Source: Sandaracinus sp. (lineage in GTDB: Bacteria; Myxococcota_A; Polyangia; Polyangiales; Houyiibacteriaceae). From it: a DNA stretch of 45,145 nt. Shown here piece after piece: positions 1 to 45,145 of this stretch. Position 1 is the stretch's first letter. Each line of letters starts with the position of its first letter. A program made the translations under genes and the position numbers. The notes below the pieces were generated by a model, which was not told the origin of the DNA, made no database searches, and worked only from the letters and a program-made list of their open reading frames with translations. The DNA is taken from the NCBI GenBank assembly GCA_002699025.1, contig PABA01000184.1, forward strand, positions 1 through 45,145, read 5' to 3'.

Positions 1-375
1 CGCGATCGCGACGCCCGAGCGAGCGTCAGCGACGCGCACGAACCCGAAGAGGCGCCCACGCCGCGATCGCGACGCCCGAGCGAGCGTCAGCGATGCGCAC
101 GAGCGAGCGCAGCGATGCGCACGAGCCCGAAGAGGCGTCCACGCGGATCGCTGCGCCCGAGCGAGCGTCAGCGATGCGCCCGAACCCGAAGAGGCGCCCA
201 CGCGGCTCGCGGCGCCCGAGCGAGCGTCAGCGACGCGCCCGAGCGAGCGTCAGCGATGCGCACGAGCCCGAAGAGGCGCCCACGCGGCGATCACGACGCA
301 CGAGCGAGCGTCAGCGATGCGCACGATCCCGAGGAGGCGCCCACACGGCGATCGCGACGCCCGAGTCGAGCGCCA
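1..375. repeat. Degenerate ~60-bp intergenic tandem repeat
   Basis: About six imperfect copies of a roughly 60-bp unit run in from the left edge. Each carries the words CGCCCGAGCGAGCGTCAGCG and GAAGAGGCGCCCACGCGG. The block is open in several frames on both strands, as expected for a GC-rich repeat, but none of these frames resembles a protein, so it is treated as non-coding. The array probably continues outside the window. Confidence 0.8.
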
Positions 376-631
376 GCGAGCTCGGCGACGAAGGTGCCGT
401 TCCCAGAGAACCCGAGCGACAGCGACCCCCGCGCGGGGTTGGCCCCCCGGTAGCCCTCCCAGCGGAGAGACGCCGCGGCTGTGCCCGATAGAGCCGAGCA
501 CCGCGACCGAGCGCAGCGAGGCCGAGCCCTCGCCGGCCACGGCGAGGCGCTGGTAAGCCGCGCAGGGAGGAGCGTAGCGACGACCGGAGCGCAGGAGCGA
601 GCGCCAGCGAGCGGAAAACACACGGGAACCG
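376..631. other. Intergenic, no gene seen
   Basis: GC-rich sequence between the repeat block and the end of the TlpA-like gene. It holds short echoes of the repeat words (for example GAGCGCAGCGAGGCCGAGC and GAGCGAGCGCCAGCGAGCGG), and no convincing gene, RNA or terminator. Confidence 0.6.
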
Positions 632-1135
632 TCAGCGCAGCAGCTGCTGGATCTCGCGCTCCATGTCGTCGGCGTCGCCCGAGCGGAAACCGGCGTGCAC
701 GTAGCGAATCACGCCCCGCTTGTCGATCAGGTAGGACGAGGGCATGCGCGGGGGCTGGTAGCGATCGGCCACCTGGTGCGAGCCGTCGTGGACGATGCGG
801 AAGGAGACCGGCGTCCGCCGGAGGAAGCGCCGCATGTTGCCCTGCTCGCGGTCGATGTTGACCCCGACGATGACCAGCCCGTCGTCGGCGTACTCCTGAT
901 GGAAGCGCTCGAGGACGGGCATCTCCTCCCGGCAGGGGCCGCACCAGGACGCCCAGAAGTCCACGAGCACGACCTTGTTCCGCAAGGCCGAGAGCCGCAC
1001 CGGGTTCCCGTTCTGGTCCTCGAGCCCGATCTCGGGGGCGCGGCTACCCCGGTTCACGGCGAGGGCCGGCAGGGCGATGGCGAGGGAGAGGGCGGACGCC
1101 CCGAGGAGCGCGAAGAGGGTGCGGCGGCGGGTCAT
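632..1135 (-). CDS. TlpA-like periplasmic thiol-disulfide protein
   Basis: Predicted 167-residue exported thioredoxin-fold protein of the TlpA/ResA type, which uses a CXXC pair to reduce or exchange disulfides in the periplasm, often for cytochrome c maturation. The start gives MTRRR followed by a hydrophobic stretch and a likely cleavage after ALA (residue 26). The active site WASWCGPC puts the cysteines at 65 and 68, and the cis-proline is in RMPSSYLID (Pro132). AAGG lies just upstream of this ATG. In-frame ATGs at 1171 and 1177 would add 12 to 14 residues. The DsbA-like gene lies about 220 bp upstream on the same strand, so a shared envelope-thiol role is plausible. The exact substrate cannot be told. 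Confidence 0.9.
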   Translation of the reverse strand: MTRRRTLFALLGASALSLAIALPALAVNRGSRAPEIGLEDQNGNPVRLSALRNKVVLVDFWASWCGPCREEMPVLERFHQEYADDGLVIVGVNIDREQGNMRRFLRRTPVSFRIVHDGSHQVADRYQPPRMPSSYLIDKRGVIRYVHAGFRSGDADDMEREIQQLLR

Positions 1136-1359
1136 CGGGGCCTTGGACGGGGAGGGACGAGAAGCATTCATCGGCATGCTGAGACGGAGCATCGCGGCCC
1201 GACCGCGGTCGACGCAAGAGCGGATTCCCCGGCGCTCGGAGCCTGGCCCCCGGCGTCCGTGGCTCCGCCGCCCCAGTGCCGTCCGCGCTCCCGGCGCGTC
1301 CCGGCGCGGGCCCCCCGGGCTCGGGCGCGTCTGCGAGGCGCCGCGGCGCCCGCGCGCCC

Positions 1360-2265
1360 TCACTGCCGGGCGAGCTCCTCGGTGATGTACTGGCCGAGGT
1401 TCTCGAGGGGCTCCTCGAACTTCCGCCCGTTCACGAAGATCGTCGGCGTGCTGTTCACCCCGAGCTCCTGCCCGAGCGCCCGGTCCCGATCGATGATCGC
1501 CTGCGTCGCCTCGGCCTCCATGTCGGCGCGGAAGCGCTCCATGTCGAGCCCCAGCTCCTCCGCGTAGCCCTCGATGTCCGAGGGCGTGAGCGCGGTCTGG
1601 TGCTCGAAGAGCGTGTCGTGCATCTCCCAGAACTTGCCCTGGTTGCCGGCGGCGATGGTCGCCCGCGACGCGTCGTCCGCGTACTCGTGCATGGAGAGCG
1701 GGTACTGCTTGAAGACCATCCGCACCTGCCCGTCGAACTCGCGGACGATGCGCTCGAGCACCGGATGGGCCCGCCCGCAGAAGGGGCACTCGAAGTCCGA
1801 GAACTCCACCAGCGTCACCGCGGCGCCCATGGGCGTGCCGCGCACCGGCGAGTCGGCGTCGGGGATCTCGGCGACCGTCTCCGGGTCGAAGCGCAGCCGG
1901 TACAGCTCGCGGATCTCGTGCCGCTCGAAGCCCTCGCCGACGAGCCGCTTCACGTAGCTCGCCGCGTGCACGCAGTCGGCGCACTCCCGCCCTTCGTCGA
2001 TGCAGCGGGCCACGCTGACCGGGTCGCCGCAGGGCGAGAGGAGGTCGTTGACCTGCCGGATGAAGAGCCGGCGCTCGGCGCCCCCGAGCCCGCTCAGGTC
2101 GACGCCCTCGAGCTCCTCGATCAGCTCCTCGGGCTCGACCCCGTTCACCTCGACGTTCTCGACGAGCTCCTGCTCGGCGTCGTCGTCGCAGGCGGGCAGC
2201 GCGAGCAGCCCGGCGAGGACGAGGAGGCCGGTGGCGATCCGGGACCCGGGGCGGGGGTGCGTCAT
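1360..2265 (-). CDS. DsbA-family thioredoxin-fold lipoprotein
   Basis: A 301-residue protein with a signal peptide ending in a lipobox (LALPAC, lipidated Cys26), so it is probably membrane-anchored on the periplasmic side. Residues about 145-301 form a DsbA/Thioredoxin_4-type domain with active site CPFC (160-163), the sequence KQYPL typical of this family, and a cis-proline in NSTPTIFVNG. Between lipobox and domain lies an acidic stretch and then a segment with four more cysteines (79, 88, 95, 98). DsbA-like proteins of this type oxidise or isomerise disulfides in exported proteins. It sits upstream of the TlpA-like gene on the same strand. Confidence 0.92.
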   Translation of the reverse strand: MTHPRPGSRIATGLLVLAGLLALPACDDDAEQELVENVEVNGVEPEELIEELEGVDLSGLGGAERRLFIRQVNDLLSPCGDPVSVARCIDEGRECADCVHAASYVKRLVGEGFERHEIRELYRLRFDPETVAEIPDADSPVRGTPMGAAVTLVEFSDFECPFCGRAHPVLERIVREFDGQVRMVFKQYPLSMHEYADDASRATIAAGNQGKFWEMHDTLFEHQTALTPSDIEGYAEELGLDMERFRADMEAEATQAIIDRDRALGQELGVNSTPTIFVNGRKFEEPLENLGQYITEELARQ

Positions 2266-2353
2266 GACGCGCGGAGCTTAGTACACCGGCCCGGAAGTTC
2301 GAGCCCCGCGTGCGGTGAGCTCCGATGGGGCGCATCCCCGCCTACGCCCGTCC

Positions 2354-3160
2354 TCACTCCGTCGGCGCGCCGGCGAGGATCCAGTCGGCCACGAGGTCGA
2401 TCTCCGCCTCCTCGAGGGGCGGCTCGCCGAGCGGCATGGGCTCGCCCCAGGCGTGGGGATCGCCGAGGAGCTTGTAGACGAGGTAGCTCGTGGAGGGGCG
2501 CCCTCCCCCCGCCGTGACGTCGATCCGCGGAAAGCCGCCGAGCCCCCGATCGGGGTAGCCGACCCGCCCGCCGGTCTGCACCGCCGCCACGCCGAGCGCC
2601 GTCTCCCGGACCCCCTCGGCGCTCCCGAGGTCCAAGCCGAGGGCCGGCTCCGGGCCGCCATGGCACCCGGCGTCGGCGCAGCGCGAGGCGAGGAGCGGCG
2701 CGACCTCGGCCCAGCCCGTCACGCCCGTCTCCGGCAGGGGCTCGGGCTCGGCCTCGCCGGTCCAGAAGCGCACCTCGAAGGGCTCCGCCGGGACGCCGTC
2801 GAGGTCCCGCACGCCCTCGACGCGGAGCGTGTACTCGACGCGCGGAGCGAGCACTCCGTCGCCGAAGTCCCGGGCGATGAGCTCGGAGCGCACGGGATCG
2901 AAGCGCACGCTGAGGAAGCGCCGCTGGGGCCCGGAGCGCACCTCGACGGTGGCGCGGGTCACGGAGGCGGGCGAGAGGCGCCGGTCCCAGCGCACGCGGT
3001 AGAGGGGCCGGCGACCGACCTCGCGCTCGTCGGGCCCGGGCGAGGACTCGACGACCTGGGGCGGCGTGTCGAGGACCAGCCCGCCCCGATCGCAGGCGCC
3101 GATCAGCACCACGAGGACGGCGAGCGCGGCCCGACCACCACGGCGCGCGGCCGCGCGCAG
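2354..3160 (-). CDS. Cytochrome-like lipoprotein (Ig-like plus CXnCH); probable CTG start
   Basis: A lipoprotein (VLIGAC lipobox) with an Ig-like/SbsA-type domain (around VESSPGPDEREVGRR to VRFWTG), then a c-type cytochrome-like C-terminal region. The haem-type motif is expanded: CADAGCH, four residues between the cysteines instead of two. A late MPLGEPP could give a distal Met ligand, and the end DWILAGAP is typical of planctomycete-type cytochrome domains. No in-frame ATG, GTG or TTG precedes the signal peptide for about 200 bp. The only candidate giving a normal signal sequence (LRAAARRGGRAALAVLVV) is the CTG at 3160, so this start is an inference. It is paralogous in design to the lipoprotein at 16156. 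Confidence 0.78.
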   Translation of the reverse strand: MRAAARRGGRAALAVLVVLIGACDRGGLVLDTPPQVVESSPGPDEREVGRRPLYRVRWDRRLSPASVTRATVEVRSGPQRRFLSVRFDPVRSELIARDFGDGVLAPRVEYTLRVEGVRDLDGVPAEPFEVRFWTGEAEPEPLPETGVTGWAEVAPLLASRCADAGCHGGPEPALGLDLGSAEGVRETALGVAAVQTGGRVGYPDRGLGGFPRIDVTAGGGRPSTSYLVYKLLGDPHAWGEPMPLGEPPLEEAEIDLVADWILAGAPTE

Positions 3161-3312
3161 ACACCGACCGCCCGAGGGAAGGCCGCCCGGGGGAAGACCG
3201 CCCGCATCACGACCGCCCGAATCGGGGGAGCGTCGACGGAGGAGACGCGCCCGCCCCTCCGCGTGGAGAGGCGGGCGCCGATCGACCGAGGAACGCGCTA
3301 TGGGTCGCGTTC

Positions 3313-3567
3313 TCAGGACTCCGAATACATGCGGAGCTGCTCGCGGAGCACCTCCTCGTTGATGCCGGTGCGGAGGTAGTCCTTCAGGACCTCCGCCACG
3401 GTGATCATCATGTCGTCGACGCCCTTGTCCTCGATGAGCTTGGCGAGGAGGGCCCGCGACTCGCGGCTGTCCTCGTCGCGCAGAAACTCGCGCACCTGGT
3501 CGATCGTGATTCCTCCGTCGAAATCGAGGTAGATGTGTTCGATCAGATAGCGCGCCAGCTTGTTCAC
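3313..3567 (-). CDS. Small conserved-looking protein of unknown function (84 aa)
   Basis: An acidic, probably helical 84-residue protein with no signal peptide. The start is a GTG placed 7 nt after a clear GGAGG; the longer upstream reading has poor coding character. The sequence runs VNKLARYLIEHIYLDFDGG, with later segments DDMMITVAEVLKDYL and NEEVLREQLRMY. The family is not recognised by eye. It is divergent from the glycosyltransferase gene, the two starts being about 115 bp apart, so they could share a regulatory region. Confidence 0.75.
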   Translation of the reverse strand: MNKLARYLIEHIYLDFDGGITIDQVREFLRDEDSRESRALLAKLIEDKGVDDMMITVAEVLKDYLRTGINEEVLREQLRMYSES

Positions 3568-3682
3568 CCTGGTGCCTCCATGTGCTCGGGCCGACCACCA
3601 CTTGTAGTCGGCGGCCCCCGGGGATGGCAAGGGGAGTTTCGCGGGCCCGGTCGAGGGCTGCGGGCATGGTAGGATGGCGCCG

Positions 3683-5080
3683 ATGGACGCCCGCCTCCGC
3701 GTGCTCGTGACGGCGTTCGGCACGGTCCCGGGACCCAACTCGCACTCGAGCGCGTTGATGGGCATGGCGGCCGCGCTGCGGGGGGATCTCGACCTCGTCA
3801 CGCGCAAGACGCCGACCCTCTCGCACCAGGGCCGGCTCGGTGAAGCGCGCCTCTTCCGCGTCCGCTGCGAGGGGCTCCCGGCGGAGCAGCGGGCCGCCTT
3901 CGGGCGGGCCGTGAAGCGCCAGCTCGAGGCCGAGCCCTACGACGTCGTGCACGTCCGCGGTCCCTGGGAGGGCGAGTACGTGGCGCCGCTCCACCGGGCC
4001 ATGGGGTTCCGCTTCGTCTACGAGGTCGCGACCTTCCCGGACGAGGCCGAGGGGCCCGACGCGGAGCAGATCTGGGCCGACGCGCACCTCCGTTGCCTCG
4101 AGGAGGCCGACCTGATCCTGGTGGGCGCCGAGGCGGCGGCGCGCTCGCTGGCGGAGCAGGGCTTCGCCGGCAAGGTCGCCGTGGTCCCGCCGGGGGTGGA
4201 CGTGGACGCCTACGACTGGTGGCCCTCCCCCTTCGGCGACCCGGTGCGCCTGATCTACCTGGGCGCGTTCACCGCCGACCGCGAGATCCCGACGCTGCTC
4301 AGCGCCCTCCGCGCCGCCTCGAAGCGCATCCCCCTGCGCGCCCTGGTCGCCGGGGACCCGCACCCGGAGCGGCGTGAGAACGTGCAGCGGATGATCGACG
4401 CCTTCGAGCTCGGAGAGCTGGTCTCCGTGCGGGGCGAGCCCCGGGCCGTGGCGCTGCCGGCGCTGATCGCCGCGAGCGACTTGGCGGTGGTGAGCGCGAG
4501 CGCGACGCCCCGCTTCCGCGAGTTCGGCGACCTCCCGGAGCCGCTCCTCGAGTACCTGGCTTGCCGGCGGCCGGTGGTCGCAGCCGGCGTGCCCGCCGTC
4601 TCGGAGGTGATCCGGGACGAGCACGAGGGGCTCGTCTATCCGCCGGGGGACGAGACGACGCTGGCGGACGCGATCGTCCTGCTCGCGACCGACGCGGCCC
4701 GGCGCGAAGAGCTGGTGGACCGGGCCTACGACCGGGTGCGGGCGCGCTTCAGCGGCGCGGCGCGGCGGCGGCGGATCGCCGAGGTCTACGAGATGCTCTC
4801 GCCCGGCTCACAGAGCTGGGACTCCTGGACCGAGGCCTTCGACGAGACGGTCGAGTGGGCCCCGATCTCGTCGATGGTCGACGCGGACGACGTGGCCACC
4901 TCGGAGAACCCGCTGCCCGAGGAGCCGACGCCCGCCATGCCGCGCTCCGAGGACACGCTGGTCGGGGACTTCCCGGCCTTCCGCAACGTCGACACCTCCC
5001 CGGAGCTCGAGGTGATGGACCACTCGGACACGATCGCGCCCGGCCCGGACGTGGTGGTCGGACCGTCTCGCGACGAGTAG
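3683..5080 (+). CDS. GT4-like glycosyltransferase with acidic C-terminal tail
   Basis: A 465-residue protein with the two-lobed GT-B layout of family 4 glycosyltransferases, which move a sugar from a nucleotide donor to an acceptor. The N-terminal lobe starts at MDARLRVLVTAFG and includes YDVVHVRGPWEGEY. The C-terminal lobe holds VVPPGVDVDAY, VRLIYLGAFTADREIP, the donor-site region GDLPEPLLEYLACRRPVVA and GLVYPPGDE. After about residue 375 there is a ~90-residue acidic, probably disordered tail ending VVVGPSRDE, which is not part of the usual fold. The ATG at 3683 is preferred over 3674 because it is preceded by AGG at normal spacing. No other sugar genes lie nearby, so the acceptor is unknown. 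Confidence 0.9.
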   Translation: MDARLRVLVTAFGTVPGPNSHSSALMGMAAALRGDLDLVTRKTPTLSHQGRLGEARLFRVRCEGLPAEQRAAFGRAVKRQLEAEPYDVVHVRGPWEGEYVAPLHRAMGFRFVYEVATFPDEAEGPDAEQIWADAHLRCLEEADLILVGAEAAARSLAEQGFAGKVAVVPPGVDVDAYDWWPSPFGDPVRLIYLGAFTADREIPTLLSALRAASKRIPLRALVAGDPHPERRENVQRMIDAFELGELVSVRGEPRAVALPALIAASDLAVVSASATPRFREFGDLPEPLLEYLACRRPVVAAGVPAVSEVIRDEHEGLVYPPGDETTLADAIVLLATDAARREELVDRAYDRVRARFSGAARRRRIAEVYEMLSPGSQSWDSWTEAFDETVEWAPISSMVDADDVATSENPLPEEPTPAMPRSEDTLVGDFPAFRNVDTSPELEVMDHSDTIAPGPDVVVGPSRDE

Positions 5081-5316
5081 CGAGCGCGATCCCGGGCTCG
5101 CCCGCGATCCGGCTCGCCTTCGAGCCCCAGGGCCGTCTTCCGATTCTGCGCGACGCCCCGCGAGCAAGCCGCGGCCATCCGGCGGTCGCGGAGCCTTGCC
5201 GGGCGTCTGTCTTCGCCTCGTGCCTGCACCCAATGCCCGCGCGCAGTGCCAGCGCGCAGGAGCAACGCCGAGTGCACGCACCCGTGCCCGCTCTCCGAGC
5301 CCAGCGCCCGGGCTGC

Positions 5317-6576
5317 TCAGCGGCAGCGGGCGGCGAGCCCGGCGGCGTCGCCGTGGCAGGTGATGCAGGCCCGCGGGTTCCGCTCGAGGGCGGAGGCGCA
5401 GCCCGCGGCGAAGCCCGGCGGGTGCGGCGAGAGCCCCGCGCCGATGCCGGTCGCGCCGTGGCAGGCGACGCAGTCGCGCTCCGAGTGGCAGCTCGCGCAG
5501 GTCGTCATCGAACGCCGCGCCTCCATGCCGTGGGCCGCGCCGGCGAAGCCCGGCGGGTGGAAGGGCCGGCCGCTCGCCGCGGCGGGCGCAGAGACCGGCG
5601 AGAGCCCGAGGCGCGCGTGGCACTCGGCGCAGAAGCGCTGCGTGGTGTGGCAGGAGGCGCAGCGGGGCGTGTCCCGGCGGGCCTCGGCGGCGTGGGTCGT
5701 CAGGTAGTCGTTGCGGTGCACCCGCGCGCCGGGGGCGCCGCCGCTCCCGAAGCGGCTCGCCGGGCGGACTCGCCCGTCGTGGCAGGCGACGCACTCCCCC
5801 TCGTCGTGGCACTCCGCACAGAGCGGCCCCTCGTCGGCGGCGATCCAGCGGTGGCGCACGAGGAAGTCGCGATCGTGATCCATCCCGTGGAGCCAGCGCG
5901 GCGGGAGCATCTCGCCCTCGGGCCAGTCCGTGCGCAGCCGGCCGTCGGGCCGACTCAGGTGGCAGGTGGAGCAGGCCTCGTCCGCGCCCTCGGCGTGGGC
6001 CCCGACGCCGTCCCCGCCGTGGCAGCGGAAGCAGCTGCGCATCGTGGGCAGGTGCTGGCGCGTGGCGAGGCCGGCCTCCTGGACCCCGGCGTGGCAGTCC
6101 AGGCAGGGGACGCCGGCCCGCGCGTGCTTCGCGTGGGAGAAGCGGAGCCGCGCGGCGGGAAAGGCGGAGGCGGCGACGCGGAAGCCGGCCGCGGTGGGCT
6201 CACCGAGGTGGCAGGTGCCGCAGGTCTCCGCGCCGGCCCGCTCGCGATCGAGCGCGTCGTCGTGGCAGGGCGCGCAGGCGGCCTCCCGGGGGATCAGCCG
6301 GTCCCGCGCCGCCTCGCTCTCGCTCGCGCCGGCGTGGCAGCGCTCGCAGCGGAGCCGCCGATGGGCCGGGTGGGCGTGGTCCATGCGGATGGCGATGCGC
6401 TGGGGCGGGTAGACGACGCGGGAGCGGAGCGCGCGACCGGGCCGGCTCGCCTCGCCGGCGCCGGCGCCCCAGCCGAGCGCAAAGAGCCCCACGGCTCCGA
6501 GCACCACCGCCCCGCGCGCCACCGCCCTGTGCACCGCCGCCCTGTGCGAGAGAGCTCCACCGATCGCGCGCTTCAT
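5317..6576 (-). CDS. Exported 13-haem c-type cytochrome
   Basis: A 419-residue protein with an N-terminal hydrophobic segment (VLGAVGLFALGWGAGAG), which would export or anchor it, and 13 canonical CXXCH motifs: CERCH, CAPCH, CGTCH, CLDCH, CFRCH, CSTCH, CAECH, CVACH, CASCH, CAECH, CASCH, CVACH and CITCH. Many other histidines (for example HAHPAHRRLRC, FSHAKHARAG) could serve as distal ligands. The layout resembles class III/cytochrome c7-type multihaem proteins used as electron wires. Its ATG overlaps the stop of the upstream barrel gene (ATGA), which implies translational coupling. It probably moves electrons in the periplasm or through the outer membrane with that partner. Confidence 0.94.
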   Translation of the reverse strand: MKRAIGGALSHRAAVHRAVARGAVVLGAVGLFALGWGAGAGEASRPGRALRSRVVYPPQRIAIRMDHAHPAHRRLRCERCHAGASESEAARDRLIPREAACAPCHDDALDRERAGAETCGTCHLGEPTAAGFRVAASAFPAARLRFSHAKHARAGVPCLDCHAGVQEAGLATRQHLPTMRSCFRCHGGDGVGAHAEGADEACSTCHLSRPDGRLRTDWPEGEMLPPRWLHGMDHDRDFLVRHRWIAADEGPLCAECHDEGECVACHDGRVRPASRFGSGGAPGARVHRNDYLTTHAAEARRDTPRCASCHTTQRFCAECHARLGLSPVSAPAAASGRPFHPPGFAGAAHGMEARRSMTTCASCHSERDCVACHGATGIGAGLSPHPPGFAAGCASALERNPRACITCHGDAAGLAARCR

Positions 6577-8099
6577 CGCCACGCCCTCAGCGTGAGGGCC
6601 GCGAGCGCCCGCGTCCGGTGCCCGACGATCCGGTTGTGTGCCCACTCGAGCTCGAAGCGGAGCTTCGCGAGCGCGCCGAGATCGATGGCGCCGCCGAGCG
6701 CGAGGGCCACGGAGGTCCCGTAGAGGGCGCTCTGGAACGGGTGGTCGAAGTGCCAGAGCGACGCCCGCGCCCAGGCCTGCGCCCAGGCGAAGCGGCGCGT
6801 CGCGTCGAGGAAGACGGCCGCCGCGGGCGCCAGGTCGCCGGCCCAGAGCCAGCCCCGCGCACCCCAGCTCCAGCCGGCGCGCCGATGACGCAGCCAGGCC
6901 TCGCCGCCCACGTCCCGCTGGGTGGTCTGGCCCTGCTTCGAGCGGCGCCCCCGCGCGGCCCCGCCCAGGGTCCAGCGCCGGTGCCGCCCGAGCGTCGCGT
7001 CCACGAGGAGCTGCCCCTGATCGACCGGCACCAGATCGAACCAGGCCCAGATGCTTCCGAGGTCGAAGCGCGGCACGTGCCGCTCCACCCGCGCCCGCGC
7101 CGCGCCGCCGCCGCGCCGGAGCGCCACCTCTCCCATGGCGTCCACGAGCGTGCCGTCCGTCGGGTCCCAGACGGCGTCGGCCCGCAGGGTGAGCGGCTCC
7201 AGGGGCCGGCTCGTGAGCCCGACGCCGACCCGCCGCGCGACCAGCCCCCGGTCCCCCCGGTCGCGGAGCGCGCCGTCCTCCTGGAGCTCGCGGAAGGTCA
7301 GCCGCGCCTTCACGACGCGCGCGTCCCCGACGGCCACGCGCCCGCCCACGGCCCAGGTCGGCGCCGGCTCGCTGGCCCAGGGCACCCGCTCGGGCGCGAG
7401 GTCGTCCGGGAGCGGCACGCGCATGGAGCCGGGCACCTCGAGGCCCGAGCTCGCGAGCCAGCTCCCGTCGCGCACCTGCCGCCCGGCGTAGACCTCGGCG
7501 TCGACCCAGCGGTGCGGGCGGAGCTCGACCCGGCCTCCATCGAGGCGGAGCAGGCCCGTCACGTCGAAGAGGACGTGCCGCCCGAGCTGGATGCGGAGCC
7601 CGGCGACCGGCGCCCGGAGCTCCAGGACCGCCTGCGGCATGTCGAGGCGCGTCGGGCGGGCGAGGAGCTGGTGATCGCGGCGGGCGGCGACGACACGCTC
7701 GGCGAGGCAGCGCTCCTCGTCCTCGCGCAGGCAGACCTCGCCGAAGTCCTGGTCGAGGCGGAGGTCGAGGCGCACCGAGAGGCGCCAGGGGCGCTCGAGG
7801 TCCCCGGCGAGGAGCACGTGCTCGTAGCCGACGCGCTGCACGAGGCGGCGCCGCTGCCAGGTGACCGGGCTCCGCGGCGAGCGGATCTCGTAGGCGACGA
7901 AGGTCGTGTCCGAGTCGAGCTGCCAGCGGCTGCGATCGCGCGCGGGCTCGCGGGCGGTCGGCGCGTCCGTGATGCGCGTCTGGGCCCGGGCCGGGGCGCC
8001 GCCGAGGAGCACCAGCAGGGCGAGCCCGAGCGGGGTCGAGGCGACGGCGCACCGACGCGCGCCCTTCTGGCAGGCGGAACCGCTCACGCGACGGCTCAC
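6573..8099 (-). CDS. Outer-membrane beta-barrel candidate, partner of the multihaem cytochrome
   Basis: A protein of about 508 residues with a signal peptide (LGLALLVLLGGAPARAQ) and, from about residue 60 to the end, alternating amphipathic strands such as WRLSVRLDLRLDQDFG, AVLELRAPVAGLRIQLG and LTLRADAVWDP. It ends in an aromatic-rich strand pattern (ALAALTLRAWR). This is what an outer-membrane porin looks like, in the style of the MtrB/PioB-type or porin-cytochrome barrels that sheath multihaem cytochromes. The family itself was not identified. It lacks the usual two-cysteine signature of MtrB as far as can be seen. Start choice is uncertain: GTG at 8099, TTG at 8126, or GTG at 8087. It overlaps the cytochrome gene by 4 bp. 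Confidence 0.82.
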   Translation of the reverse strand: MSRRVSGSACQKGARRCAVASTPLGLALLVLLGGAPARAQTRITDAPTAREPARDRSRWQLDSDTTFVAYEIRSPRSPVTWQRRRLVQRVGYEHVLLAGDLERPWRLSVRLDLRLDQDFGEVCLREDEERCLAERVVAARRDHQLLARPTRLDMPQAVLELRAPVAGLRIQLGRHVLFDVTGLLRLDGGRVELRPHRWVDAEVYAGRQVRDGSWLASSGLEVPGSMRVPLPDDLAPERVPWASEPAPTWAVGGRVAVGDARVVKARLTFRELQEDGALRDRGDRGLVARRVGVGLTSRPLEPLTLRADAVWDPTDGTLVDAMGEVALRRGGGAARARVERHVPRFDLGSIWAWFDLVPVDQGQLLVDATLGRHRRWTLGGAARGRRSKQGQTTQRDVGGEAWLRHRRAGWSWGARGWLWAGDLAPAAAVFLDATRRFAWAQAWARASLWHFDHPFQSALYGTSVALALGGAIDLGALAKLRFELEWAHNRIVGHRTRALAALTLRAWR

Positions 8100-8174
8100 T
8101 GTCGGAGCCCCGCTCGCGCTCTGCAAGGCGTTTTGACGGAAAGGGCGCGCTCCCGGGCCGCCCCCGAGACGGAA

Positions 8175-8207
8175 CGACGACGCCCCCCGAAGTGGGAGGC
8201 GCCGTCG
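8175..8207 (-). terminator. GC-rich hairpin after rnpB
   Basis: The sequence CGACGACGCCCCCC, a short loop and GGGAGGCGCCGTCG can form a strong stem directly after the 3' end of rnpB and before the barrel gene. It has no U-tract on the minus strand, so it may be a processing or imperfect termination structure. Confidence 0.5.
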
Positions 8208-8209
8208 GC

Positions 8210-8590
8210 CGGAGGGCTCGTAAGCCGAGTTCTGTCCCCGCGACCGTCACCGGCGCGCGGGTGGGGCTCATTCGTCTAGGGCCGCCGTCACCGACGGCCT
8301 CGAGCGACGCAACCCGGAAGCTCGGGCGGGCCACCCTCGAGCGCTTCCCTATTTCGCCTTGCACCGGGTGGGGTTTGCCGTGCGACCGACGTCACCGTCG
8401 GCCCGGTGAGCTCTTGCCTCACCCTTTCACCCTCACCGGGCGGCGCCGAAGCGCGGCCCGGCAGTCTGCTCTCTGTGGCACTTTCCTCGGGGTCACCCCC
8501 ACCAGGCGTTACCTGGCACCCTGCCCTGCGGTGCTCGGACTTTCCTCCCGCGGAGCCGAAGCCCCGCCGGCGAACCCCCGAGCCGCTCCG
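8210..8590 (-). ncRNA. rnpB: RNase P RNA (bacterial type A-like)
   Basis: The minus strand carries the hallmarks of the catalytic RNA of RNase P, which matures tRNA 5' ends. Near the 5' end is GAGGAAAGTCCGAGCACC, followed by GGTGCCAGGTAACGCCTGG, GGAAAGTGCCACAGAGAGC, GGTGAGGCAAGAGCTCACC, the block AGACGAATGAGC, and at the 3' end GGGGACAGAACTCGGCTTA. The 5' CGGAGCGGCTCG pairs with 3' CGAGCCCTCCG to form P1, which sets the ends used here to within a few bases. The length (~381 nt) is normal. It is transcribed toward the barrel/cytochrome pair. Confidence 0.97.
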
Positions 8591-8597
8591 ACCCCGC

Positions 8598-8626
8598 AAA
8601 GGTGGGGCCCAGTTCCCGGCGCGCAA
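8598..8626 (-). promoter_or_regulatory. Possible rnpB promoter
   Basis: On the minus strand TTGCGC (8621-8626) lies 17 nt before ACCTTT (8598-8603), a few bases upstream of the inferred rnpB 5' end. The -10 match is weak; support is mainly positional. Confidence 0.3.
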
Positions 8627-8684
8627 GGCGATTCGGGGCCGCGGAAAACTTGGAGCCGATCGGGGCCCCGCATAGCTTCGCCCC

Positions 8685-9941
8685 ATGCGCCGCCCGAGGC
8701 ACCCGAGGGGTCGACGAAGCCCGCGCTGGGCCGAGAGCCTGCGCGCGGCGGGGCTCGCCGCCAGCCTCGCCTGTGGAGGCGCGGAGACGAGCGCACCGGC
8801 GGAGTCGCCGGACGCCGGCCCCCCGATCGAAGCGCCGGCCGAGCCCGCCCCCGCGCCCACCGAGCCTCCCGCCGCGCCCCCGCCCGCGGAGCCGGAAGCC
8901 CCCGCGCCGCCCCGCGCGGGCGAGACCGTCGCCATCCCCGCCGGCACGCTCGCCGTGGGGAGCCGCCCGGGTCGCCCCCACCGCCGCGCCGAGAACGAGG
9001 CCGACCGGGTGCCCGTCGAGCTGCCGGCCTTCGAGATCGACCGCCTCCCCTACCCGAACGATCCCGCCGCGCCTCCGCGCACCGGCCTGAGCCGCCCCGA
9101 GGCCGCGCGCCTCTGCGAGGCCGAAGGCAAGCGCCTCTGCACGGAGCTCGAGTGGGAGCGCGCCTGCCGCGGCCCCGAGGGCGACCGCACCTTCGCCCCC
9201 GGCGCGAGCCTCGACCGGGACGCCTGCCGCGAGGATCCGCTCGCCTGCGCGAGCGCCGAGGGCGTGCTGCAGCTCGGCACGCTCCAAGCCGAGTGGACGG
9301 CCAGCGACGGCAACCGCGGGCTCATGGAGGACCAGGCCGTCTTCCGCGGGGCCGCGCCCGACGGCGAGCTCCCGCTGCATCGCTGCGCCGCCCGCCGCGC
9401 CACCCGGCCGACGACCACCAGTCGCCACATCGGCTTCCGCTGCTGCAGCGGCCCCGCCCCCGAGGCCACCTACCCGACCGAGCCCACCGTCGCGCGCTTC
9501 CGCATGCTCGAGGTCGAGCTCGAGGAGCTCCGGCGGGTCCTGGCGAGCGTGCCCGAGCTCGCCCCCTGGGCGGCCGACTTCCGGCCCTTCGACGAGCAGG
9601 AGATGCTGCGCGCCCTCCCCGAGGGCGTCGAGTCGCTCCACGGCTGGGAGCTCGCCCCGGGGGTGCTCCGCTGGGCGCCCGTCGACGGCGAGCTGGCCTG
9701 GGTCGTCACGGGCCGGAGCGGCGAGGACTCGCTCGTCGCCGTGCTCCACCCGATGCCCGACGGGAGCTACGTCCACGGCGCGAGCTTCATCCGTGAGGGC
9801 GAGAGCGGCCCCATCGCGCTCGCCTGGACGCCGCCCTCCCACGGCGAGCTCCTCTGGAGCCCCTGCTGGGGCTGCCTCGCCGAGGGCGGCGCCGTCGTCC
9901 TCCGCGAAGAGGACCGCCGCATCGTGGTCGTGCAGCGCTGA
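8685..9941 (+). CDS. FGE/SUMF1-fold lipoprotein
   Basis: A 418-residue protein with a lipobox-like end of signal sequence (GLAASLAC, Cys30), a Pro/Ala/Glu-rich linker to about residue 75, and then a formylglycine-generating-enzyme-sulfatase fold. The segments VAIPAGTLAVGS, LSRPEAARLCEAEGKRLCTE, LEWERACRG, AEWTASDGN and SRHIGFRCC follow the family order. The RGG-type core and the catalytic cysteine pair of true formylglycine enzymes are not evident, so a structural or binding role is more likely than sulfatase activation. A C-terminal region of about 150 residues (from ATYPTEP) includes a helical stretch (VARFRMLEVELEELRRVL) and a domain not recognised. The last codons are duplicated downstream at about 10248. 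Confidence 0.87.
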   Translation: MRRPRHPRGRRSPRWAESLRAAGLAASLACGGAETSAPAESPDAGPPIEAPAEPAPAPTEPPAAPPPAEPEAPAPPRAGETVAIPAGTLAVGSRPGRPHRRAENEADRVPVELPAFEIDRLPYPNDPAAPPRTGLSRPEAARLCEAEGKRLCTELEWERACRGPEGDRTFAPGASLDRDACREDPLACASAEGVLQLGTLQAEWTASDGNRGLMEDQAVFRGAAPDGELPLHRCAARRATRPTTTSRHIGFRCCSGPAPEATYPTEPTVARFRMLEVELEELRRVLASVPELAPWAADFRPFDEQEMLRALPEGVESLHGWELAPGVLRWAPVDGELAWVVTGRSGEDSLVAVLHPMPDGSYVHGASFIREGESGPIALAWTPPSHGELLWSPCWGCLAEGGAVVLREEDRRIVVVQR

Positions 9942-10612
9942 GCCCTCCGGTCGGGCTCTCCGTCTCGGCGTCCGCGTTCCCTCGGCGGCGCAAGGAACGC
10001 CGAGTCCTCGCACCGCCGTACCCGGGACGGAGTCGCGCGTACGGCGCGTGAGATCGCGCACGGTCATGCGCACGGCCATACCCGGGACGGAGTCGCTGGG
10101 CAGCCACGTGAGATGGCGCACCGCCGTACCCGGGACGGATTCGCGGGGCAGGCACGTGAGATGACGCACCGCCGTACCCGGGACGGACTCGCAGAGCCAA
10201 CACGTGAGATGACGCACGGCCGTATCCGGGACGGATTCGCGGAGCCGGCCGTCGTCCTCTGTGAAGAGGACCGCCGCATCGTGGTCGTGCAGCGCTGAGC
10301 CCTCCGGTCGGGCCGCCCTCTCCGTCTCGGCGTCCGCGTTCCGATCCTCGGCGGCGCAAGGAACGCCGAGTCCTCGCACCGCCGTACCCGGGACGGAGTC
10401 GCGGGTACGGCGCGTGAGATCGCGCACGGTCATACCCGGGACGGAGTCGCTGGCCAGCCGCGTGAGATGGCGCATGGCCGTACCCGGGACGGATTCGCGG
10501 GACCGGCGCGTGAGATGACGCACCGCCGTACCCGGGACGGACTCGCGGGGCAGGCACGTGAGATGACGCACCACCGTACCCGGGACGGAGTCGCTGGGCC
10601 GACCGACGCGCC
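9891..10612. repeat. Tandem duplication (~360 bp) including the 3' end of the lipoprotein gene
   Basis: Sequence from 9891 (the last ~16 codons of the lipoprotein gene, its stop and the following spacer) through a five-copy 48-bp repeat block recurs from 10248 to about 10612. The offset is 357 bp at the start and 366 bp by the spacer, because of small insertions. The second copy keeps the gene tail and stop almost unchanged but has no upstream part, so it is a gene fragment rather than a gene. Confidence 0.9.
10015..10612. repeat. 48-bp tandem repeats in two blocks of five
   Basis: The core word CCCGGGACGGA occurs with its C-run at 10021, 10081, 10129, 10177 and 10225 (the last unit reads TCCGGGACGG), and again at 10387, 10435, 10483, 10531 and 10579. 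Spacing is exactly 48 bp except for 60 bp between the first two units, explained by a 12-bp insertion. Each unit contains CCGTACCCGGGACGG, an imperfect palindrome, and usually CACGTGAGATGACGCAC or a close variant. The arrays lie between two convergent genes. Confidence 0.95.
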
Positions 10613-10735
10613 ACCCGAGGCGAAGCCCCGACGAGGGAGTGTTCGCCGCGAGCGCCCTCGCCTCCGAGCCGTGGCCGTCCCGCCCGTCGCCGCCTCGGCG
10701 GGATCGGTGCACGGGCAGGGGCAGCTGTCGGCGGG

Positions 10736-11887
10736 TCAGGCGAGGTAGAGGGTCAGGTCCGCGACGTTGGTGCCGGTCGGGCCGGTCTCGATGCGGCCCG
10801 GCGTGCCCTCGAAGAAGGCTTCGCTGTCGTGCCGGGCGAGGTGCGCGGCCGGGTCCCGCCCGAGCCCGCGCGCCGCCGCCAGGATCTCCGCGTCGAGGAG
10901 CGCGCCGGCGGCCGTGGACGCACCGTCGACTCCGTCCGTGCCCAGCGCGCCGAGCAGCCCGCCCTCGAAGCGCGGCGCCGCCGCCAGCACGAGCTCCTGG
11001 TTCCGGCCGCCCCGCCCCGCCGGCCCCTCCACCCGCACCGTCGTCTCGCCGGTCGCCACGAGCCCATCGAGCCCCTCGGCCGCGCAGCGCGCCCGCGCCT
11101 CCGCGTAGAAGCGCGGGCCGACCTCCCGCGCCTCCCCGAAGAGCCGGCCGGCGCGCCCGACCCGCAGCCCCCACGCGCGGGCCGCCGCCACCACCGCTCG
11201 CGCCGCCGCCTCGTCGTCCGCCACCACTTCGAGCCGCCCGCCCGGCCCCTCCGGCGGCGCCTCCCAGCGCGCCCGGAGCTCCGGCACGACCTCCCAGACC
11301 GCCGCCGGCACGCGCACCGAGCGCGGCGCCGTCGGACCGCTCGCCACCTCGCGCGGATCGCCCCCCGGCACGTCGTCCAGCACCAAGCTGAGCAGCGTCG
11401 CCGGCGCGATCGCCGCCGCGAGCCGCCCCGCCTTCACCTGCGAGAGGCCCGCCCGAAAGGCGTTCAGTGCGTGGATGTCGAAGCCCGCCTCCATCAGCCG
11501 GCGGCTCGCCTCGCCGAGCGCCTCGACGCGCACGCCCGGCATGGGCACCTCGAAGAGCGCCGAGCCGCCCCCGCTGATCAGCGCGAGCGCCCGCTCCCCC
11601 GGTCCGAGCGACGCCGCCAGCCTGAGCGCCGCGCGCCCCTGCTCGGCCGCCTCCGGGCAGGGCACGGGATGACCGCCGACGAACACCTCCACGCCCGGCG
11701 GCGCCTCGAAGGGCGCCGGGGCGTAGGCGACGCCCCGCTCGATGGGCACGACCTCCGCCGCGCCCGCCAGCATGCCCGCCGCCGCCTTCCCGAGCGCGAA
11801 GACCGCCCAGGGGGCCTCTCCCCCCGGCAGCGCGCCCTCCGCCCGGAGCCGCTCGAGCGCGCGCCTCGTCGCCGCCCGCGCGTCCAC
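10736..11887 (-). CDS. gckA: Glycerate 2-kinase (GckA/TtuD, MOFRL family)
   Basis: A 383-residue enzyme predicted to phosphorylate D-glycerate to 2-phosphoglycerate with ATP, linking glyoxylate/serine or tartronate metabolism to glycolysis. Family signatures are FALGKAAAGML, GGHPVPCPEA, the nucleotide-region LISGGGSALFEVP, NAFRAGLSQVKAGRLA, VLDDVPGGDPREVASGPT, and the MOFRL-domain end with GRNQELVLAAA, GTDGVDGASTAAGA and ETGPTGTNVADL. The GTG start used here is the first standard start in frame, yet in-frame sequence just upstream (RARALFRAALDAVD) looks like the normal family N-terminus. Translation may therefore begin earlier, for example at a CTG at 11941, or a frameshift may be present. 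It follows the FrzS-like gene closely. Confidence 0.93.
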   Translation of the reverse strand: MDARAATRRALERLRAEGALPGGEAPWAVFALGKAAAGMLAGAAEVVPIERGVAYAPAPFEAPPGVEVFVGGHPVPCPEAAEQGRAALRLAASLGPGERALALISGGGSALFEVPMPGVRVEALGEASRRLMEAGFDIHALNAFRAGLSQVKAGRLAAAIAPATLLSLVLDDVPGGDPREVASGPTAPRSVRVPAAVWEVVPELRARWEAPPEGPGGRLEVVADDEAAARAVVAAARAWGLRVGRAGRLFGEAREVGPRFYAEARARCAAEGLDGLVATGETTVRVEGPAGRGGRNQELVLAAAPRFEGGLLGALGTDGVDGASTAAGALLDAEILAAARGLGRDPAAHLARHDSEAFFEGTPGRIETGPTGTNVADLTLYLA

Positions 11888-11963
11888 CGCGTCGAGCGCG
11901 GCGCGAAAGAGCGCGCGGGCCCGCTCCCGTCGCCGCCCCAGCTCGCCGGGCGACGCCCGGTCT

Positions 11964-14138
11964 TCACTCGGCGTCGGCGCCCGCCCCGTCCAGCGTGTTG
12001 TTCTTCTGGTCCTCGAGCAGGCCGAGGCCGATGCTCATCGCCTTGCGCACCCGCTCGAGGAGCGCGTCGTCGGTCTCGATCTTCGCCCGCGCCTTCGCGA
12101 CCTGCCCCTCGAGGTCGCTCTTCGTCGACTCGAGGCTCGCCACGCGCGCCGTCAGCTCGTCCACCTTCGTCGAGAGCTCCGCGACCTTCGCCTTCGACGC
12201 CTCGAGCTCCTCGCCCCGCGCCGCATGCGCTTCGTCGAGCTCGCTCTTCGCCGTCTCGAGCGCCGCCAGCGCCTCGCTCTTCTCGCCGAGCTGGCTCTCC
12301 GTGTCCGAGAGCTTCCGCCCGAGGAGCGCGAGCTCCTTGGAGTGCTCCTCCTCCTTGGCAGCGAGGGCGCTCTCCTTCTCGCTCGTGAGCTCCTGCTCCC
12401 GCTGGGCGAGCTCCTCGGCCTTCGCCGCGAGCGCGTCGTCCTTCGCCTTCTCGAGCTCGGCCCGGAGCGACGCCAGCGCGTCCTCCTTCGCCTTCTCGAG
12501 CTCGGCCACCTTCGCCTCGAGCTCGCTCGCGTGCTCGCCCTTCAGCGCCTCGACGGCCGCCTCGTGCTCGCTCTGCTTGGCCGCCAGCGCCGCCTCGTGC
12601 TCGCTCTGCTTGGCCGCCAGCGCCTCGTCGTGGGCCTTCTGCTTCGCCTCGAGCTCGCTCGCGTGCTCGGCCTTCAGCGCCTCGAGGGCCTGCTCGCCCT
12701 CCTCCTTCGCCGCCGCGATGCCCGCCGCCTTCTCGGCGCGGAGCGAGGCCTTCTCCTCGGCCGCCTTCTCCTCGAGCTCGGCCACCTTCGCCGCGTGGCT
12801 CTCCTCGAGCTGCTGCTTCTCGCTGGCCGCTGCGCTCTTCGTGCTCTCGAGCTCGGCCTCGAGCTGCTTGCCCTTCTCGTCGGACCGCTCGAGGCGCCCC
12901 TTCAGGTCGTCGGCGCGCTTCTTGGCCGCGTCCCGATCGGTCTCCAGCGCGCCGATCTTGTCGTTCGCGTCGGCGACCTGCCGCTCGAGGGCGAGCTTCG
13001 CGTCCTCGACGTCGGCCTTGGCGCGCTCGACCTCGAGGTTCTTGTCGCGGAGGTCCAGCAGCTCCTTGTCGCGCGACGTCACCTGGTCGCGGAGGTCGAG
13101 AATCTCCTTGTCCTTGCTGTTCAGCTTCTCGCGCAGGTCGAGGAACTCGCGGCTCGAGATGCCGCCGCCGCCGCCCTGGGCCTTCAGCTGCGCGACCTCC
13201 TTCTCGAGGTCCGCGACCTTCTTCTGGAACGTCTCGACCTGGCCCTGGTGCTGCTCCGCCTCGAGCCGGGCCTTCTCCAGCTCGCCCTCGAGCTCGTCGA
13301 CCTTGGCCGTCGCGGCCGCGAGCTCCTCGGCGCTCGCGCCACCCCCGGCCGCGGCGGGCGCGGGTTCCGACTTCGGCGGGGGCGCGGGCTCGGACTTCGC
13401 CTCGGGCGGGGTGGTGGCGGGCGGCGGCGTCGTCTCGGACTTCGGCGCCTCCGATTCCGGGGGCGGTGGAGCCCCCGAGCCACGACGGGGCGCCGGAGCC
13501 GCGTCGTCCAGGGCCGCCGCCTCGAGCGCCTCCGCGCTCACGACGGCCGTCGGCTCGTCCTCCTCGAACTCGAGCTCTTCGATCTCGAGATCCTCGACCA
13601 CATCGGACGCGGGCGCCGCCTCGGGCGGAGGCGCGGCCTGCCCGCCCTCCTCGCCCATCATCAGGGCGTCGAAGGCCGAGTCCGCGAAGGCGTCGATCTC
13701 GTCGTCGACGCTCGCCTGGTCGATGACCATCGTCGACGAGTTCGGCTCCTCCGCCGGGTCGGCGATCGGGAGGAACTCGCGAATGCGGCCGAGGAGCGCG
13801 TCGAATGCCACCGGCTTCTTGACGTAGTCCTCGGCGCGCGTCCGCAGCTTCTTGTGCTGCTCGAAGATCTCGTCGGCGTTCGGATCGCTCGAGAGGATCA
13901 GCAGCGGGATGCTCGAGAGGTCGCCGTTCTTCTTGATCTTCTTGCAGACCAAGAAGCCGTTCATCGAGGGCAGCTCGATCGAGAGCAGGATGAGGTCGGG
14001 CGGCGTCGCAGCGGCCTGCTCCAGCCCCTTCTTGCCCTCCGAGACGATCTCCAGCTCGACGTCGCGTCCTGCGAAGCCGTTGCGGAGCTCGCTCGCGAAC
14101 TGGGTGTCGGCTTCGAAGACGAGGATCCGATGCGCCAT
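11964..14138 (-). CDS. FrzS/AglZ-like pseudo-receiver with long coiled coil
   Basis: A 724-residue protein. Residues 1 to about 120 form a CheY-like receiver starting MAHRILVFEADTQF. The phospho-acceptor Asp position is Ser53 in LILLSIELPSMNG, while the Lys-Pro of EDYVKKPV is kept, so it is a pseudo-receiver. An acidic linker and a Pro/Ala-rich spacer (about 150-270) follow. Then comes a coiled coil of some 420 residues, rich in Glu, Lys and Ala with near-repeats such as LAAKQSEHEAALAAKQSEHE. The end is a short tail (LGLLEDQKNNTLDGAGADAE). This is the architecture of the Myxococcus motility proteins FrzS and AglZ, which localise to cell poles. AGGAG precedes the ATG. A polarity or motility role is inferred from architecture. 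Confidence 0.88.
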   Translation of the reverse strand: MAHRILVFEADTQFASELRNGFAGRDVELEIVSEGKKGLEQAAATPPDLILLSIELPSMNGFLVCKKIKKNGDLSSIPLLILSSDPNADEIFEQHKKLRTRAEDYVKKPVAFDALLGRIREFLPIADPAEEPNSSTMVIDQASVDDEIDAFADSAFDALMMGEEGGQAAPPPEAAPASDVVEDLEIEELEFEEDEPTAVVSAEALEAAALDDAAPAPRRGSGAPPPPESEAPKSETTPPPATTPPEAKSEPAPPPKSEPAPAAAGGGASAEELAAATAKVDELEGELEKARLEAEQHQGQVETFQKKVADLEKEVAQLKAQGGGGGISSREFLDLREKLNSKDKEILDLRDQVTSRDKELLDLRDKNLEVERAKADVEDAKLALERQVADANDKIGALETDRDAAKKRADDLKGRLERSDEKGKQLEAELESTKSAAASEKQQLEESHAAKVAELEEKAAEEKASLRAEKAAGIAAAKEEGEQALEALKAEHASELEAKQKAHDEALAAKQSEHEAALAAKQSEHEAAVEALKGEHASELEAKVAELEKAKEDALASLRAELEKAKDDALAAKAEELAQREQELTSEKESALAAKEEEHSKELALLGRKLSDTESQLGEKSEALAALETAKSELDEAHAARGEELEASKAKVAELSTKVDELTARVASLESTKSDLEGQVAKARAKIETDDALLERVRKAMSIGLGLLEDQKNNTLDGAGADAE

Positions 14139-14193
14139 GGTGCTCCTGAAAGGCCGCGGGGGGCGACGGAACCCACCCCACTCGCGGGGCCCG

Positions 14194-14223
14194 AGAGTAC
14201 CCGCGGCGCGCGAGAGGGGTCAA
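14194..14223 (-). promoter_or_regulatory. Candidate sigma70-type promoter of the FrzS-like gene
   Basis: On the minus strand TTGACC (14218-14223) is followed after 18 nt by TACTCT (14194-14199). Transcription would begin near 14187, giving a leader of about 50 nt that includes the AGGAG ribosome site. Confidence 0.5.
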
Positions 14224-14291
14224 CGAATATCACGGGGGAAAGCCCGGTGTTTCCGCCCTATTGGCCCGCTCGCCGGGCTGGATCGACGGCG

Positions 14292-14325
14292 CATCTCGAA
14301 GCACTTCCGGAAGTGCTTCGAGATG
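14292..14325. repeat. Perfect 34-bp palindrome
   Basis: CATCTCGAAGCACTTCC is followed at once by its exact reverse complement, GGAAGTGCTTCGAGATG. It lies between the end of the anti-sigma gene and the FrzS-like gene promoter. There is no T-run on either side. It could be an operator for a dimeric regulator, a cruciform or terminator hairpin, or a relic of a mobile repeat. The rest of the 14139-14532 gap shows nothing else beyond the promoter. Confidence 0.9.
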
Positions 14326-14532
14326 GACTCGGGTCGCCCTGGACGCACCACCCGCGCAGCTCGCTCGGAGCCGCGAGCAGGCCGCGTTCCGCGGGCCGAT
14401 GGCGGCGGGGCCCGTGGCGACTGGACGCGCCCCCGCTCGGCGGCGGGCTCGGGGCGAGCGACCTGACGCGAGCGGTCCATCGCAACCCGATGTGTCCGCC
14501 GCGTGGTCTGTGCCGGTCTGTCGCGGACGCGC

Positions 14533-15348
14533 TCAGTAGCGGACGCGGGCGCTCGCCGCGAGGCGCATCAGCGTGTCCCGGTCCACGTCGCCGGTGAAGG
14601 CGTAGGTCAGACCCGCCTCGCGCCGCACGGGCACGGCGTAGCCGCGGACGTCCCGCGTGATGACCTGTGCGTTCCCGAGCTGCGCCTCGTCGCCCTCGGC
14701 CACGTTCGCGTCCGTGACCACGACGGTCAGCCGCCGGCCACCCTGCAGCTCGTAGTAGAGCGCCGCCGCGCGCCGCTCCCGCACGTTGCTCAGCCGCGCC
14801 CCGACCAGCCGCACGTCACGCCGCGCGAACTCCGCCGGCCGCACGGGGAACTCCACCTTGTCGCGGAACCAGCTGCTCACGGCCTGGTCTCCACCCGGCG
14901 TCCCCTCGCCCTCCTTCTGCTGGAGGGAGACGTCCGCCGGCAGCCGGCTCGAGTGCAGCCGCACGACGTCCTCGAGGGACGCCACGGAGGCCTCCTCGAC
15001 CTCGTCCGCGCCCCGCAGGTTCAGGGCGCCCACGGTCAGGGCCACCGCCGCCGCCGCCCCGATGGGCAGCGCGTAGCGGAGCGGGAGCGGCGTCATGCGC
15101 ACGGCCGCGCGCTCGGGCTCGGGCTCGGCGTCGAGCGAGATCAGCACGCGCTCGCGCAGGCTCTCGGGCGCCGCCGGGGCCTCCATGGCCTCCGCGACGA
15201 TCGACCGGTAGCTGCCCTCGAAGTCGAGCGACTCGCGGCAGGAGCGGCAACCGGCGACGTGCTCCTCGAACTCGATGTGCGTCGCCGGATCGAGCTCCCC
15301 ATCCACGAAAGCGCCGACGTGGCGTTGGAAGAGCTCACAGGGGATCAT
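14533..15348 (-). CDS. Anti-sigma factor with zinc-finger and one membrane span
   Basis: A 271-residue protein expected to hold the neighbouring ECF sigma factor inactive at the membrane. The N-terminal cytoplasmic part starts [14 protein letters not shown] and has the HX3CX2C zinc-binding motif (His30, Cys34, Cys37). A single membrane segment lies near residues 92-110 ([18 protein letters not shown]). The remaining ~160 residues are extracytoplasmic, with sections such as [12 protein letters not shown] and [16 protein letters not shown] seen in DUF/anti-sigma sensor regions. Its ATG overlaps the stop of the sigma gene (ATGA), so the two are translationally coupled. Confidence 0.93.
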
Positions 15349-15995
15349 CGCGCCGCGACCTTCTTCTTCCGGTAGGCGTCCAGGGACACGGGCTCGTTCT
15401 CCTCGCCGTCCTCGGCGGGATCGTCGACGATGCCGAGCTGCACGGCCTGATGGATGAGCTTCTTCTGCAAGGCTTTGCGCGCCCGATGGAGCCGCGACAT
15501 GACGGTGCCGATGGGGCACCCGACGATCTCGGCGATCTCCTTGTAGGCCAGCTCCTCGACGTCCGCCAAGAGGATCATGATGCGGTAGTCCTCGGGGAGC
15601 TCGTCGATGGCCTTCTGGATCTCGCTGGCCAACAGGCGCCGCTGGGCGTCCTCGACCGGGTTGGTCAGGCCGCGCATGGCCGCCCGGCTCATCACGCCTT
15701 CGCCGACGGGCTTGGCGACCGCCCCGTCGAACACCTTCCGCTCGCGCACGGAGCGCCGGTAGCGGTTGATGAAGGTGTTGGTGCAGATGCGGAGCAGCCA
15801 GGCCTTCATGTTCGTGCCCGCCTCGAAGCGGTCGTAGAACCGATAGGCCTTCAGGAGCGTGTCCTGGACCAGGTCCTCGGCGTCGCTGGGCGAGCGGGTG
15901 AGCCGGAGGGCCGTCGCGTAGACGTTGTCGAGGTAGGGCAGAGCCTCTCGCTCGAACTCGGCGCGACGGGGCGATGTCTTGCGGAACAGTCCCAT
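15345..15995 (-). CDS. ECF (sigma-70 family) RNA polymerase sigma factor
   Basis: A 216-residue extracytoplasmic-function sigma factor. Region 2 covers about residues 18-90 ([34 protein letters not shown], with [16 protein letters not shown]). Region 4 covers about 130-185, containing the helix-turn-helix [28 protein letters not shown]. The segment between them carries an insertion relative to the shortest ECFs. The tail from about residue 190 is charged and ends KKKVAAR. It is followed in overlap by its anti-sigma factor. The stimulus is unknown. A 21-bp inverted repeat sits just upstream of the ATG and may be part of its control. Confidence 0.96.
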
Positions 15996-16005
15996 GCCAG
16001 TTTCG

Positions 16006-16026
16006 ACGTCGGAACGCGGCCGACGT
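16006..16026. promoter_or_regulatory. Inverted repeat upstream of the ECF sigma gene
   Basis: ACGTCGG, seven spacer bases and CCGACGT form a perfect 7-bp-arm inverted repeat 10 nt before the sigma start and about 130 bp from the divergent lipoprotein gene at 16156. Position and symmetry suggest an operator, but no regulator is identified. Confidence 0.45.
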
Positions 16027-16155
16027 TCTCTCTATTCTCCGCGAGGCCGGCTTTTTTCGCGCAGGCCGCTCCGCGGACGGGATGCTCCGCGCAACGTAGA
16101 TCGGCCCGACGCGCTTCGCCATGCGGGTCGGCGGGGCCCCGTGCTAAAGGAGCCC

Positions 16156-16707
16156 ATGCGCTGGCGGGTCCCCTCGGTTCTGTCTCTCCTCATCGCCCTC
16201 GCCTGCGTGGGCTGCGGCGACGAAGGCCCAGCCATCGAGCCGACCTACGCGAACGTGCTCGAGACCGTGCAGGTCAGCTGCGGGGCCGAGTCGAGCAGCT
16301 GCCACGGCGGCTCCACCGGCGGCGGGAGCCTCAGCTTCGAGGCGCTCCTCGCCGAGGGGCGCCCGATCACCGAGGCGCTCGTGAACGTACCGAGCTGCGA
16401 GTACGACCTCCTCGACCGGGTCGAGCCCGGCTCGCCGGAGGAGAGCTGGCTCTGGATCAAGCTGAGCCAGGCCCACGACGAGGAGGGGCGCATCCTCTTC
16501 GAGCCCGATCCGGCCTGGGATCCCGGCATCGAGCCGCGCGACGACGGGAGCTTCCCGCCCTCGCGCTGCCCGAACGTGGAGGACGGCGCGCTGACCTTCG
16601 GTTACCAGATGCCGCTGAACGCCGGGGCGCCCTCGCCGCTCCCGGACGACCAGCTCCGGCTCTTCCACGACTGGATCGAGGCCGGCGCGCCCGGCCCGGC
16701 CGAGTGA
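16156..16707 (+). CDS. Cytochrome-like lipoprotein with expanded CXnCH motif
   Basis: A 183-residue lipoprotein with lipobox ACVGC. It contains a haem-type site with unusual spacing (CGAESSSCH, six residues between the cysteines), a possible distal ligand in YQMPLNAGAP, and the ending FHDWIEAGAPGPAE that is common to planctomycete-type cytochrome c domains. AAAGGAG precedes the ATG. If it binds haem covalently it would be a low-potential or structural single-haem protein on the membrane surface; the non-standard spacing makes this unproven. It is related in design to the lipoprotein at 2354-3160. Confidence 0.85.
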   Translation: MRWRVPSVLSLLIALACVGCGDEGPAIEPTYANVLETVQVSCGAESSSCHGGSTGGGSLSFEALLAEGRPITEALVNVPSCEYDLLDRVEPGSPEESWLWIKLSQAHDEEGRILFEPDPAWDPGIEPRDDGSFPPSRCPNVEDGALTFGYQMPLNAGAPSPLPDDQLRLFHDWIEAGAPGPAE

Positions 16708-16804
16708 GCGGAGCCTCGAGCCGGCCTGGGGCGGGCGGTGCGCGATCCAGCCGAGCGAAGCCCGCGAAATCCGACTACTCTGCAGCCGTACCGTGGGAGG
16801 GCAC

Positions 16805-19273
16805 ATGCGTGCGGCTTGGTTGGCTTCGTTCGTCCTCGCGGCCTCGCTAGGGGGCTGCGACTTCTTCGACAAGGGGGATCCGCCCCCGTCCGTGACCGGG
16901 AGGGGCGTCGGGGAGGACTGCTCGTCCGCCTCGGACTGCCGGACGGGGCTCGTCTGCGACATGGATCGCATGAGCTGCCAGCCGGCGGGCACGGCTCCCG
17001 AGGGCGGCGTCTGCCAGCTCACCGGCGACTGCGGCCCGGACCTCTACTGCGCCGCGGACCGCACCTGCTCCCCGGCGGGGGACGCCGACGAGGGCGCGCG
17101 CTGCGGCTCCACGGCCGACTGCCTGCCCGGCCTGAGCTGCGTGCTCCGCGGCTTCTACGCGGAGTGCCGGCCGGCCGGCACGGGCGACATCGGCGAGCTC
17201 TGCGAGAACGGCGCCGACTGCCTCGCCGGCCTGAGCTGCATCCCCGACCCGATCAACGACCGCTCCCAGTGCCTCTCGCCCCCCGCCGCCGAGCCGGGGA
17301 CCCAGCTGCCCCCGGCGATCCCGAGCTGGTCCGGCGTGGAGTGCCCGGAGGACGTGGACGAGACCGTCTCCTACTTCGAGGTGCCCCGCTTCGACGAGAC
17401 CGACGGCGACTTCTACCGGCTGCCCTTCCCCAACGACGTGCGTCGCACCGCGTCCGGCCTCGACCTGCGGGGCCACCCCACGCCGGACACGGCCGTGGAC
17501 GTCGACATCATCGACCGCTACCTCCGCGCCTCCGAGGAGGATCTCGCGGGCTTCTCGACGAACCCCGTCGTCTACTTCCGCTTCAGCGAGCCCTACGACT
17601 GGGACACGGTCGGCGGCGCCATCCGCTTCGTGGACGTCGACCCGGACTCGCCCGACTTCGGCCGCGGCGTGGGCTTCGCCTGGCTCACGACCTTCGGCCC
17701 GATCACGAACTACATCTGCGAGGACTGGCTCGGCGTGCGCACGGGGCACGGCGCCCCGCTCCGCCCGGACACGACCTACGCGGTCGTGCTCACGCGGGAT
17801 CTGCAGCCGAGCGCCGACGTGGGCGGGACCTACGCGCGCGACGCGGACCTCGACGCCATGCTCGGAGCGAGCGCGCCCGGGGACGCGACGCTCGCCGCCG
17901 CCTGGGAGAAGTACGCGCCGCTCCGCGACTATCTCGCGGGCGCCGAAGAGCTGAGCGCGGATCAGGTGCTGAACGCGACCGTCTTCACGACCCAGCCGGC
18001 CACGCCCATGGCAAGGCTGCGGGAGGCCGTGCACGCGGCCGAGCTGCCGGCGGCGAGCGAGCTGACGGCCTGCGGCGCGGGGGTCACCTCGCCCTGCGAC
18101 GATGGCACGCCCCAGCGGAGCTGTGAGGGCGCCGATGGGCAGCCCTACACGGAGATCCACGGGCGCCTCTCGCTGCCGATCTTCCAGGGCGGCCGGCCGC
18201 CCTACGCGACGCCCGAAGACGGCGGCGCCTTCGAGTGGGTCGATGGGCAGCCGCGCGTGCAGCGGACCGAGGAGGTCTGCTTCGCCCTGACCGTGCCCGA
18301 GGGGAGCGCGCCGGCCGAGGGGTGGCCGCTGCTCGTCGCCGCCCACGGCACCAACGGCTCTTTCCGCACCGCCGTCGGCAACGGGCTCGCCAGCGCCGCG
18401 GCCGGCGCCACGACCCCCGGGCCCGTGGCGACGCTCGCCATCGACCTGCCTCAGCACGGGGAGCGCCGGGGCGAGAGCGAGGAGCCCCCGGACATCCTCT
18501 TCTTCAACTTCCTCAACCCGCGCGCGGCCCGGGACAACGTGCTCCAGGGCGCGGCGGACCTCTTCGCCGTCGTGCGCTGGGCTCTCGAAGGGGGCGTCGA
18601 CGCGGCCGCCTCGCCGACCGGCGAGGCCATCGCCTTCGATCCGGCGCGCGTGGCCCTCTACGCGCACTCGCAGGGCGCCACGCACGCGGACCTGATGGTC
18701 CCGCACGAGCCCGGCCTCGCGGCGGTCGTCTTCAGCGGCAACTCGGGCGACCTCACGCTCTCGCTCCTGAACAAGACCTCGCCGACGAACATCCAGGCCA
18801 TCGTGCCCTTCGCGCTCCTCGACGCGGACGGGGGCGGCAACCTGCGGACGGGTGACTTCCACCCGGCGCTGGCGCTCTTCCAGGGCTTCTTCGACGGGGC
18901 CGACCCCGTGAACCACGCGCTCGCGCTCTGGCGCGAGCCGGCCGACGAGGCGAACCTGAAGCACGTCTTCATGACCTTCGGGCTGGACGACACGTACACG
19001 CCCGAGGTGAACCAGCGGGCCTACGCCGTCCCTGCCGGCTTCCCGCACGTCGCCCCGCGCGTCGCCGCGGAGCTCCCCCTCGCGGAGGTCGATGCCGGCC
19101 TGAGCGGCAACGTGATGGCCGGCGAGCAGGCCTACACGATCGGGCTCCGCTCCTACGCGCCGGACGCCGGGGATGACGGCCACTTCGTCGCGAGCCGCAC
19201 GGAGGGAGGCCGGAGCGACGTCCAGGCCTTCCTCTTCGCGGCGCTCGCCGGCGAGGTCCCGACGATCGAGTAA
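16805..19273 (+). CDS. Large lipoprotein: Cys-rich repeats plus alpha/beta-hydrolase-like domain
   Basis: An 822-residue protein with lipobox LGGC (Cys18). Residues about 35-160 hold four short Cys-rich repeats of the form GEDCSSASDCRTGLVC and GELCENGADCLAGLSC, seen in many myxobacterial surface lipoproteins. The central region resembles an Ig/SbsA-like domain, with FRFSEPYDWDTVGG and LRPDTTYAVVLTRDL. From about residue 480 an alpha/beta-hydrolase-like section appears: WPLLVAAHGTNGS, ATLAIDLPQHGERR, and the nucleophile elbow VALYAHSQGATHAD, with Ser in an AHSQG setting instead of GXSXG. A late DDTYTP and HVAP could supply acid and His. GGGAGG precedes the ATG. An exported esterase-like activity is possible, not shown. 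Confidence 0.88.
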   Translation: MRAAWLASFVLAASLGGCDFFDKGDPPPSVTGRGVGEDCSSASDCRTGLVCDMDRMSCQPAGTAPEGGVCQLTGDCGPDLYCAADRTCSPAGDADEGARCGSTADCLPGLSCVLRGFYAECRPAGTGDIGELCENGADCLAGLSCIPDPINDRSQCLSPPAAEPGTQLPPAIPSWSGVECPEDVDETVSYFEVPRFDETDGDFYRLPFPNDVRRTASGLDLRGHPTPDTAVDVDIIDRYLRASEEDLAGFSTNPVVYFRFSEPYDWDTVGGAIRFVDVDPDSPDFGRGVGFAWLTTFGPITNYICEDWLGVRTGHGAPLRPDTTYAVVLTRDLQPSADVGGTYARDADLDAMLGASAPGDATLAAAWEKYAPLRDYLAGAEELSADQVLNATVFTTQPATPMARLREAVHAAELPAASELTACGAGVTSPCDDGTPQRSCEGADGQPYTEIHGRLSLPIFQGGRPPYATPEDGGAFEWVDGQPRVQRTEEVCFALTVPEGSAPAEGWPLLVAAHGTNGSFRTAVGNGLASAAAGATTPGPVATLAIDLPQHGERRGESEEPPDILFFNFLNPRAARDNVLQGAADLFAVVRWALEGGVDAAASPTGEAIAFDPARVALYAHSQGATHADLMVPHEPGLAAVVFSGNSGDLTLSLLNKTSPTNIQAIVPFALLDADGGGNLRTGDFHPALALFQGFFDGADPVNHALALWREPADEANLKHVFMTFGLDDTYTPEVNQRAYAVPAGFPHVAPRVAAELPLAEVDAGLSGNVMAGEQAYTIGLRSYAPDAGDDGHFVASRTEGGRSDVQAFLFAALAGEVPTIE

Positions 19274-19322
19274 CGCCGCGAGCTCGGGCTCGGTCCCGCG
19301 TGGCGGTCTCGGGCTCCGGCTC

Positions 19323-19440
19323 GGAGCGCGGGCTCGACAGCTCCGGGCTCCACAGCTCCGGGCTCCGCGGCCCCGGGCTCCGCGGCTCCGGGCTCCGCGG
19401 CTCCGGGCTCCGCGGGTCCGGGCCCGCGGCTCCGGACTCG
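19323..19440. repeat. 15-bp GC-rich tandem repeat
   Basis: About seven imperfect copies of GGGCTCCGCGGCTCC fill the space between the lipoprotein gene and the oppositely oriented DUF2378-like gene. Confidence 0.8.
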
Positions 19441-19455
19441 AATCGCCCCGCCGCC

Positions 19456-20007
19456 TCAGCGCCAGGTCGCGCTCAGCGTGCCGCGGGCGAGGCCCGGCGC
19501 CGGCTGGACCGCCGTCTGGACGTCCTTCGCCCCGCACATCTCGAGCACCGCGTGGGCCGTCCCGGCGATGGCCTGCCAGGTGTGGATGTCGAAGCCCGGG
19601 CACTCGGAGATCTCGATCGTCGCCGCGTTCGAGTCGGCGCGGGTGACCTCGTAGCGCCCCCCGTCGAAATAGGCGCCGAAGACCCGCGGCGCGCGCTTCA
19701 GGATCGCGCTCGGGGAGAGCACCGAGAGGAAGACCCGATGCACGGTCTTGAAGTTGCGCCGGGCCCCCTCGGAGCCGAGCTCCCAGGCCAGGTCCTCGCC
19801 GCGGCCGGTCGCTTCGGTCCCGGCGCGGTGGAGCTCACGCAACCAGGCGATGGGGTACCAGCCGCCCGAGACGATGCGGCCGTAGGCCAGGCCGTCCCGG
19901 AGCTCGGCCGAGAGCCGGGGGTGGAGCTCCGTCTCCGCGTCGCACTGCTCTCCGAGGAGCGCAGCCCGGTTCTTCAGCATCAAGCCCTTGCAGCGGAGCT
20001 CGCCCAT
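19456..20007 (-). CDS. DUF2378-like protein, related to the kinase C-terminal domain
   Basis: A 183-residue protein without signal or membrane segment. It starts MGELRCKGLMLKNRAALLG, has GRIVSGGWYPIAWLRELHR in the middle, and ends with ISECPGFDIHTWQAIAGTAHAVLEMCGAKDV and GTLSATWR. This follows the pattern of the myxobacterial DUF2378/TIGR02265 family, of unknown function, and matches the last ~170 residues of the kinase at 34815 segment by segment (GSLIIATRERMKETL, LVLPVAWVESGMLEGLL, FTEALLELCGAREVRAS, GTLVIRWR). A GTG at 20055 would add 16 residues. The ATG at 20007 lacks a clear ribosome site. Confidence 0.8.
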   Translation of the reverse strand: MGELRCKGLMLKNRAALLGEQCDAETELHPRLSAELRDGLAYGRIVSGGWYPIAWLRELHRAGTEATGRGEDLAWELGSEGARRNFKTVHRVFLSVLSPSAILKRAPRVFGAYFDGGRYEVTRADSNAATIEISECPGFDIHTWQAIAGTAHAVLEMCGAKDVQTAVQPAPGLARGTLSATWR

Positions 20008-20094
20008 CGGCGCGCACGATAGCGGACGCAGGCGCAGCCGGCGAACCGCGTTCACGACCGCATCGCAGCGGTGCGCGCGTGCGAAGGGGACCGC

Positions 20095-20883
20095 TCAGCG
20101 CCGGGCGCGGAGGCCGGCCACCAGCTCGGGGAGCGCCTCCTCGGCGGGCTCGGCGATCGGCTCGACGCGGCGGTGCGGGGACGCGGCGTTCGGATCGATG
20201 CTCGCCATGAACGCGCCGCGGCGAAGCCCCGCGTCGAGGACGAGCTCGGTGAGCCCGACCGCGAAGGAGGTGCCCGCGAAGAGGACCGCGTCGGCCCGCT
20301 TCGCCGCGCGCATCACCTCGTCGATGCGGTAGTCCCGGTGCCCGTCGTAGCGCTCGTCGAACCAGAGCAGGTGCGGGCGGAGGAGGCCGCCGCAGGCGGG
20401 GCACTCGGGGAGCGCGTCGAAACACCGCTCGCGCTCGAGCCGGCGGAGCGCCTCGTCGGGGCGCGGCAGGCTCCCGCGCGGCCCGGCGTGCTGGCAGCCC
20501 TTCGCCGTGCACCGGACCCGATCGGCGCGGCCGTGCACCTCGACGAGCGCCTCCGAGCCGGCCGCCCGGTGGAGGCCGTCGACGTTCTGGGTGACCAGGA
20601 GGAAGGCGCCCTGGAGTCGCTCCCACTCGGCGAGCGCGCGATGCGCCGGGTTCGGCTCGGCGCCTCGGAGCGCACGGAAGCGCCCGAGGTACCAGAGCCA
20701 GGACTCGAGCGGATGCGCGAGGAAGTACGCCCAGGTGCCGCGCGCCACGACGTTCTCCTCCCAGACGGCGCCCGGGTCCGCGCCGCGAAACGTGGGGATG
20801 CCGCTGGCGAGGCTGACGCCCGCGCCCGTGACGACGAGCGTCCGCTCCGCCGCGGCGAAGCGCCGGATCCACGCCTCGTCCAC
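20095..20883 (-). CDS. Sir2-family NAD-dependent protein deacylase
   Basis: A 262-residue sirtuin, which removes acyl groups from lysines with NAD as co-substrate. Motifs in order: VVTGAGVSLASGIPTFRG (19-33), LVTQNVDGLH (97-105) with catalytic His117 in EVHG, zinc cysteines 125/130 (CTAKGC) and 161/164 (CPAC), LLWFDERY, and FAGTSFAVGL near the C-terminus. The start is GTG, 5 nt after the stop of the upstream PLP enzyme gene, so the two are probably one transcript. The Ala-Tyr-type residues that mark desuccinylases were not examined, so the acyl specificity is open. Confidence 0.95.
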   Translation of the reverse strand: MDEAWIRRFAAAERTLVVTGAGVSLASGIPTFRGADPGAVWEENVVARGTWAYFLAHPLESWLWYLGRFRALRGAEPNPAHRALAEWERLQGAFLLVTQNVDGLHRAAGSEALVEVHGRADRVRCTAKGCQHAGPRGSLPRPDEALRRLERERCFDALPECPACGGLLRPHLLWFDERYDGHRDYRIDEVMRAAKRADAVLFAGTSFAVGLTELVLDAGLRRGAFMASIDPNAASPHRRVEPIAEPAEEALPELVAGLRARR

Positions 20884-20887
20884 GGCC

Positions 20888-22081
20888 TCATCCCATCGCG
20901 TCGAGGGCCCGGAGGACGTCCGCGATGAGCTCGTCCGTGTCCTCGAGGCCGACGGCGTAGCGGATCAGGCTGTCCCGGATGCCGACCTCGAGGCGCTGCT
21001 CGGTCGTGAGCTCGAAGAAGCTCATCAACGCCGGCTGCTCGATGAGCGATTCGACGCCGCCGAGGCTCGGCGCGATGCGCGGGATGCGCGCGGCGTCCAC
21101 GACCCGGCTCGTGCCCTCGAGGTCCGCGTCGACCTCGAAGGTGACGACGCCCCCGAAGCCGGTCATGAGCTCCTTGGCGACGCCGTGGTTCGGGTGCGAG
21201 GCGAGGCCCGGGTACCAGACCCGGCGCACCTTCGGGTGCGCCTCGAGGGCCTCGGCCATGGCCTGCGCCGTGGCGTTCTGCTGGCGGACGCGCACGGCGA
21301 GGGACTTGATGCCGCGGTGGATCAGGTACGCCGCGTGCGGGTCGAGCACGCCGCCGAGCACGTGGCGGAGATCACGCACGACGGAGACCAGGCCCTCCTT
21401 GCCGGCGAGGACCCCGCCGAGAACGTCGTTGTGGCCGCCGAGGTACTTGGTCGCGCTGTGCACGACCAGATCGATCCCGTGCTCGACCGGCCGCAGGTTC
21501 ACGGGCGTCGCGAAGGTGGCGTCGATCATCGTCTTGATGCGGCGCTCCTTGCAGACGGCGGCGAGGCGCCGGAGGTCCGGCACGGTCTGGTAGGGGTTGG
21601 TCGGCGCCTCGCTGATGACGAGCTTCGTCTCCGGGCGGAGCGCCGCCTCGAGGGCGTCCACGTCCGCTGGCGGCACGAGGGTCGCGCTCACGCCGTAGCG
21701 CTCGAGGAAGCCGGTGACGAACTGGCGCGTGCGCCGGTAGCAGTCGCTGAAGAGCACCACGTGGGCGCCGCTCTTGCAGAGGGCGAGGATGGCCGTGGTG
21801 ACGGCCGCCATGCCGCTCGAGAAGGCGATGGCGTCCTGCGCGCCCTCGAGGGCGGCGACCTTCTTCTCCACGAGGCGGACGGTCGGGTTGCCGTAGCGCC
21901 CGTACTCTTCCTCGCGCTCGGTGCGGCCCTCGAAGAAGGCACAGAGCTCGGCCGTGTCGCGGAACGTGTAGGTCGCCGTCTGGACGATGGGCGCCGCGAG
22001 CGCGTCGTACTCGTGGCGCCGCGGCTCGCCGCCGTGGACGGCGAGGGTCTCGGGCGCCCGGGGAGGCTTCGAGTCGCTCAT
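20888..22081 (-). CDS. Cystathionine gamma-synthase/lyase-family PLP enzyme
   Basis: A 397-residue enzyme of the Cys/Met metabolism PLP family, which makes or splits cystathionine or sulfhydrylates acyl-homoserine. The PLP lysine is Lys212 in LVVHSATKYLGGHND. Other marks are APIVQTATYTF, YGRYGNPTVRLVEKKVAALEG, AFSSGMAAVTTAI, ISEAPTNPYQTVPDL and the late APSLGGVESLIEQPA. The family does not allow the exact reaction (MetB, MetC/Cgl or MetZ) to be told by eye. It starts the transcript that continues into the Sir2 gene. A weak promoter pair (CTGACG, 18 nt, TACGCT) just upstream would give an almost leaderless message. Confidence 0.94.
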   Translation of the reverse strand: MSDSKPPRAPETLAVHGGEPRRHEYDALAAPIVQTATYTFRDTAELCAFFEGRTEREEEYGRYGNPTVRLVEKKVAALEGAQDAIAFSSGMAAVTTAILALCKSGAHVVLFSDCYRRTRQFVTGFLERYGVSATLVPPADVDALEAALRPETKLVISEAPTNPYQTVPDLRRLAAVCKERRIKTMIDATFATPVNLRPVEHGIDLVVHSATKYLGGHNDVLGGVLAGKEGLVSVVRDLRHVLGGVLDPHAAYLIHRGIKSLAVRVRQQNATAQAMAEALEAHPKVRRVWYPGLASHPNHGVAKELMTGFGGVVTFEVDADLEGTSRVVDAARIPRIAPSLGGVESLIEQPALMSFFELTTEQRLEVGIRDSLIRYAVGLEDTDELIADVLRALDAMG

Positions 22082-22195
22082 GGGGCGGAGCGTAGCGGCA
22101 AGGCGCTGGCGACGTCAGCCGGCGGAGGCGAAGGTGGCACCAAGTGCAACCTCCGCCGGCGGCGACGCGGCCGGGGCGTTCTGCCGCCGAGGGCG

Positions 22196-22497
22196 CGGCC
22201 GCGGCTCCAGCCCGAGCAGCAGCGCCAGCCCCAGCCATAGCCGCAGCAGCCCCAGCCACAGCGACAGCCCCAGCCATAGCCGCAGCAGCCCCAGCCACAG
22301 CGACAGCCCCAGCGGGAGCGACAGCGACAGCCCCAGCGGGAGCGAGAGCGACAGCCACAACGGGAGCGACAGCGACAGCCCCAGCGGGAGCGAGAGCGAC
22401 AGCCCCAGCGAGAGCGACAGCGACAGCCCCAGCGGGAGCGACAGCGACAGCCCCAGCGGGAGCGACAGCGACAGCCACAACGGGAGCGACACCCCAG
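22196..22497. repeat. 24-bp tandem array preceded by 39-bp repeats
   Basis: Eight units of 24 bp start at 22299, 22323, 22347, 22371, 22395, 22419, 22443 and 22467, each beginning AGCGACAGCC and continuing CCAGCGGGAGCGAC or a variant (two units read CACAACGGGAGCGAC). Just before them a ~39-bp unit containing AGCCATAGCCGCAGCAGCC occurs twice. The array is open in many frames on both strands with low-complexity products and is treated as non-coding. Confidence 0.92.
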
Positions 22498-22527
22498 CGG
22501 GAGCGGGAGCGACAACCCCAGCGAGAT

Positions 22528-22790
22528 CCCCGACCCCCGCGCCGAAGGCGCGAATCCCCCCCCAAGCCACCGAGCCGCCCCCCGCGCGAGGCGGCACCCC
22601 CACGCACCGAGCCGCGCCGGCGGCGAGGGCGTACATGGACACCTGGATCCCCTCGCTCTCCCCGTACCGGACGCGCTCGAGTTCCCCGACCCCCGCGCCG
22701 AAGGCGCGAATCCCCCCAAAGCCACCGAGCCGCGCCAGCGGCGAGGCGGCGCCCCCCCGCCACCGAGCCGCGCCAGCGGCGAGGCGGCGG
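22528..22790. repeat. Duplicated intergenic segment
   Basis: The words CCCCGACCCCCGCGCCGAAG and GGCGCGAATCCCCCC, with the following CCACCGAGCCGC stretch, occur at 22528 and again at about 22684 (offset 156 bp). Short GCGCCAGCGGCGAGGCGGC echoes follow up to the TPR gene. No gene is apparent in 22082-22790. Confidence 0.75.
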
Positions 22791-24053
22791 CTAGCGGAGC
22801 GGGAAGCGTCGGTGCAGCAGCCGCTCGTGCCAGGCCTCGAGCCAGTCCCAGGCTTCGAGCCGCGTGGCCACGATCGCCGCCACCACCGCGTCCTCGTCTC
22901 CGAGCAGGGGCCGCGCCCGCTCGCCCTCCCCCACCTCCACGGCGGCCTCGACCCAGCGCTCGGCGTAGAGGCGCCGCGCGGCCGGGCCGACGAGCGCGGC
23001 CCGCTCGAAGAGCCGCTCGGCGGTCCCGAGCCGCACCTCGGGCGAGCCGGAGAGCGCCGCCCAGATCACCTCGAGCTGCGCCACGGCCGGGTCGGGCGGC
23101 GCGATCGGCTCGGGCGGCGCCGGGCGCGCCGCCTCGTCCCGCCGCGCCGCCCCGCGGAGCAGCCGCTCGAGCTGCTCCCGATGCCACTCCGAGCCGTCCA
23201 CCGCCGGCAGCTCGAGCGCCGCCCGGGCCCGCTCCTCGGCCTCGGCCCAGCGCTCCGCGCGGAGCAGGAAGCGCACCCGCTCGCGCTCGGTCACGTAGAG
23301 CGAGCGCGACACGCCGAAGCGCGCCCGCTCCTCCGCCGCCGCCTCCTCGAAGGCCTGCCGCACCTCCTCGGACGCGCCGAGGTGCCGCTGGAGGAAGAGC
23401 GCCCGGTTGTGGAGCGCGTTGCAGAGCTGCCGCGCGCTCCCCGCCTCGTCGAGGAGCCGGATGGCCTCCTCGAAGGCTCCCCGCGCCGCCTGCGCTTCGC
23501 CCACCCGCGCGAAGCACACGGCGCGCGAGTGGAGCACCTCCCCCCGCGCTTCGGCCGCGCCCTCCCGCGCCGCCCGCTCCATCACCGCCAGCGCGCGCCG
23601 ATCGTCGCGGTAGCCGGCGAGCACCTTCCCCAGGTTGCCCTCGGCGCGCAGCGTCGGCTCTCCCACGAAGCGGGAGACCGCGATGGACCAGCGGAGGAAG
23701 ACCTCCATCTCGTCGGTCTCGCCGAGCCGCTCGTGGTGGAGCCCCAGGTTGTTCAGCGTCCCGGCCGTCTCCGAGTGCCGCGGCCCGAAGCGCTCGCACT
23801 CGACCGAGTAGAGCTGGTGCCAGAGCCCCGTCGCGTCCCGACTCGCGCCCTCCTCGTCGAGGTGCGTCGCCAGGTAGTAGAGCGACGCCGCATAGGGCGC
23901 GCTCCGCGGGCCGTGCTCGGAGGCGGCCCGCTCCGCCGCGTCGCGATAGGCGTCGCGGCGATCCCGTCCGGCCGCCCGCGCCGCGCGATAGAGCGCGGTC
24001 GCCTCCGCATAGCCCGGGTGCTCGGGGAACTCCTCGTGCGCGTCCTCCGCCAT
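22791..24053 (-). CDS. Tetratricopeptide-repeat protein
   Basis: A 420-residue, probably cytoplasmic protein made of helical repeats. The starting part is MAEDAHEEFPEHPGYAEA. TPR-like helices follow from about residue 15 to 300, with typical phrases ASLYYLATHLDEEG, AGTLNNLGLHHERLG, AEGNLGKVLAGYRDD, RAVCFARVGEAQAARGAFEEA and LHNRALFLQRHLGASEEV. After a Pro/Ala-rich hinge (about residues 300-320) an Ala/Glu-rich end follows. TPR proteins are scaffolds; the partner is unknown. The ATG at 24053 is chosen because upstream in-frame sequence is repeat-derived. It stands alone between repeat blocks. Confidence 0.85.
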   Translation of the reverse strand: MAEDAHEEFPEHPGYAEATALYRAARAAGRDRRDAYRDAAERAASEHGPRSAPYAASLYYLATHLDEEGASRDATGLWHQLYSVECERFGPRHSETAGTLNNLGLHHERLGETDEMEVFLRWSIAVSRFVGEPTLRAEGNLGKVLAGYRDDRRALAVMERAAREGAAEARGEVLHSRAVCFARVGEAQAARGAFEEAIRLLDEAGSARQLCNALHNRALFLQRHLGASEEVRQAFEEAAAEERARFGVSRSLYVTERERVRFLLRAERWAEAEERARAALELPAVDGSEWHREQLERLLRGAARRDEAARPAPPEPIAPPDPAVAQLEVIWAALSGSPEVRLGTAERLFERAALVGPAARRLYAERWVEAAVEVGEGERARPLLGDEDAVVAAIVATRLEAWDWLEAWHERLLHRRFPLR

Positions 24054-24099
24054 CGCGAGCGAGGGTAGCGCGCTCGACGGCGACCGATGCGCGCCTGCC

Positions 24100-24425
24100 C
24101 CCGATCGGACTGGCCCCCGATGCGCGATGCCCGGCGGCTCCCCGCTCGCTCCCCGATGGGCGGCGGGCTCCCCGATGGACCGGCTCCCCGATGGGCGGCG
24201 GGCTCCCCGATGGACCGGCTCACCGATGGACCGGCTCACCGATGGTCCGGCTCATCGATGAAACCGGGCTCCGGCGGCCACGCCCCGTCCTCGCGGTCGC
24301 CGCGAGCGCGGCGACGCGGGGCTCCCGCACGCAGCCTGCGGCCGTGCGGTGCTCGACGCGGGGCTTCCGCACGCAGCCTGCGGCCGTGCGGTGCTCGACG
24401 CGGAGCTCCGATGCACGCAGCCTGC
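24100..24425. repeat. Two families of short intergenic repeats
   Basis: From about 24100 to 24260 the words CCCCGATGGGCGGCGGGCT and CCCCGATGGACCGGCTC alternate several times. From 24327 a 42-bp unit (GCACGCAGCCTGCGGCCGTG, then CGGTGCTCGACGCGG) occurs at 24327 and 24369, with a partial copy at 24413; its core can fold into a hairpin. Otherwise nothing is seen between the TPR gene and the fusion gene. Confidence 0.85.
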
Positions 24426-24430
24426 GCCCC

Positions 24431-25411
24431 GTGCCCCGCTCCTTCCGCGCCGCCGTTCCCGAGGACGCGCCCGTCCTGGCGGCCCTCTTCCACGCCGCCG
24501 TCCACGCCCTCCCCGACGCGCTCTACGGCCCGGCCGCGCGTGAAGCCTGGGCCCCGACGCCGCCCGACGCGGAGGCCTTCGCCCGGCGCATCCGCCGCGC
24601 TCCGCCGCTCCTGGCGCTCGAGGACGGGCAGCCCGTCGGCTTCATGACCCTCGAGCCGGACGGCCACCTCGACCTGGCCTACGTCCACCCGGACCACCAG
24701 CGCCGAGGCGTGGCGAGCGCGCTCCACGCCCGGCTCCTGGAGGACGCCCGACGCGCCGGCCTCGCCCGCGTCCACACGGAGGCCTCCCGCGCGGCGCGGC
24801 CCTTCTTCGAGGCGCGCGGCTGGGTCGCCCGCGGGGTCGAGGCGGTCGAGCGCGCCGGCGTGCCCCTCGAGCGCTGGCGCATGGACCAGCGCCTCCGCTC
24901 CTTCCGGGAGGCCCGCCGCGTCTTCCTCGTCGGCAACTCCGCCGCCGGCAAGTCCACGCTCGCCGCCCGCCTCGCCCGCGCCCTCGGCCGCCCGCGCGTC
25001 GACCTCGACGAGGTGGCCTTCCTCGACCAGCAGGGCACGCGCCGCCCCCTCGCCGACTCCTGCGCGCTCGTCGAAGCGCGCCCCGACGCGGCGACGGCGA
25101 TCATCGAGGGCTGCTACGCGGACCTCATCGAGGCGCTCGCCGGGCCGCGCGACCACCTCGTCTGGCTCGACCTCGACCTCCCGCGCTGCCTCGAGCACGC
25201 CCGCGCCCGCCCCTGGGAGCCGCACAAATGGCCGAGCGCCGAGGCCCAGGACGCCTTCCTGCCGAAGCTCCTCGCGTTCATCGCGAGCTACCCGGAGCGC
25301 GACGACCCGACGGGCCGACCCGCGCACGCCGCGCTCTTCGAGCGCTTCCCCGGCGCGCGCGAGCGCCACGACACCCGCCCGCCCGAAGGCAGCGTGGAGA
25401 CGGCGCCGTAG
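24431..25411 (+). CDS. GNAT acetyltransferase fused to a P-loop kinase-like domain
   Basis: A 326-residue two-domain protein. Residues 1-150 are a GNAT N-acetyltransferase: FRAAVPEDAPVLAALFH, LDLAYVHPDHQRRGVASAL (acetyl-CoA loop near 86-95) and ARPFFEARGWVARG. Residues 163-326 are an adenylate-kinase/shikimate-kinase-like NTPase with Walker A GNSAAGKST (168-176), then VDLDEVAFLDQQG, AIIEGCYADLIEAL, LVWLDLDLPRCLEHAR. The GTG at 24431 is chosen because earlier in-frame codons lie in the 42-bp repeats. The substrate of either half is unknown. It converges with the complex I operon. Confidence 0.87.
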   Translation: MPRSFRAAVPEDAPVLAALFHAAVHALPDALYGPAAREAWAPTPPDAEAFARRIRRAPPLLALEDGQPVGFMTLEPDGHLDLAYVHPDHQRRGVASALHARLLEDARRAGLARVHTEASRAARPFFEARGWVARGVEAVERAGVPLERWRMDQRLRSFREARRVFLVGNSAAGKSTLAARLARALGRPRVDLDEVAFLDQQGTRRPLADSCALVEARPDAATAIIEGCYADLIEALAGPRDHLVWLDLDLPRCLEHARARPWEPHKWPSAEAQDAFLPKLLAFIASYPERDDPTGRPAHAALFERFPGARERHDTRPPEGSVETAP

Positions 25412-25469
25412 AGCTCGCGGGCTCGCGCCTTCCCCGCTCGGACGGCGCTCACGCCCCCCGAGACGCGTG

Positions 25470-25500
25470 ACGCCGCCGCTCCCGGTCGGGAGGGCGGCGT
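25470..25500. terminator. Bidirectional hairpin between convergent genes
   Basis: ACGCCGCCGCTCCCG and CGGGAGGGCGGCGT, separated by two bases, form a strong stem midway between the fusion gene and nuoI. No U-tract is present on either side. It could stop both transcripts. Confidence 0.6.
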
Positions 25501-25545
25501 CGCGTTCCGTCGAGCGGAGCGCCAGGTCGAGAGACCCGGCCCCCT

Positions 25546-26139
25546 TCAGTGACCCTGCTCGCGGGTCACGCCCGGGTGCGTCGGGTCGCCCGGCTCGTGC
25601 CGCGGGTTCCCCGAGAGGTACGTCCCGTCACGGCCCGGCAGGTTCAGGAGAACCTCCTTGCCGTAGAGGAAGTGCCCGCGCTCGGTCGACGGCGGCATGT
25701 GCATGCCCGTGTCCATGCGGATCGCGTCGCAGGGGCAGGCCTCGACGCAGTAGCCGCAGAAGATGCAGCGGAGCTCGTCGATGATGAACTTCGCCGGGTA
25801 GCGCTCGTAGCCGTAGCGCGGATCGTCCGGCTCGTACTCGGCCGGCTCGATGTGGATGCACTGGGCCGGGCAGGCCGTGCTGCAGCAGAGGCACGCCACG
25901 CAGCGGGGCGAGCCGTCGGCGCGCTGCGTCAGCCGGTGGATGCCCCGGAAGCGCGGCGGGTACTCCCGCTTCTCCTCCGGATAGCAGACCGTGGCGATCT
26001 CCTTCTTCTCCTCGGGACCGAACGTGTTCTTGAAGAAGCGGCCCATCGTCTTGCCGAGACCCTTCGCGATCTCCGGCACGTAGCTCGCCTCGGCGAGCGT
26101 GCGCTTCTTGCGTTCGAGGACCTTGACGCCTGCAGCCAT
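25546..26139 (-). CDS. nuoI: NADH-quinone oxidoreductase subunit I
   Basis: A 197-residue iron-sulfur subunit of complex I that passes electrons between the peripheral arm clusters and the quinone site. Two ferredoxin motifs, [15 protein letters not shown] and [16 protein letters not shown], each give a 4Fe-4S cluster (N6a/N6b). An N-terminal extension of about 40 residues and the C-terminal tail (ending [11 protein letters not shown]) frame the core. The ATG at 26139 has AGGAA upstream. It is the last gene of the operon here, so nuoJ to nuoN must lie elsewhere. Confidence 0.97.
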
Positions 26140-26165
26140 GAGTCGTTCCTGGGGCGCGGAGGGGC

Positions 26166-27575
26166 TCAGGTCCAGAGGAGGACCAGGATGCCCGTGACGA
26201 GGATGTTGATGAGGGAGAGCGGGAGCAGCCCCTTCCAGCAGAGCTGCATCAGCTGGTCGTAGCGGAAGCGCGGCAGCGTCCAGCGGATCATCAGCTGGAG
26301 CCACATCAGCACCACGACCTTGAAGAGGAAGAAGAGCACCTGGATGAGCAGCACGGCCCAGTGCTGGAGCAGGAACTGATCGGTGATCACCCACTCGGTC
26401 ATGGGGACCGTCAGCTCCCAGGTGCCGGGCAGGTCGAAGCCGCTCCGGTAGAGGAAGGGCACGTCCCAGCCGCCGAAGAAGAGCACCACGGCGAGCGCCG
26501 CGAGCACGACCACCTCGATGAACTCCCCGGTGAAGAACATGCCGAACTTCATGCCGGAGTACTCGGTGAGGTAGCCGCCGACGAGCTCGCTCTCGCCCTC
26601 CGGGACGTCGAAGGGGATGCGCTTGGTCTCGGCGATCGCCGCGAAGAGGTAGAGGATCGACGCGATGGTCAGCGGCGGGATGAAGAAGCCCCACCAGCCG
26701 TGCTCATGCTGCCAAGCGGCCATGTCCTCGAGGCGCAGCGAGTCGTAGATCATGAAGCAGGGCACGATCGTGAGGCCGAGCGCCACCTCGTAGCTGACCA
26801 TCTGGCTGGCGGCGCGGATGCCGCCCATCAGCGAGAACTTGTTGTCCGAGGCGTAGCCCCCCACGGCGGCGCCGATGACGCCCGTGCCCGCGGCCGCGAA
26901 GATGAAGAGGATGCCGACGTTCAGGCTCGCCACCTGCATCGGCACGGCCGTCGCGATGATCTCCCCGTCGCGCGGGACGACCTGGTCCCAGTACTCGAGG
27001 TAGAGCGTGTCCGCGAAGGGGATGACGGCGAAGGAGATGATCGCCGGGATGACGGTGATGATCGGCGCGATCGAGAAGAGGAACTTGTCCGCCTTCGGGG
27101 GCGTGAAGTCCTCCTTGAAGATCATCTTCACGGCGTCCGCGGCCGGGTGGAGCAGGCCGAGGAGCGCGAGCTTGCCGCCGCTGTCGACGATGCCCTTGTG
27201 GAGCTTGTGCCCCAGGCGGAGCAGCACGCCCGCGATGCCGAAGCCGATGACGGCCAGGTAGAAGGTCTCGGCGTCCTGCCCCGCCACCGTCTCGATGCCG
27301 AAGAGGCCCATCAGGACCAGCGTCAGGATCGCGAGCCCGGCCGCGAAGAACGAGAGGAAGACCCCCGCCTCCATCGGCTTGAGCGACGCGCGGAAGAGCC
27401 CGACGACGCCGCGGGGCAGCGGGATGTGCGCGCGGCGCGGCCCGACCCGGTCCTGGATCATCGCGCTCTGCCGGCGCTCGGCCCACACGAGCATGGGAGC
27501 GAAGGCGCCGACGACGACGGCGATGATGAAGAGGATCTTGAGGAGCGCGGCGAGAATGTGGCCGGAGATGTCCAT
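26166..27575 (-). CDS. nuoH: NADH-quinone oxidoreductase subunit H
   Basis: A 469-residue polytopic membrane subunit of complex I that forms the quinone-binding chamber with NuoB and NuoD. Family marks are [34 protein letters not shown]-type sequence (here [15 protein letters not shown]), [19 protein letters not shown], and [22 protein letters not shown]. The length exceeds the common 320-350 residues, with added sequence in several loops and between membrane spans. It sits 44 bp after nuoG and 26 bp before nuoI. Confidence 0.97.
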
Positions 27576-27619
27576 CAGGCGTGTCTCGAATCAGCTCGGG
27601 GAAGCGGCGGTCGCGGCCC

Positions 27620-29248
27620 TCAGGCGGGCGCGCTCGCCTGGGCCTCGTCGCCCGCGGCGGGGGCGGCGGCGTCGTTCATGGCGGTGCGCACCTCTCCGGT
27701 GCGCGCGTAGGCGATGCCCTCGAGGCCGAGCTCCTGGGCGGCGGCGACGAGGGTCTTCCACGCGGGCTCGATCCCCTCGGGGGACGGAATCGCGCGGACG
27801 AAGTGCTGGTCGAGCCCCTTCGCGTTGCGGAAGGTGCCGAACATCTCGGCCCAGCTCGCGACGGGCACGGTCAGGCTGGCCACCGAGGGGAGCGGCCCCT
27901 CGTTCGCGGTCAGCACGATGACGTCGGCGAGGTTCTTCAGGGCGTCGAGGCTGCCCTCCTTCTCGCCGCCGATGGCGCCGAGCGCGAGCACGCTCTTCAC
28001 CTGGCCGGCGAGCACGTCGCCGACGAGGTCCTCGAGGTCCCCCGGGGCCTCGCCGAGCAGGGCCTCGGCCACCGCCGTGGCGCCCGCGCGGTTCGGGTTC
28101 GGGTCGGCGTGGCGGAGGATGTCGTCGCCCTCCCAGCCGATGTCCTCGGCCTCGCGCGCCGCGAGGTAGACGTGCTTCACGCCGAGCGCCTTCGCGACCT
28201 CGGCCAGCACGAAATTGTCCTCGCTCGCGTGGTGGGCGCTGAGCACCACCGCCAGGCTGCCCGCGTCGAGCCCCTTCAGGCGCGCGGCGAGCTCCTCGGT
28301 GGCCTCCTCCTGGAGGAGCTTCTCGGCGTCCTCGCCGCGCCCATCCACGGCCGTGACCACCCGATGCTCGTGCGCCTCCTGGTAGGTCATCATGCCGTCG
28401 TCGCACATCCAGAAGCCGTTGACCTGCTCGTTGTCGCGCGGGCGCAGCCGGTAGACCTTGCCGTAGCGCGGGTCGAAGTCGACGTGCGAGTTGCAGCCCG
28501 TCGCGCAGCCCGTGCAGATCCCGTCGACCGTCTTCAGGAACCAGACGCGGGCCTTGAAGCGGAAGTCGCGGCTCGTGAGCGCGCCCACGGGGCAGACGTG
28601 CTCGGTCATCAGCGTGTAGCGGTGGTCGAGCTCCCGGCCGGGGGCCAGGACGATCTCGTTCCGGTTCCCCCGCTCGCGCATGTCGAGCACGTGGTCCCCG
28701 ACCAGCTCGTCGCAGACGCGGATGCAGCGCGTGCACATGATGCAGCGCTCGGCGTCGTAGACGATCGTCGGCCCGAAGCGCACGCCCTTCGGCTTGTGCA
28801 CGGGCTCGGTGCGCTTGCGCTTCAGCGTGTGCTGGTGCTCCTCGTAGTAGTCCTGGAGCTTGCACTCGCCGGCCTGGTCGCAGATCGGGCAGTCGACCGG
28901 GTGGTTCAGGAGCAGGAACTCCTGCACGTGCGCCTGGGCCTGCTGGACCTCCGGGCCGACCGAGTCGACCTCCATGTCCGCCTGGGCGCCGGTCTGGCAC
29001 GCCGGCACGAGCTTCGGCTTCGTGTCCGGGACGTACTCCTTCTTCTTCTCGTCCCAGCGCAGCACGGGCATGGCCATCTGCCGCCCGCTCGTCACGTGCA
29101 CGAGGCACATGCGGCAGTTCGCGGCGATGCTCAGGCCCGGATGCCAGCAGTAGTGAGGGATCTCGATCCCCTGTCGCCAGGCGGCGCGGATGATCGTGTC
29201 GCCCGGCTCGAAGGGGATCTCCTGGCCGTTCAGCTTGAAGGTCGGCAT
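27620..29248 (-). CDS. nuoG: NADH-quinone oxidoreductase subunit G, short form
   Basis: A 542-residue iron-sulfur subunit of complex I. The N-terminal 2Fe-2S domain includes HYCWHPGLSIAANCRMC and KLVPACQTG. The His/Cys cluster N5 is in HPVDCPICDQAGECKLQD, cluster N4 in CIMCTRCIRVCDE with CPVGAL, and a further cysteine group in GICTGCATGCNSHVDF marks the start of the molybdopterin-oxidoreductase-like part. That part is only some 290 residues, whereas many NuoG proteins run to 700-900, so the C-terminal domain is shortened. The ATG at 29248 is preferred, giving MPTFKLNGQEIPFEPG; upstream in-frame codons look non-coding. nuoE and nuoF are not next to it. Confidence 0.95.
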   Translation of the reverse strand: MPTFKLNGQEIPFEPGDTIIRAAWRQGIEIPHYCWHPGLSIAANCRMCLVHVTSGRQMAMPVLRWDEKKKEYVPDTKPKLVPACQTGAQADMEVDSVGPEVQQAQAHVQEFLLLNHPVDCPICDQAGECKLQDYYEEHQHTLKRKRTEPVHKPKGVRFGPTIVYDAERCIMCTRCIRVCDELVGDHVLDMRERGNRNEIVLAPGRELDHRYTLMTEHVCPVGALTSRDFRFKARVWFLKTVDGICTGCATGCNSHVDFDPRYGKVYRLRPRDNEQVNGFWMCDDGMMTYQEAHEHRVVTAVDGRGEDAEKLLQEEATEELAARLKGLDAGSLAVVLSAHHASEDNFVLAEVAKALGVKHVYLAAREAEDIGWEGDDILRHADPNPNRAGATAVAEALLGEAPGDLEDLVGDVLAGQVKSVLALGAIGGEKEGSLDALKNLADVIVLTANEGPLPSVASLTVPVASWAEMFGTFRNAKGLDQHFVRAIPSPEGIEPAWKTLVAAAQELGLEGIAYARTGEVRTAMNDAAAPAAGDEAQASAPA

Positions 29249-29428
29249 CTCGCTCGGTGGGTCTGGGCCGTCGGGGCCGTGGTCTCTGGGGAAGTCTCGA
29301 GGTCCGGTCGGGTCCGACGCCGCGCGGGAGGGTACTCGATGCGCCGTCGCCTTCGAAGGGCTCCGCCGCCGCCGGGCCATTTGACCCGAGCGGCGCCGTG
29401 ACGCAACGGCCCGGCGCGGCTCAGGAGA

Positions 29429-30649
29429 TCAGCGGTCGCACTCGCCGCCGATCATGTTCACGGAGCCGAAGGTGGGGATGATGTCGGCGATCATGTCGCC
29501 GAGCAGCATCTCGCGCGCCGCCTGGAGGTTGAACCAGCAGGGCGGACGCACGCGGCAGCGGTAGGGCGTGCCGCTGCCATCGGAGACGAGGTAGAAGCCG
29601 AGCTCGCCGTTGCCGCCCTCGGTGAAGGAATAGACGGCGCCCTTCGGGCACTTCAGGCCCTCCATGACGAGCTTGAAGTGGGCGATCGTCGCCTCGATGG
29701 TCGTGTAGACCTCGCGCTTCTCCGGGAGGACGATGCGCGGATCGTCGACGTTCACGGGGCCCTCGTCGGGCATCTTCTCGAGGGCCTGCTCGATGATGCG
29801 GACCGCCTGCCGGACCTCCTCCATGCGCACCATGAAGCGGTCCCAGTTGTCGCCGTCCGTGCCGACCGGGACGTCGAAGTCGACGTCGCCGTAGGTCATG
29901 TACGGGAAGTCCTTCCGCACGTCGTAGGCGACGCCCGTGGAGCGGAGCACCGGTCCCGTCACGCCGAGGGCGAGCGCGCGCTCCTTGGTCAGGATGCCCA
30001 CGCCCTGCATGCGGTCCTGGAAGATCCGGTTCTTGAGCAGCAGCCCCTCGGCCTCGCCGACGACCTTGTGGATCTCCGGGATGATCGCGCGGACGTCGTC
30101 CTTGAAGCCGTCCGTGGGCGGCGCGGCCATGCCGCCGATGCGCCCGAAGCTGTGCGTCATCCGGGCGCCGGTCTCCTTCTCGAGGATGTCCCAGATCCAG
30201 TCGCGGACCTTGAGCAGCCAGAGGAAGGGCGTGAAGGCGCCGAGCTCCATGGCCGAGGCGCCGTTGCACGTGAAGTGGTCGCAGACGCGGCTGAGCTCGC
30301 CGAGGATGACCCGGTACCACTGGCAGCGCTCGGGCACCTCGATGTCGAGGAGCTTCTCGACGGCGAGGGCGAAGCCGACGTTGTTCAGCATCGGCGAGAC
30401 GTAGTTCAGCCGGTCCGCGTAGGGGAAGACTTGGGCCCAGGTGCCGCGCTCGCAGCTCTTCTCGAAGCCGCGGTGCAGGTAGCCGGGCTGGACGTCGACG
30501 TTCATGACCGTCTCGCCGTCCAGGTCCAGGACCATGCGGATGGTGCCGTGCATCGCGGGGTGCGACGGGCCCATGTTCAGGCGCATGGGATCGGCGGGGA
30601 TCTCCAGCGCTTCGTCGTCCAGCTCGAGGATCTCGTCAGCGGGTTCCAT
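29429..30649 (-). CDS. nuoD: NADH-quinone oxidoreductase subunit D
   Basis: A 406-residue 49-kDa-type subunit of complex I, a relative of NiFe-hydrogenase large subunits that holds part of the quinone site. Signatures are MRLNMGPSHPAMHGTIRMV, YLHRGFEKSCE, YADRLNYVSPMLNNVGFA, and the ending GSVNMIGGECDR. AAGG is well placed before the ATG. It is separated from nuoC by 74 bp and from nuoG by 180 bp, with no fused C and D. Confidence 0.98.
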   Translation of the reverse strand: MEPADEILELDDEALEIPADPMRLNMGPSHPAMHGTIRMVLDLDGETVMNVDVQPGYLHRGFEKSCERGTWAQVFPYADRLNYVSPMLNNVGFALAVEKLLDIEVPERCQWYRVILGELSRVCDHFTCNGASAMELGAFTPFLWLLKVRDWIWDILEKETGARMTHSFGRIGGMAAPPTDGFKDDVRAIIPEIHKVVGEAEGLLLKNRIFQDRMQGVGILTKERALALGVTGPVLRSTGVAYDVRKDFPYMTYGDVDFDVPVGTDGDNWDRFMVRMEEVRQAVRIIEQALEKMPDEGPVNVDDPRIVLPEKREVYTTIEATIAHFKLVMEGLKCPKGAVYSFTEGGNGELGFYLVSDGSGTPYRCRVRPPCWFNLQAAREMLLGDMIADIIPTFGSVNMIGGECDR

Positions 30650-30723
30650 CGTCTGCCTTCAAGGAGGGAAATCGAAACGGTGCGAAAAGGCGGGGCGGGG
30701 GATCCGGGTCCGGATGGCCGGGC

Positions 30724-31443
30724 TCAGGCCCCGGCGGCCGTCTCCTCGGCGGGCGGCTCGTCCTTCTTGGACGCGAGCTCGCGCGCCTCTTCCTCGGCGG
30801 CGTCCGAGTCCGAGAGGCTCCGGCGCTGCCCCTGCTGGAGGCCGATCGAGGGCGAGACCTGCTCGTCCCGGCCGGCGAGCCGCTCCTCCCAGTCGATCCG
30901 AGCGAAGGGCTGGCCCTCCTCGATGCCGAAGGGCGGGAGCTTCAGCGTGTCGTCCACGTCGCGGTACTCGACGAGCGGCTGCACGCGGTCGATGGGGTAG
31001 TCCTTGCGGAGCGGGAAGCCCTCGAACTCCTCGTACATGAGGATGCGGCGCAGGTCCCGGTGCCCGTCGAAGCGGATCCCGAACATGTCCCAGATCTCGC
31101 GCTCGGCCCAGTTGGCGCCGGCCCAGACTCCGCAGAGCGTCGGGCAGGCCTCGCCGTCCTTCACGCGGGTCACGACGCGGACGCGATGCTTGAGCTCCAT
31201 GGAGCGCGCGAGGAGCACGACCTCGAAGCGGGGCTCGCCCTCGGCTTCGCGCTCCGGGAAGTCCACGGCGGTCAGATCGCAGAGCAGCATCTGACACTTC
31301 TCGTCGTCCCGGAGGAAGGTGGCGACCTCGACCCACTTCTTCAGCGGGACCCGCACCTCCTCGTCGCCGCGGAACTCGCTCGTCTCGAGGATCACCTTTT
31401 CCCCGAGCTCCTTCTTCAGGCGCTTGACGACCTTCTTGCTCAC
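30724..31443 (-). CDS. nuoC: NADH-quinone oxidoreductase subunit C
   Basis: A 239-residue 30-kDa-type peripheral subunit of complex I. It contains the family region ANWAEREIWDMFGIRFDGH with LRRILMYEEFEGFPLRKDYP. The N-terminus is Lys-rich (SKKVVKRLKKELGEK) and the C-terminal ~40 residues are charged and low-complexity (SDSDAAEEEARELASKKDE). It starts at a GTG that overlaps the stop of nuoB by 4 bases. Confidence 0.96.
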   Translation of the reverse strand: MSKKVVKRLKKELGEKVILETSEFRGDEEVRVPLKKWVEVATFLRDDEKCQMLLCDLTAVDFPEREAEGEPRFEVVLLARSMELKHRVRVVTRVKDGEACPTLCGVWAGANWAEREIWDMFGIRFDGHRDLRRILMYEEFEGFPLRKDYPIDRVQPLVEYRDVDDTLKLPPFGIEEGQPFARIDWEERLAGRDEQVSPSIGLQQGQRRSLSDSDAAEEEARELASKKDEPPAEETAAGA

Positions 31444-32021
31444 GACTCTCCCTCACCGCTCGGCGTGGTCGCCGTCGGGCGCGCCTTCTTGGCGCGGAGC
31501 TGGGCCAGGCCGGGCACCTCGCGCGGGGGCACGGTCACCGGCTCGCGGGTGCCCTTCTGCACCTTCTCCATGAGGAGCATGAGCCCGTCGAGGACGGCCT
31601 CGGGGCGGGGCGGGCAGCCAGGGATGTACACGTCGACCGGGACGATCTTGTCCACGCCCGGAATCGTCGTGTAGTTGTCGTAGAAGCCGCCGCAGCTCGC
31701 GCAGGTACCGAACGCGACGACCCACTTGGGCTCCGTCATCTGCTCGTAGATGCGCTTGAGAACGGGGCCCTGCCGCTGGCTGATCGTGCCGACGACCCAG
31801 AGCACGTCCGACTGGCGCGGGCTGAAGCGCGGCGCCTCGGCGCCGAAGCGCGCGATGTCGTAGCGCGGGGACGCGACGGCGAAGAACTCCATGCCGCAGC
31901 ACGCCGTGGCGAACGGGTACTGGAAGAGCGAATACTTGCGCGCCCAGCCGAGGAGCGCGTCGAGCTTGGTGGTGATGATCCCTTCGGAGAGATTCCCACC
32001 GACGACCTTCATTTCTCCCAT
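31440..32021 (-). CDS. nuoB: NADH-quinone oxidoreductase subunit B
   Basis: A 193-residue subunit carrying cluster N2, the last iron-sulfur centre before quinone. The ligands sit in FATACCGMEF, GTCASCGG and IPGCPPRPE. Two starts are close: ATG 32021 with AAGGGAG at good spacing (used here, overlapping nuoA by 13 bp), or ATG 32012 with the usual 4-bp overlap. The C-terminus (KKARPTATTPSGEGES) extends past the core. Confidence 0.97.
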   Translation of the reverse strand: MGEMKVVGGNLSEGIITTKLDALLGWARKYSLFQYPFATACCGMEFFAVASPRYDIARFGAEAPRFSPRQSDVLWVVGTISQRQGPVLKRIYEQMTEPKWVVAFGTCASCGGFYDNYTTIPGVDKIVPVDVYIPGCPPRPEAVLDGLMLLMEKVQKGTREPVTVPPREVPGLAQLRAKKARPTATTPSGEGES

Positions 32022-32368
32022 TCGAGCGCTCCCTTCTTCCAGGCGTAGACGAGCGTCACGCCGAGGATGGTGAGGAACAGCAGCATCTCGACGAAGCCGA
32101 ACCAGCCGAGCTCCCGGAAGAGGCTGGCCCACGGGTAGAGGAAGACCGCCTCGATGTCGAAGACCACGAAGAGGATGGCCGTCAGGTAGAACTTGACGCT
32201 CATCCGCAGGTGCGATGCGCCCGTCGTGTTCGACCCCGACTCGTACGGGAGCATCTTCTCGGGCGTCGGCTTCTTCGGGCCCGCCAGCGAGGTGGCGGTG
32301 AACATGCCGAGGGCCACCGCGGAGGCGACGATCAGGAGGATCAGGACCGGCAGATAGACGGGGAACAT
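32009..32368 (-). CDS. nuoA: NADH-quinone oxidoreductase subunit A
   Basis: A 119-residue membrane subunit with three hydrophobic spans (LPVLILLIVASAVALGMF, FYLTAILFVVFDIEAVFLYP, VEMLLFLTILGVTLVYAW). The loop between the first two contains PYESGSNTTG, at the site where other NuoA proteins have a conserved ECG; here Cys is Ser. It opens the nuo operon and lies divergent from the AGCS transporter. Confidence 0.97.
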   Translation of the reverse strand: MFPVYLPVLILLIVASAVALGMFTATSLAGPKKPTPEKMLPYESGSNTTGASHLRMSVKFYLTAILFVVFDIEAVFLYPWASLFRELGWFGFVEMLLFLTILGVTLVYAWKKGALEWEK

Positions 32369-32511
32369 GGCGTGGGCTCGTCGGGCGGCGGCTGAGGCCG
32401 CGCGCTGCGTCTTGGCCGGCGTGGAGCCGGCCGCATGTGAAAGGCTCGAGCGGGGCGCGGGCCCGCGCGGAAGGGCGCGGGGGAGGCCACAAAGGCCCGA
32501 GTTTCTGTGGG

Positions 32512-32540
32512 CTTCTAGCGTTAGGGGGGGTGGCTGTCAA
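32512..32540 (-). promoter_or_regulatory. Candidate sigma70 promoter of the nuo operon
   Basis: On the minus strand TTGACA (32535-32540) is followed after exactly 17 nt by TAGAAG (32512-32517). Transcription would start near 32505 and leave a leader of about 137 nt before nuoA. The rest of the 32369-32741 gap is GC-rich with no other recognised element; the promoter of the divergent transporter gene is not identified. Confidence 0.6.
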
Positions 32541-32741
32541 TCACGCTCGCCCAGGCTCGGGCGAGGGCGTGAGGACGCGCCATCGTGGCGTTTCGGTCCG
32601 CTGGAACGGCGGGGTCGGATATGCGATGGTCCGGCGCCGTCGGGGGGCGGATCCGCGAGCCCGGGTGCCCCGCCGTCGCCTGGCCGGCCGCGACCCTCGC
32701 CGGCGATCGGCCTCTGGCACGCCCGACGCCTCGTCTCGCCC

Positions 32742-34616
32742 ATGGACCCCGAGCCGATGCCCTCCATGCTTTCTACACGAACGCCCCTTCCCTTCCGCTT
32801 CGCCGCCCTCCTGCTCGCCGCGGCCCTCTTCGGGCCCGCCCTCCCCGCCCACGCCGACGATGGCGCCGAGGGGGCGGAGGAGTCCCCCGGCTTCGCCGCT
32901 CGGCTCGAGCAGGGCGTCGACCAGTTCTTCGGGGAGTGGATCGTCGGCCCGCTCGCGACGGTCTTCTTCTACGACGTCGTCTTCTGGGACGACCCGCCCG
33001 CGCACGGCGATCGCCCCGAGGGGGCCATCGAGGTGCCGACGCCGACGCGGACCGAGGCCGGCTGGATCCTCCACCAGGTCAACGGCGCCGCGGACGCGAG
33101 CGCCCTCGAGGGGATCGTCGGCGGCGACGCGGCCGCGGCGATCGTGGCGGCCCGACCCGAGGATGGCTTCGAGGACTTCGGCGCGATCCGCGCCGTCGAG
33201 GGCGTCGGCGACTGGGAGGCGAAGCTCCTCGTGACGCACGCCGGCGCCATGAAGGTGCCCTTCGTCGTGCTCTGGCTCGTCCTCGGCGCGCTCTTCTTCA
33301 CCTTCCGCTACGGCTTCCCGAACATCCGGGCGCTGGGCCACGCGGTCCAGGTCACGCGCGGCGTCTACGACGACGAGGAGAGCGAAGGCGAGGTCAGCCA
33401 CTTCCAGGCGCTCTCGAGCGCCCTCTCCGCGACCGTCGGCCTCGGCAACATCGCCGGCGTCGCCGTCGCCGTCGGCATGGGCGGCCCGGGCGCCGTCTTC
33501 TGGATGGTCGTCGCCGCCTTCTTCGGCATGTGCTCGAAGTTCAGCGAGTGCACGCTCGGCCAGCTCTACCGCCAGACCGACGCCAAGGGGCACGTGAGCG
33601 GCGGGCCCATGCGCTACCTGGCGGCCGGCCTCGAGGAGATGGGCATGAAGCCCTTCGGTAAGGTGCTCAGCGTGGCCTTCGCGCTGATGTGCATCGGCGG
33701 CTCCCTCGGCGGCGGCAACATGTTCCAGGCCAACCAGAGCGGCGCGCAGATCTCGCAGGTCGTGCCGCTCTTCGAGGGCTCGGCGGGCCGGCTGGTCTAC
33801 GGGCTGGTGCTCGCGATCTTCGTCGGCGCGGTGATCATCGGCGGCATCAAGCGCATCGGGAAGGTCGCCGGGCTCATCGTCCCGGTCATGTGCGGCGTCT
33901 ACGTGCTCGCCGGCTTCGGCGTGCTCTTCTCCAACCTCGGCGAGATCGGGCCGGCCTTCGGGAAGATCTTCGGCGAGGCCTTCAGCCCCGACGCGGTGGC
34001 GGGCGGCTTCTTCGGCGTGCTGATGATCGGCTTCCAGCGCGCGGCCTTCTCGAACGAGGCCGGCGTGGGCAGCGCGTCCATCGCCCACTCGGCCGCCAGC
34101 ACCGACGAGCCGGTGCGCGAGGGCATCGTCGCGCTCCTCGAGCCCTTCATCGACACGATCATCGTGTGCACGATGACCGGCCTGGTGGTCGTCATCACCG
34201 GCGCCTACCAGTCCGGCCAGGAGGGCGTGGAGATGACCTCGACGGCCTTCAACACGGTCATCCCCGGCTTCGAGTACGTGCTCAGCTTCGCCGTCGTGAT
34301 GTTCGCGTTCTCGACGATGATCAGCTGGAGCTACTACGGGGAGCGCTGCTGGACGTTCCTCTTCGGCACGGGCAGCTCGATGATCTACAAGGTCATCTTC
34401 CTGATCTTCAGCGTGCTCGGCGCGATCATCGAGCTCGGCAACGTCATCACCTTCTCGGATCTGATGATCCTCGGCATGGCCTTCCCGAACATCCTCGGGA
34501 TGTACTTCCTGAGCGGGAAGGTGAAGCGCGCCTTCGACGACTACTGGAAGCGCCTGAAGAGCGGCGAGATGCAGCCGCGGACGGCCGTGGCGAAGGCCGA
34601 GGCGGCCGAGGGCTGA
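32742..34616 (+). CDS. AGCS-family sodium:amino-acid symporter with HhH-like insertion
   Basis: A 624-residue membrane protein of the alanine/glycine:cation symporter family, importing a small amino acid with Na+. A signal-like stretch (FRFAALLLAAALFGPALPAHA) is followed by GVDQFFGEWIVGPL. The core begins with VLGALFFTFRYGFPNIRALGHA and continues with FQALSSALSATVGLGNIAGV and GGPGAVFWMVVAAFFGMCSKF, RAAFSNEAGVGSASIAHSAA, FAFSTMISWSYYGERC. Residues 112-165 insert a ComEA-like helix-hairpin-helix pattern (HQVNGAADASALEGI to FGAIRAVEGVGDWEAKL) before the core, which is not normal for the family. Starts at 32757 or 32766 are equally possible. Nothing nearby indicates the substrate. Confidence 0.92.
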   Translation: MDPEPMPSMLSTRTPLPFRFAALLLAAALFGPALPAHADDGAEGAEESPGFAARLEQGVDQFFGEWIVGPLATVFFYDVVFWDDPPAHGDRPEGAIEVPTPTRTEAGWILHQVNGAADASALEGIVGGDAAAAIVAARPEDGFEDFGAIRAVEGVGDWEAKLLVTHAGAMKVPFVVLWLVLGALFFTFRYGFPNIRALGHAVQVTRGVYDDEESEGEVSHFQALSSALSATVGLGNIAGVAVAVGMGGPGAVFWMVVAAFFGMCSKFSECTLGQLYRQTDAKGHVSGGPMRYLAAGLEEMGMKPFGKVLSVAFALMCIGGSLGGGNMFQANQSGAQISQVVPLFEGSAGRLVYGLVLAIFVGAVIIGGIKRIGKVAGLIVPVMCGVYVLAGFGVLFSNLGEIGPAFGKIFGEAFSPDAVAGGFFGVLMIGFQRAAFSNEAGVGSASIAHSAASTDEPVREGIVALLEPFIDTIIVCTMTGLVVVITGAYQSGQEGVEMTSTAFNTVIPGFEYVLSFAVVMFAFSTMISWSYYGERCWTFLFGTGSSMIYKVIFLIFSVLGAIIELGNVITFSDLMILGMAFPNILGMYFLSGKVKRAFDDYWKRLKSGEMQPRTAVAKAEAAEG

Positions 34617-34814
34617 GGGGGCTCGCCGGGCGGCGCGTGGTCGCCACCGATGGACGGCCGAGGCGAAGGCGCTCGCCTGGCCGGGTCGGCGTGCCTCCGG
34701 CCGAGCCCATCGCCGCCCGGCGTGGGGCTCCTCGGGATCGCGACCGCTCCGTGACGCGCCGCGTCGTCATGGTTGACCCCGACATGGGTTCGGAGGACCA
34801 TCGAGGGGCGTGTG

Positions 34815-36791
34815 ATGGAGAGTGAAGGTCCTTCCCAGGACCCGGTCGGCGCCCTCGGGGCGTCGACGTCGGGGGCCCGCGACGACGCCTCGGTGGCGGC
34901 CGCGGAGACCCGCGCCGGCGGCCCCGTCCCGCGCCCGGACCAGGTGCTCTGTCCCCACTGCGGCCAGCTGCACCCGAAGAGCTGGTCCCACTGCCCGAAC
35001 ACCGGCAAGCCGCTCACCGTCGGCCCCGCGCTCATCGGGCGGGTCATCGCCGGGCGCTACGAGGTCATCCGGCTGGTCGGCGAGGGCGGCATGGGCGCCG
35101 TCTACGAGGCCGAGCACCGGACCATCGGGCGGCGCGTCGCCCTCAAGCGCCTGCACCCGGAGCTGGCCACGGATGCCCACGCCGTGAACCGCTTCCAGCG
35201 CGAGGCGCGCGCCGCCGGCGGGACGGGCCACGAGCACGTCGTCGACATCCTCGACCTCGGCTTCGCGGAAGACGGCGCGCCCTACCTGGTCATGGAGCTG
35301 CTCGCGGGGGAGAGCCTGGCCGCGCGGCTCGAGCGCGAGCGTCAGCTCCCCGAGGAGCGCGCCGCGCGCATCGCCGGGCAGGTGCTCTCGGCGCTGGAGG
35401 CCGTGCACGCGCGCCGGGTGATCCACCGGGACCTGAAGCCCGACAACATCTTCCTCACGCGGCGCGGGCGGCAGCGGGACTACGTGAAGGTGCTCGACTT
35501 CGGCGTCTCGAAGATCGGCGTACCCGAGGGGCGGACGGAGGTCGGGCTCACCCGGACGGGGACCATGGTGGGCACGCCCCACTACATGTCCCCGGAGCAG
35601 GCGCGCGGCGTGAAGAAGCTCGACCATCGCGTCGATCTCTACGCCGTCGGCGTGATCCTCTACGAGTGCCTCTCCGGGCAGCTGCCCTTCGACGCCGACA
35701 ACTACCACGCGCTGCTCCAGTCGATCCTGGTGCGCGAGCCGGTGCGGGTCGACACGCTGGTCAGCGGGGTGACCCGCGGCCTCGCCGACGTGATCCACCG
35801 GGCCCTCGCGAAGGACCCGGCGCGGCGCTTCGAGTCGGCGCGCGCCATGTGGGAGGCGCTCGTGCCCTTCGGCGCCGAGGCCCCGACGAGCCCCGAGTCG
35901 ATCGCGCCGCCCTCCCCCTCCATCAGCCACCTCCCGACGGCGCCCATGTCGAGCCACGAGCTCGAGGCGCGGCTCGAGCGGGCGGGGCTCAGCGGCCCGC
36001 CCCCTTCGCGGGAGGCCCCCCGCCGGCCGCGGAGGTCGTCGACGCCGCCGCCGCCGAGCGCGGCCCTCGACCCGACGCCGAGCGGCGCGAGCTACGCCCC
36101 GGTCCCTCTCGCGCACGCCCCCCGGCGCTTCGTGGCGACCTCGAGCGACTGGCTCGACGAGCGCGCCGGCGCCCCGGTGGCCCGGGACGTCTCGCCGCCG
36201 GCCTCCGCGGCCGCGCCCGCGCCCCCGCGCTCGTCGGCCCGGCCCGCGGCGCCGCCGGCCGGCGACGTACGCGGCAGCCTGATCATCGCCACCCGCGAGC
36301 GCATGAAGGAGACCCTCGCGGAGGAAGAGCTGGATCGCGTGCGCCAGCACGTCGGCGAGGGCGGCGCCATGGACGCGCTCGTCCTGCCCGTGGCGTGGGT
36401 GGAGTCGGGCATGCTCGAGGGGCTGCTGACGGAGCTCGAGCGCGCCCGCAGCCTGGAGGCCGTGCGCGCCGTCGGTCGGGCCGTCGCCGAGCGCGAGATC
36501 CCGCGCACGCACGCGCTCCTCGTGCGACGCCACGACCCGGGCGTCGCGCTCGCCCGCCTGCCGGGCGTCTGGCGGAGCTACGCGCAGGGGGCGGCGCTGC
36601 GCCTCGAGGAGTCGGGCACGGGCAGCTGGCGCCTGCGGGTGGAGAGCGGGCCGCGCTCACGCCGGGCGCTCCTCTTCCTGGCGGGCTTCACGGAGGCGCT
36701 CCTCGAGCTCTGCGGAGCACGCGAGGTGCGGGCGAGCGTGGTCCAGTCGACCGGCGACGAGGCCGGCACGCTGGTCATCCGCTGGCGCTAG
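34815..36791 (+). CDS. Ser/Thr protein kinase with zinc-ribbon start and DUF2378-like end
   Basis: A 658-residue soluble kinase. Near the N-terminus is a ribbon-like CPHCGQLHPKSWSHCPNTG (46-64). The Hanks-type kinase domain spans about 82-345, with GEGGMGAVYEAEH, Lys111, HRDLKPDNIFL (Asp206), DFG (228-230) and GTPHYMSPEQARG, so it looks active. A Pro/Ser/Ala-rich linker of about 130 residues follows. From about residue 477 to the end is a domain like DUF2378/TIGR02265, also present as a separate protein at 19456. No membrane segment is seen. The ATG at 34815 has GAGGGG upstream. The substrate is unknown; the end domain may sense or bind partners. Confidence 0.95.
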   Translation: MESEGPSQDPVGALGASTSGARDDASVAAAETRAGGPVPRPDQVLCPHCGQLHPKSWSHCPNTGKPLTVGPALIGRVIAGRYEVIRLVGEGGMGAVYEAEHRTIGRRVALKRLHPELATDAHAVNRFQREARAAGGTGHEHVVDILDLGFAEDGAPYLVMELLAGESLAARLERERQLPEERAARIAGQVLSALEAVHARRVIHRDLKPDNIFLTRRGRQRDYVKVLDFGVSKIGVPEGRTEVGLTRTGTMVGTPHYMSPEQARGVKKLDHRVDLYAVGVILYECLSGQLPFDADNYHALLQSILVREPVRVDTLVSGVTRGLADVIHRALAKDPARRFESARAMWEALVPFGAEAPTSPESIAPPSPSISHLPTAPMSSHELEARLERAGLSGPPPSREAPRRPRRSSTPPPPSAALDPTPSGASYAPVPLAHAPRRFVATSSDWLDERAGAPVARDVSPPASAAAPAPPRSSARPAAPPAGDVRGSLIIATRERMKETLAEEELDRVRQHVGEGGAMDALVLPVAWVESGMLEGLLTELERARSLEAVRAVGRAVAEREIPRTHALLVRRHDPGVALARLPGVWRSYAQGAALRLEESGTGSWRLRVESGPRSRRALLFLAGFTEALLELCGAREVRASVVQSTGDEAGTLVIRWR

Positions 36792-36814
36792 GAGTGGCCT
36801 GCGGCCGCCGCTCT

Positions 36815-36839
36815 GGCGGGATTCGGTCCGAACCCCGCC
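36815..36839. terminator. Hairpin between convergent kinase and peptidase genes
   Basis: GGCGGGATTCGG and CCGAACCCCGCC flank one base and pair with a single G-U-type mismatch. The position between two converging genes suits a two-way terminator, but no T-run follows. Confidence 0.5.
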
Positions 36840-36947
36840 GAGGGCCCCATGGGCGCCACGCCTTCTCACGCAGCAGCGGCCGCATGGCGGGCGCCGGCCG
36901 GCGCGCTCCTCCGGCTGCCGAGAGATCGAGGATGCGCGGCGGAGGGC

Positions 36948-38270
36948 TCAGCCCTTCATCAGGGCTTCGATCTCGTCGGGGTCCTTCGGGATGTCCTCGG
37001 TGAGGTTCCGATGACCGTCCTCGGTGACCAGCACGTCGTCCTCGATGCGGATGCCGATGCCGCGCCACTTCTCGTCCACGTCGGCGTCGACGCCCACGTA
37101 GATGCCGGGCTCGATGGTGAGCACGAAGCCCGGCTCGAGCGGCCGGGGCTCGCCGCGGACGAAGTAGGCGCCCACGTCGTGCACGTCCATGCCCAGCCAG
37201 TGCGAGGTCTTGTGCATGAAGAAGGCCCGGTAGGTCTGCTCCTCGATGCACTTCTCGAGGGGCCCCTCGAGCAGGCCGAGCTCGATCAGGCCCGCCGCGA
37301 TCACCTTCACGGCGGCGTCGTGCACGTCGTCGAGCGTGGCGCCGGGCTTCACCGCCTCGATGGCGGCGAGCTGGGAGCGCAGGCAGAGCTCGTAGAGAGC
37401 GCGCTGAGGAGGCGTGAAGCTCCCCGAGACCGGGAAGGTGCGCGTGACGTCGGCGGCGTAATAGTCGAGCTCGCAGCCGGCGTCGATCAGCAGCAGGTCG
37501 CCCTCCTCCATGCGCCGGTCGTTGGCGCGGTAGTGGAGGATGGTCGCGTTCGGACCCGAGCCCACGATCGAGTCGTAGGCCGGCCGGGCGCTCCCGCCGA
37601 GGCGGAAGATGCGGGCCATCTCCGCGTCGACCTCGTACTCGTGGCGGCCCGGCGCGGCGACCTTCATGGCCTCGACGTGCGCGTCGCGGGTGAGCTCGGC
37701 GGCGCGGCGCATGAGCGCCACCTCGGCCTCGTCCTTGCGCAAGCGCATCTCGTGGAGCGCCTTGGCCGGGTCGACGATCTCCGTCGGCGCGGCCACGCCG
37801 CGGCGGGCGCGGCCACGGAGGGCGCGGAGGGCCTCGAAGAGGGTCTGCTCGAAGGGGTGACCCTGGCCGACGGCGGCGTGGAGCCGGTCGACGTCGGCGA
37901 GGTAGTCCGGAAGCTTCTCGGGGAGCTCGTCGAGGGTGAAGGCCGCGTCGACGCCGAAGTGCTCGACGGCGCCTTCGACGCCGGCGCGCGGGCCGTCCCA
38001 GATCTCGCGCTCCTTGTTGCGCGGGCGGACGAAGAGGATCGCCCGGTGCTCGGGGTGCCGGTTGGTGAGCACCAGCACGCTCTCGGGCTCCTCGAAGCCG
38101 GTCAGATAGTGGAAGTCGCTGTCCTGCCGGTAGCTGTGCTCGACGTCGTTGTTCCGGATGAAGACCGGCGCCGCGGGGAAGACGGCGACGCCCGGGCCGA
38201 TGGCGTCGAGGAAGCGCGCGCGGCGCTCGGCGAATCGCTTCACGGAGGCGGCGTCGGGGGTGGCGCTCAT
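36948..38270 (-). CDS. pepP: Xaa-Pro aminopeptidase (M24B)
   Basis: A 440-residue metallopeptidase that removes an N-terminal residue next to proline. The N-terminal domain (RNNDVEHSYRQDSDFHYLTGF, FVRPRNKEREIWDG) is the aminopeptidase P type. The pita-bread domain keeps the metal ligands: the two Asp in LIDAGCELDYYAADVTRTFP, His in SHWLGMDVHD, Glu in VLTIEPGIYVG and Glu in GIRIEDDVLVT. No signal peptide is present, so it is cytoplasmic. The ATG at 38270 lacks a visible ribosome site. The length is normal for the family. Confidence 0.97.
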   Translation of the reverse strand: MSATPDAASVKRFAERRARFLDAIGPGVAVFPAAPVFIRNNDVEHSYRQDSDFHYLTGFEEPESVLVLTNRHPEHRAILFVRPRNKEREIWDGPRAGVEGAVEHFGVDAAFTLDELPEKLPDYLADVDRLHAAVGQGHPFEQTLFEALRALRGRARRGVAAPTEIVDPAKALHEMRLRKDEAEVALMRRAAELTRDAHVEAMKVAAPGRHEYEVDAEMARIFRLGGSARPAYDSIVGSGPNATILHYRANDRRMEEGDLLLIDAGCELDYYAADVTRTFPVSGSFTPPQRALYELCLRSQLAAIEAVKPGATLDDVHDAAVKVIAAGLIELGLLEGPLEKCIEEQTYRAFFMHKTSHWLGMDVHDVGAYFVRGEPRPLEPGFVLTIEPGIYVGVDADVDEKWRGIGIRIEDDVLVTEDGHRNLTEDIPKDPDEIEALMKG

Positions 38271-38415
38271 TTGGGGGAAGCTATCAGGCGCGGAAGGCGC
38301 CGTCGAAGCGAGCACCCCGGCGGCGGCACGGGCGACATCCCCGGGCGGCGACGACCGGGGCGGCGTGGACCGCGGCGACTCGGGCCGCGCCGCCCCGGAC
38401 CGCTCCGGCGCGCGT

Positions 38416-39858
38416 TCAGGGGCCGAGCTCGAGCGCCCGCGCGGCGGCGGCGGCGTCCGCATCGCCGCCGAGCTCCTCGAGCCAGCCCTCCACCGCGAGC
38501 CCGCCGCCCCGCTCGGCGGCGCCTCGGAGCACCTCGGCGCTCCGCGGGTTCCGGAACCAGTCCTCGTCGAAGCGCTCGCGGAGCGCCGCCCAGAGCGCGT
38601 AGCCGCCGCGCGCGGCCCGAAGCCGGACGCGCCCGCGCGAGGGGGTGTGGAGCAGGAGCCGGGCGAGAGCCTCGGGGAGCGCGACGCCGAGGGCGCGTTC
38701 GGCGAGCTCCCGGCAGCGCTCGCCGACGACGGGCGCGTCCGCCGCGTCGCCGGCCAGGAGCAGGCCGCCACCGCGCCCGGATGGATCGCGGAGCCCCCGC
38801 GCGAGCGCCGCGGCGGCGTCCACCCGCGAGAGGAGGAGCAAGATCCCCGCGGACCGACGCCCCATCCGCTCGGCCTCCCCCGCGCCGAGCCCGCGCGCGC
38901 GCCAGAGCCCGGGCTCGGCGAGCCGCTGCGCGAGGAGCTGGCCGAGCGCCCGCGGGACCGTGCCCACGACCGGGCGCCGGAGGGCATGGGGCAGCGCCGG
39001 GGAGACCAGCGCGTGGCCGAGGGCGCGGCCGACCGCGCGGGCCGCCAGCAGCTCGCCGAAGAGCCCCGGCGCGAAGCCGGGGAGGATGCGCACCTCGCGC
39101 GGCCGCGGGAGGCAGAGGCGCGGCGCCGGGTCGCCCAGCCCATGCGGCGCCTCGACGCGCGCGCGCTCGGCGAGCACGCCTTCGAGGCCCAGCGGTCGCC
39201 AGAGGGCGCCGAGGCGCTTCCATCGGGCGCGCCGCTCCGCCTCGAGGGGCCCATCGAGCTCGGCGGCCCGGAGCGCGCGGAGCAGCGCGCCGAGGTCGCG
39301 GCCGATCCCCCAGGCGCTCCGCTCGGCCGCCCAGAGATCCTCGGTCGCGTCCAGCCAGGCCGCCGCGCCGTCCCCCGCCGCCGGCCCCGCGTCCGCATGT
39401 CGACCGGGCTCCATCGCGGAGAGCGCGCGCCGCGCCGCGTCGTCGGCCGCGCTCCGGGCCTCGGCGAGCCGCTCGGCCAGGGGGCCGGCCCCGGCCTCGG
39501 CCGCGCCCAGGACCCGCCGATCGCGCCCCGGCTCGGGGCCGTCGAAGAGCGCCTCGAGCGCCCGCCGCCAGGGAACGGGACCGCGCCGACCGGCGACCGG
39601 CGCCTCCAGCGCGACGGCGAGGGCCTCCCGGCCCGGCCGGAGGGCCCGCTCGGCGACGCCCGCGGCGAGGTGCGCAGCCAGCGCGTCCCGCTCCGCCGGG
39701 GGGAGCTCCCCCTTCGCCTCGCAGAAGGCCTCCACCGCGGCCGGGCCCGGGTAGCGGACGGCCACGCGCTCGGCGCCCCGCGCCGCGGCGAGAGCCGCCT
39801 CCGCTTCGCTCCCGCGCCATCGGACGACCGCCCGGCGCGCTCGCTCCAACGCCTCCAC
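38416..39858 (-). CDS. M3/gluzincin-like protein with degenerate active site
   Basis: A 480-residue Ala/Arg-rich protein whose shape follows oligoendopeptidase-type (M3-like) peptidases. The central segment RLCLPRPREVRILPGFAPG is followed by GELLAARAVGRALGHALVSP. In true enzymes this reads close to HEAGHALH, here it is RALGH (278-282), so the first His and the catalytic Glu are missing. The usual glutamate-bearing third-ligand helix seems replaced by PRALGQLLAQRL. The ending FDEDWFRNPRSAEVLRG fits the family. A pseudo-enzyme is the best reading, as an inference from alignment by eye. The start is GTG. It is between proC and pepP on the same strand. Confidence 0.75.
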   Translation of the reverse strand: MEALERARRAVVRWRGSEAEAALAAARGAERVAVRYPGPAAVEAFCEAKGELPPAERDALAAHLAAGVAERALRPGREALAVALEAPVAGRRGPVPWRRALEALFDGPEPGRDRRVLGAAEAGAGPLAERLAEARSAADDAARRALSAMEPGRHADAGPAAGDGAAAWLDATEDLWAAERSAWGIGRDLGALLRALRAAELDGPLEAERRARWKRLGALWRPLGLEGVLAERARVEAPHGLGDPAPRLCLPRPREVRILPGFAPGLFGELLAARAVGRALGHALVSPALPHALRRPVVGTVPRALGQLLAQRLAEPGLWRARGLGAGEAERMGRRSAGILLLLSRVDAAAALARGLRDPSGRGGGLLLAGDAADAPVVGERCRELAERALGVALPEALARLLLHTPSRGRVRLRAARGGYALWAALRERFDEDWFRNPRSAEVLRGAAERGGGLAVEGWLEELGGDADAAAAARALELGP

Positions 39859-39918
39859 GGCCGCAGTTCTGCCACGGCGCCGCGCCCCGGACCACGTCCG
39901 GGCCGCCCGCGCGCCGGC

Positions 39919-40776
39919 TCAGCGCTCCGCGTCGCCGAGCTTGCGCGCGATGTCGGCGCCCAGCTCCCGCGAGCGCTCCGTCGCCGCCTCGACCGCGTTC
40001 ATGAGCGTCGTCCGAAGCCCACCGGCCTCGATGACGTGGAGCGCCGAGATGGTCGTCCCCCCGGGGCTGCAGACCTGGTCCTTCAACGCCCCCGGGTGGG
40101 CCCCCGTCTCCTGGAGCAGCTTCGCGGCGCCCAGCACCGTCTGCGCCGCGAGCTTGAGCGCCGTGCTCCGATGGAGCCCCTGCTTCACGCCGGCGTCCGC
40201 CAGCGCCTCGATGATCACGAAGATGAACGCGGGGCCCGAGCCGCTCAGGCCGGTGACGGCGTCGAGCTGGCTCTCCTCGAGCACCTCCGTGAGCCCGATC
40301 TGCGCGAAGAGCGCGCGCACCACCTCCACGTCCTCGTCCGAGGCGTGGGCCCCGCCGCTGATCGCCGTCACGCCCGCGTGCACGAGCGCGGGCGTATTGG
40401 GCATGGTGCGCACGACCCGCGTCCCCGCGGCCAGGTGCGCCTCGAGCACGCGGATGGGCACACCCGCGGCGATGGAGACGACGAGCTTCTCCGGCCCGGT
40501 GGCCGGGGCGATCTCCGCCAGCACCCGGTCGAAGGCCTGGGGCTTGGTCGCCAGCACGAGCAGGTCGGCGAAGCGCGCCACCTCCAGGTTCGAGCCCGTC
40601 GAGGCCACACCCAGCTCGTCGAGGAGCTGCTCCCGGCGCTCTCGACGCGGGTCGCTGACGAGGAGCCGCTCGGGCGTCGCCACGCCCGTGTCGAGCAGGC
40701 CCTCGAGGATCGTCCCGCCCATGTTGCCGGCGCCGATGACGCCGACGTGGAGCTCGCGCAGCTTCGCTTCACCCAT
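39919..40776 (-). CDS. proC: Pyrroline-5-carboxylate reductase
   Basis: A 285-residue enzyme making L-proline from pyrroline-5-carboxylate with NAD(P)H. The N-terminal Rossmann motif is VGVIGAGNMGGTILEGLLD. The family segment VVRTMPNTPALVHAGVTAI follows, and the C-terminal helical domain contains DAVTGLSGSGPAFIFVIIEALADAGV and VCSPGGTTISALHVIE. The length is normal. The ATG lacks a strong ribosome site. It lies 58 bp downstream of yggS on the same strand, an arrangement of yggS and proC that is common in bacteria. Confidence 0.97.
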   Translation of the reverse strand: MGEAKLRELHVGVIGAGNMGGTILEGLLDTGVATPERLLVSDPRRERREQLLDELGVASTGSNLEVARFADLLVLATKPQAFDRVLAEIAPATGPEKLVVSIAAGVPIRVLEAHLAAGTRVVRTMPNTPALVHAGVTAISGGAHASDEDVEVVRALFAQIGLTEVLEESQLDAVTGLSGSGPAFIFVIIEALADAGVKQGLHRSTALKLAAQTVLGAAKLLQETGAHPGALKDQVCSPGGTTISALHVIEAGGLRTTLMNAVEAATERSRELGADIARKLGDAER

Positions 40777-40834
40777 GCCGGGGGAGGTAGCAGCTTCCGC
40801 CCCGAATCGCCGCCCGCGCCGCGACGCCTACCCG

Positions 40835-41521
40835 CTACGCGGGCGAAGGCCGTGGTCCGAAGATGGCCGTGCCGACGCGCACCATGGTCGCGCCCTCCTC
40901 GACGGCGACCTCGAGGTCCCCGCTCATGCCCATGGAGAGCTCGGGCAGCGCGTGCGCCTCGGCGAGCTCGCGGAGCCGCCGGAAGTGCGGGCGCGGATCC
41001 TCGTCCGCCGGAGGCACGGTCATCAGGCCACGGAGCGCGAGGCTCTCGTGCGCGCGCACGGCCTCCACGAGCTCCTCCACCGCCTCCGGCAGGACGCCGC
41101 TCTTCTGCGCCTCGCGCCCCACGTTCACCTGGAGCAGCACCGGCAGAACGAGCCCCTCCCCCGCCGCCCGCTTGGCCAGCTCCTTGGCGAGCCGCGCCGA
41201 GTCCACCGTGTCGATCGCCGCCAGCCGCGCGCCGAGCCGCGTGAGGTACTTCGCCTTGTTGCGCTGCAGGTGCCCGATGAAGCGGAAGCGGAGGTCCGGC
41301 AGATCGGCGAGCGCCTCGGCCTTCTCCACGAGCTCCTGCACGTAGTTCTCGCCGAAGACCCGCTGCCCGGCCTCGTAGGCCGCGCGGATCGCCTCCGGCC
41401 CGTGCACCTTCGAGACGGCGAGGAGCGTGACCTCCGCCGGGTCCCGACCCGCGCGCCGGCAGGCCTCGTCGACGCGCGCCCGCACCGCCGCGAGGTTCGC
41501 GGCCACGTCCCCGGCGCTCAC
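40835..41521 (-). CDS. yggS: YggS/PLPBP-type pyridoxal-phosphate homeostasis protein
   Basis: A 228-residue PLP-binding protein with the alanine-racemase-like barrel. The PLP lysine is in EVTLLAVSKVHGPEAIRAA. Other marks are VFGENYVQELVEKAEAL, FRFIGHLQRNKAKYL, VNVGREAQKSGVLPE and LSMGMSGDLEVAVEEGATMVRVGTAIFG. It is thought to buffer cellular PLP. The start is a GTG overlapping the stop of maf by 4 bp (GTGA), so the pair is coupled. Confidence 0.96.
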   Translation of the reverse strand: MSAGDVAANLAAVRARVDEACRRAGRDPAEVTLLAVSKVHGPEAIRAAYEAGQRVFGENYVQELVEKAEALADLPDLRFRFIGHLQRNKAKYLTRLGARLAAIDTVDSARLAKELAKRAAGEGLVLPVLLQVNVGREAQKSGVLPEAVEELVEAVRAHESLALRGLMTVPPADEDPRPHFRRLRELAEAHALPELSMGMSGDLEVAVEEGATMVRVGTAIFGPRPSPA

Positions 41522-42108
41522 GGCCAGGCCCCCACCGCGCCGTGGGCGCGCAGCATGGCGAGCGTGCGCGCGAGGGGCAGCCCGACCACGTTCGACCAGC
41601 TCCCCTCGAGCCGCTCCACGAAGCCCGCCGCCACGCCCTGGACGCCGTAGCTCCCGGCCTTGTCGCGCCCCTCGCCGGTCGCCACGTAGCGCGCGATCTC
41701 GTCCTGCGTCAGCGCCCGGAACACGACCCGCGTCGTCACCGCCTGGTTCTCCAGGCTCGCGCTCCCGCGGCCGAGCGCCACCGCCGTCGTGACCTCGTGG
41801 GCCCGGCCCGAGAGGCGCTCGAGGGTCGCGCGCGCCTCCGCGTCGTCGACCGGCTTACCGAGCACGCGCCCCTCGACGACCACGACCGTATCCGCCGCCA
41901 GCACGAAGGGCCCGGCCGCCGCCTCGAGCCCGGCGCGGAGCTTCGCCTCGGCCATGCGGCGCACGTAGGCCGCCGGCGTCTCCCCCGGCCGGCCGCTCTC
42001 GTCCACGTCCGTCGGCCGCACCACCACCTCGATCCCCACCTGCGCGAGGAGGGCCCGGCGACGCGGCGAGCCGGAGGCGAGCACGAGCGGGCTGGGCTGC
42101 TCGGCCAT
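41518..42108 (-). CDS. maf: Maf-family nucleotide pyrophosphatase
   Basis: A 196-residue Maf protein, a hydrolase of non-canonical or modified nucleoside triphosphates that is linked to division control in some bacteria. Marks are LVLASGSPRRRALLAQVG, RRMAEAKLRAGL, FVLAADTVVVVEGRVLGKP and DKAGSYGVQGVAAGFVERLEGSWSNVVGLPL. Its ATG overlaps the stop of the MinD-like fusion gene by one base (TGATG), and its stop overlaps the yggS start, so three genes are linked in one transcript. Confidence 0.96.
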   Translation of the reverse strand: MAEQPSPLVLASGSPRRRALLAQVGIEVVVRPTDVDESGRPGETPAAYVRRMAEAKLRAGLEAAAGPFVLAADTVVVVEGRVLGKPVDDAEARATLERLSGRAHEVTTAVALGRGSASLENQAVTTRVVFRALTQDEIARYVATGEGRDKAGSYGVQGVAAGFVERLEGSWSNVVGLPLARTLAMLRAHGAVGAWP

Positions 42109-43793
42109 CAGAACTTCTCCCGCTCCTCGTTCCAGCGCCGGTAGCGACGCACGTAGGTGCGGCTCACGTGCTCCGGATCGAGCGAGAAGAACTTCGCGAT
42201 CTCCGTGACGAAGCCGCGCACGTAGACCGCCGCCGGGAGCTGGGCGAAGTCGTCCTCCTCGATGGCCCGGAGGAAGGCGAGGCCGATCTTCGTCTTCTGG
42301 CCCACGTCCTTGAGCGCCACGCCGCGCGACTCGCGGACGGCGCGGAGCAGGCCGCCGGTGAAGTCGGTCTCGGGGGTGATGATCGGCGGCGGCGGCGTCG
42401 GCCCCATGGGCCGCTCGTCGTCGGCGTCGCGCTCGATCTTCGGCTCGGGCGGGAACACGCTCAGCTCGTAGGGGCGTCGGCGGGCCGGATCGAGCAGCAC
42501 GTCGTGGGCCTCGTCGAGGCGCGCCCGCAGCCGCTCGAGCCCGTCCTCGTCGAAGAGCCCGTAGCAGGCCAGCGAGCCCGGCGCGTAGATCTCGCGCACG
42601 CGCTTGTAGGCGCGGCGGATCTCCTCGTCCGTGGCGCCCCGGTCCACCTCGAGCAGGTCGTGGTGCGTCGCCGGCGGCACGTGCGGGAGCGACTTCCGGC
42701 GGTGCTTGCCGGCGTCGATGGCGAGGAGGCGCCGCGCGATCTTCTCGATGTTGCGGCTCGCCTTCGTGCCCGGGCTCTCGACGAGGAGCGGCCGGCCGGC
42801 GCGGAGCGTGTTCCAGACCGTGTCGTCCGAGTCGATGTAGCCGATGTAGTCGAGGCGCACGCCGAGGCGTCGGCGCGCGACGGTCTCCATCCAGTCGCCG
42901 AGCTCGAGGTCGGCGCGGAGCCGGGTCTGGTTCACGACGAAGGGGAAGCGGAAGGACTCCATGGTCGCCCGGACCCGGGCGGCGAGCGGGTCGCTCCGCT
43001 CCTCGAGGCGCCGCGCGAGGTCGAGCGGCGGCGGCGTGTTCCCCATCTCGCGGAGCGCGGCGAGGAGCTGCCGGCGCTCCTCCGAGTCGGCGGCCGAGCG
43101 GAGGAGCTGGCGCGCGAAGACGGCGCGCACGAAGCGGTAGGTGCCGTCGATGGCCGTGGGCTCGGGGAGCGTGACGAAGACCGAGATGTCGGCTTCGAGC
43201 CAGAGATCGAGGAGCGAGCGATGGGTGCCCGCGCCGAGATCGACGACGACGTGGTCGGCGGAGAGGGAGCGGAGGCGCTCGACGAGCTTGCCGCGGCGGG
43301 CGCGGCGGCGGCGGCCGCGGGGGGGCTCGTCGATGCCGCAGTGGAGCAGGCGCAGGCCCGGGATGGGCACGTCGACGGGCTCCTCGGGATCGGGGCCCGG
43401 CTCCTCCTCGGCGCGCTCCGCGCTCGCGCTCTCCTCGGCCGGCTCCTCGCCGACCTCGAGCTCGAGCTGCTGCGTCTCGTCCTCTTCGTCTTCCTCGTAG
43501 GAGCCGTCGTCCACGCCGCGGAAGGCGGGGAGCGGGGGCACGTAGGTCGAGATGCCGCTGGGGTGGCCGACGCCGAGGAAGGAGTGGAGGTTCGCGCCGC
43601 CCGCGTCCGCGTCGGCCACGACGGCGCGGCGGCCGATGGTCGCCAGGTAGACGCCGAGGTTGGCGACGAGGAGGGTCTTGCCGACGCCCCCCTTGGCGCC
43701 GGCCACGGCCAGGACGCGCACGCCGCCGCCGCGGGCCTCCGAGGCACCCTCCTCGGCCGGCTCGCGGAAGAGCTCGAGGTCCACGTCGCTCAT
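42108..43793 (-). CDS. MinD/ParA-type ATPase fused to degenerate J-like and RodZ-type HTH domains
   Basis: A 561-residue three-part protein. Residues 25-370 are a deviant-Walker ATPase: VAGAKGGVGKTLLVANLG (Lys34, Lys39), VVADADAGGANLHSFLG, VVVDLGAGTHRSLLD, with an acidic insert of about 50 residues (95-142). Residues 376-447 look like a J-domain (HHDLLEVDRGATDEEIRRAYK, LDEAHDVLLDPARRRPYE), but the HPD is replaced by YAPGS, so Hsp70 activation is unlikely. Residues 478-550 match the RodZ/HTH_25 cytoplasmic helix-turn-helix (LLRAVRESRGVALKDVGQKTKIGLAFLRAIEEDDF, YVRGFVTEIAKFFSLDP). No membrane segment follows. The ATG at 43793 has no clear ribosome site; a TTG at 43829 is an alternative. A positioning or cytoskeleton-linked role is inferred. 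Confidence 0.9.
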   Translation of the reverse strand: MSDVDLELFREPAEEGASEARGGGVRVLAVAGAKGGVGKTLLVANLGVYLATIGRRAVVADADAGGANLHSFLGVGHPSGISTYVPPLPAFRGVDDGSYEEDEEDETQQLELEVGEEPAEESASAERAEEEPGPDPEEPVDVPIPGLRLLHCGIDEPPRGRRRRARRGKLVERLRSLSADHVVVDLGAGTHRSLLDLWLEADISVFVTLPEPTAIDGTYRFVRAVFARQLLRSAADSEERRQLLAALREMGNTPPPLDLARRLEERSDPLAARVRATMESFRFPFVVNQTRLRADLELGDWMETVARRRLGVRLDYIGYIDSDDTVWNTLRAGRPLLVESPGTKASRNIEKIARRLLAIDAGKHRRKSLPHVPPATHHDLLEVDRGATDEEIRRAYKRVREIYAPGSLACYGLFDEDGLERLRARLDEAHDVLLDPARRRPYELSVFPPEPKIERDADDERPMGPTPPPPIITPETDFTGGLLRAVRESRGVALKDVGQKTKIGLAFLRAIEEDDFAQLPAAVYVRGFVTEIAKFFSLDPEHVSRTYVRRYRRWNEEREKF

Positions 43794-43886
43794 GGGGCGG
43801 GGTATGACCAGGGCCCCCGCGCTCTGCAAGTGGCGCGGAGGGCGCCGGGCGCCGGCGCGCCGGCGCCCGCCATCGAGCTCGCGGAA

Positions 43887-44507
43887 TCAGGACGCGCGGC
43901 GGCTGCGGAGGGAGCCGAGGAAGGGCTCCCAGTCCGGGAGCGGGTCGCGCACGCCGGTGAGCTGGACGACGACCGTCCAGGTCGGGCGGACGGGCTCGCG
44001 GCGCATGCTCATGCCCGCCTCCTGAGGCGTGCGACGACCCTTCCTCAGGTTGCAGTCGCGGCAGCAGGCGACGAGGTTCTCCCAGGTGCTGCCCCCGCCG
44101 CGCGAGCGCGGGAGGACGTGGTCGATGGTGAGTGCGCTCGTCGAGCCGCAGTAGACGCAGGCGTGCCCGTCGCGCAGGAAGACGTTGCGCCGCGAGAGGC
44201 GGAGCGGCGTGCGCGGGACCCGGTTGTAGCCGCGGAGGAGCAGCAGGCGCGGAACGCGGAGGGCGCCCGTGGGCGTGCGAACGGCCTCGTCGCGCTCGCC
44301 GGGCTCGAGGGTCGACCAGTGCTCGAAGTCGTGGGGCTCGTAGTCCTCGTCCAGCGCGTGCGCGCGCCCGCCGTAGAGGAGCAGGAAGGCGTTCCGCGCC
44401 GAGGTGATGCGCACGGGTTGGTAGCTGCGGTTCAAGACGAGCACCGGGCTCGCCAGCGCGTCGCGGCGCGGGGCCGACACGCACGCGGAAACTGGAGCGG
44501 AGTCCAC
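43887..44507 (-). CDS. HNH endonuclease
   Basis: A protein of about 206 residues. It begins with the family lead-in ASPVLVLNRSYQPVRITSARNAFLLLYGG. The HNH core follows: ACVYCGSTSALTIDHVLPRSRGGGSTWENLVACCRDCN, with two CXXC pairs for zinc and the DH-N-N residues for catalysis. This type is common and chromosomal in many bacteria. The role is unknown; it is not beside a methylase. Two GTG starts fit (44507 or 44480), neither with a ribosome site. Longer readings upstream enter repeat-like sequence. Confidence 0.9.
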   Translation of the reverse strand: MDSAPVSACVSAPRRDALASPVLVLNRSYQPVRITSARNAFLLLYGGRAHALDEDYEPHDFEHWSTLEPGERDEAVRTPTGALRVPRLLLLRGYNRVPRTPLRLSRRNVFLRDGHACVYCGSTSALTIDHVLPRSRGGGSTWENLVACCRDCNLRKGRRTPQEAGMSMRREPVRPTWTVVVQLTGVRDPLPDWEPFLGSLRSRRAS

Positions 44508-45145
44508 GGACGAGAAGAGTAAGCGCAAACTCCGTGCCGGCCAACGAGGGCGCCGGAAACGCACGCGTCGTTCCCGTGACGCGCGCGGAGCCGCGCGAGC
44601 CGTGCCGGAGCGGACGGAACGCGCGGAGCTGGGCGGGAGAAGCGGCACGGATCGCGATGGAGACCACGGGCGCGAGGCCGGAGCACGCACGATACGGTGC
44701 GCGAGCGATAGCCCGAAGAGCTCGAGCCACAGCGCGAGCGCCAACCACGGCGCGAGCTCCAGCTACAGCGCGAGCCCCAGCCACAGCGCGGGAGCCCGAG
44801 CAGCAGCCACAGCGCGAGAGCCCGAGCAGCAGCCACAGCGCGAGAACGCGAGCATCACAGCTCAAGCATGAGCGCGCGACCACGCCGCGAGTCCGCACGA
44901 AGACCATCGAACGACGGCCCCAGCGACCTGCCGACCCTCGCGAGAGCAACGAGGAGCGCACCAGCCGCGAAGACTCCTCTGCCGAGGGAGTGCTCCAATC
45001 ACCAAGCCACGCCTTCGCGAAGGAGAGCGCACCAGCCGCGAGACCAACCCGCTGCGCGGGGGAGCGCCCCCATCTCCGCCCCGTAGCCCGGCCCCACGGA
45101 GCCGCCTTCGTGGACCCACGAAGAACCGACCCATGTGACGCCGCG
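44508..45145. repeat. Low-complexity intergenic sequence with short repeats
   Basis: Between about 44740 and 44860 the words CCACAGCGCGAGAGCCCGAG and CAGCGCGAGCCCCAGC recur. From about 44940 the word GAGCGCACCAGCCGCGA occurs twice, about 75 bp apart. Long frames exist on both strands, yet none resembles a protein. No RNA or clear terminator is seen up to the right edge. Confidence 0.65.

Follow-up and report, generated by a model that had tools for sequence, protein, structure and literature searches.

The locus considered here raises the question of whether two overlapping genes, one for a multihaem cytochrome and one for a predicted outer-membrane protein, could together carry electrons across the outer membrane of a Sandaracinus species. 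To our knowledge, extracellular electron exchange is not usually attributed to the class of soil myxobacteria to which this organism belongs. The two genes lie on a stretch of 45,145 nucleotides (the window), which is one entire contig within a 9.24-Mb genome. Judged by the anatomy of the pair, its conservation and the coupling of its genes, the two genes quite likely specify a porin-cytochrome (Pcc) conduit for electrons through the outer membrane, with no dedicated outer cytochrome gene beside it. The features that bear on this reading are the following:

5317..6576, minus strand: 13-haem c-type cytochrome of 419 aa (CXXCH count, Cytochrome_C7 matches), the proposed electron wire
6202..6399, minus strand: triheme c7-type module 1 of the cytochrome, approximately residues 60-125 (PF14522 and GSU1996 (3ov0) profile match)
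5953..6150, minus strand: triheme c7-type module 2, approximately residues 143-208 (PF14522; H148 and H151 invariant)
5341..5895, minus strand: heptahaem module, approximately residues 228-412 (three doubled CXXCH pairs plus one)
6573..8099, minus strand: predicted outer-membrane beta-barrel protein of 508 aa with a signal peptide ending ARA|Q, the proposed sheath of the conduit
8207..8589, minus strand: RNase P RNA, class A (Rfam, 261.6 bits), conserved context without a functional part in the proposal

The first-pass annotation described 13 CXXCH motifs in an exported protein of 419 residues, and exactly 13 were counted in the frame at 5317-6576. The overlap that it reported between the cytochrome ATG and the stop of a signal-peptide protein is likewise present, as an ATGA shared by the two genes at 6573-6576 on the minus strand. 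The start of the barrel gene is uncertain among GTG 8099, TTG 8126 and GTG 8087. This gene is single-copy in the genome. No plasmid-borne copy was found. The RNase P RNA gene is found upstream of the barrel gene, on the same strand, in seven of nine relatives scanned (L004-L006, L047, L049, L051, L053).

The CXXCH motifs of the cytochrome start at residues 77, 101, 119, 158, 182, 202, 253, 262, 306, 316, 360, 369 and 404, and all 13 are conserved at 98-100% in an alignment of 50 relatives. Shuffling the residues of the protein 20,000 times gave a mean of 0.13 motifs and a maximum of 3, and a count over all six reading frames of the 45-kb window gives only 15. The layout is that of two triheme c7-type modules followed by a C-terminal heptahaem module. 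The N-terminal half has a profile match to GSU1996 (3ov0) with an E value of 1.7e-40, and the c7 modules have three invariant histidines (H67, H148 and H151) as well as M179, which is present in 43 of the 50 relatives. A profile search of structures yielded no solved homologue covering the heptahaem module. In this module, the same 50 relatives preserve exactly seven invariant histidines outside the motifs (234, 242, 287, 295, 340, 349 and 385), or one per haem, which argues for bis-His, electron-conducting haems. An AlphaFold2 model of the cytochrome is of low confidence (pLDDT 36), and this counts against the conduit reading.

Three relatives in family f26 (L086-L088) have lost both c7 modules and are left with seven haems, with a barrel of the same family still upstream; on sequence grounds, this suggests that they represent a possible minimal wire or conduit. 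An apparent loss of haems in the L082 cytochrome proved to be an artefact of gene calling, as the full frame has 13.

For the upstream protein, an AlphaFold2 model based on a four-sequence alignment consists of 22 long antiparallel strands (pLDDT 63.9, pTM 0.51). Foldseek returned 107 matches at E<=0.001, and those listed, like the VIA-align matches listed, are all outer-membrane beta-barrels (porins, ushers and transporters). The identification of this protein as a barrel, made earlier from its amphipathic strands, is thus supported by prediction, and the model is adequate for a barrel, with strand number and closure uncertain. No Pfam or NCBIfam family was found for the protein, and a generic outer-membrane barrel model was matched weakly by three of 36 barrel relatives.

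The first-pass annotation also placed the barrel outside the known MtrB family, and this is upheld. Neither the barrel nor any of its 36 relatives has a Pfam match to MtrB_PioB (PF11854), and no match to this family was found anywhere in the genome. An hhalign comparison of the barrel family with MtrB_PioB gave a probability of 13.7%, and MtrB proteins from the same phylum score E>0.2 in hmmsearch against a profile of the barrel family. Membership in MtrB_PioB was therefore rejected, and assignment of the barrel to a family distinct from MtrB is supported by these sequence comparisons. MtrB-type entries are also missing from the Foldseek and VIA-align matches listed, which carries no weight as evidence. 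Since the barrel has no Pfam or NCBIfam model, pairs of this kind would be overlooked by surveys that use MtrB or OmcA/MtrC models.

The cytochrome is widespread in Myxococcota. At a threshold of E<=1e-10, it was counted in 165 of 379 sampled genomes of the phylum and in 87 of 105 from the class to which the window belongs (10 of 18 in its own family, 47 of 54 in other families of its order and 30 of 33 in other orders of the class), counts that include a few members of a sister clade described below. A scan of contigs for the cytochrome recovered close relatives only, and the three that are named come from Myxococcota or 'Deltaproteobacteria' assemblies. This kinship places the window in Myxococcota and, probably, in the class Polyangia. 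Across the phylum, a gene of barrel length lies upstream of the cytochrome on the same strand, mostly with an overlap of 1-10 bases. A profile of 36 barrels, compared with every protein called at the loci retrieved, matched at E<1e-3 solely the gene that immediately precedes the cytochrome, with values of 1e-6 to 1e-21 at distant loci. In the family that includes the window, there are eight strong barrel matches, all at cytochrome loci, and the barrel is single-copy. The distances among barrels and among cytochromes are correlated at r=0.89, a value that is partly due to shared species history, and no permutation exceeded 0.22. By sequence comparison, barrel and cytochrome form an old and conserved pair.

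When a distant relative (L094) served as the query, a second clade of the barrel-cytochrome pair emerged as sister to that of the window, split off by a branch with 100/100 support. The cytochromes in this sister clade contain 12-13 haems, and most have a lipobox-type N-terminus. The neighbourhood counts depend on a home-made gene caller. By these counts, the pair has further multihaem genes close by, a few genes away at most, in 21 of the 22 sister-clade loci with a recognised barrel, the 22nd being truncated by the end of its contig, whereas at none of 54 loci in the clade of the window (clade A) does any neighbour carry at least three haems. At the 21 loci, the largest multihaem neighbour has 9-34 haems, with one exception, and several multihaem neighbours begin with a lipoprotein and collagen-like sequence, comparable to OmcA/MtrC-type proteins. 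At the L089 locus, Rieske and cytochrome b genes adjoin the pair. Three further sister-clade loci (L141, L152 and L153) contain no match to the barrel profile at 1e-3. Judged by gene content, the sister-clade loci look like complete three-part Pcc loci. Both clades are present in many genomes of the class, and the genome studied here has the solitary clade alone. Given that the sister pairs are found amid multihaem genes and that clade A has none in 54 loci, the pair in the window can be read as a homologue of conduit genes that is specialised for solo work. The porin-cytochrome interpretation offered in the first-pass annotation is supported by the predicted barrel, by phylum-wide adjacency and by homologous pairs beside outer multihaem lipoproteins. 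Small membrane-anchored cytochromes are sometimes found as well in the sister-clade loci (L142-L160, L089, L091, L092, L094 and L095).

Known Pcc systems combine a porin of 18-22 predicted strands with a periplasmic cytochrome of 5-14 haem motifs, and most of their clusters include an outer-membrane cytochrome gene, which is absent from the two-gene clusters of Anaeromyxobacter and Kuenenia (PMC4245776). With 13 motifs, the window cytochrome falls within the haem range, and its barrel has 22 strands in a model of modest confidence (pLDDT 64). An outer-membrane cytochrome gene was found at none of the 54 clade A loci, including the window, and this absence counts against the conduit reading. 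The closest known system, compared by description, is the Group IV two-gene pcc of Anaeromyxobacter (for example, Adeh_3392), which the pair resembles in its phylum, in the adjacency of a porin-like gene and a periplasmic cytochrome gene and in the lack of an outer cytochrome gene; the Anaeromyxobacter cytochromes have 338-344 aa, versus 419 in the window. These clusters have predicted cytochromes of 12-14 haems, and Shi et al. (2014) argue that they might span the membrane alone (PMC4245776).

Other systems are more distant. The Geobacter Pcc systems (OmbB-OmaB-OmcB and Ext) share, by description, a barrel smaller than MtrB and a periplasmic multihaem cytochrome, but OmaB has 8 haems rather than 13, and the window pair has no adjacent outer lipoprotein cytochrome. 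MtrAB, PioAB and MtoAB share adjacent genes and the concept of a barrel-sheathed multihaem cytochrome, with 10 haems and 26 strands against 13 haems and, in a modest model, about 22 strands here. The window cytochrome is not of the decahaem MtrA type, and its A4-A6 match (98%) rests mainly on haem motifs. The triheme c7 modules of GSU1996, a dodecahaem c7 'nanowire' of Geobacter sulfurreducens, align to the two N-terminal modules, but the window protein is not c7 throughout (its first six haems match) and is coupled to a barrel. Classic MtrA/MtrB pairs, with a decahaem cytochrome and an MtrB_PioB barrel, are found in other Myxococcota families (L106-L111), and 27 of the 379 genomes are above the cut-off for them.

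Insertion in the barrel, electron flow, its direction and the extracellular partner are what we infer beyond the genes themselves. The 508-aa protein would fold into a beta-barrel with some 22 strands and take up the 13-haem cytochrome, and electrons would pass between the periplasm and the cell surface. The heptahaem module is probably the portion within the barrel, and the two triheme c7 modules probably extend into the periplasm toward soluble carriers, such that electrons might come in from these carriers at the c7 modules and exit from the surface-facing end of the heptahaem module. In its 26-strand barrel, MtrA covers 80 angstrom by means of ten haems (PMC7198977), and by that yardstick a 13-haem chain would be sufficiently long. 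Flow in the outward direction, from quinol via alternative complex III, is a guess that is favoured only slightly over inward flow.

An inward conduit, in which extracellular donors such as Fe(II), reduced humics or partner cells would feed the respiratory chain by way of a periplasmic carrier, in the manner of PioAB or MtoAB, is a somewhat unlikely alternative that nevertheless has several points in its favour, as the anatomy of the pair is symmetric with respect to direction and no quinol dehydrogenase of the CymA/NapC type was detected in the genome. Fe(II)-oxidizing Mto and Pio systems also include two-gene conduits that lack an outer cytochrome. MtoAB itself is an Fe(II)-oxidizing two-gene conduit (PMC12016527). 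Outward flow is favoured by the large multihaem genes that the sister clade accompanies, by the Rieske and cytochrome b genes at L089, which constitute a quinol-oxidizing, outward arrangement, and by the Anaeromyxobacter pcc cytochrome Adeh_3392, which is more abundant during Mn(IV) reduction (PMC4245776). A different partner, rather than a different direction, is considered in the proposal that the conduit serves a specific extracellular redox enzyme or lipoprotein instead of minerals or humics, which seems improbable. The genes downstream of the cytochrome are the following:

3674..5080, plus strand: group 1 glycosyltransferase, between the cytochrome and the 84-aa gene, a mere neighbour
3313..3567, minus strand: 84-aa protein with no Pfam family above cut-off, conserved downstream at many loci in the order
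2354..3112, minus strand: Ig-like protein (Big_5-type, below cut-off) with an N-terminal lipobox-like cysteine and one CX4CH
1360..2265, minus strand: DsbA-like thioredoxin-fold lipoprotein, a conserved neighbour in some relatives
632..1135, minus strand: TlpA/redoxin-like exported thioredoxin, a conserved neighbour in some relatives

The block at 632-3567, which consists of the 84-aa, Ig-like CX4CH (or CXXCH), DsbA-like and TlpA-like proteins, is kept in several families of the order, and the conservation there of the 84-aa protein together with a CX4CH or CXXCH lipoprotein makes the Ig-like protein a possible redox partner of the conduit. The block is absent, though, from the closest relatives (L004-L006 and L046) and from the majority of other classes, and is thus not essential; a place for the lipoprotein at the cell surface is, moreover, putative. 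The two remaining alternatives dispense with a conduit. In one of these, the cytochrome would store or relay electrons in the periplasm, on the pattern of Geobacter GSU1996, and would be co-transcribed by chance with an ordinary porin or exporter. The c7 match of its N-terminal half is in keeping with this, but the barrel occurs solely with the cytochrome, the genes mostly overlap or nearly do so, and the barrel persists where the c7 modules are lost and the heptahaem module alone is left, so that we regard this explanation as distinctly unlikely. In the other, the cytochrome would belong to a known periplasmic enzyme (a nitrite, hydroxylamine or sulfite reductase, or Qrc), as might be suggested by weak similarity to NrfA, HAO and QrcA near the haem motifs. 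The QrcA score is 24 bits versus a curated cut-off of 180, no recognisable enzyme subunit gene adjoins the clade A loci, and the last seven haems have invariant histidine partners with no sign of a catalytic site. An identity as QrcA or a reductase was accordingly rejected, and assignment to a periplasmic nitrite, sulfite or quinol pathway, which the first-pass annotation had named as a result that would overturn its proposal, is highly improbable.

The conduit reading also has to be set against the redox proteins encoded elsewhere in the genome. The OmcA/MtrC model TIGR03507 matched no protein there, so the MtrC-like outer cytochrome that the first-pass annotation had thought worth seeking was not found. 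Nor was a quinol dehydrogenase of the CymA/NapC type, which counts against a conduit. The ActA subunit of alternative complex III is encoded (C13) and, because no NapC/CymA-type protein was found, this complex is the likely quinol side. The inventory of multihaem proteins covers 100 of 241 CXXCH places, may therefore be incomplete, and contains at least a 4-haem protein (C35), two 5-haem proteins (C236 and C116), an 8-haem protein (C211), ActA and a 4-haem lipoprotein (C168); the genome total of CXXCH equals that of a reversed-pattern control. These proteins were considered as outer partners. The C168 lipoprotein is present in only 10 of the 379 genomes and would thus be at most accessory. Nine of these 10 genomes also have the 13-haem cytochrome.

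If the pair conducts, trans-outer-membrane electron transfer in this phylum would extend beyond a few metal reducers to nearly all members of a large soil and sediment class. The pair is remarkable for its near-universal occurrence in a class that is not otherwise associated with extracellular electron transfer; full-text searches, made within open-access papers, turned up none on such pairs in this class. The surprise that the first-pass annotation expressed at the lineage accordingly holds for the class and does not extend to the phylum, since Anaeromyxobacter was already known to have two-gene pcc clusters (PMC4245776). The solitary clade and the sister clade with its outer cytochromes offer a natural contrast for the role of the outer cytochrome. 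A broader reading, to which an even chance is given as a whole, is that most members of this supposedly aerobic and predatory class retain an ancestral stand-alone wire, made of its own barrel family and a 13-haem cytochrome of new architecture, that many of them have a second, complete conduit with giant outer cytochromes as well, and that electron exchange with the surroundings is a core and overlooked trait.

Several minor observations were made alongside the analysis of the pair. The C168 lipoprotein (L116, 1360-3207, minus strand) has 616 aa, with four CXXCH motifs, one CX3CH and N-terminal non-haem domains, and the C211 protein (L112, 472-2415, plus strand) has 647 aa and eight CXXCH motifs and is followed by a membrane protein. 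Within the window, a run of genes resembling those of NADH dehydrogenase (complex I) subunits by sequence occupies 25546-32368 on the minus strand. A tandem short repeat, translated as SVPGTAVRHLT / RPGYGGASSH, lies between two genes at approximately 9787-10614, and further short repeats, which read ERASAMRTSPKRRPRG in translation, are found at the window edge at 93-621.
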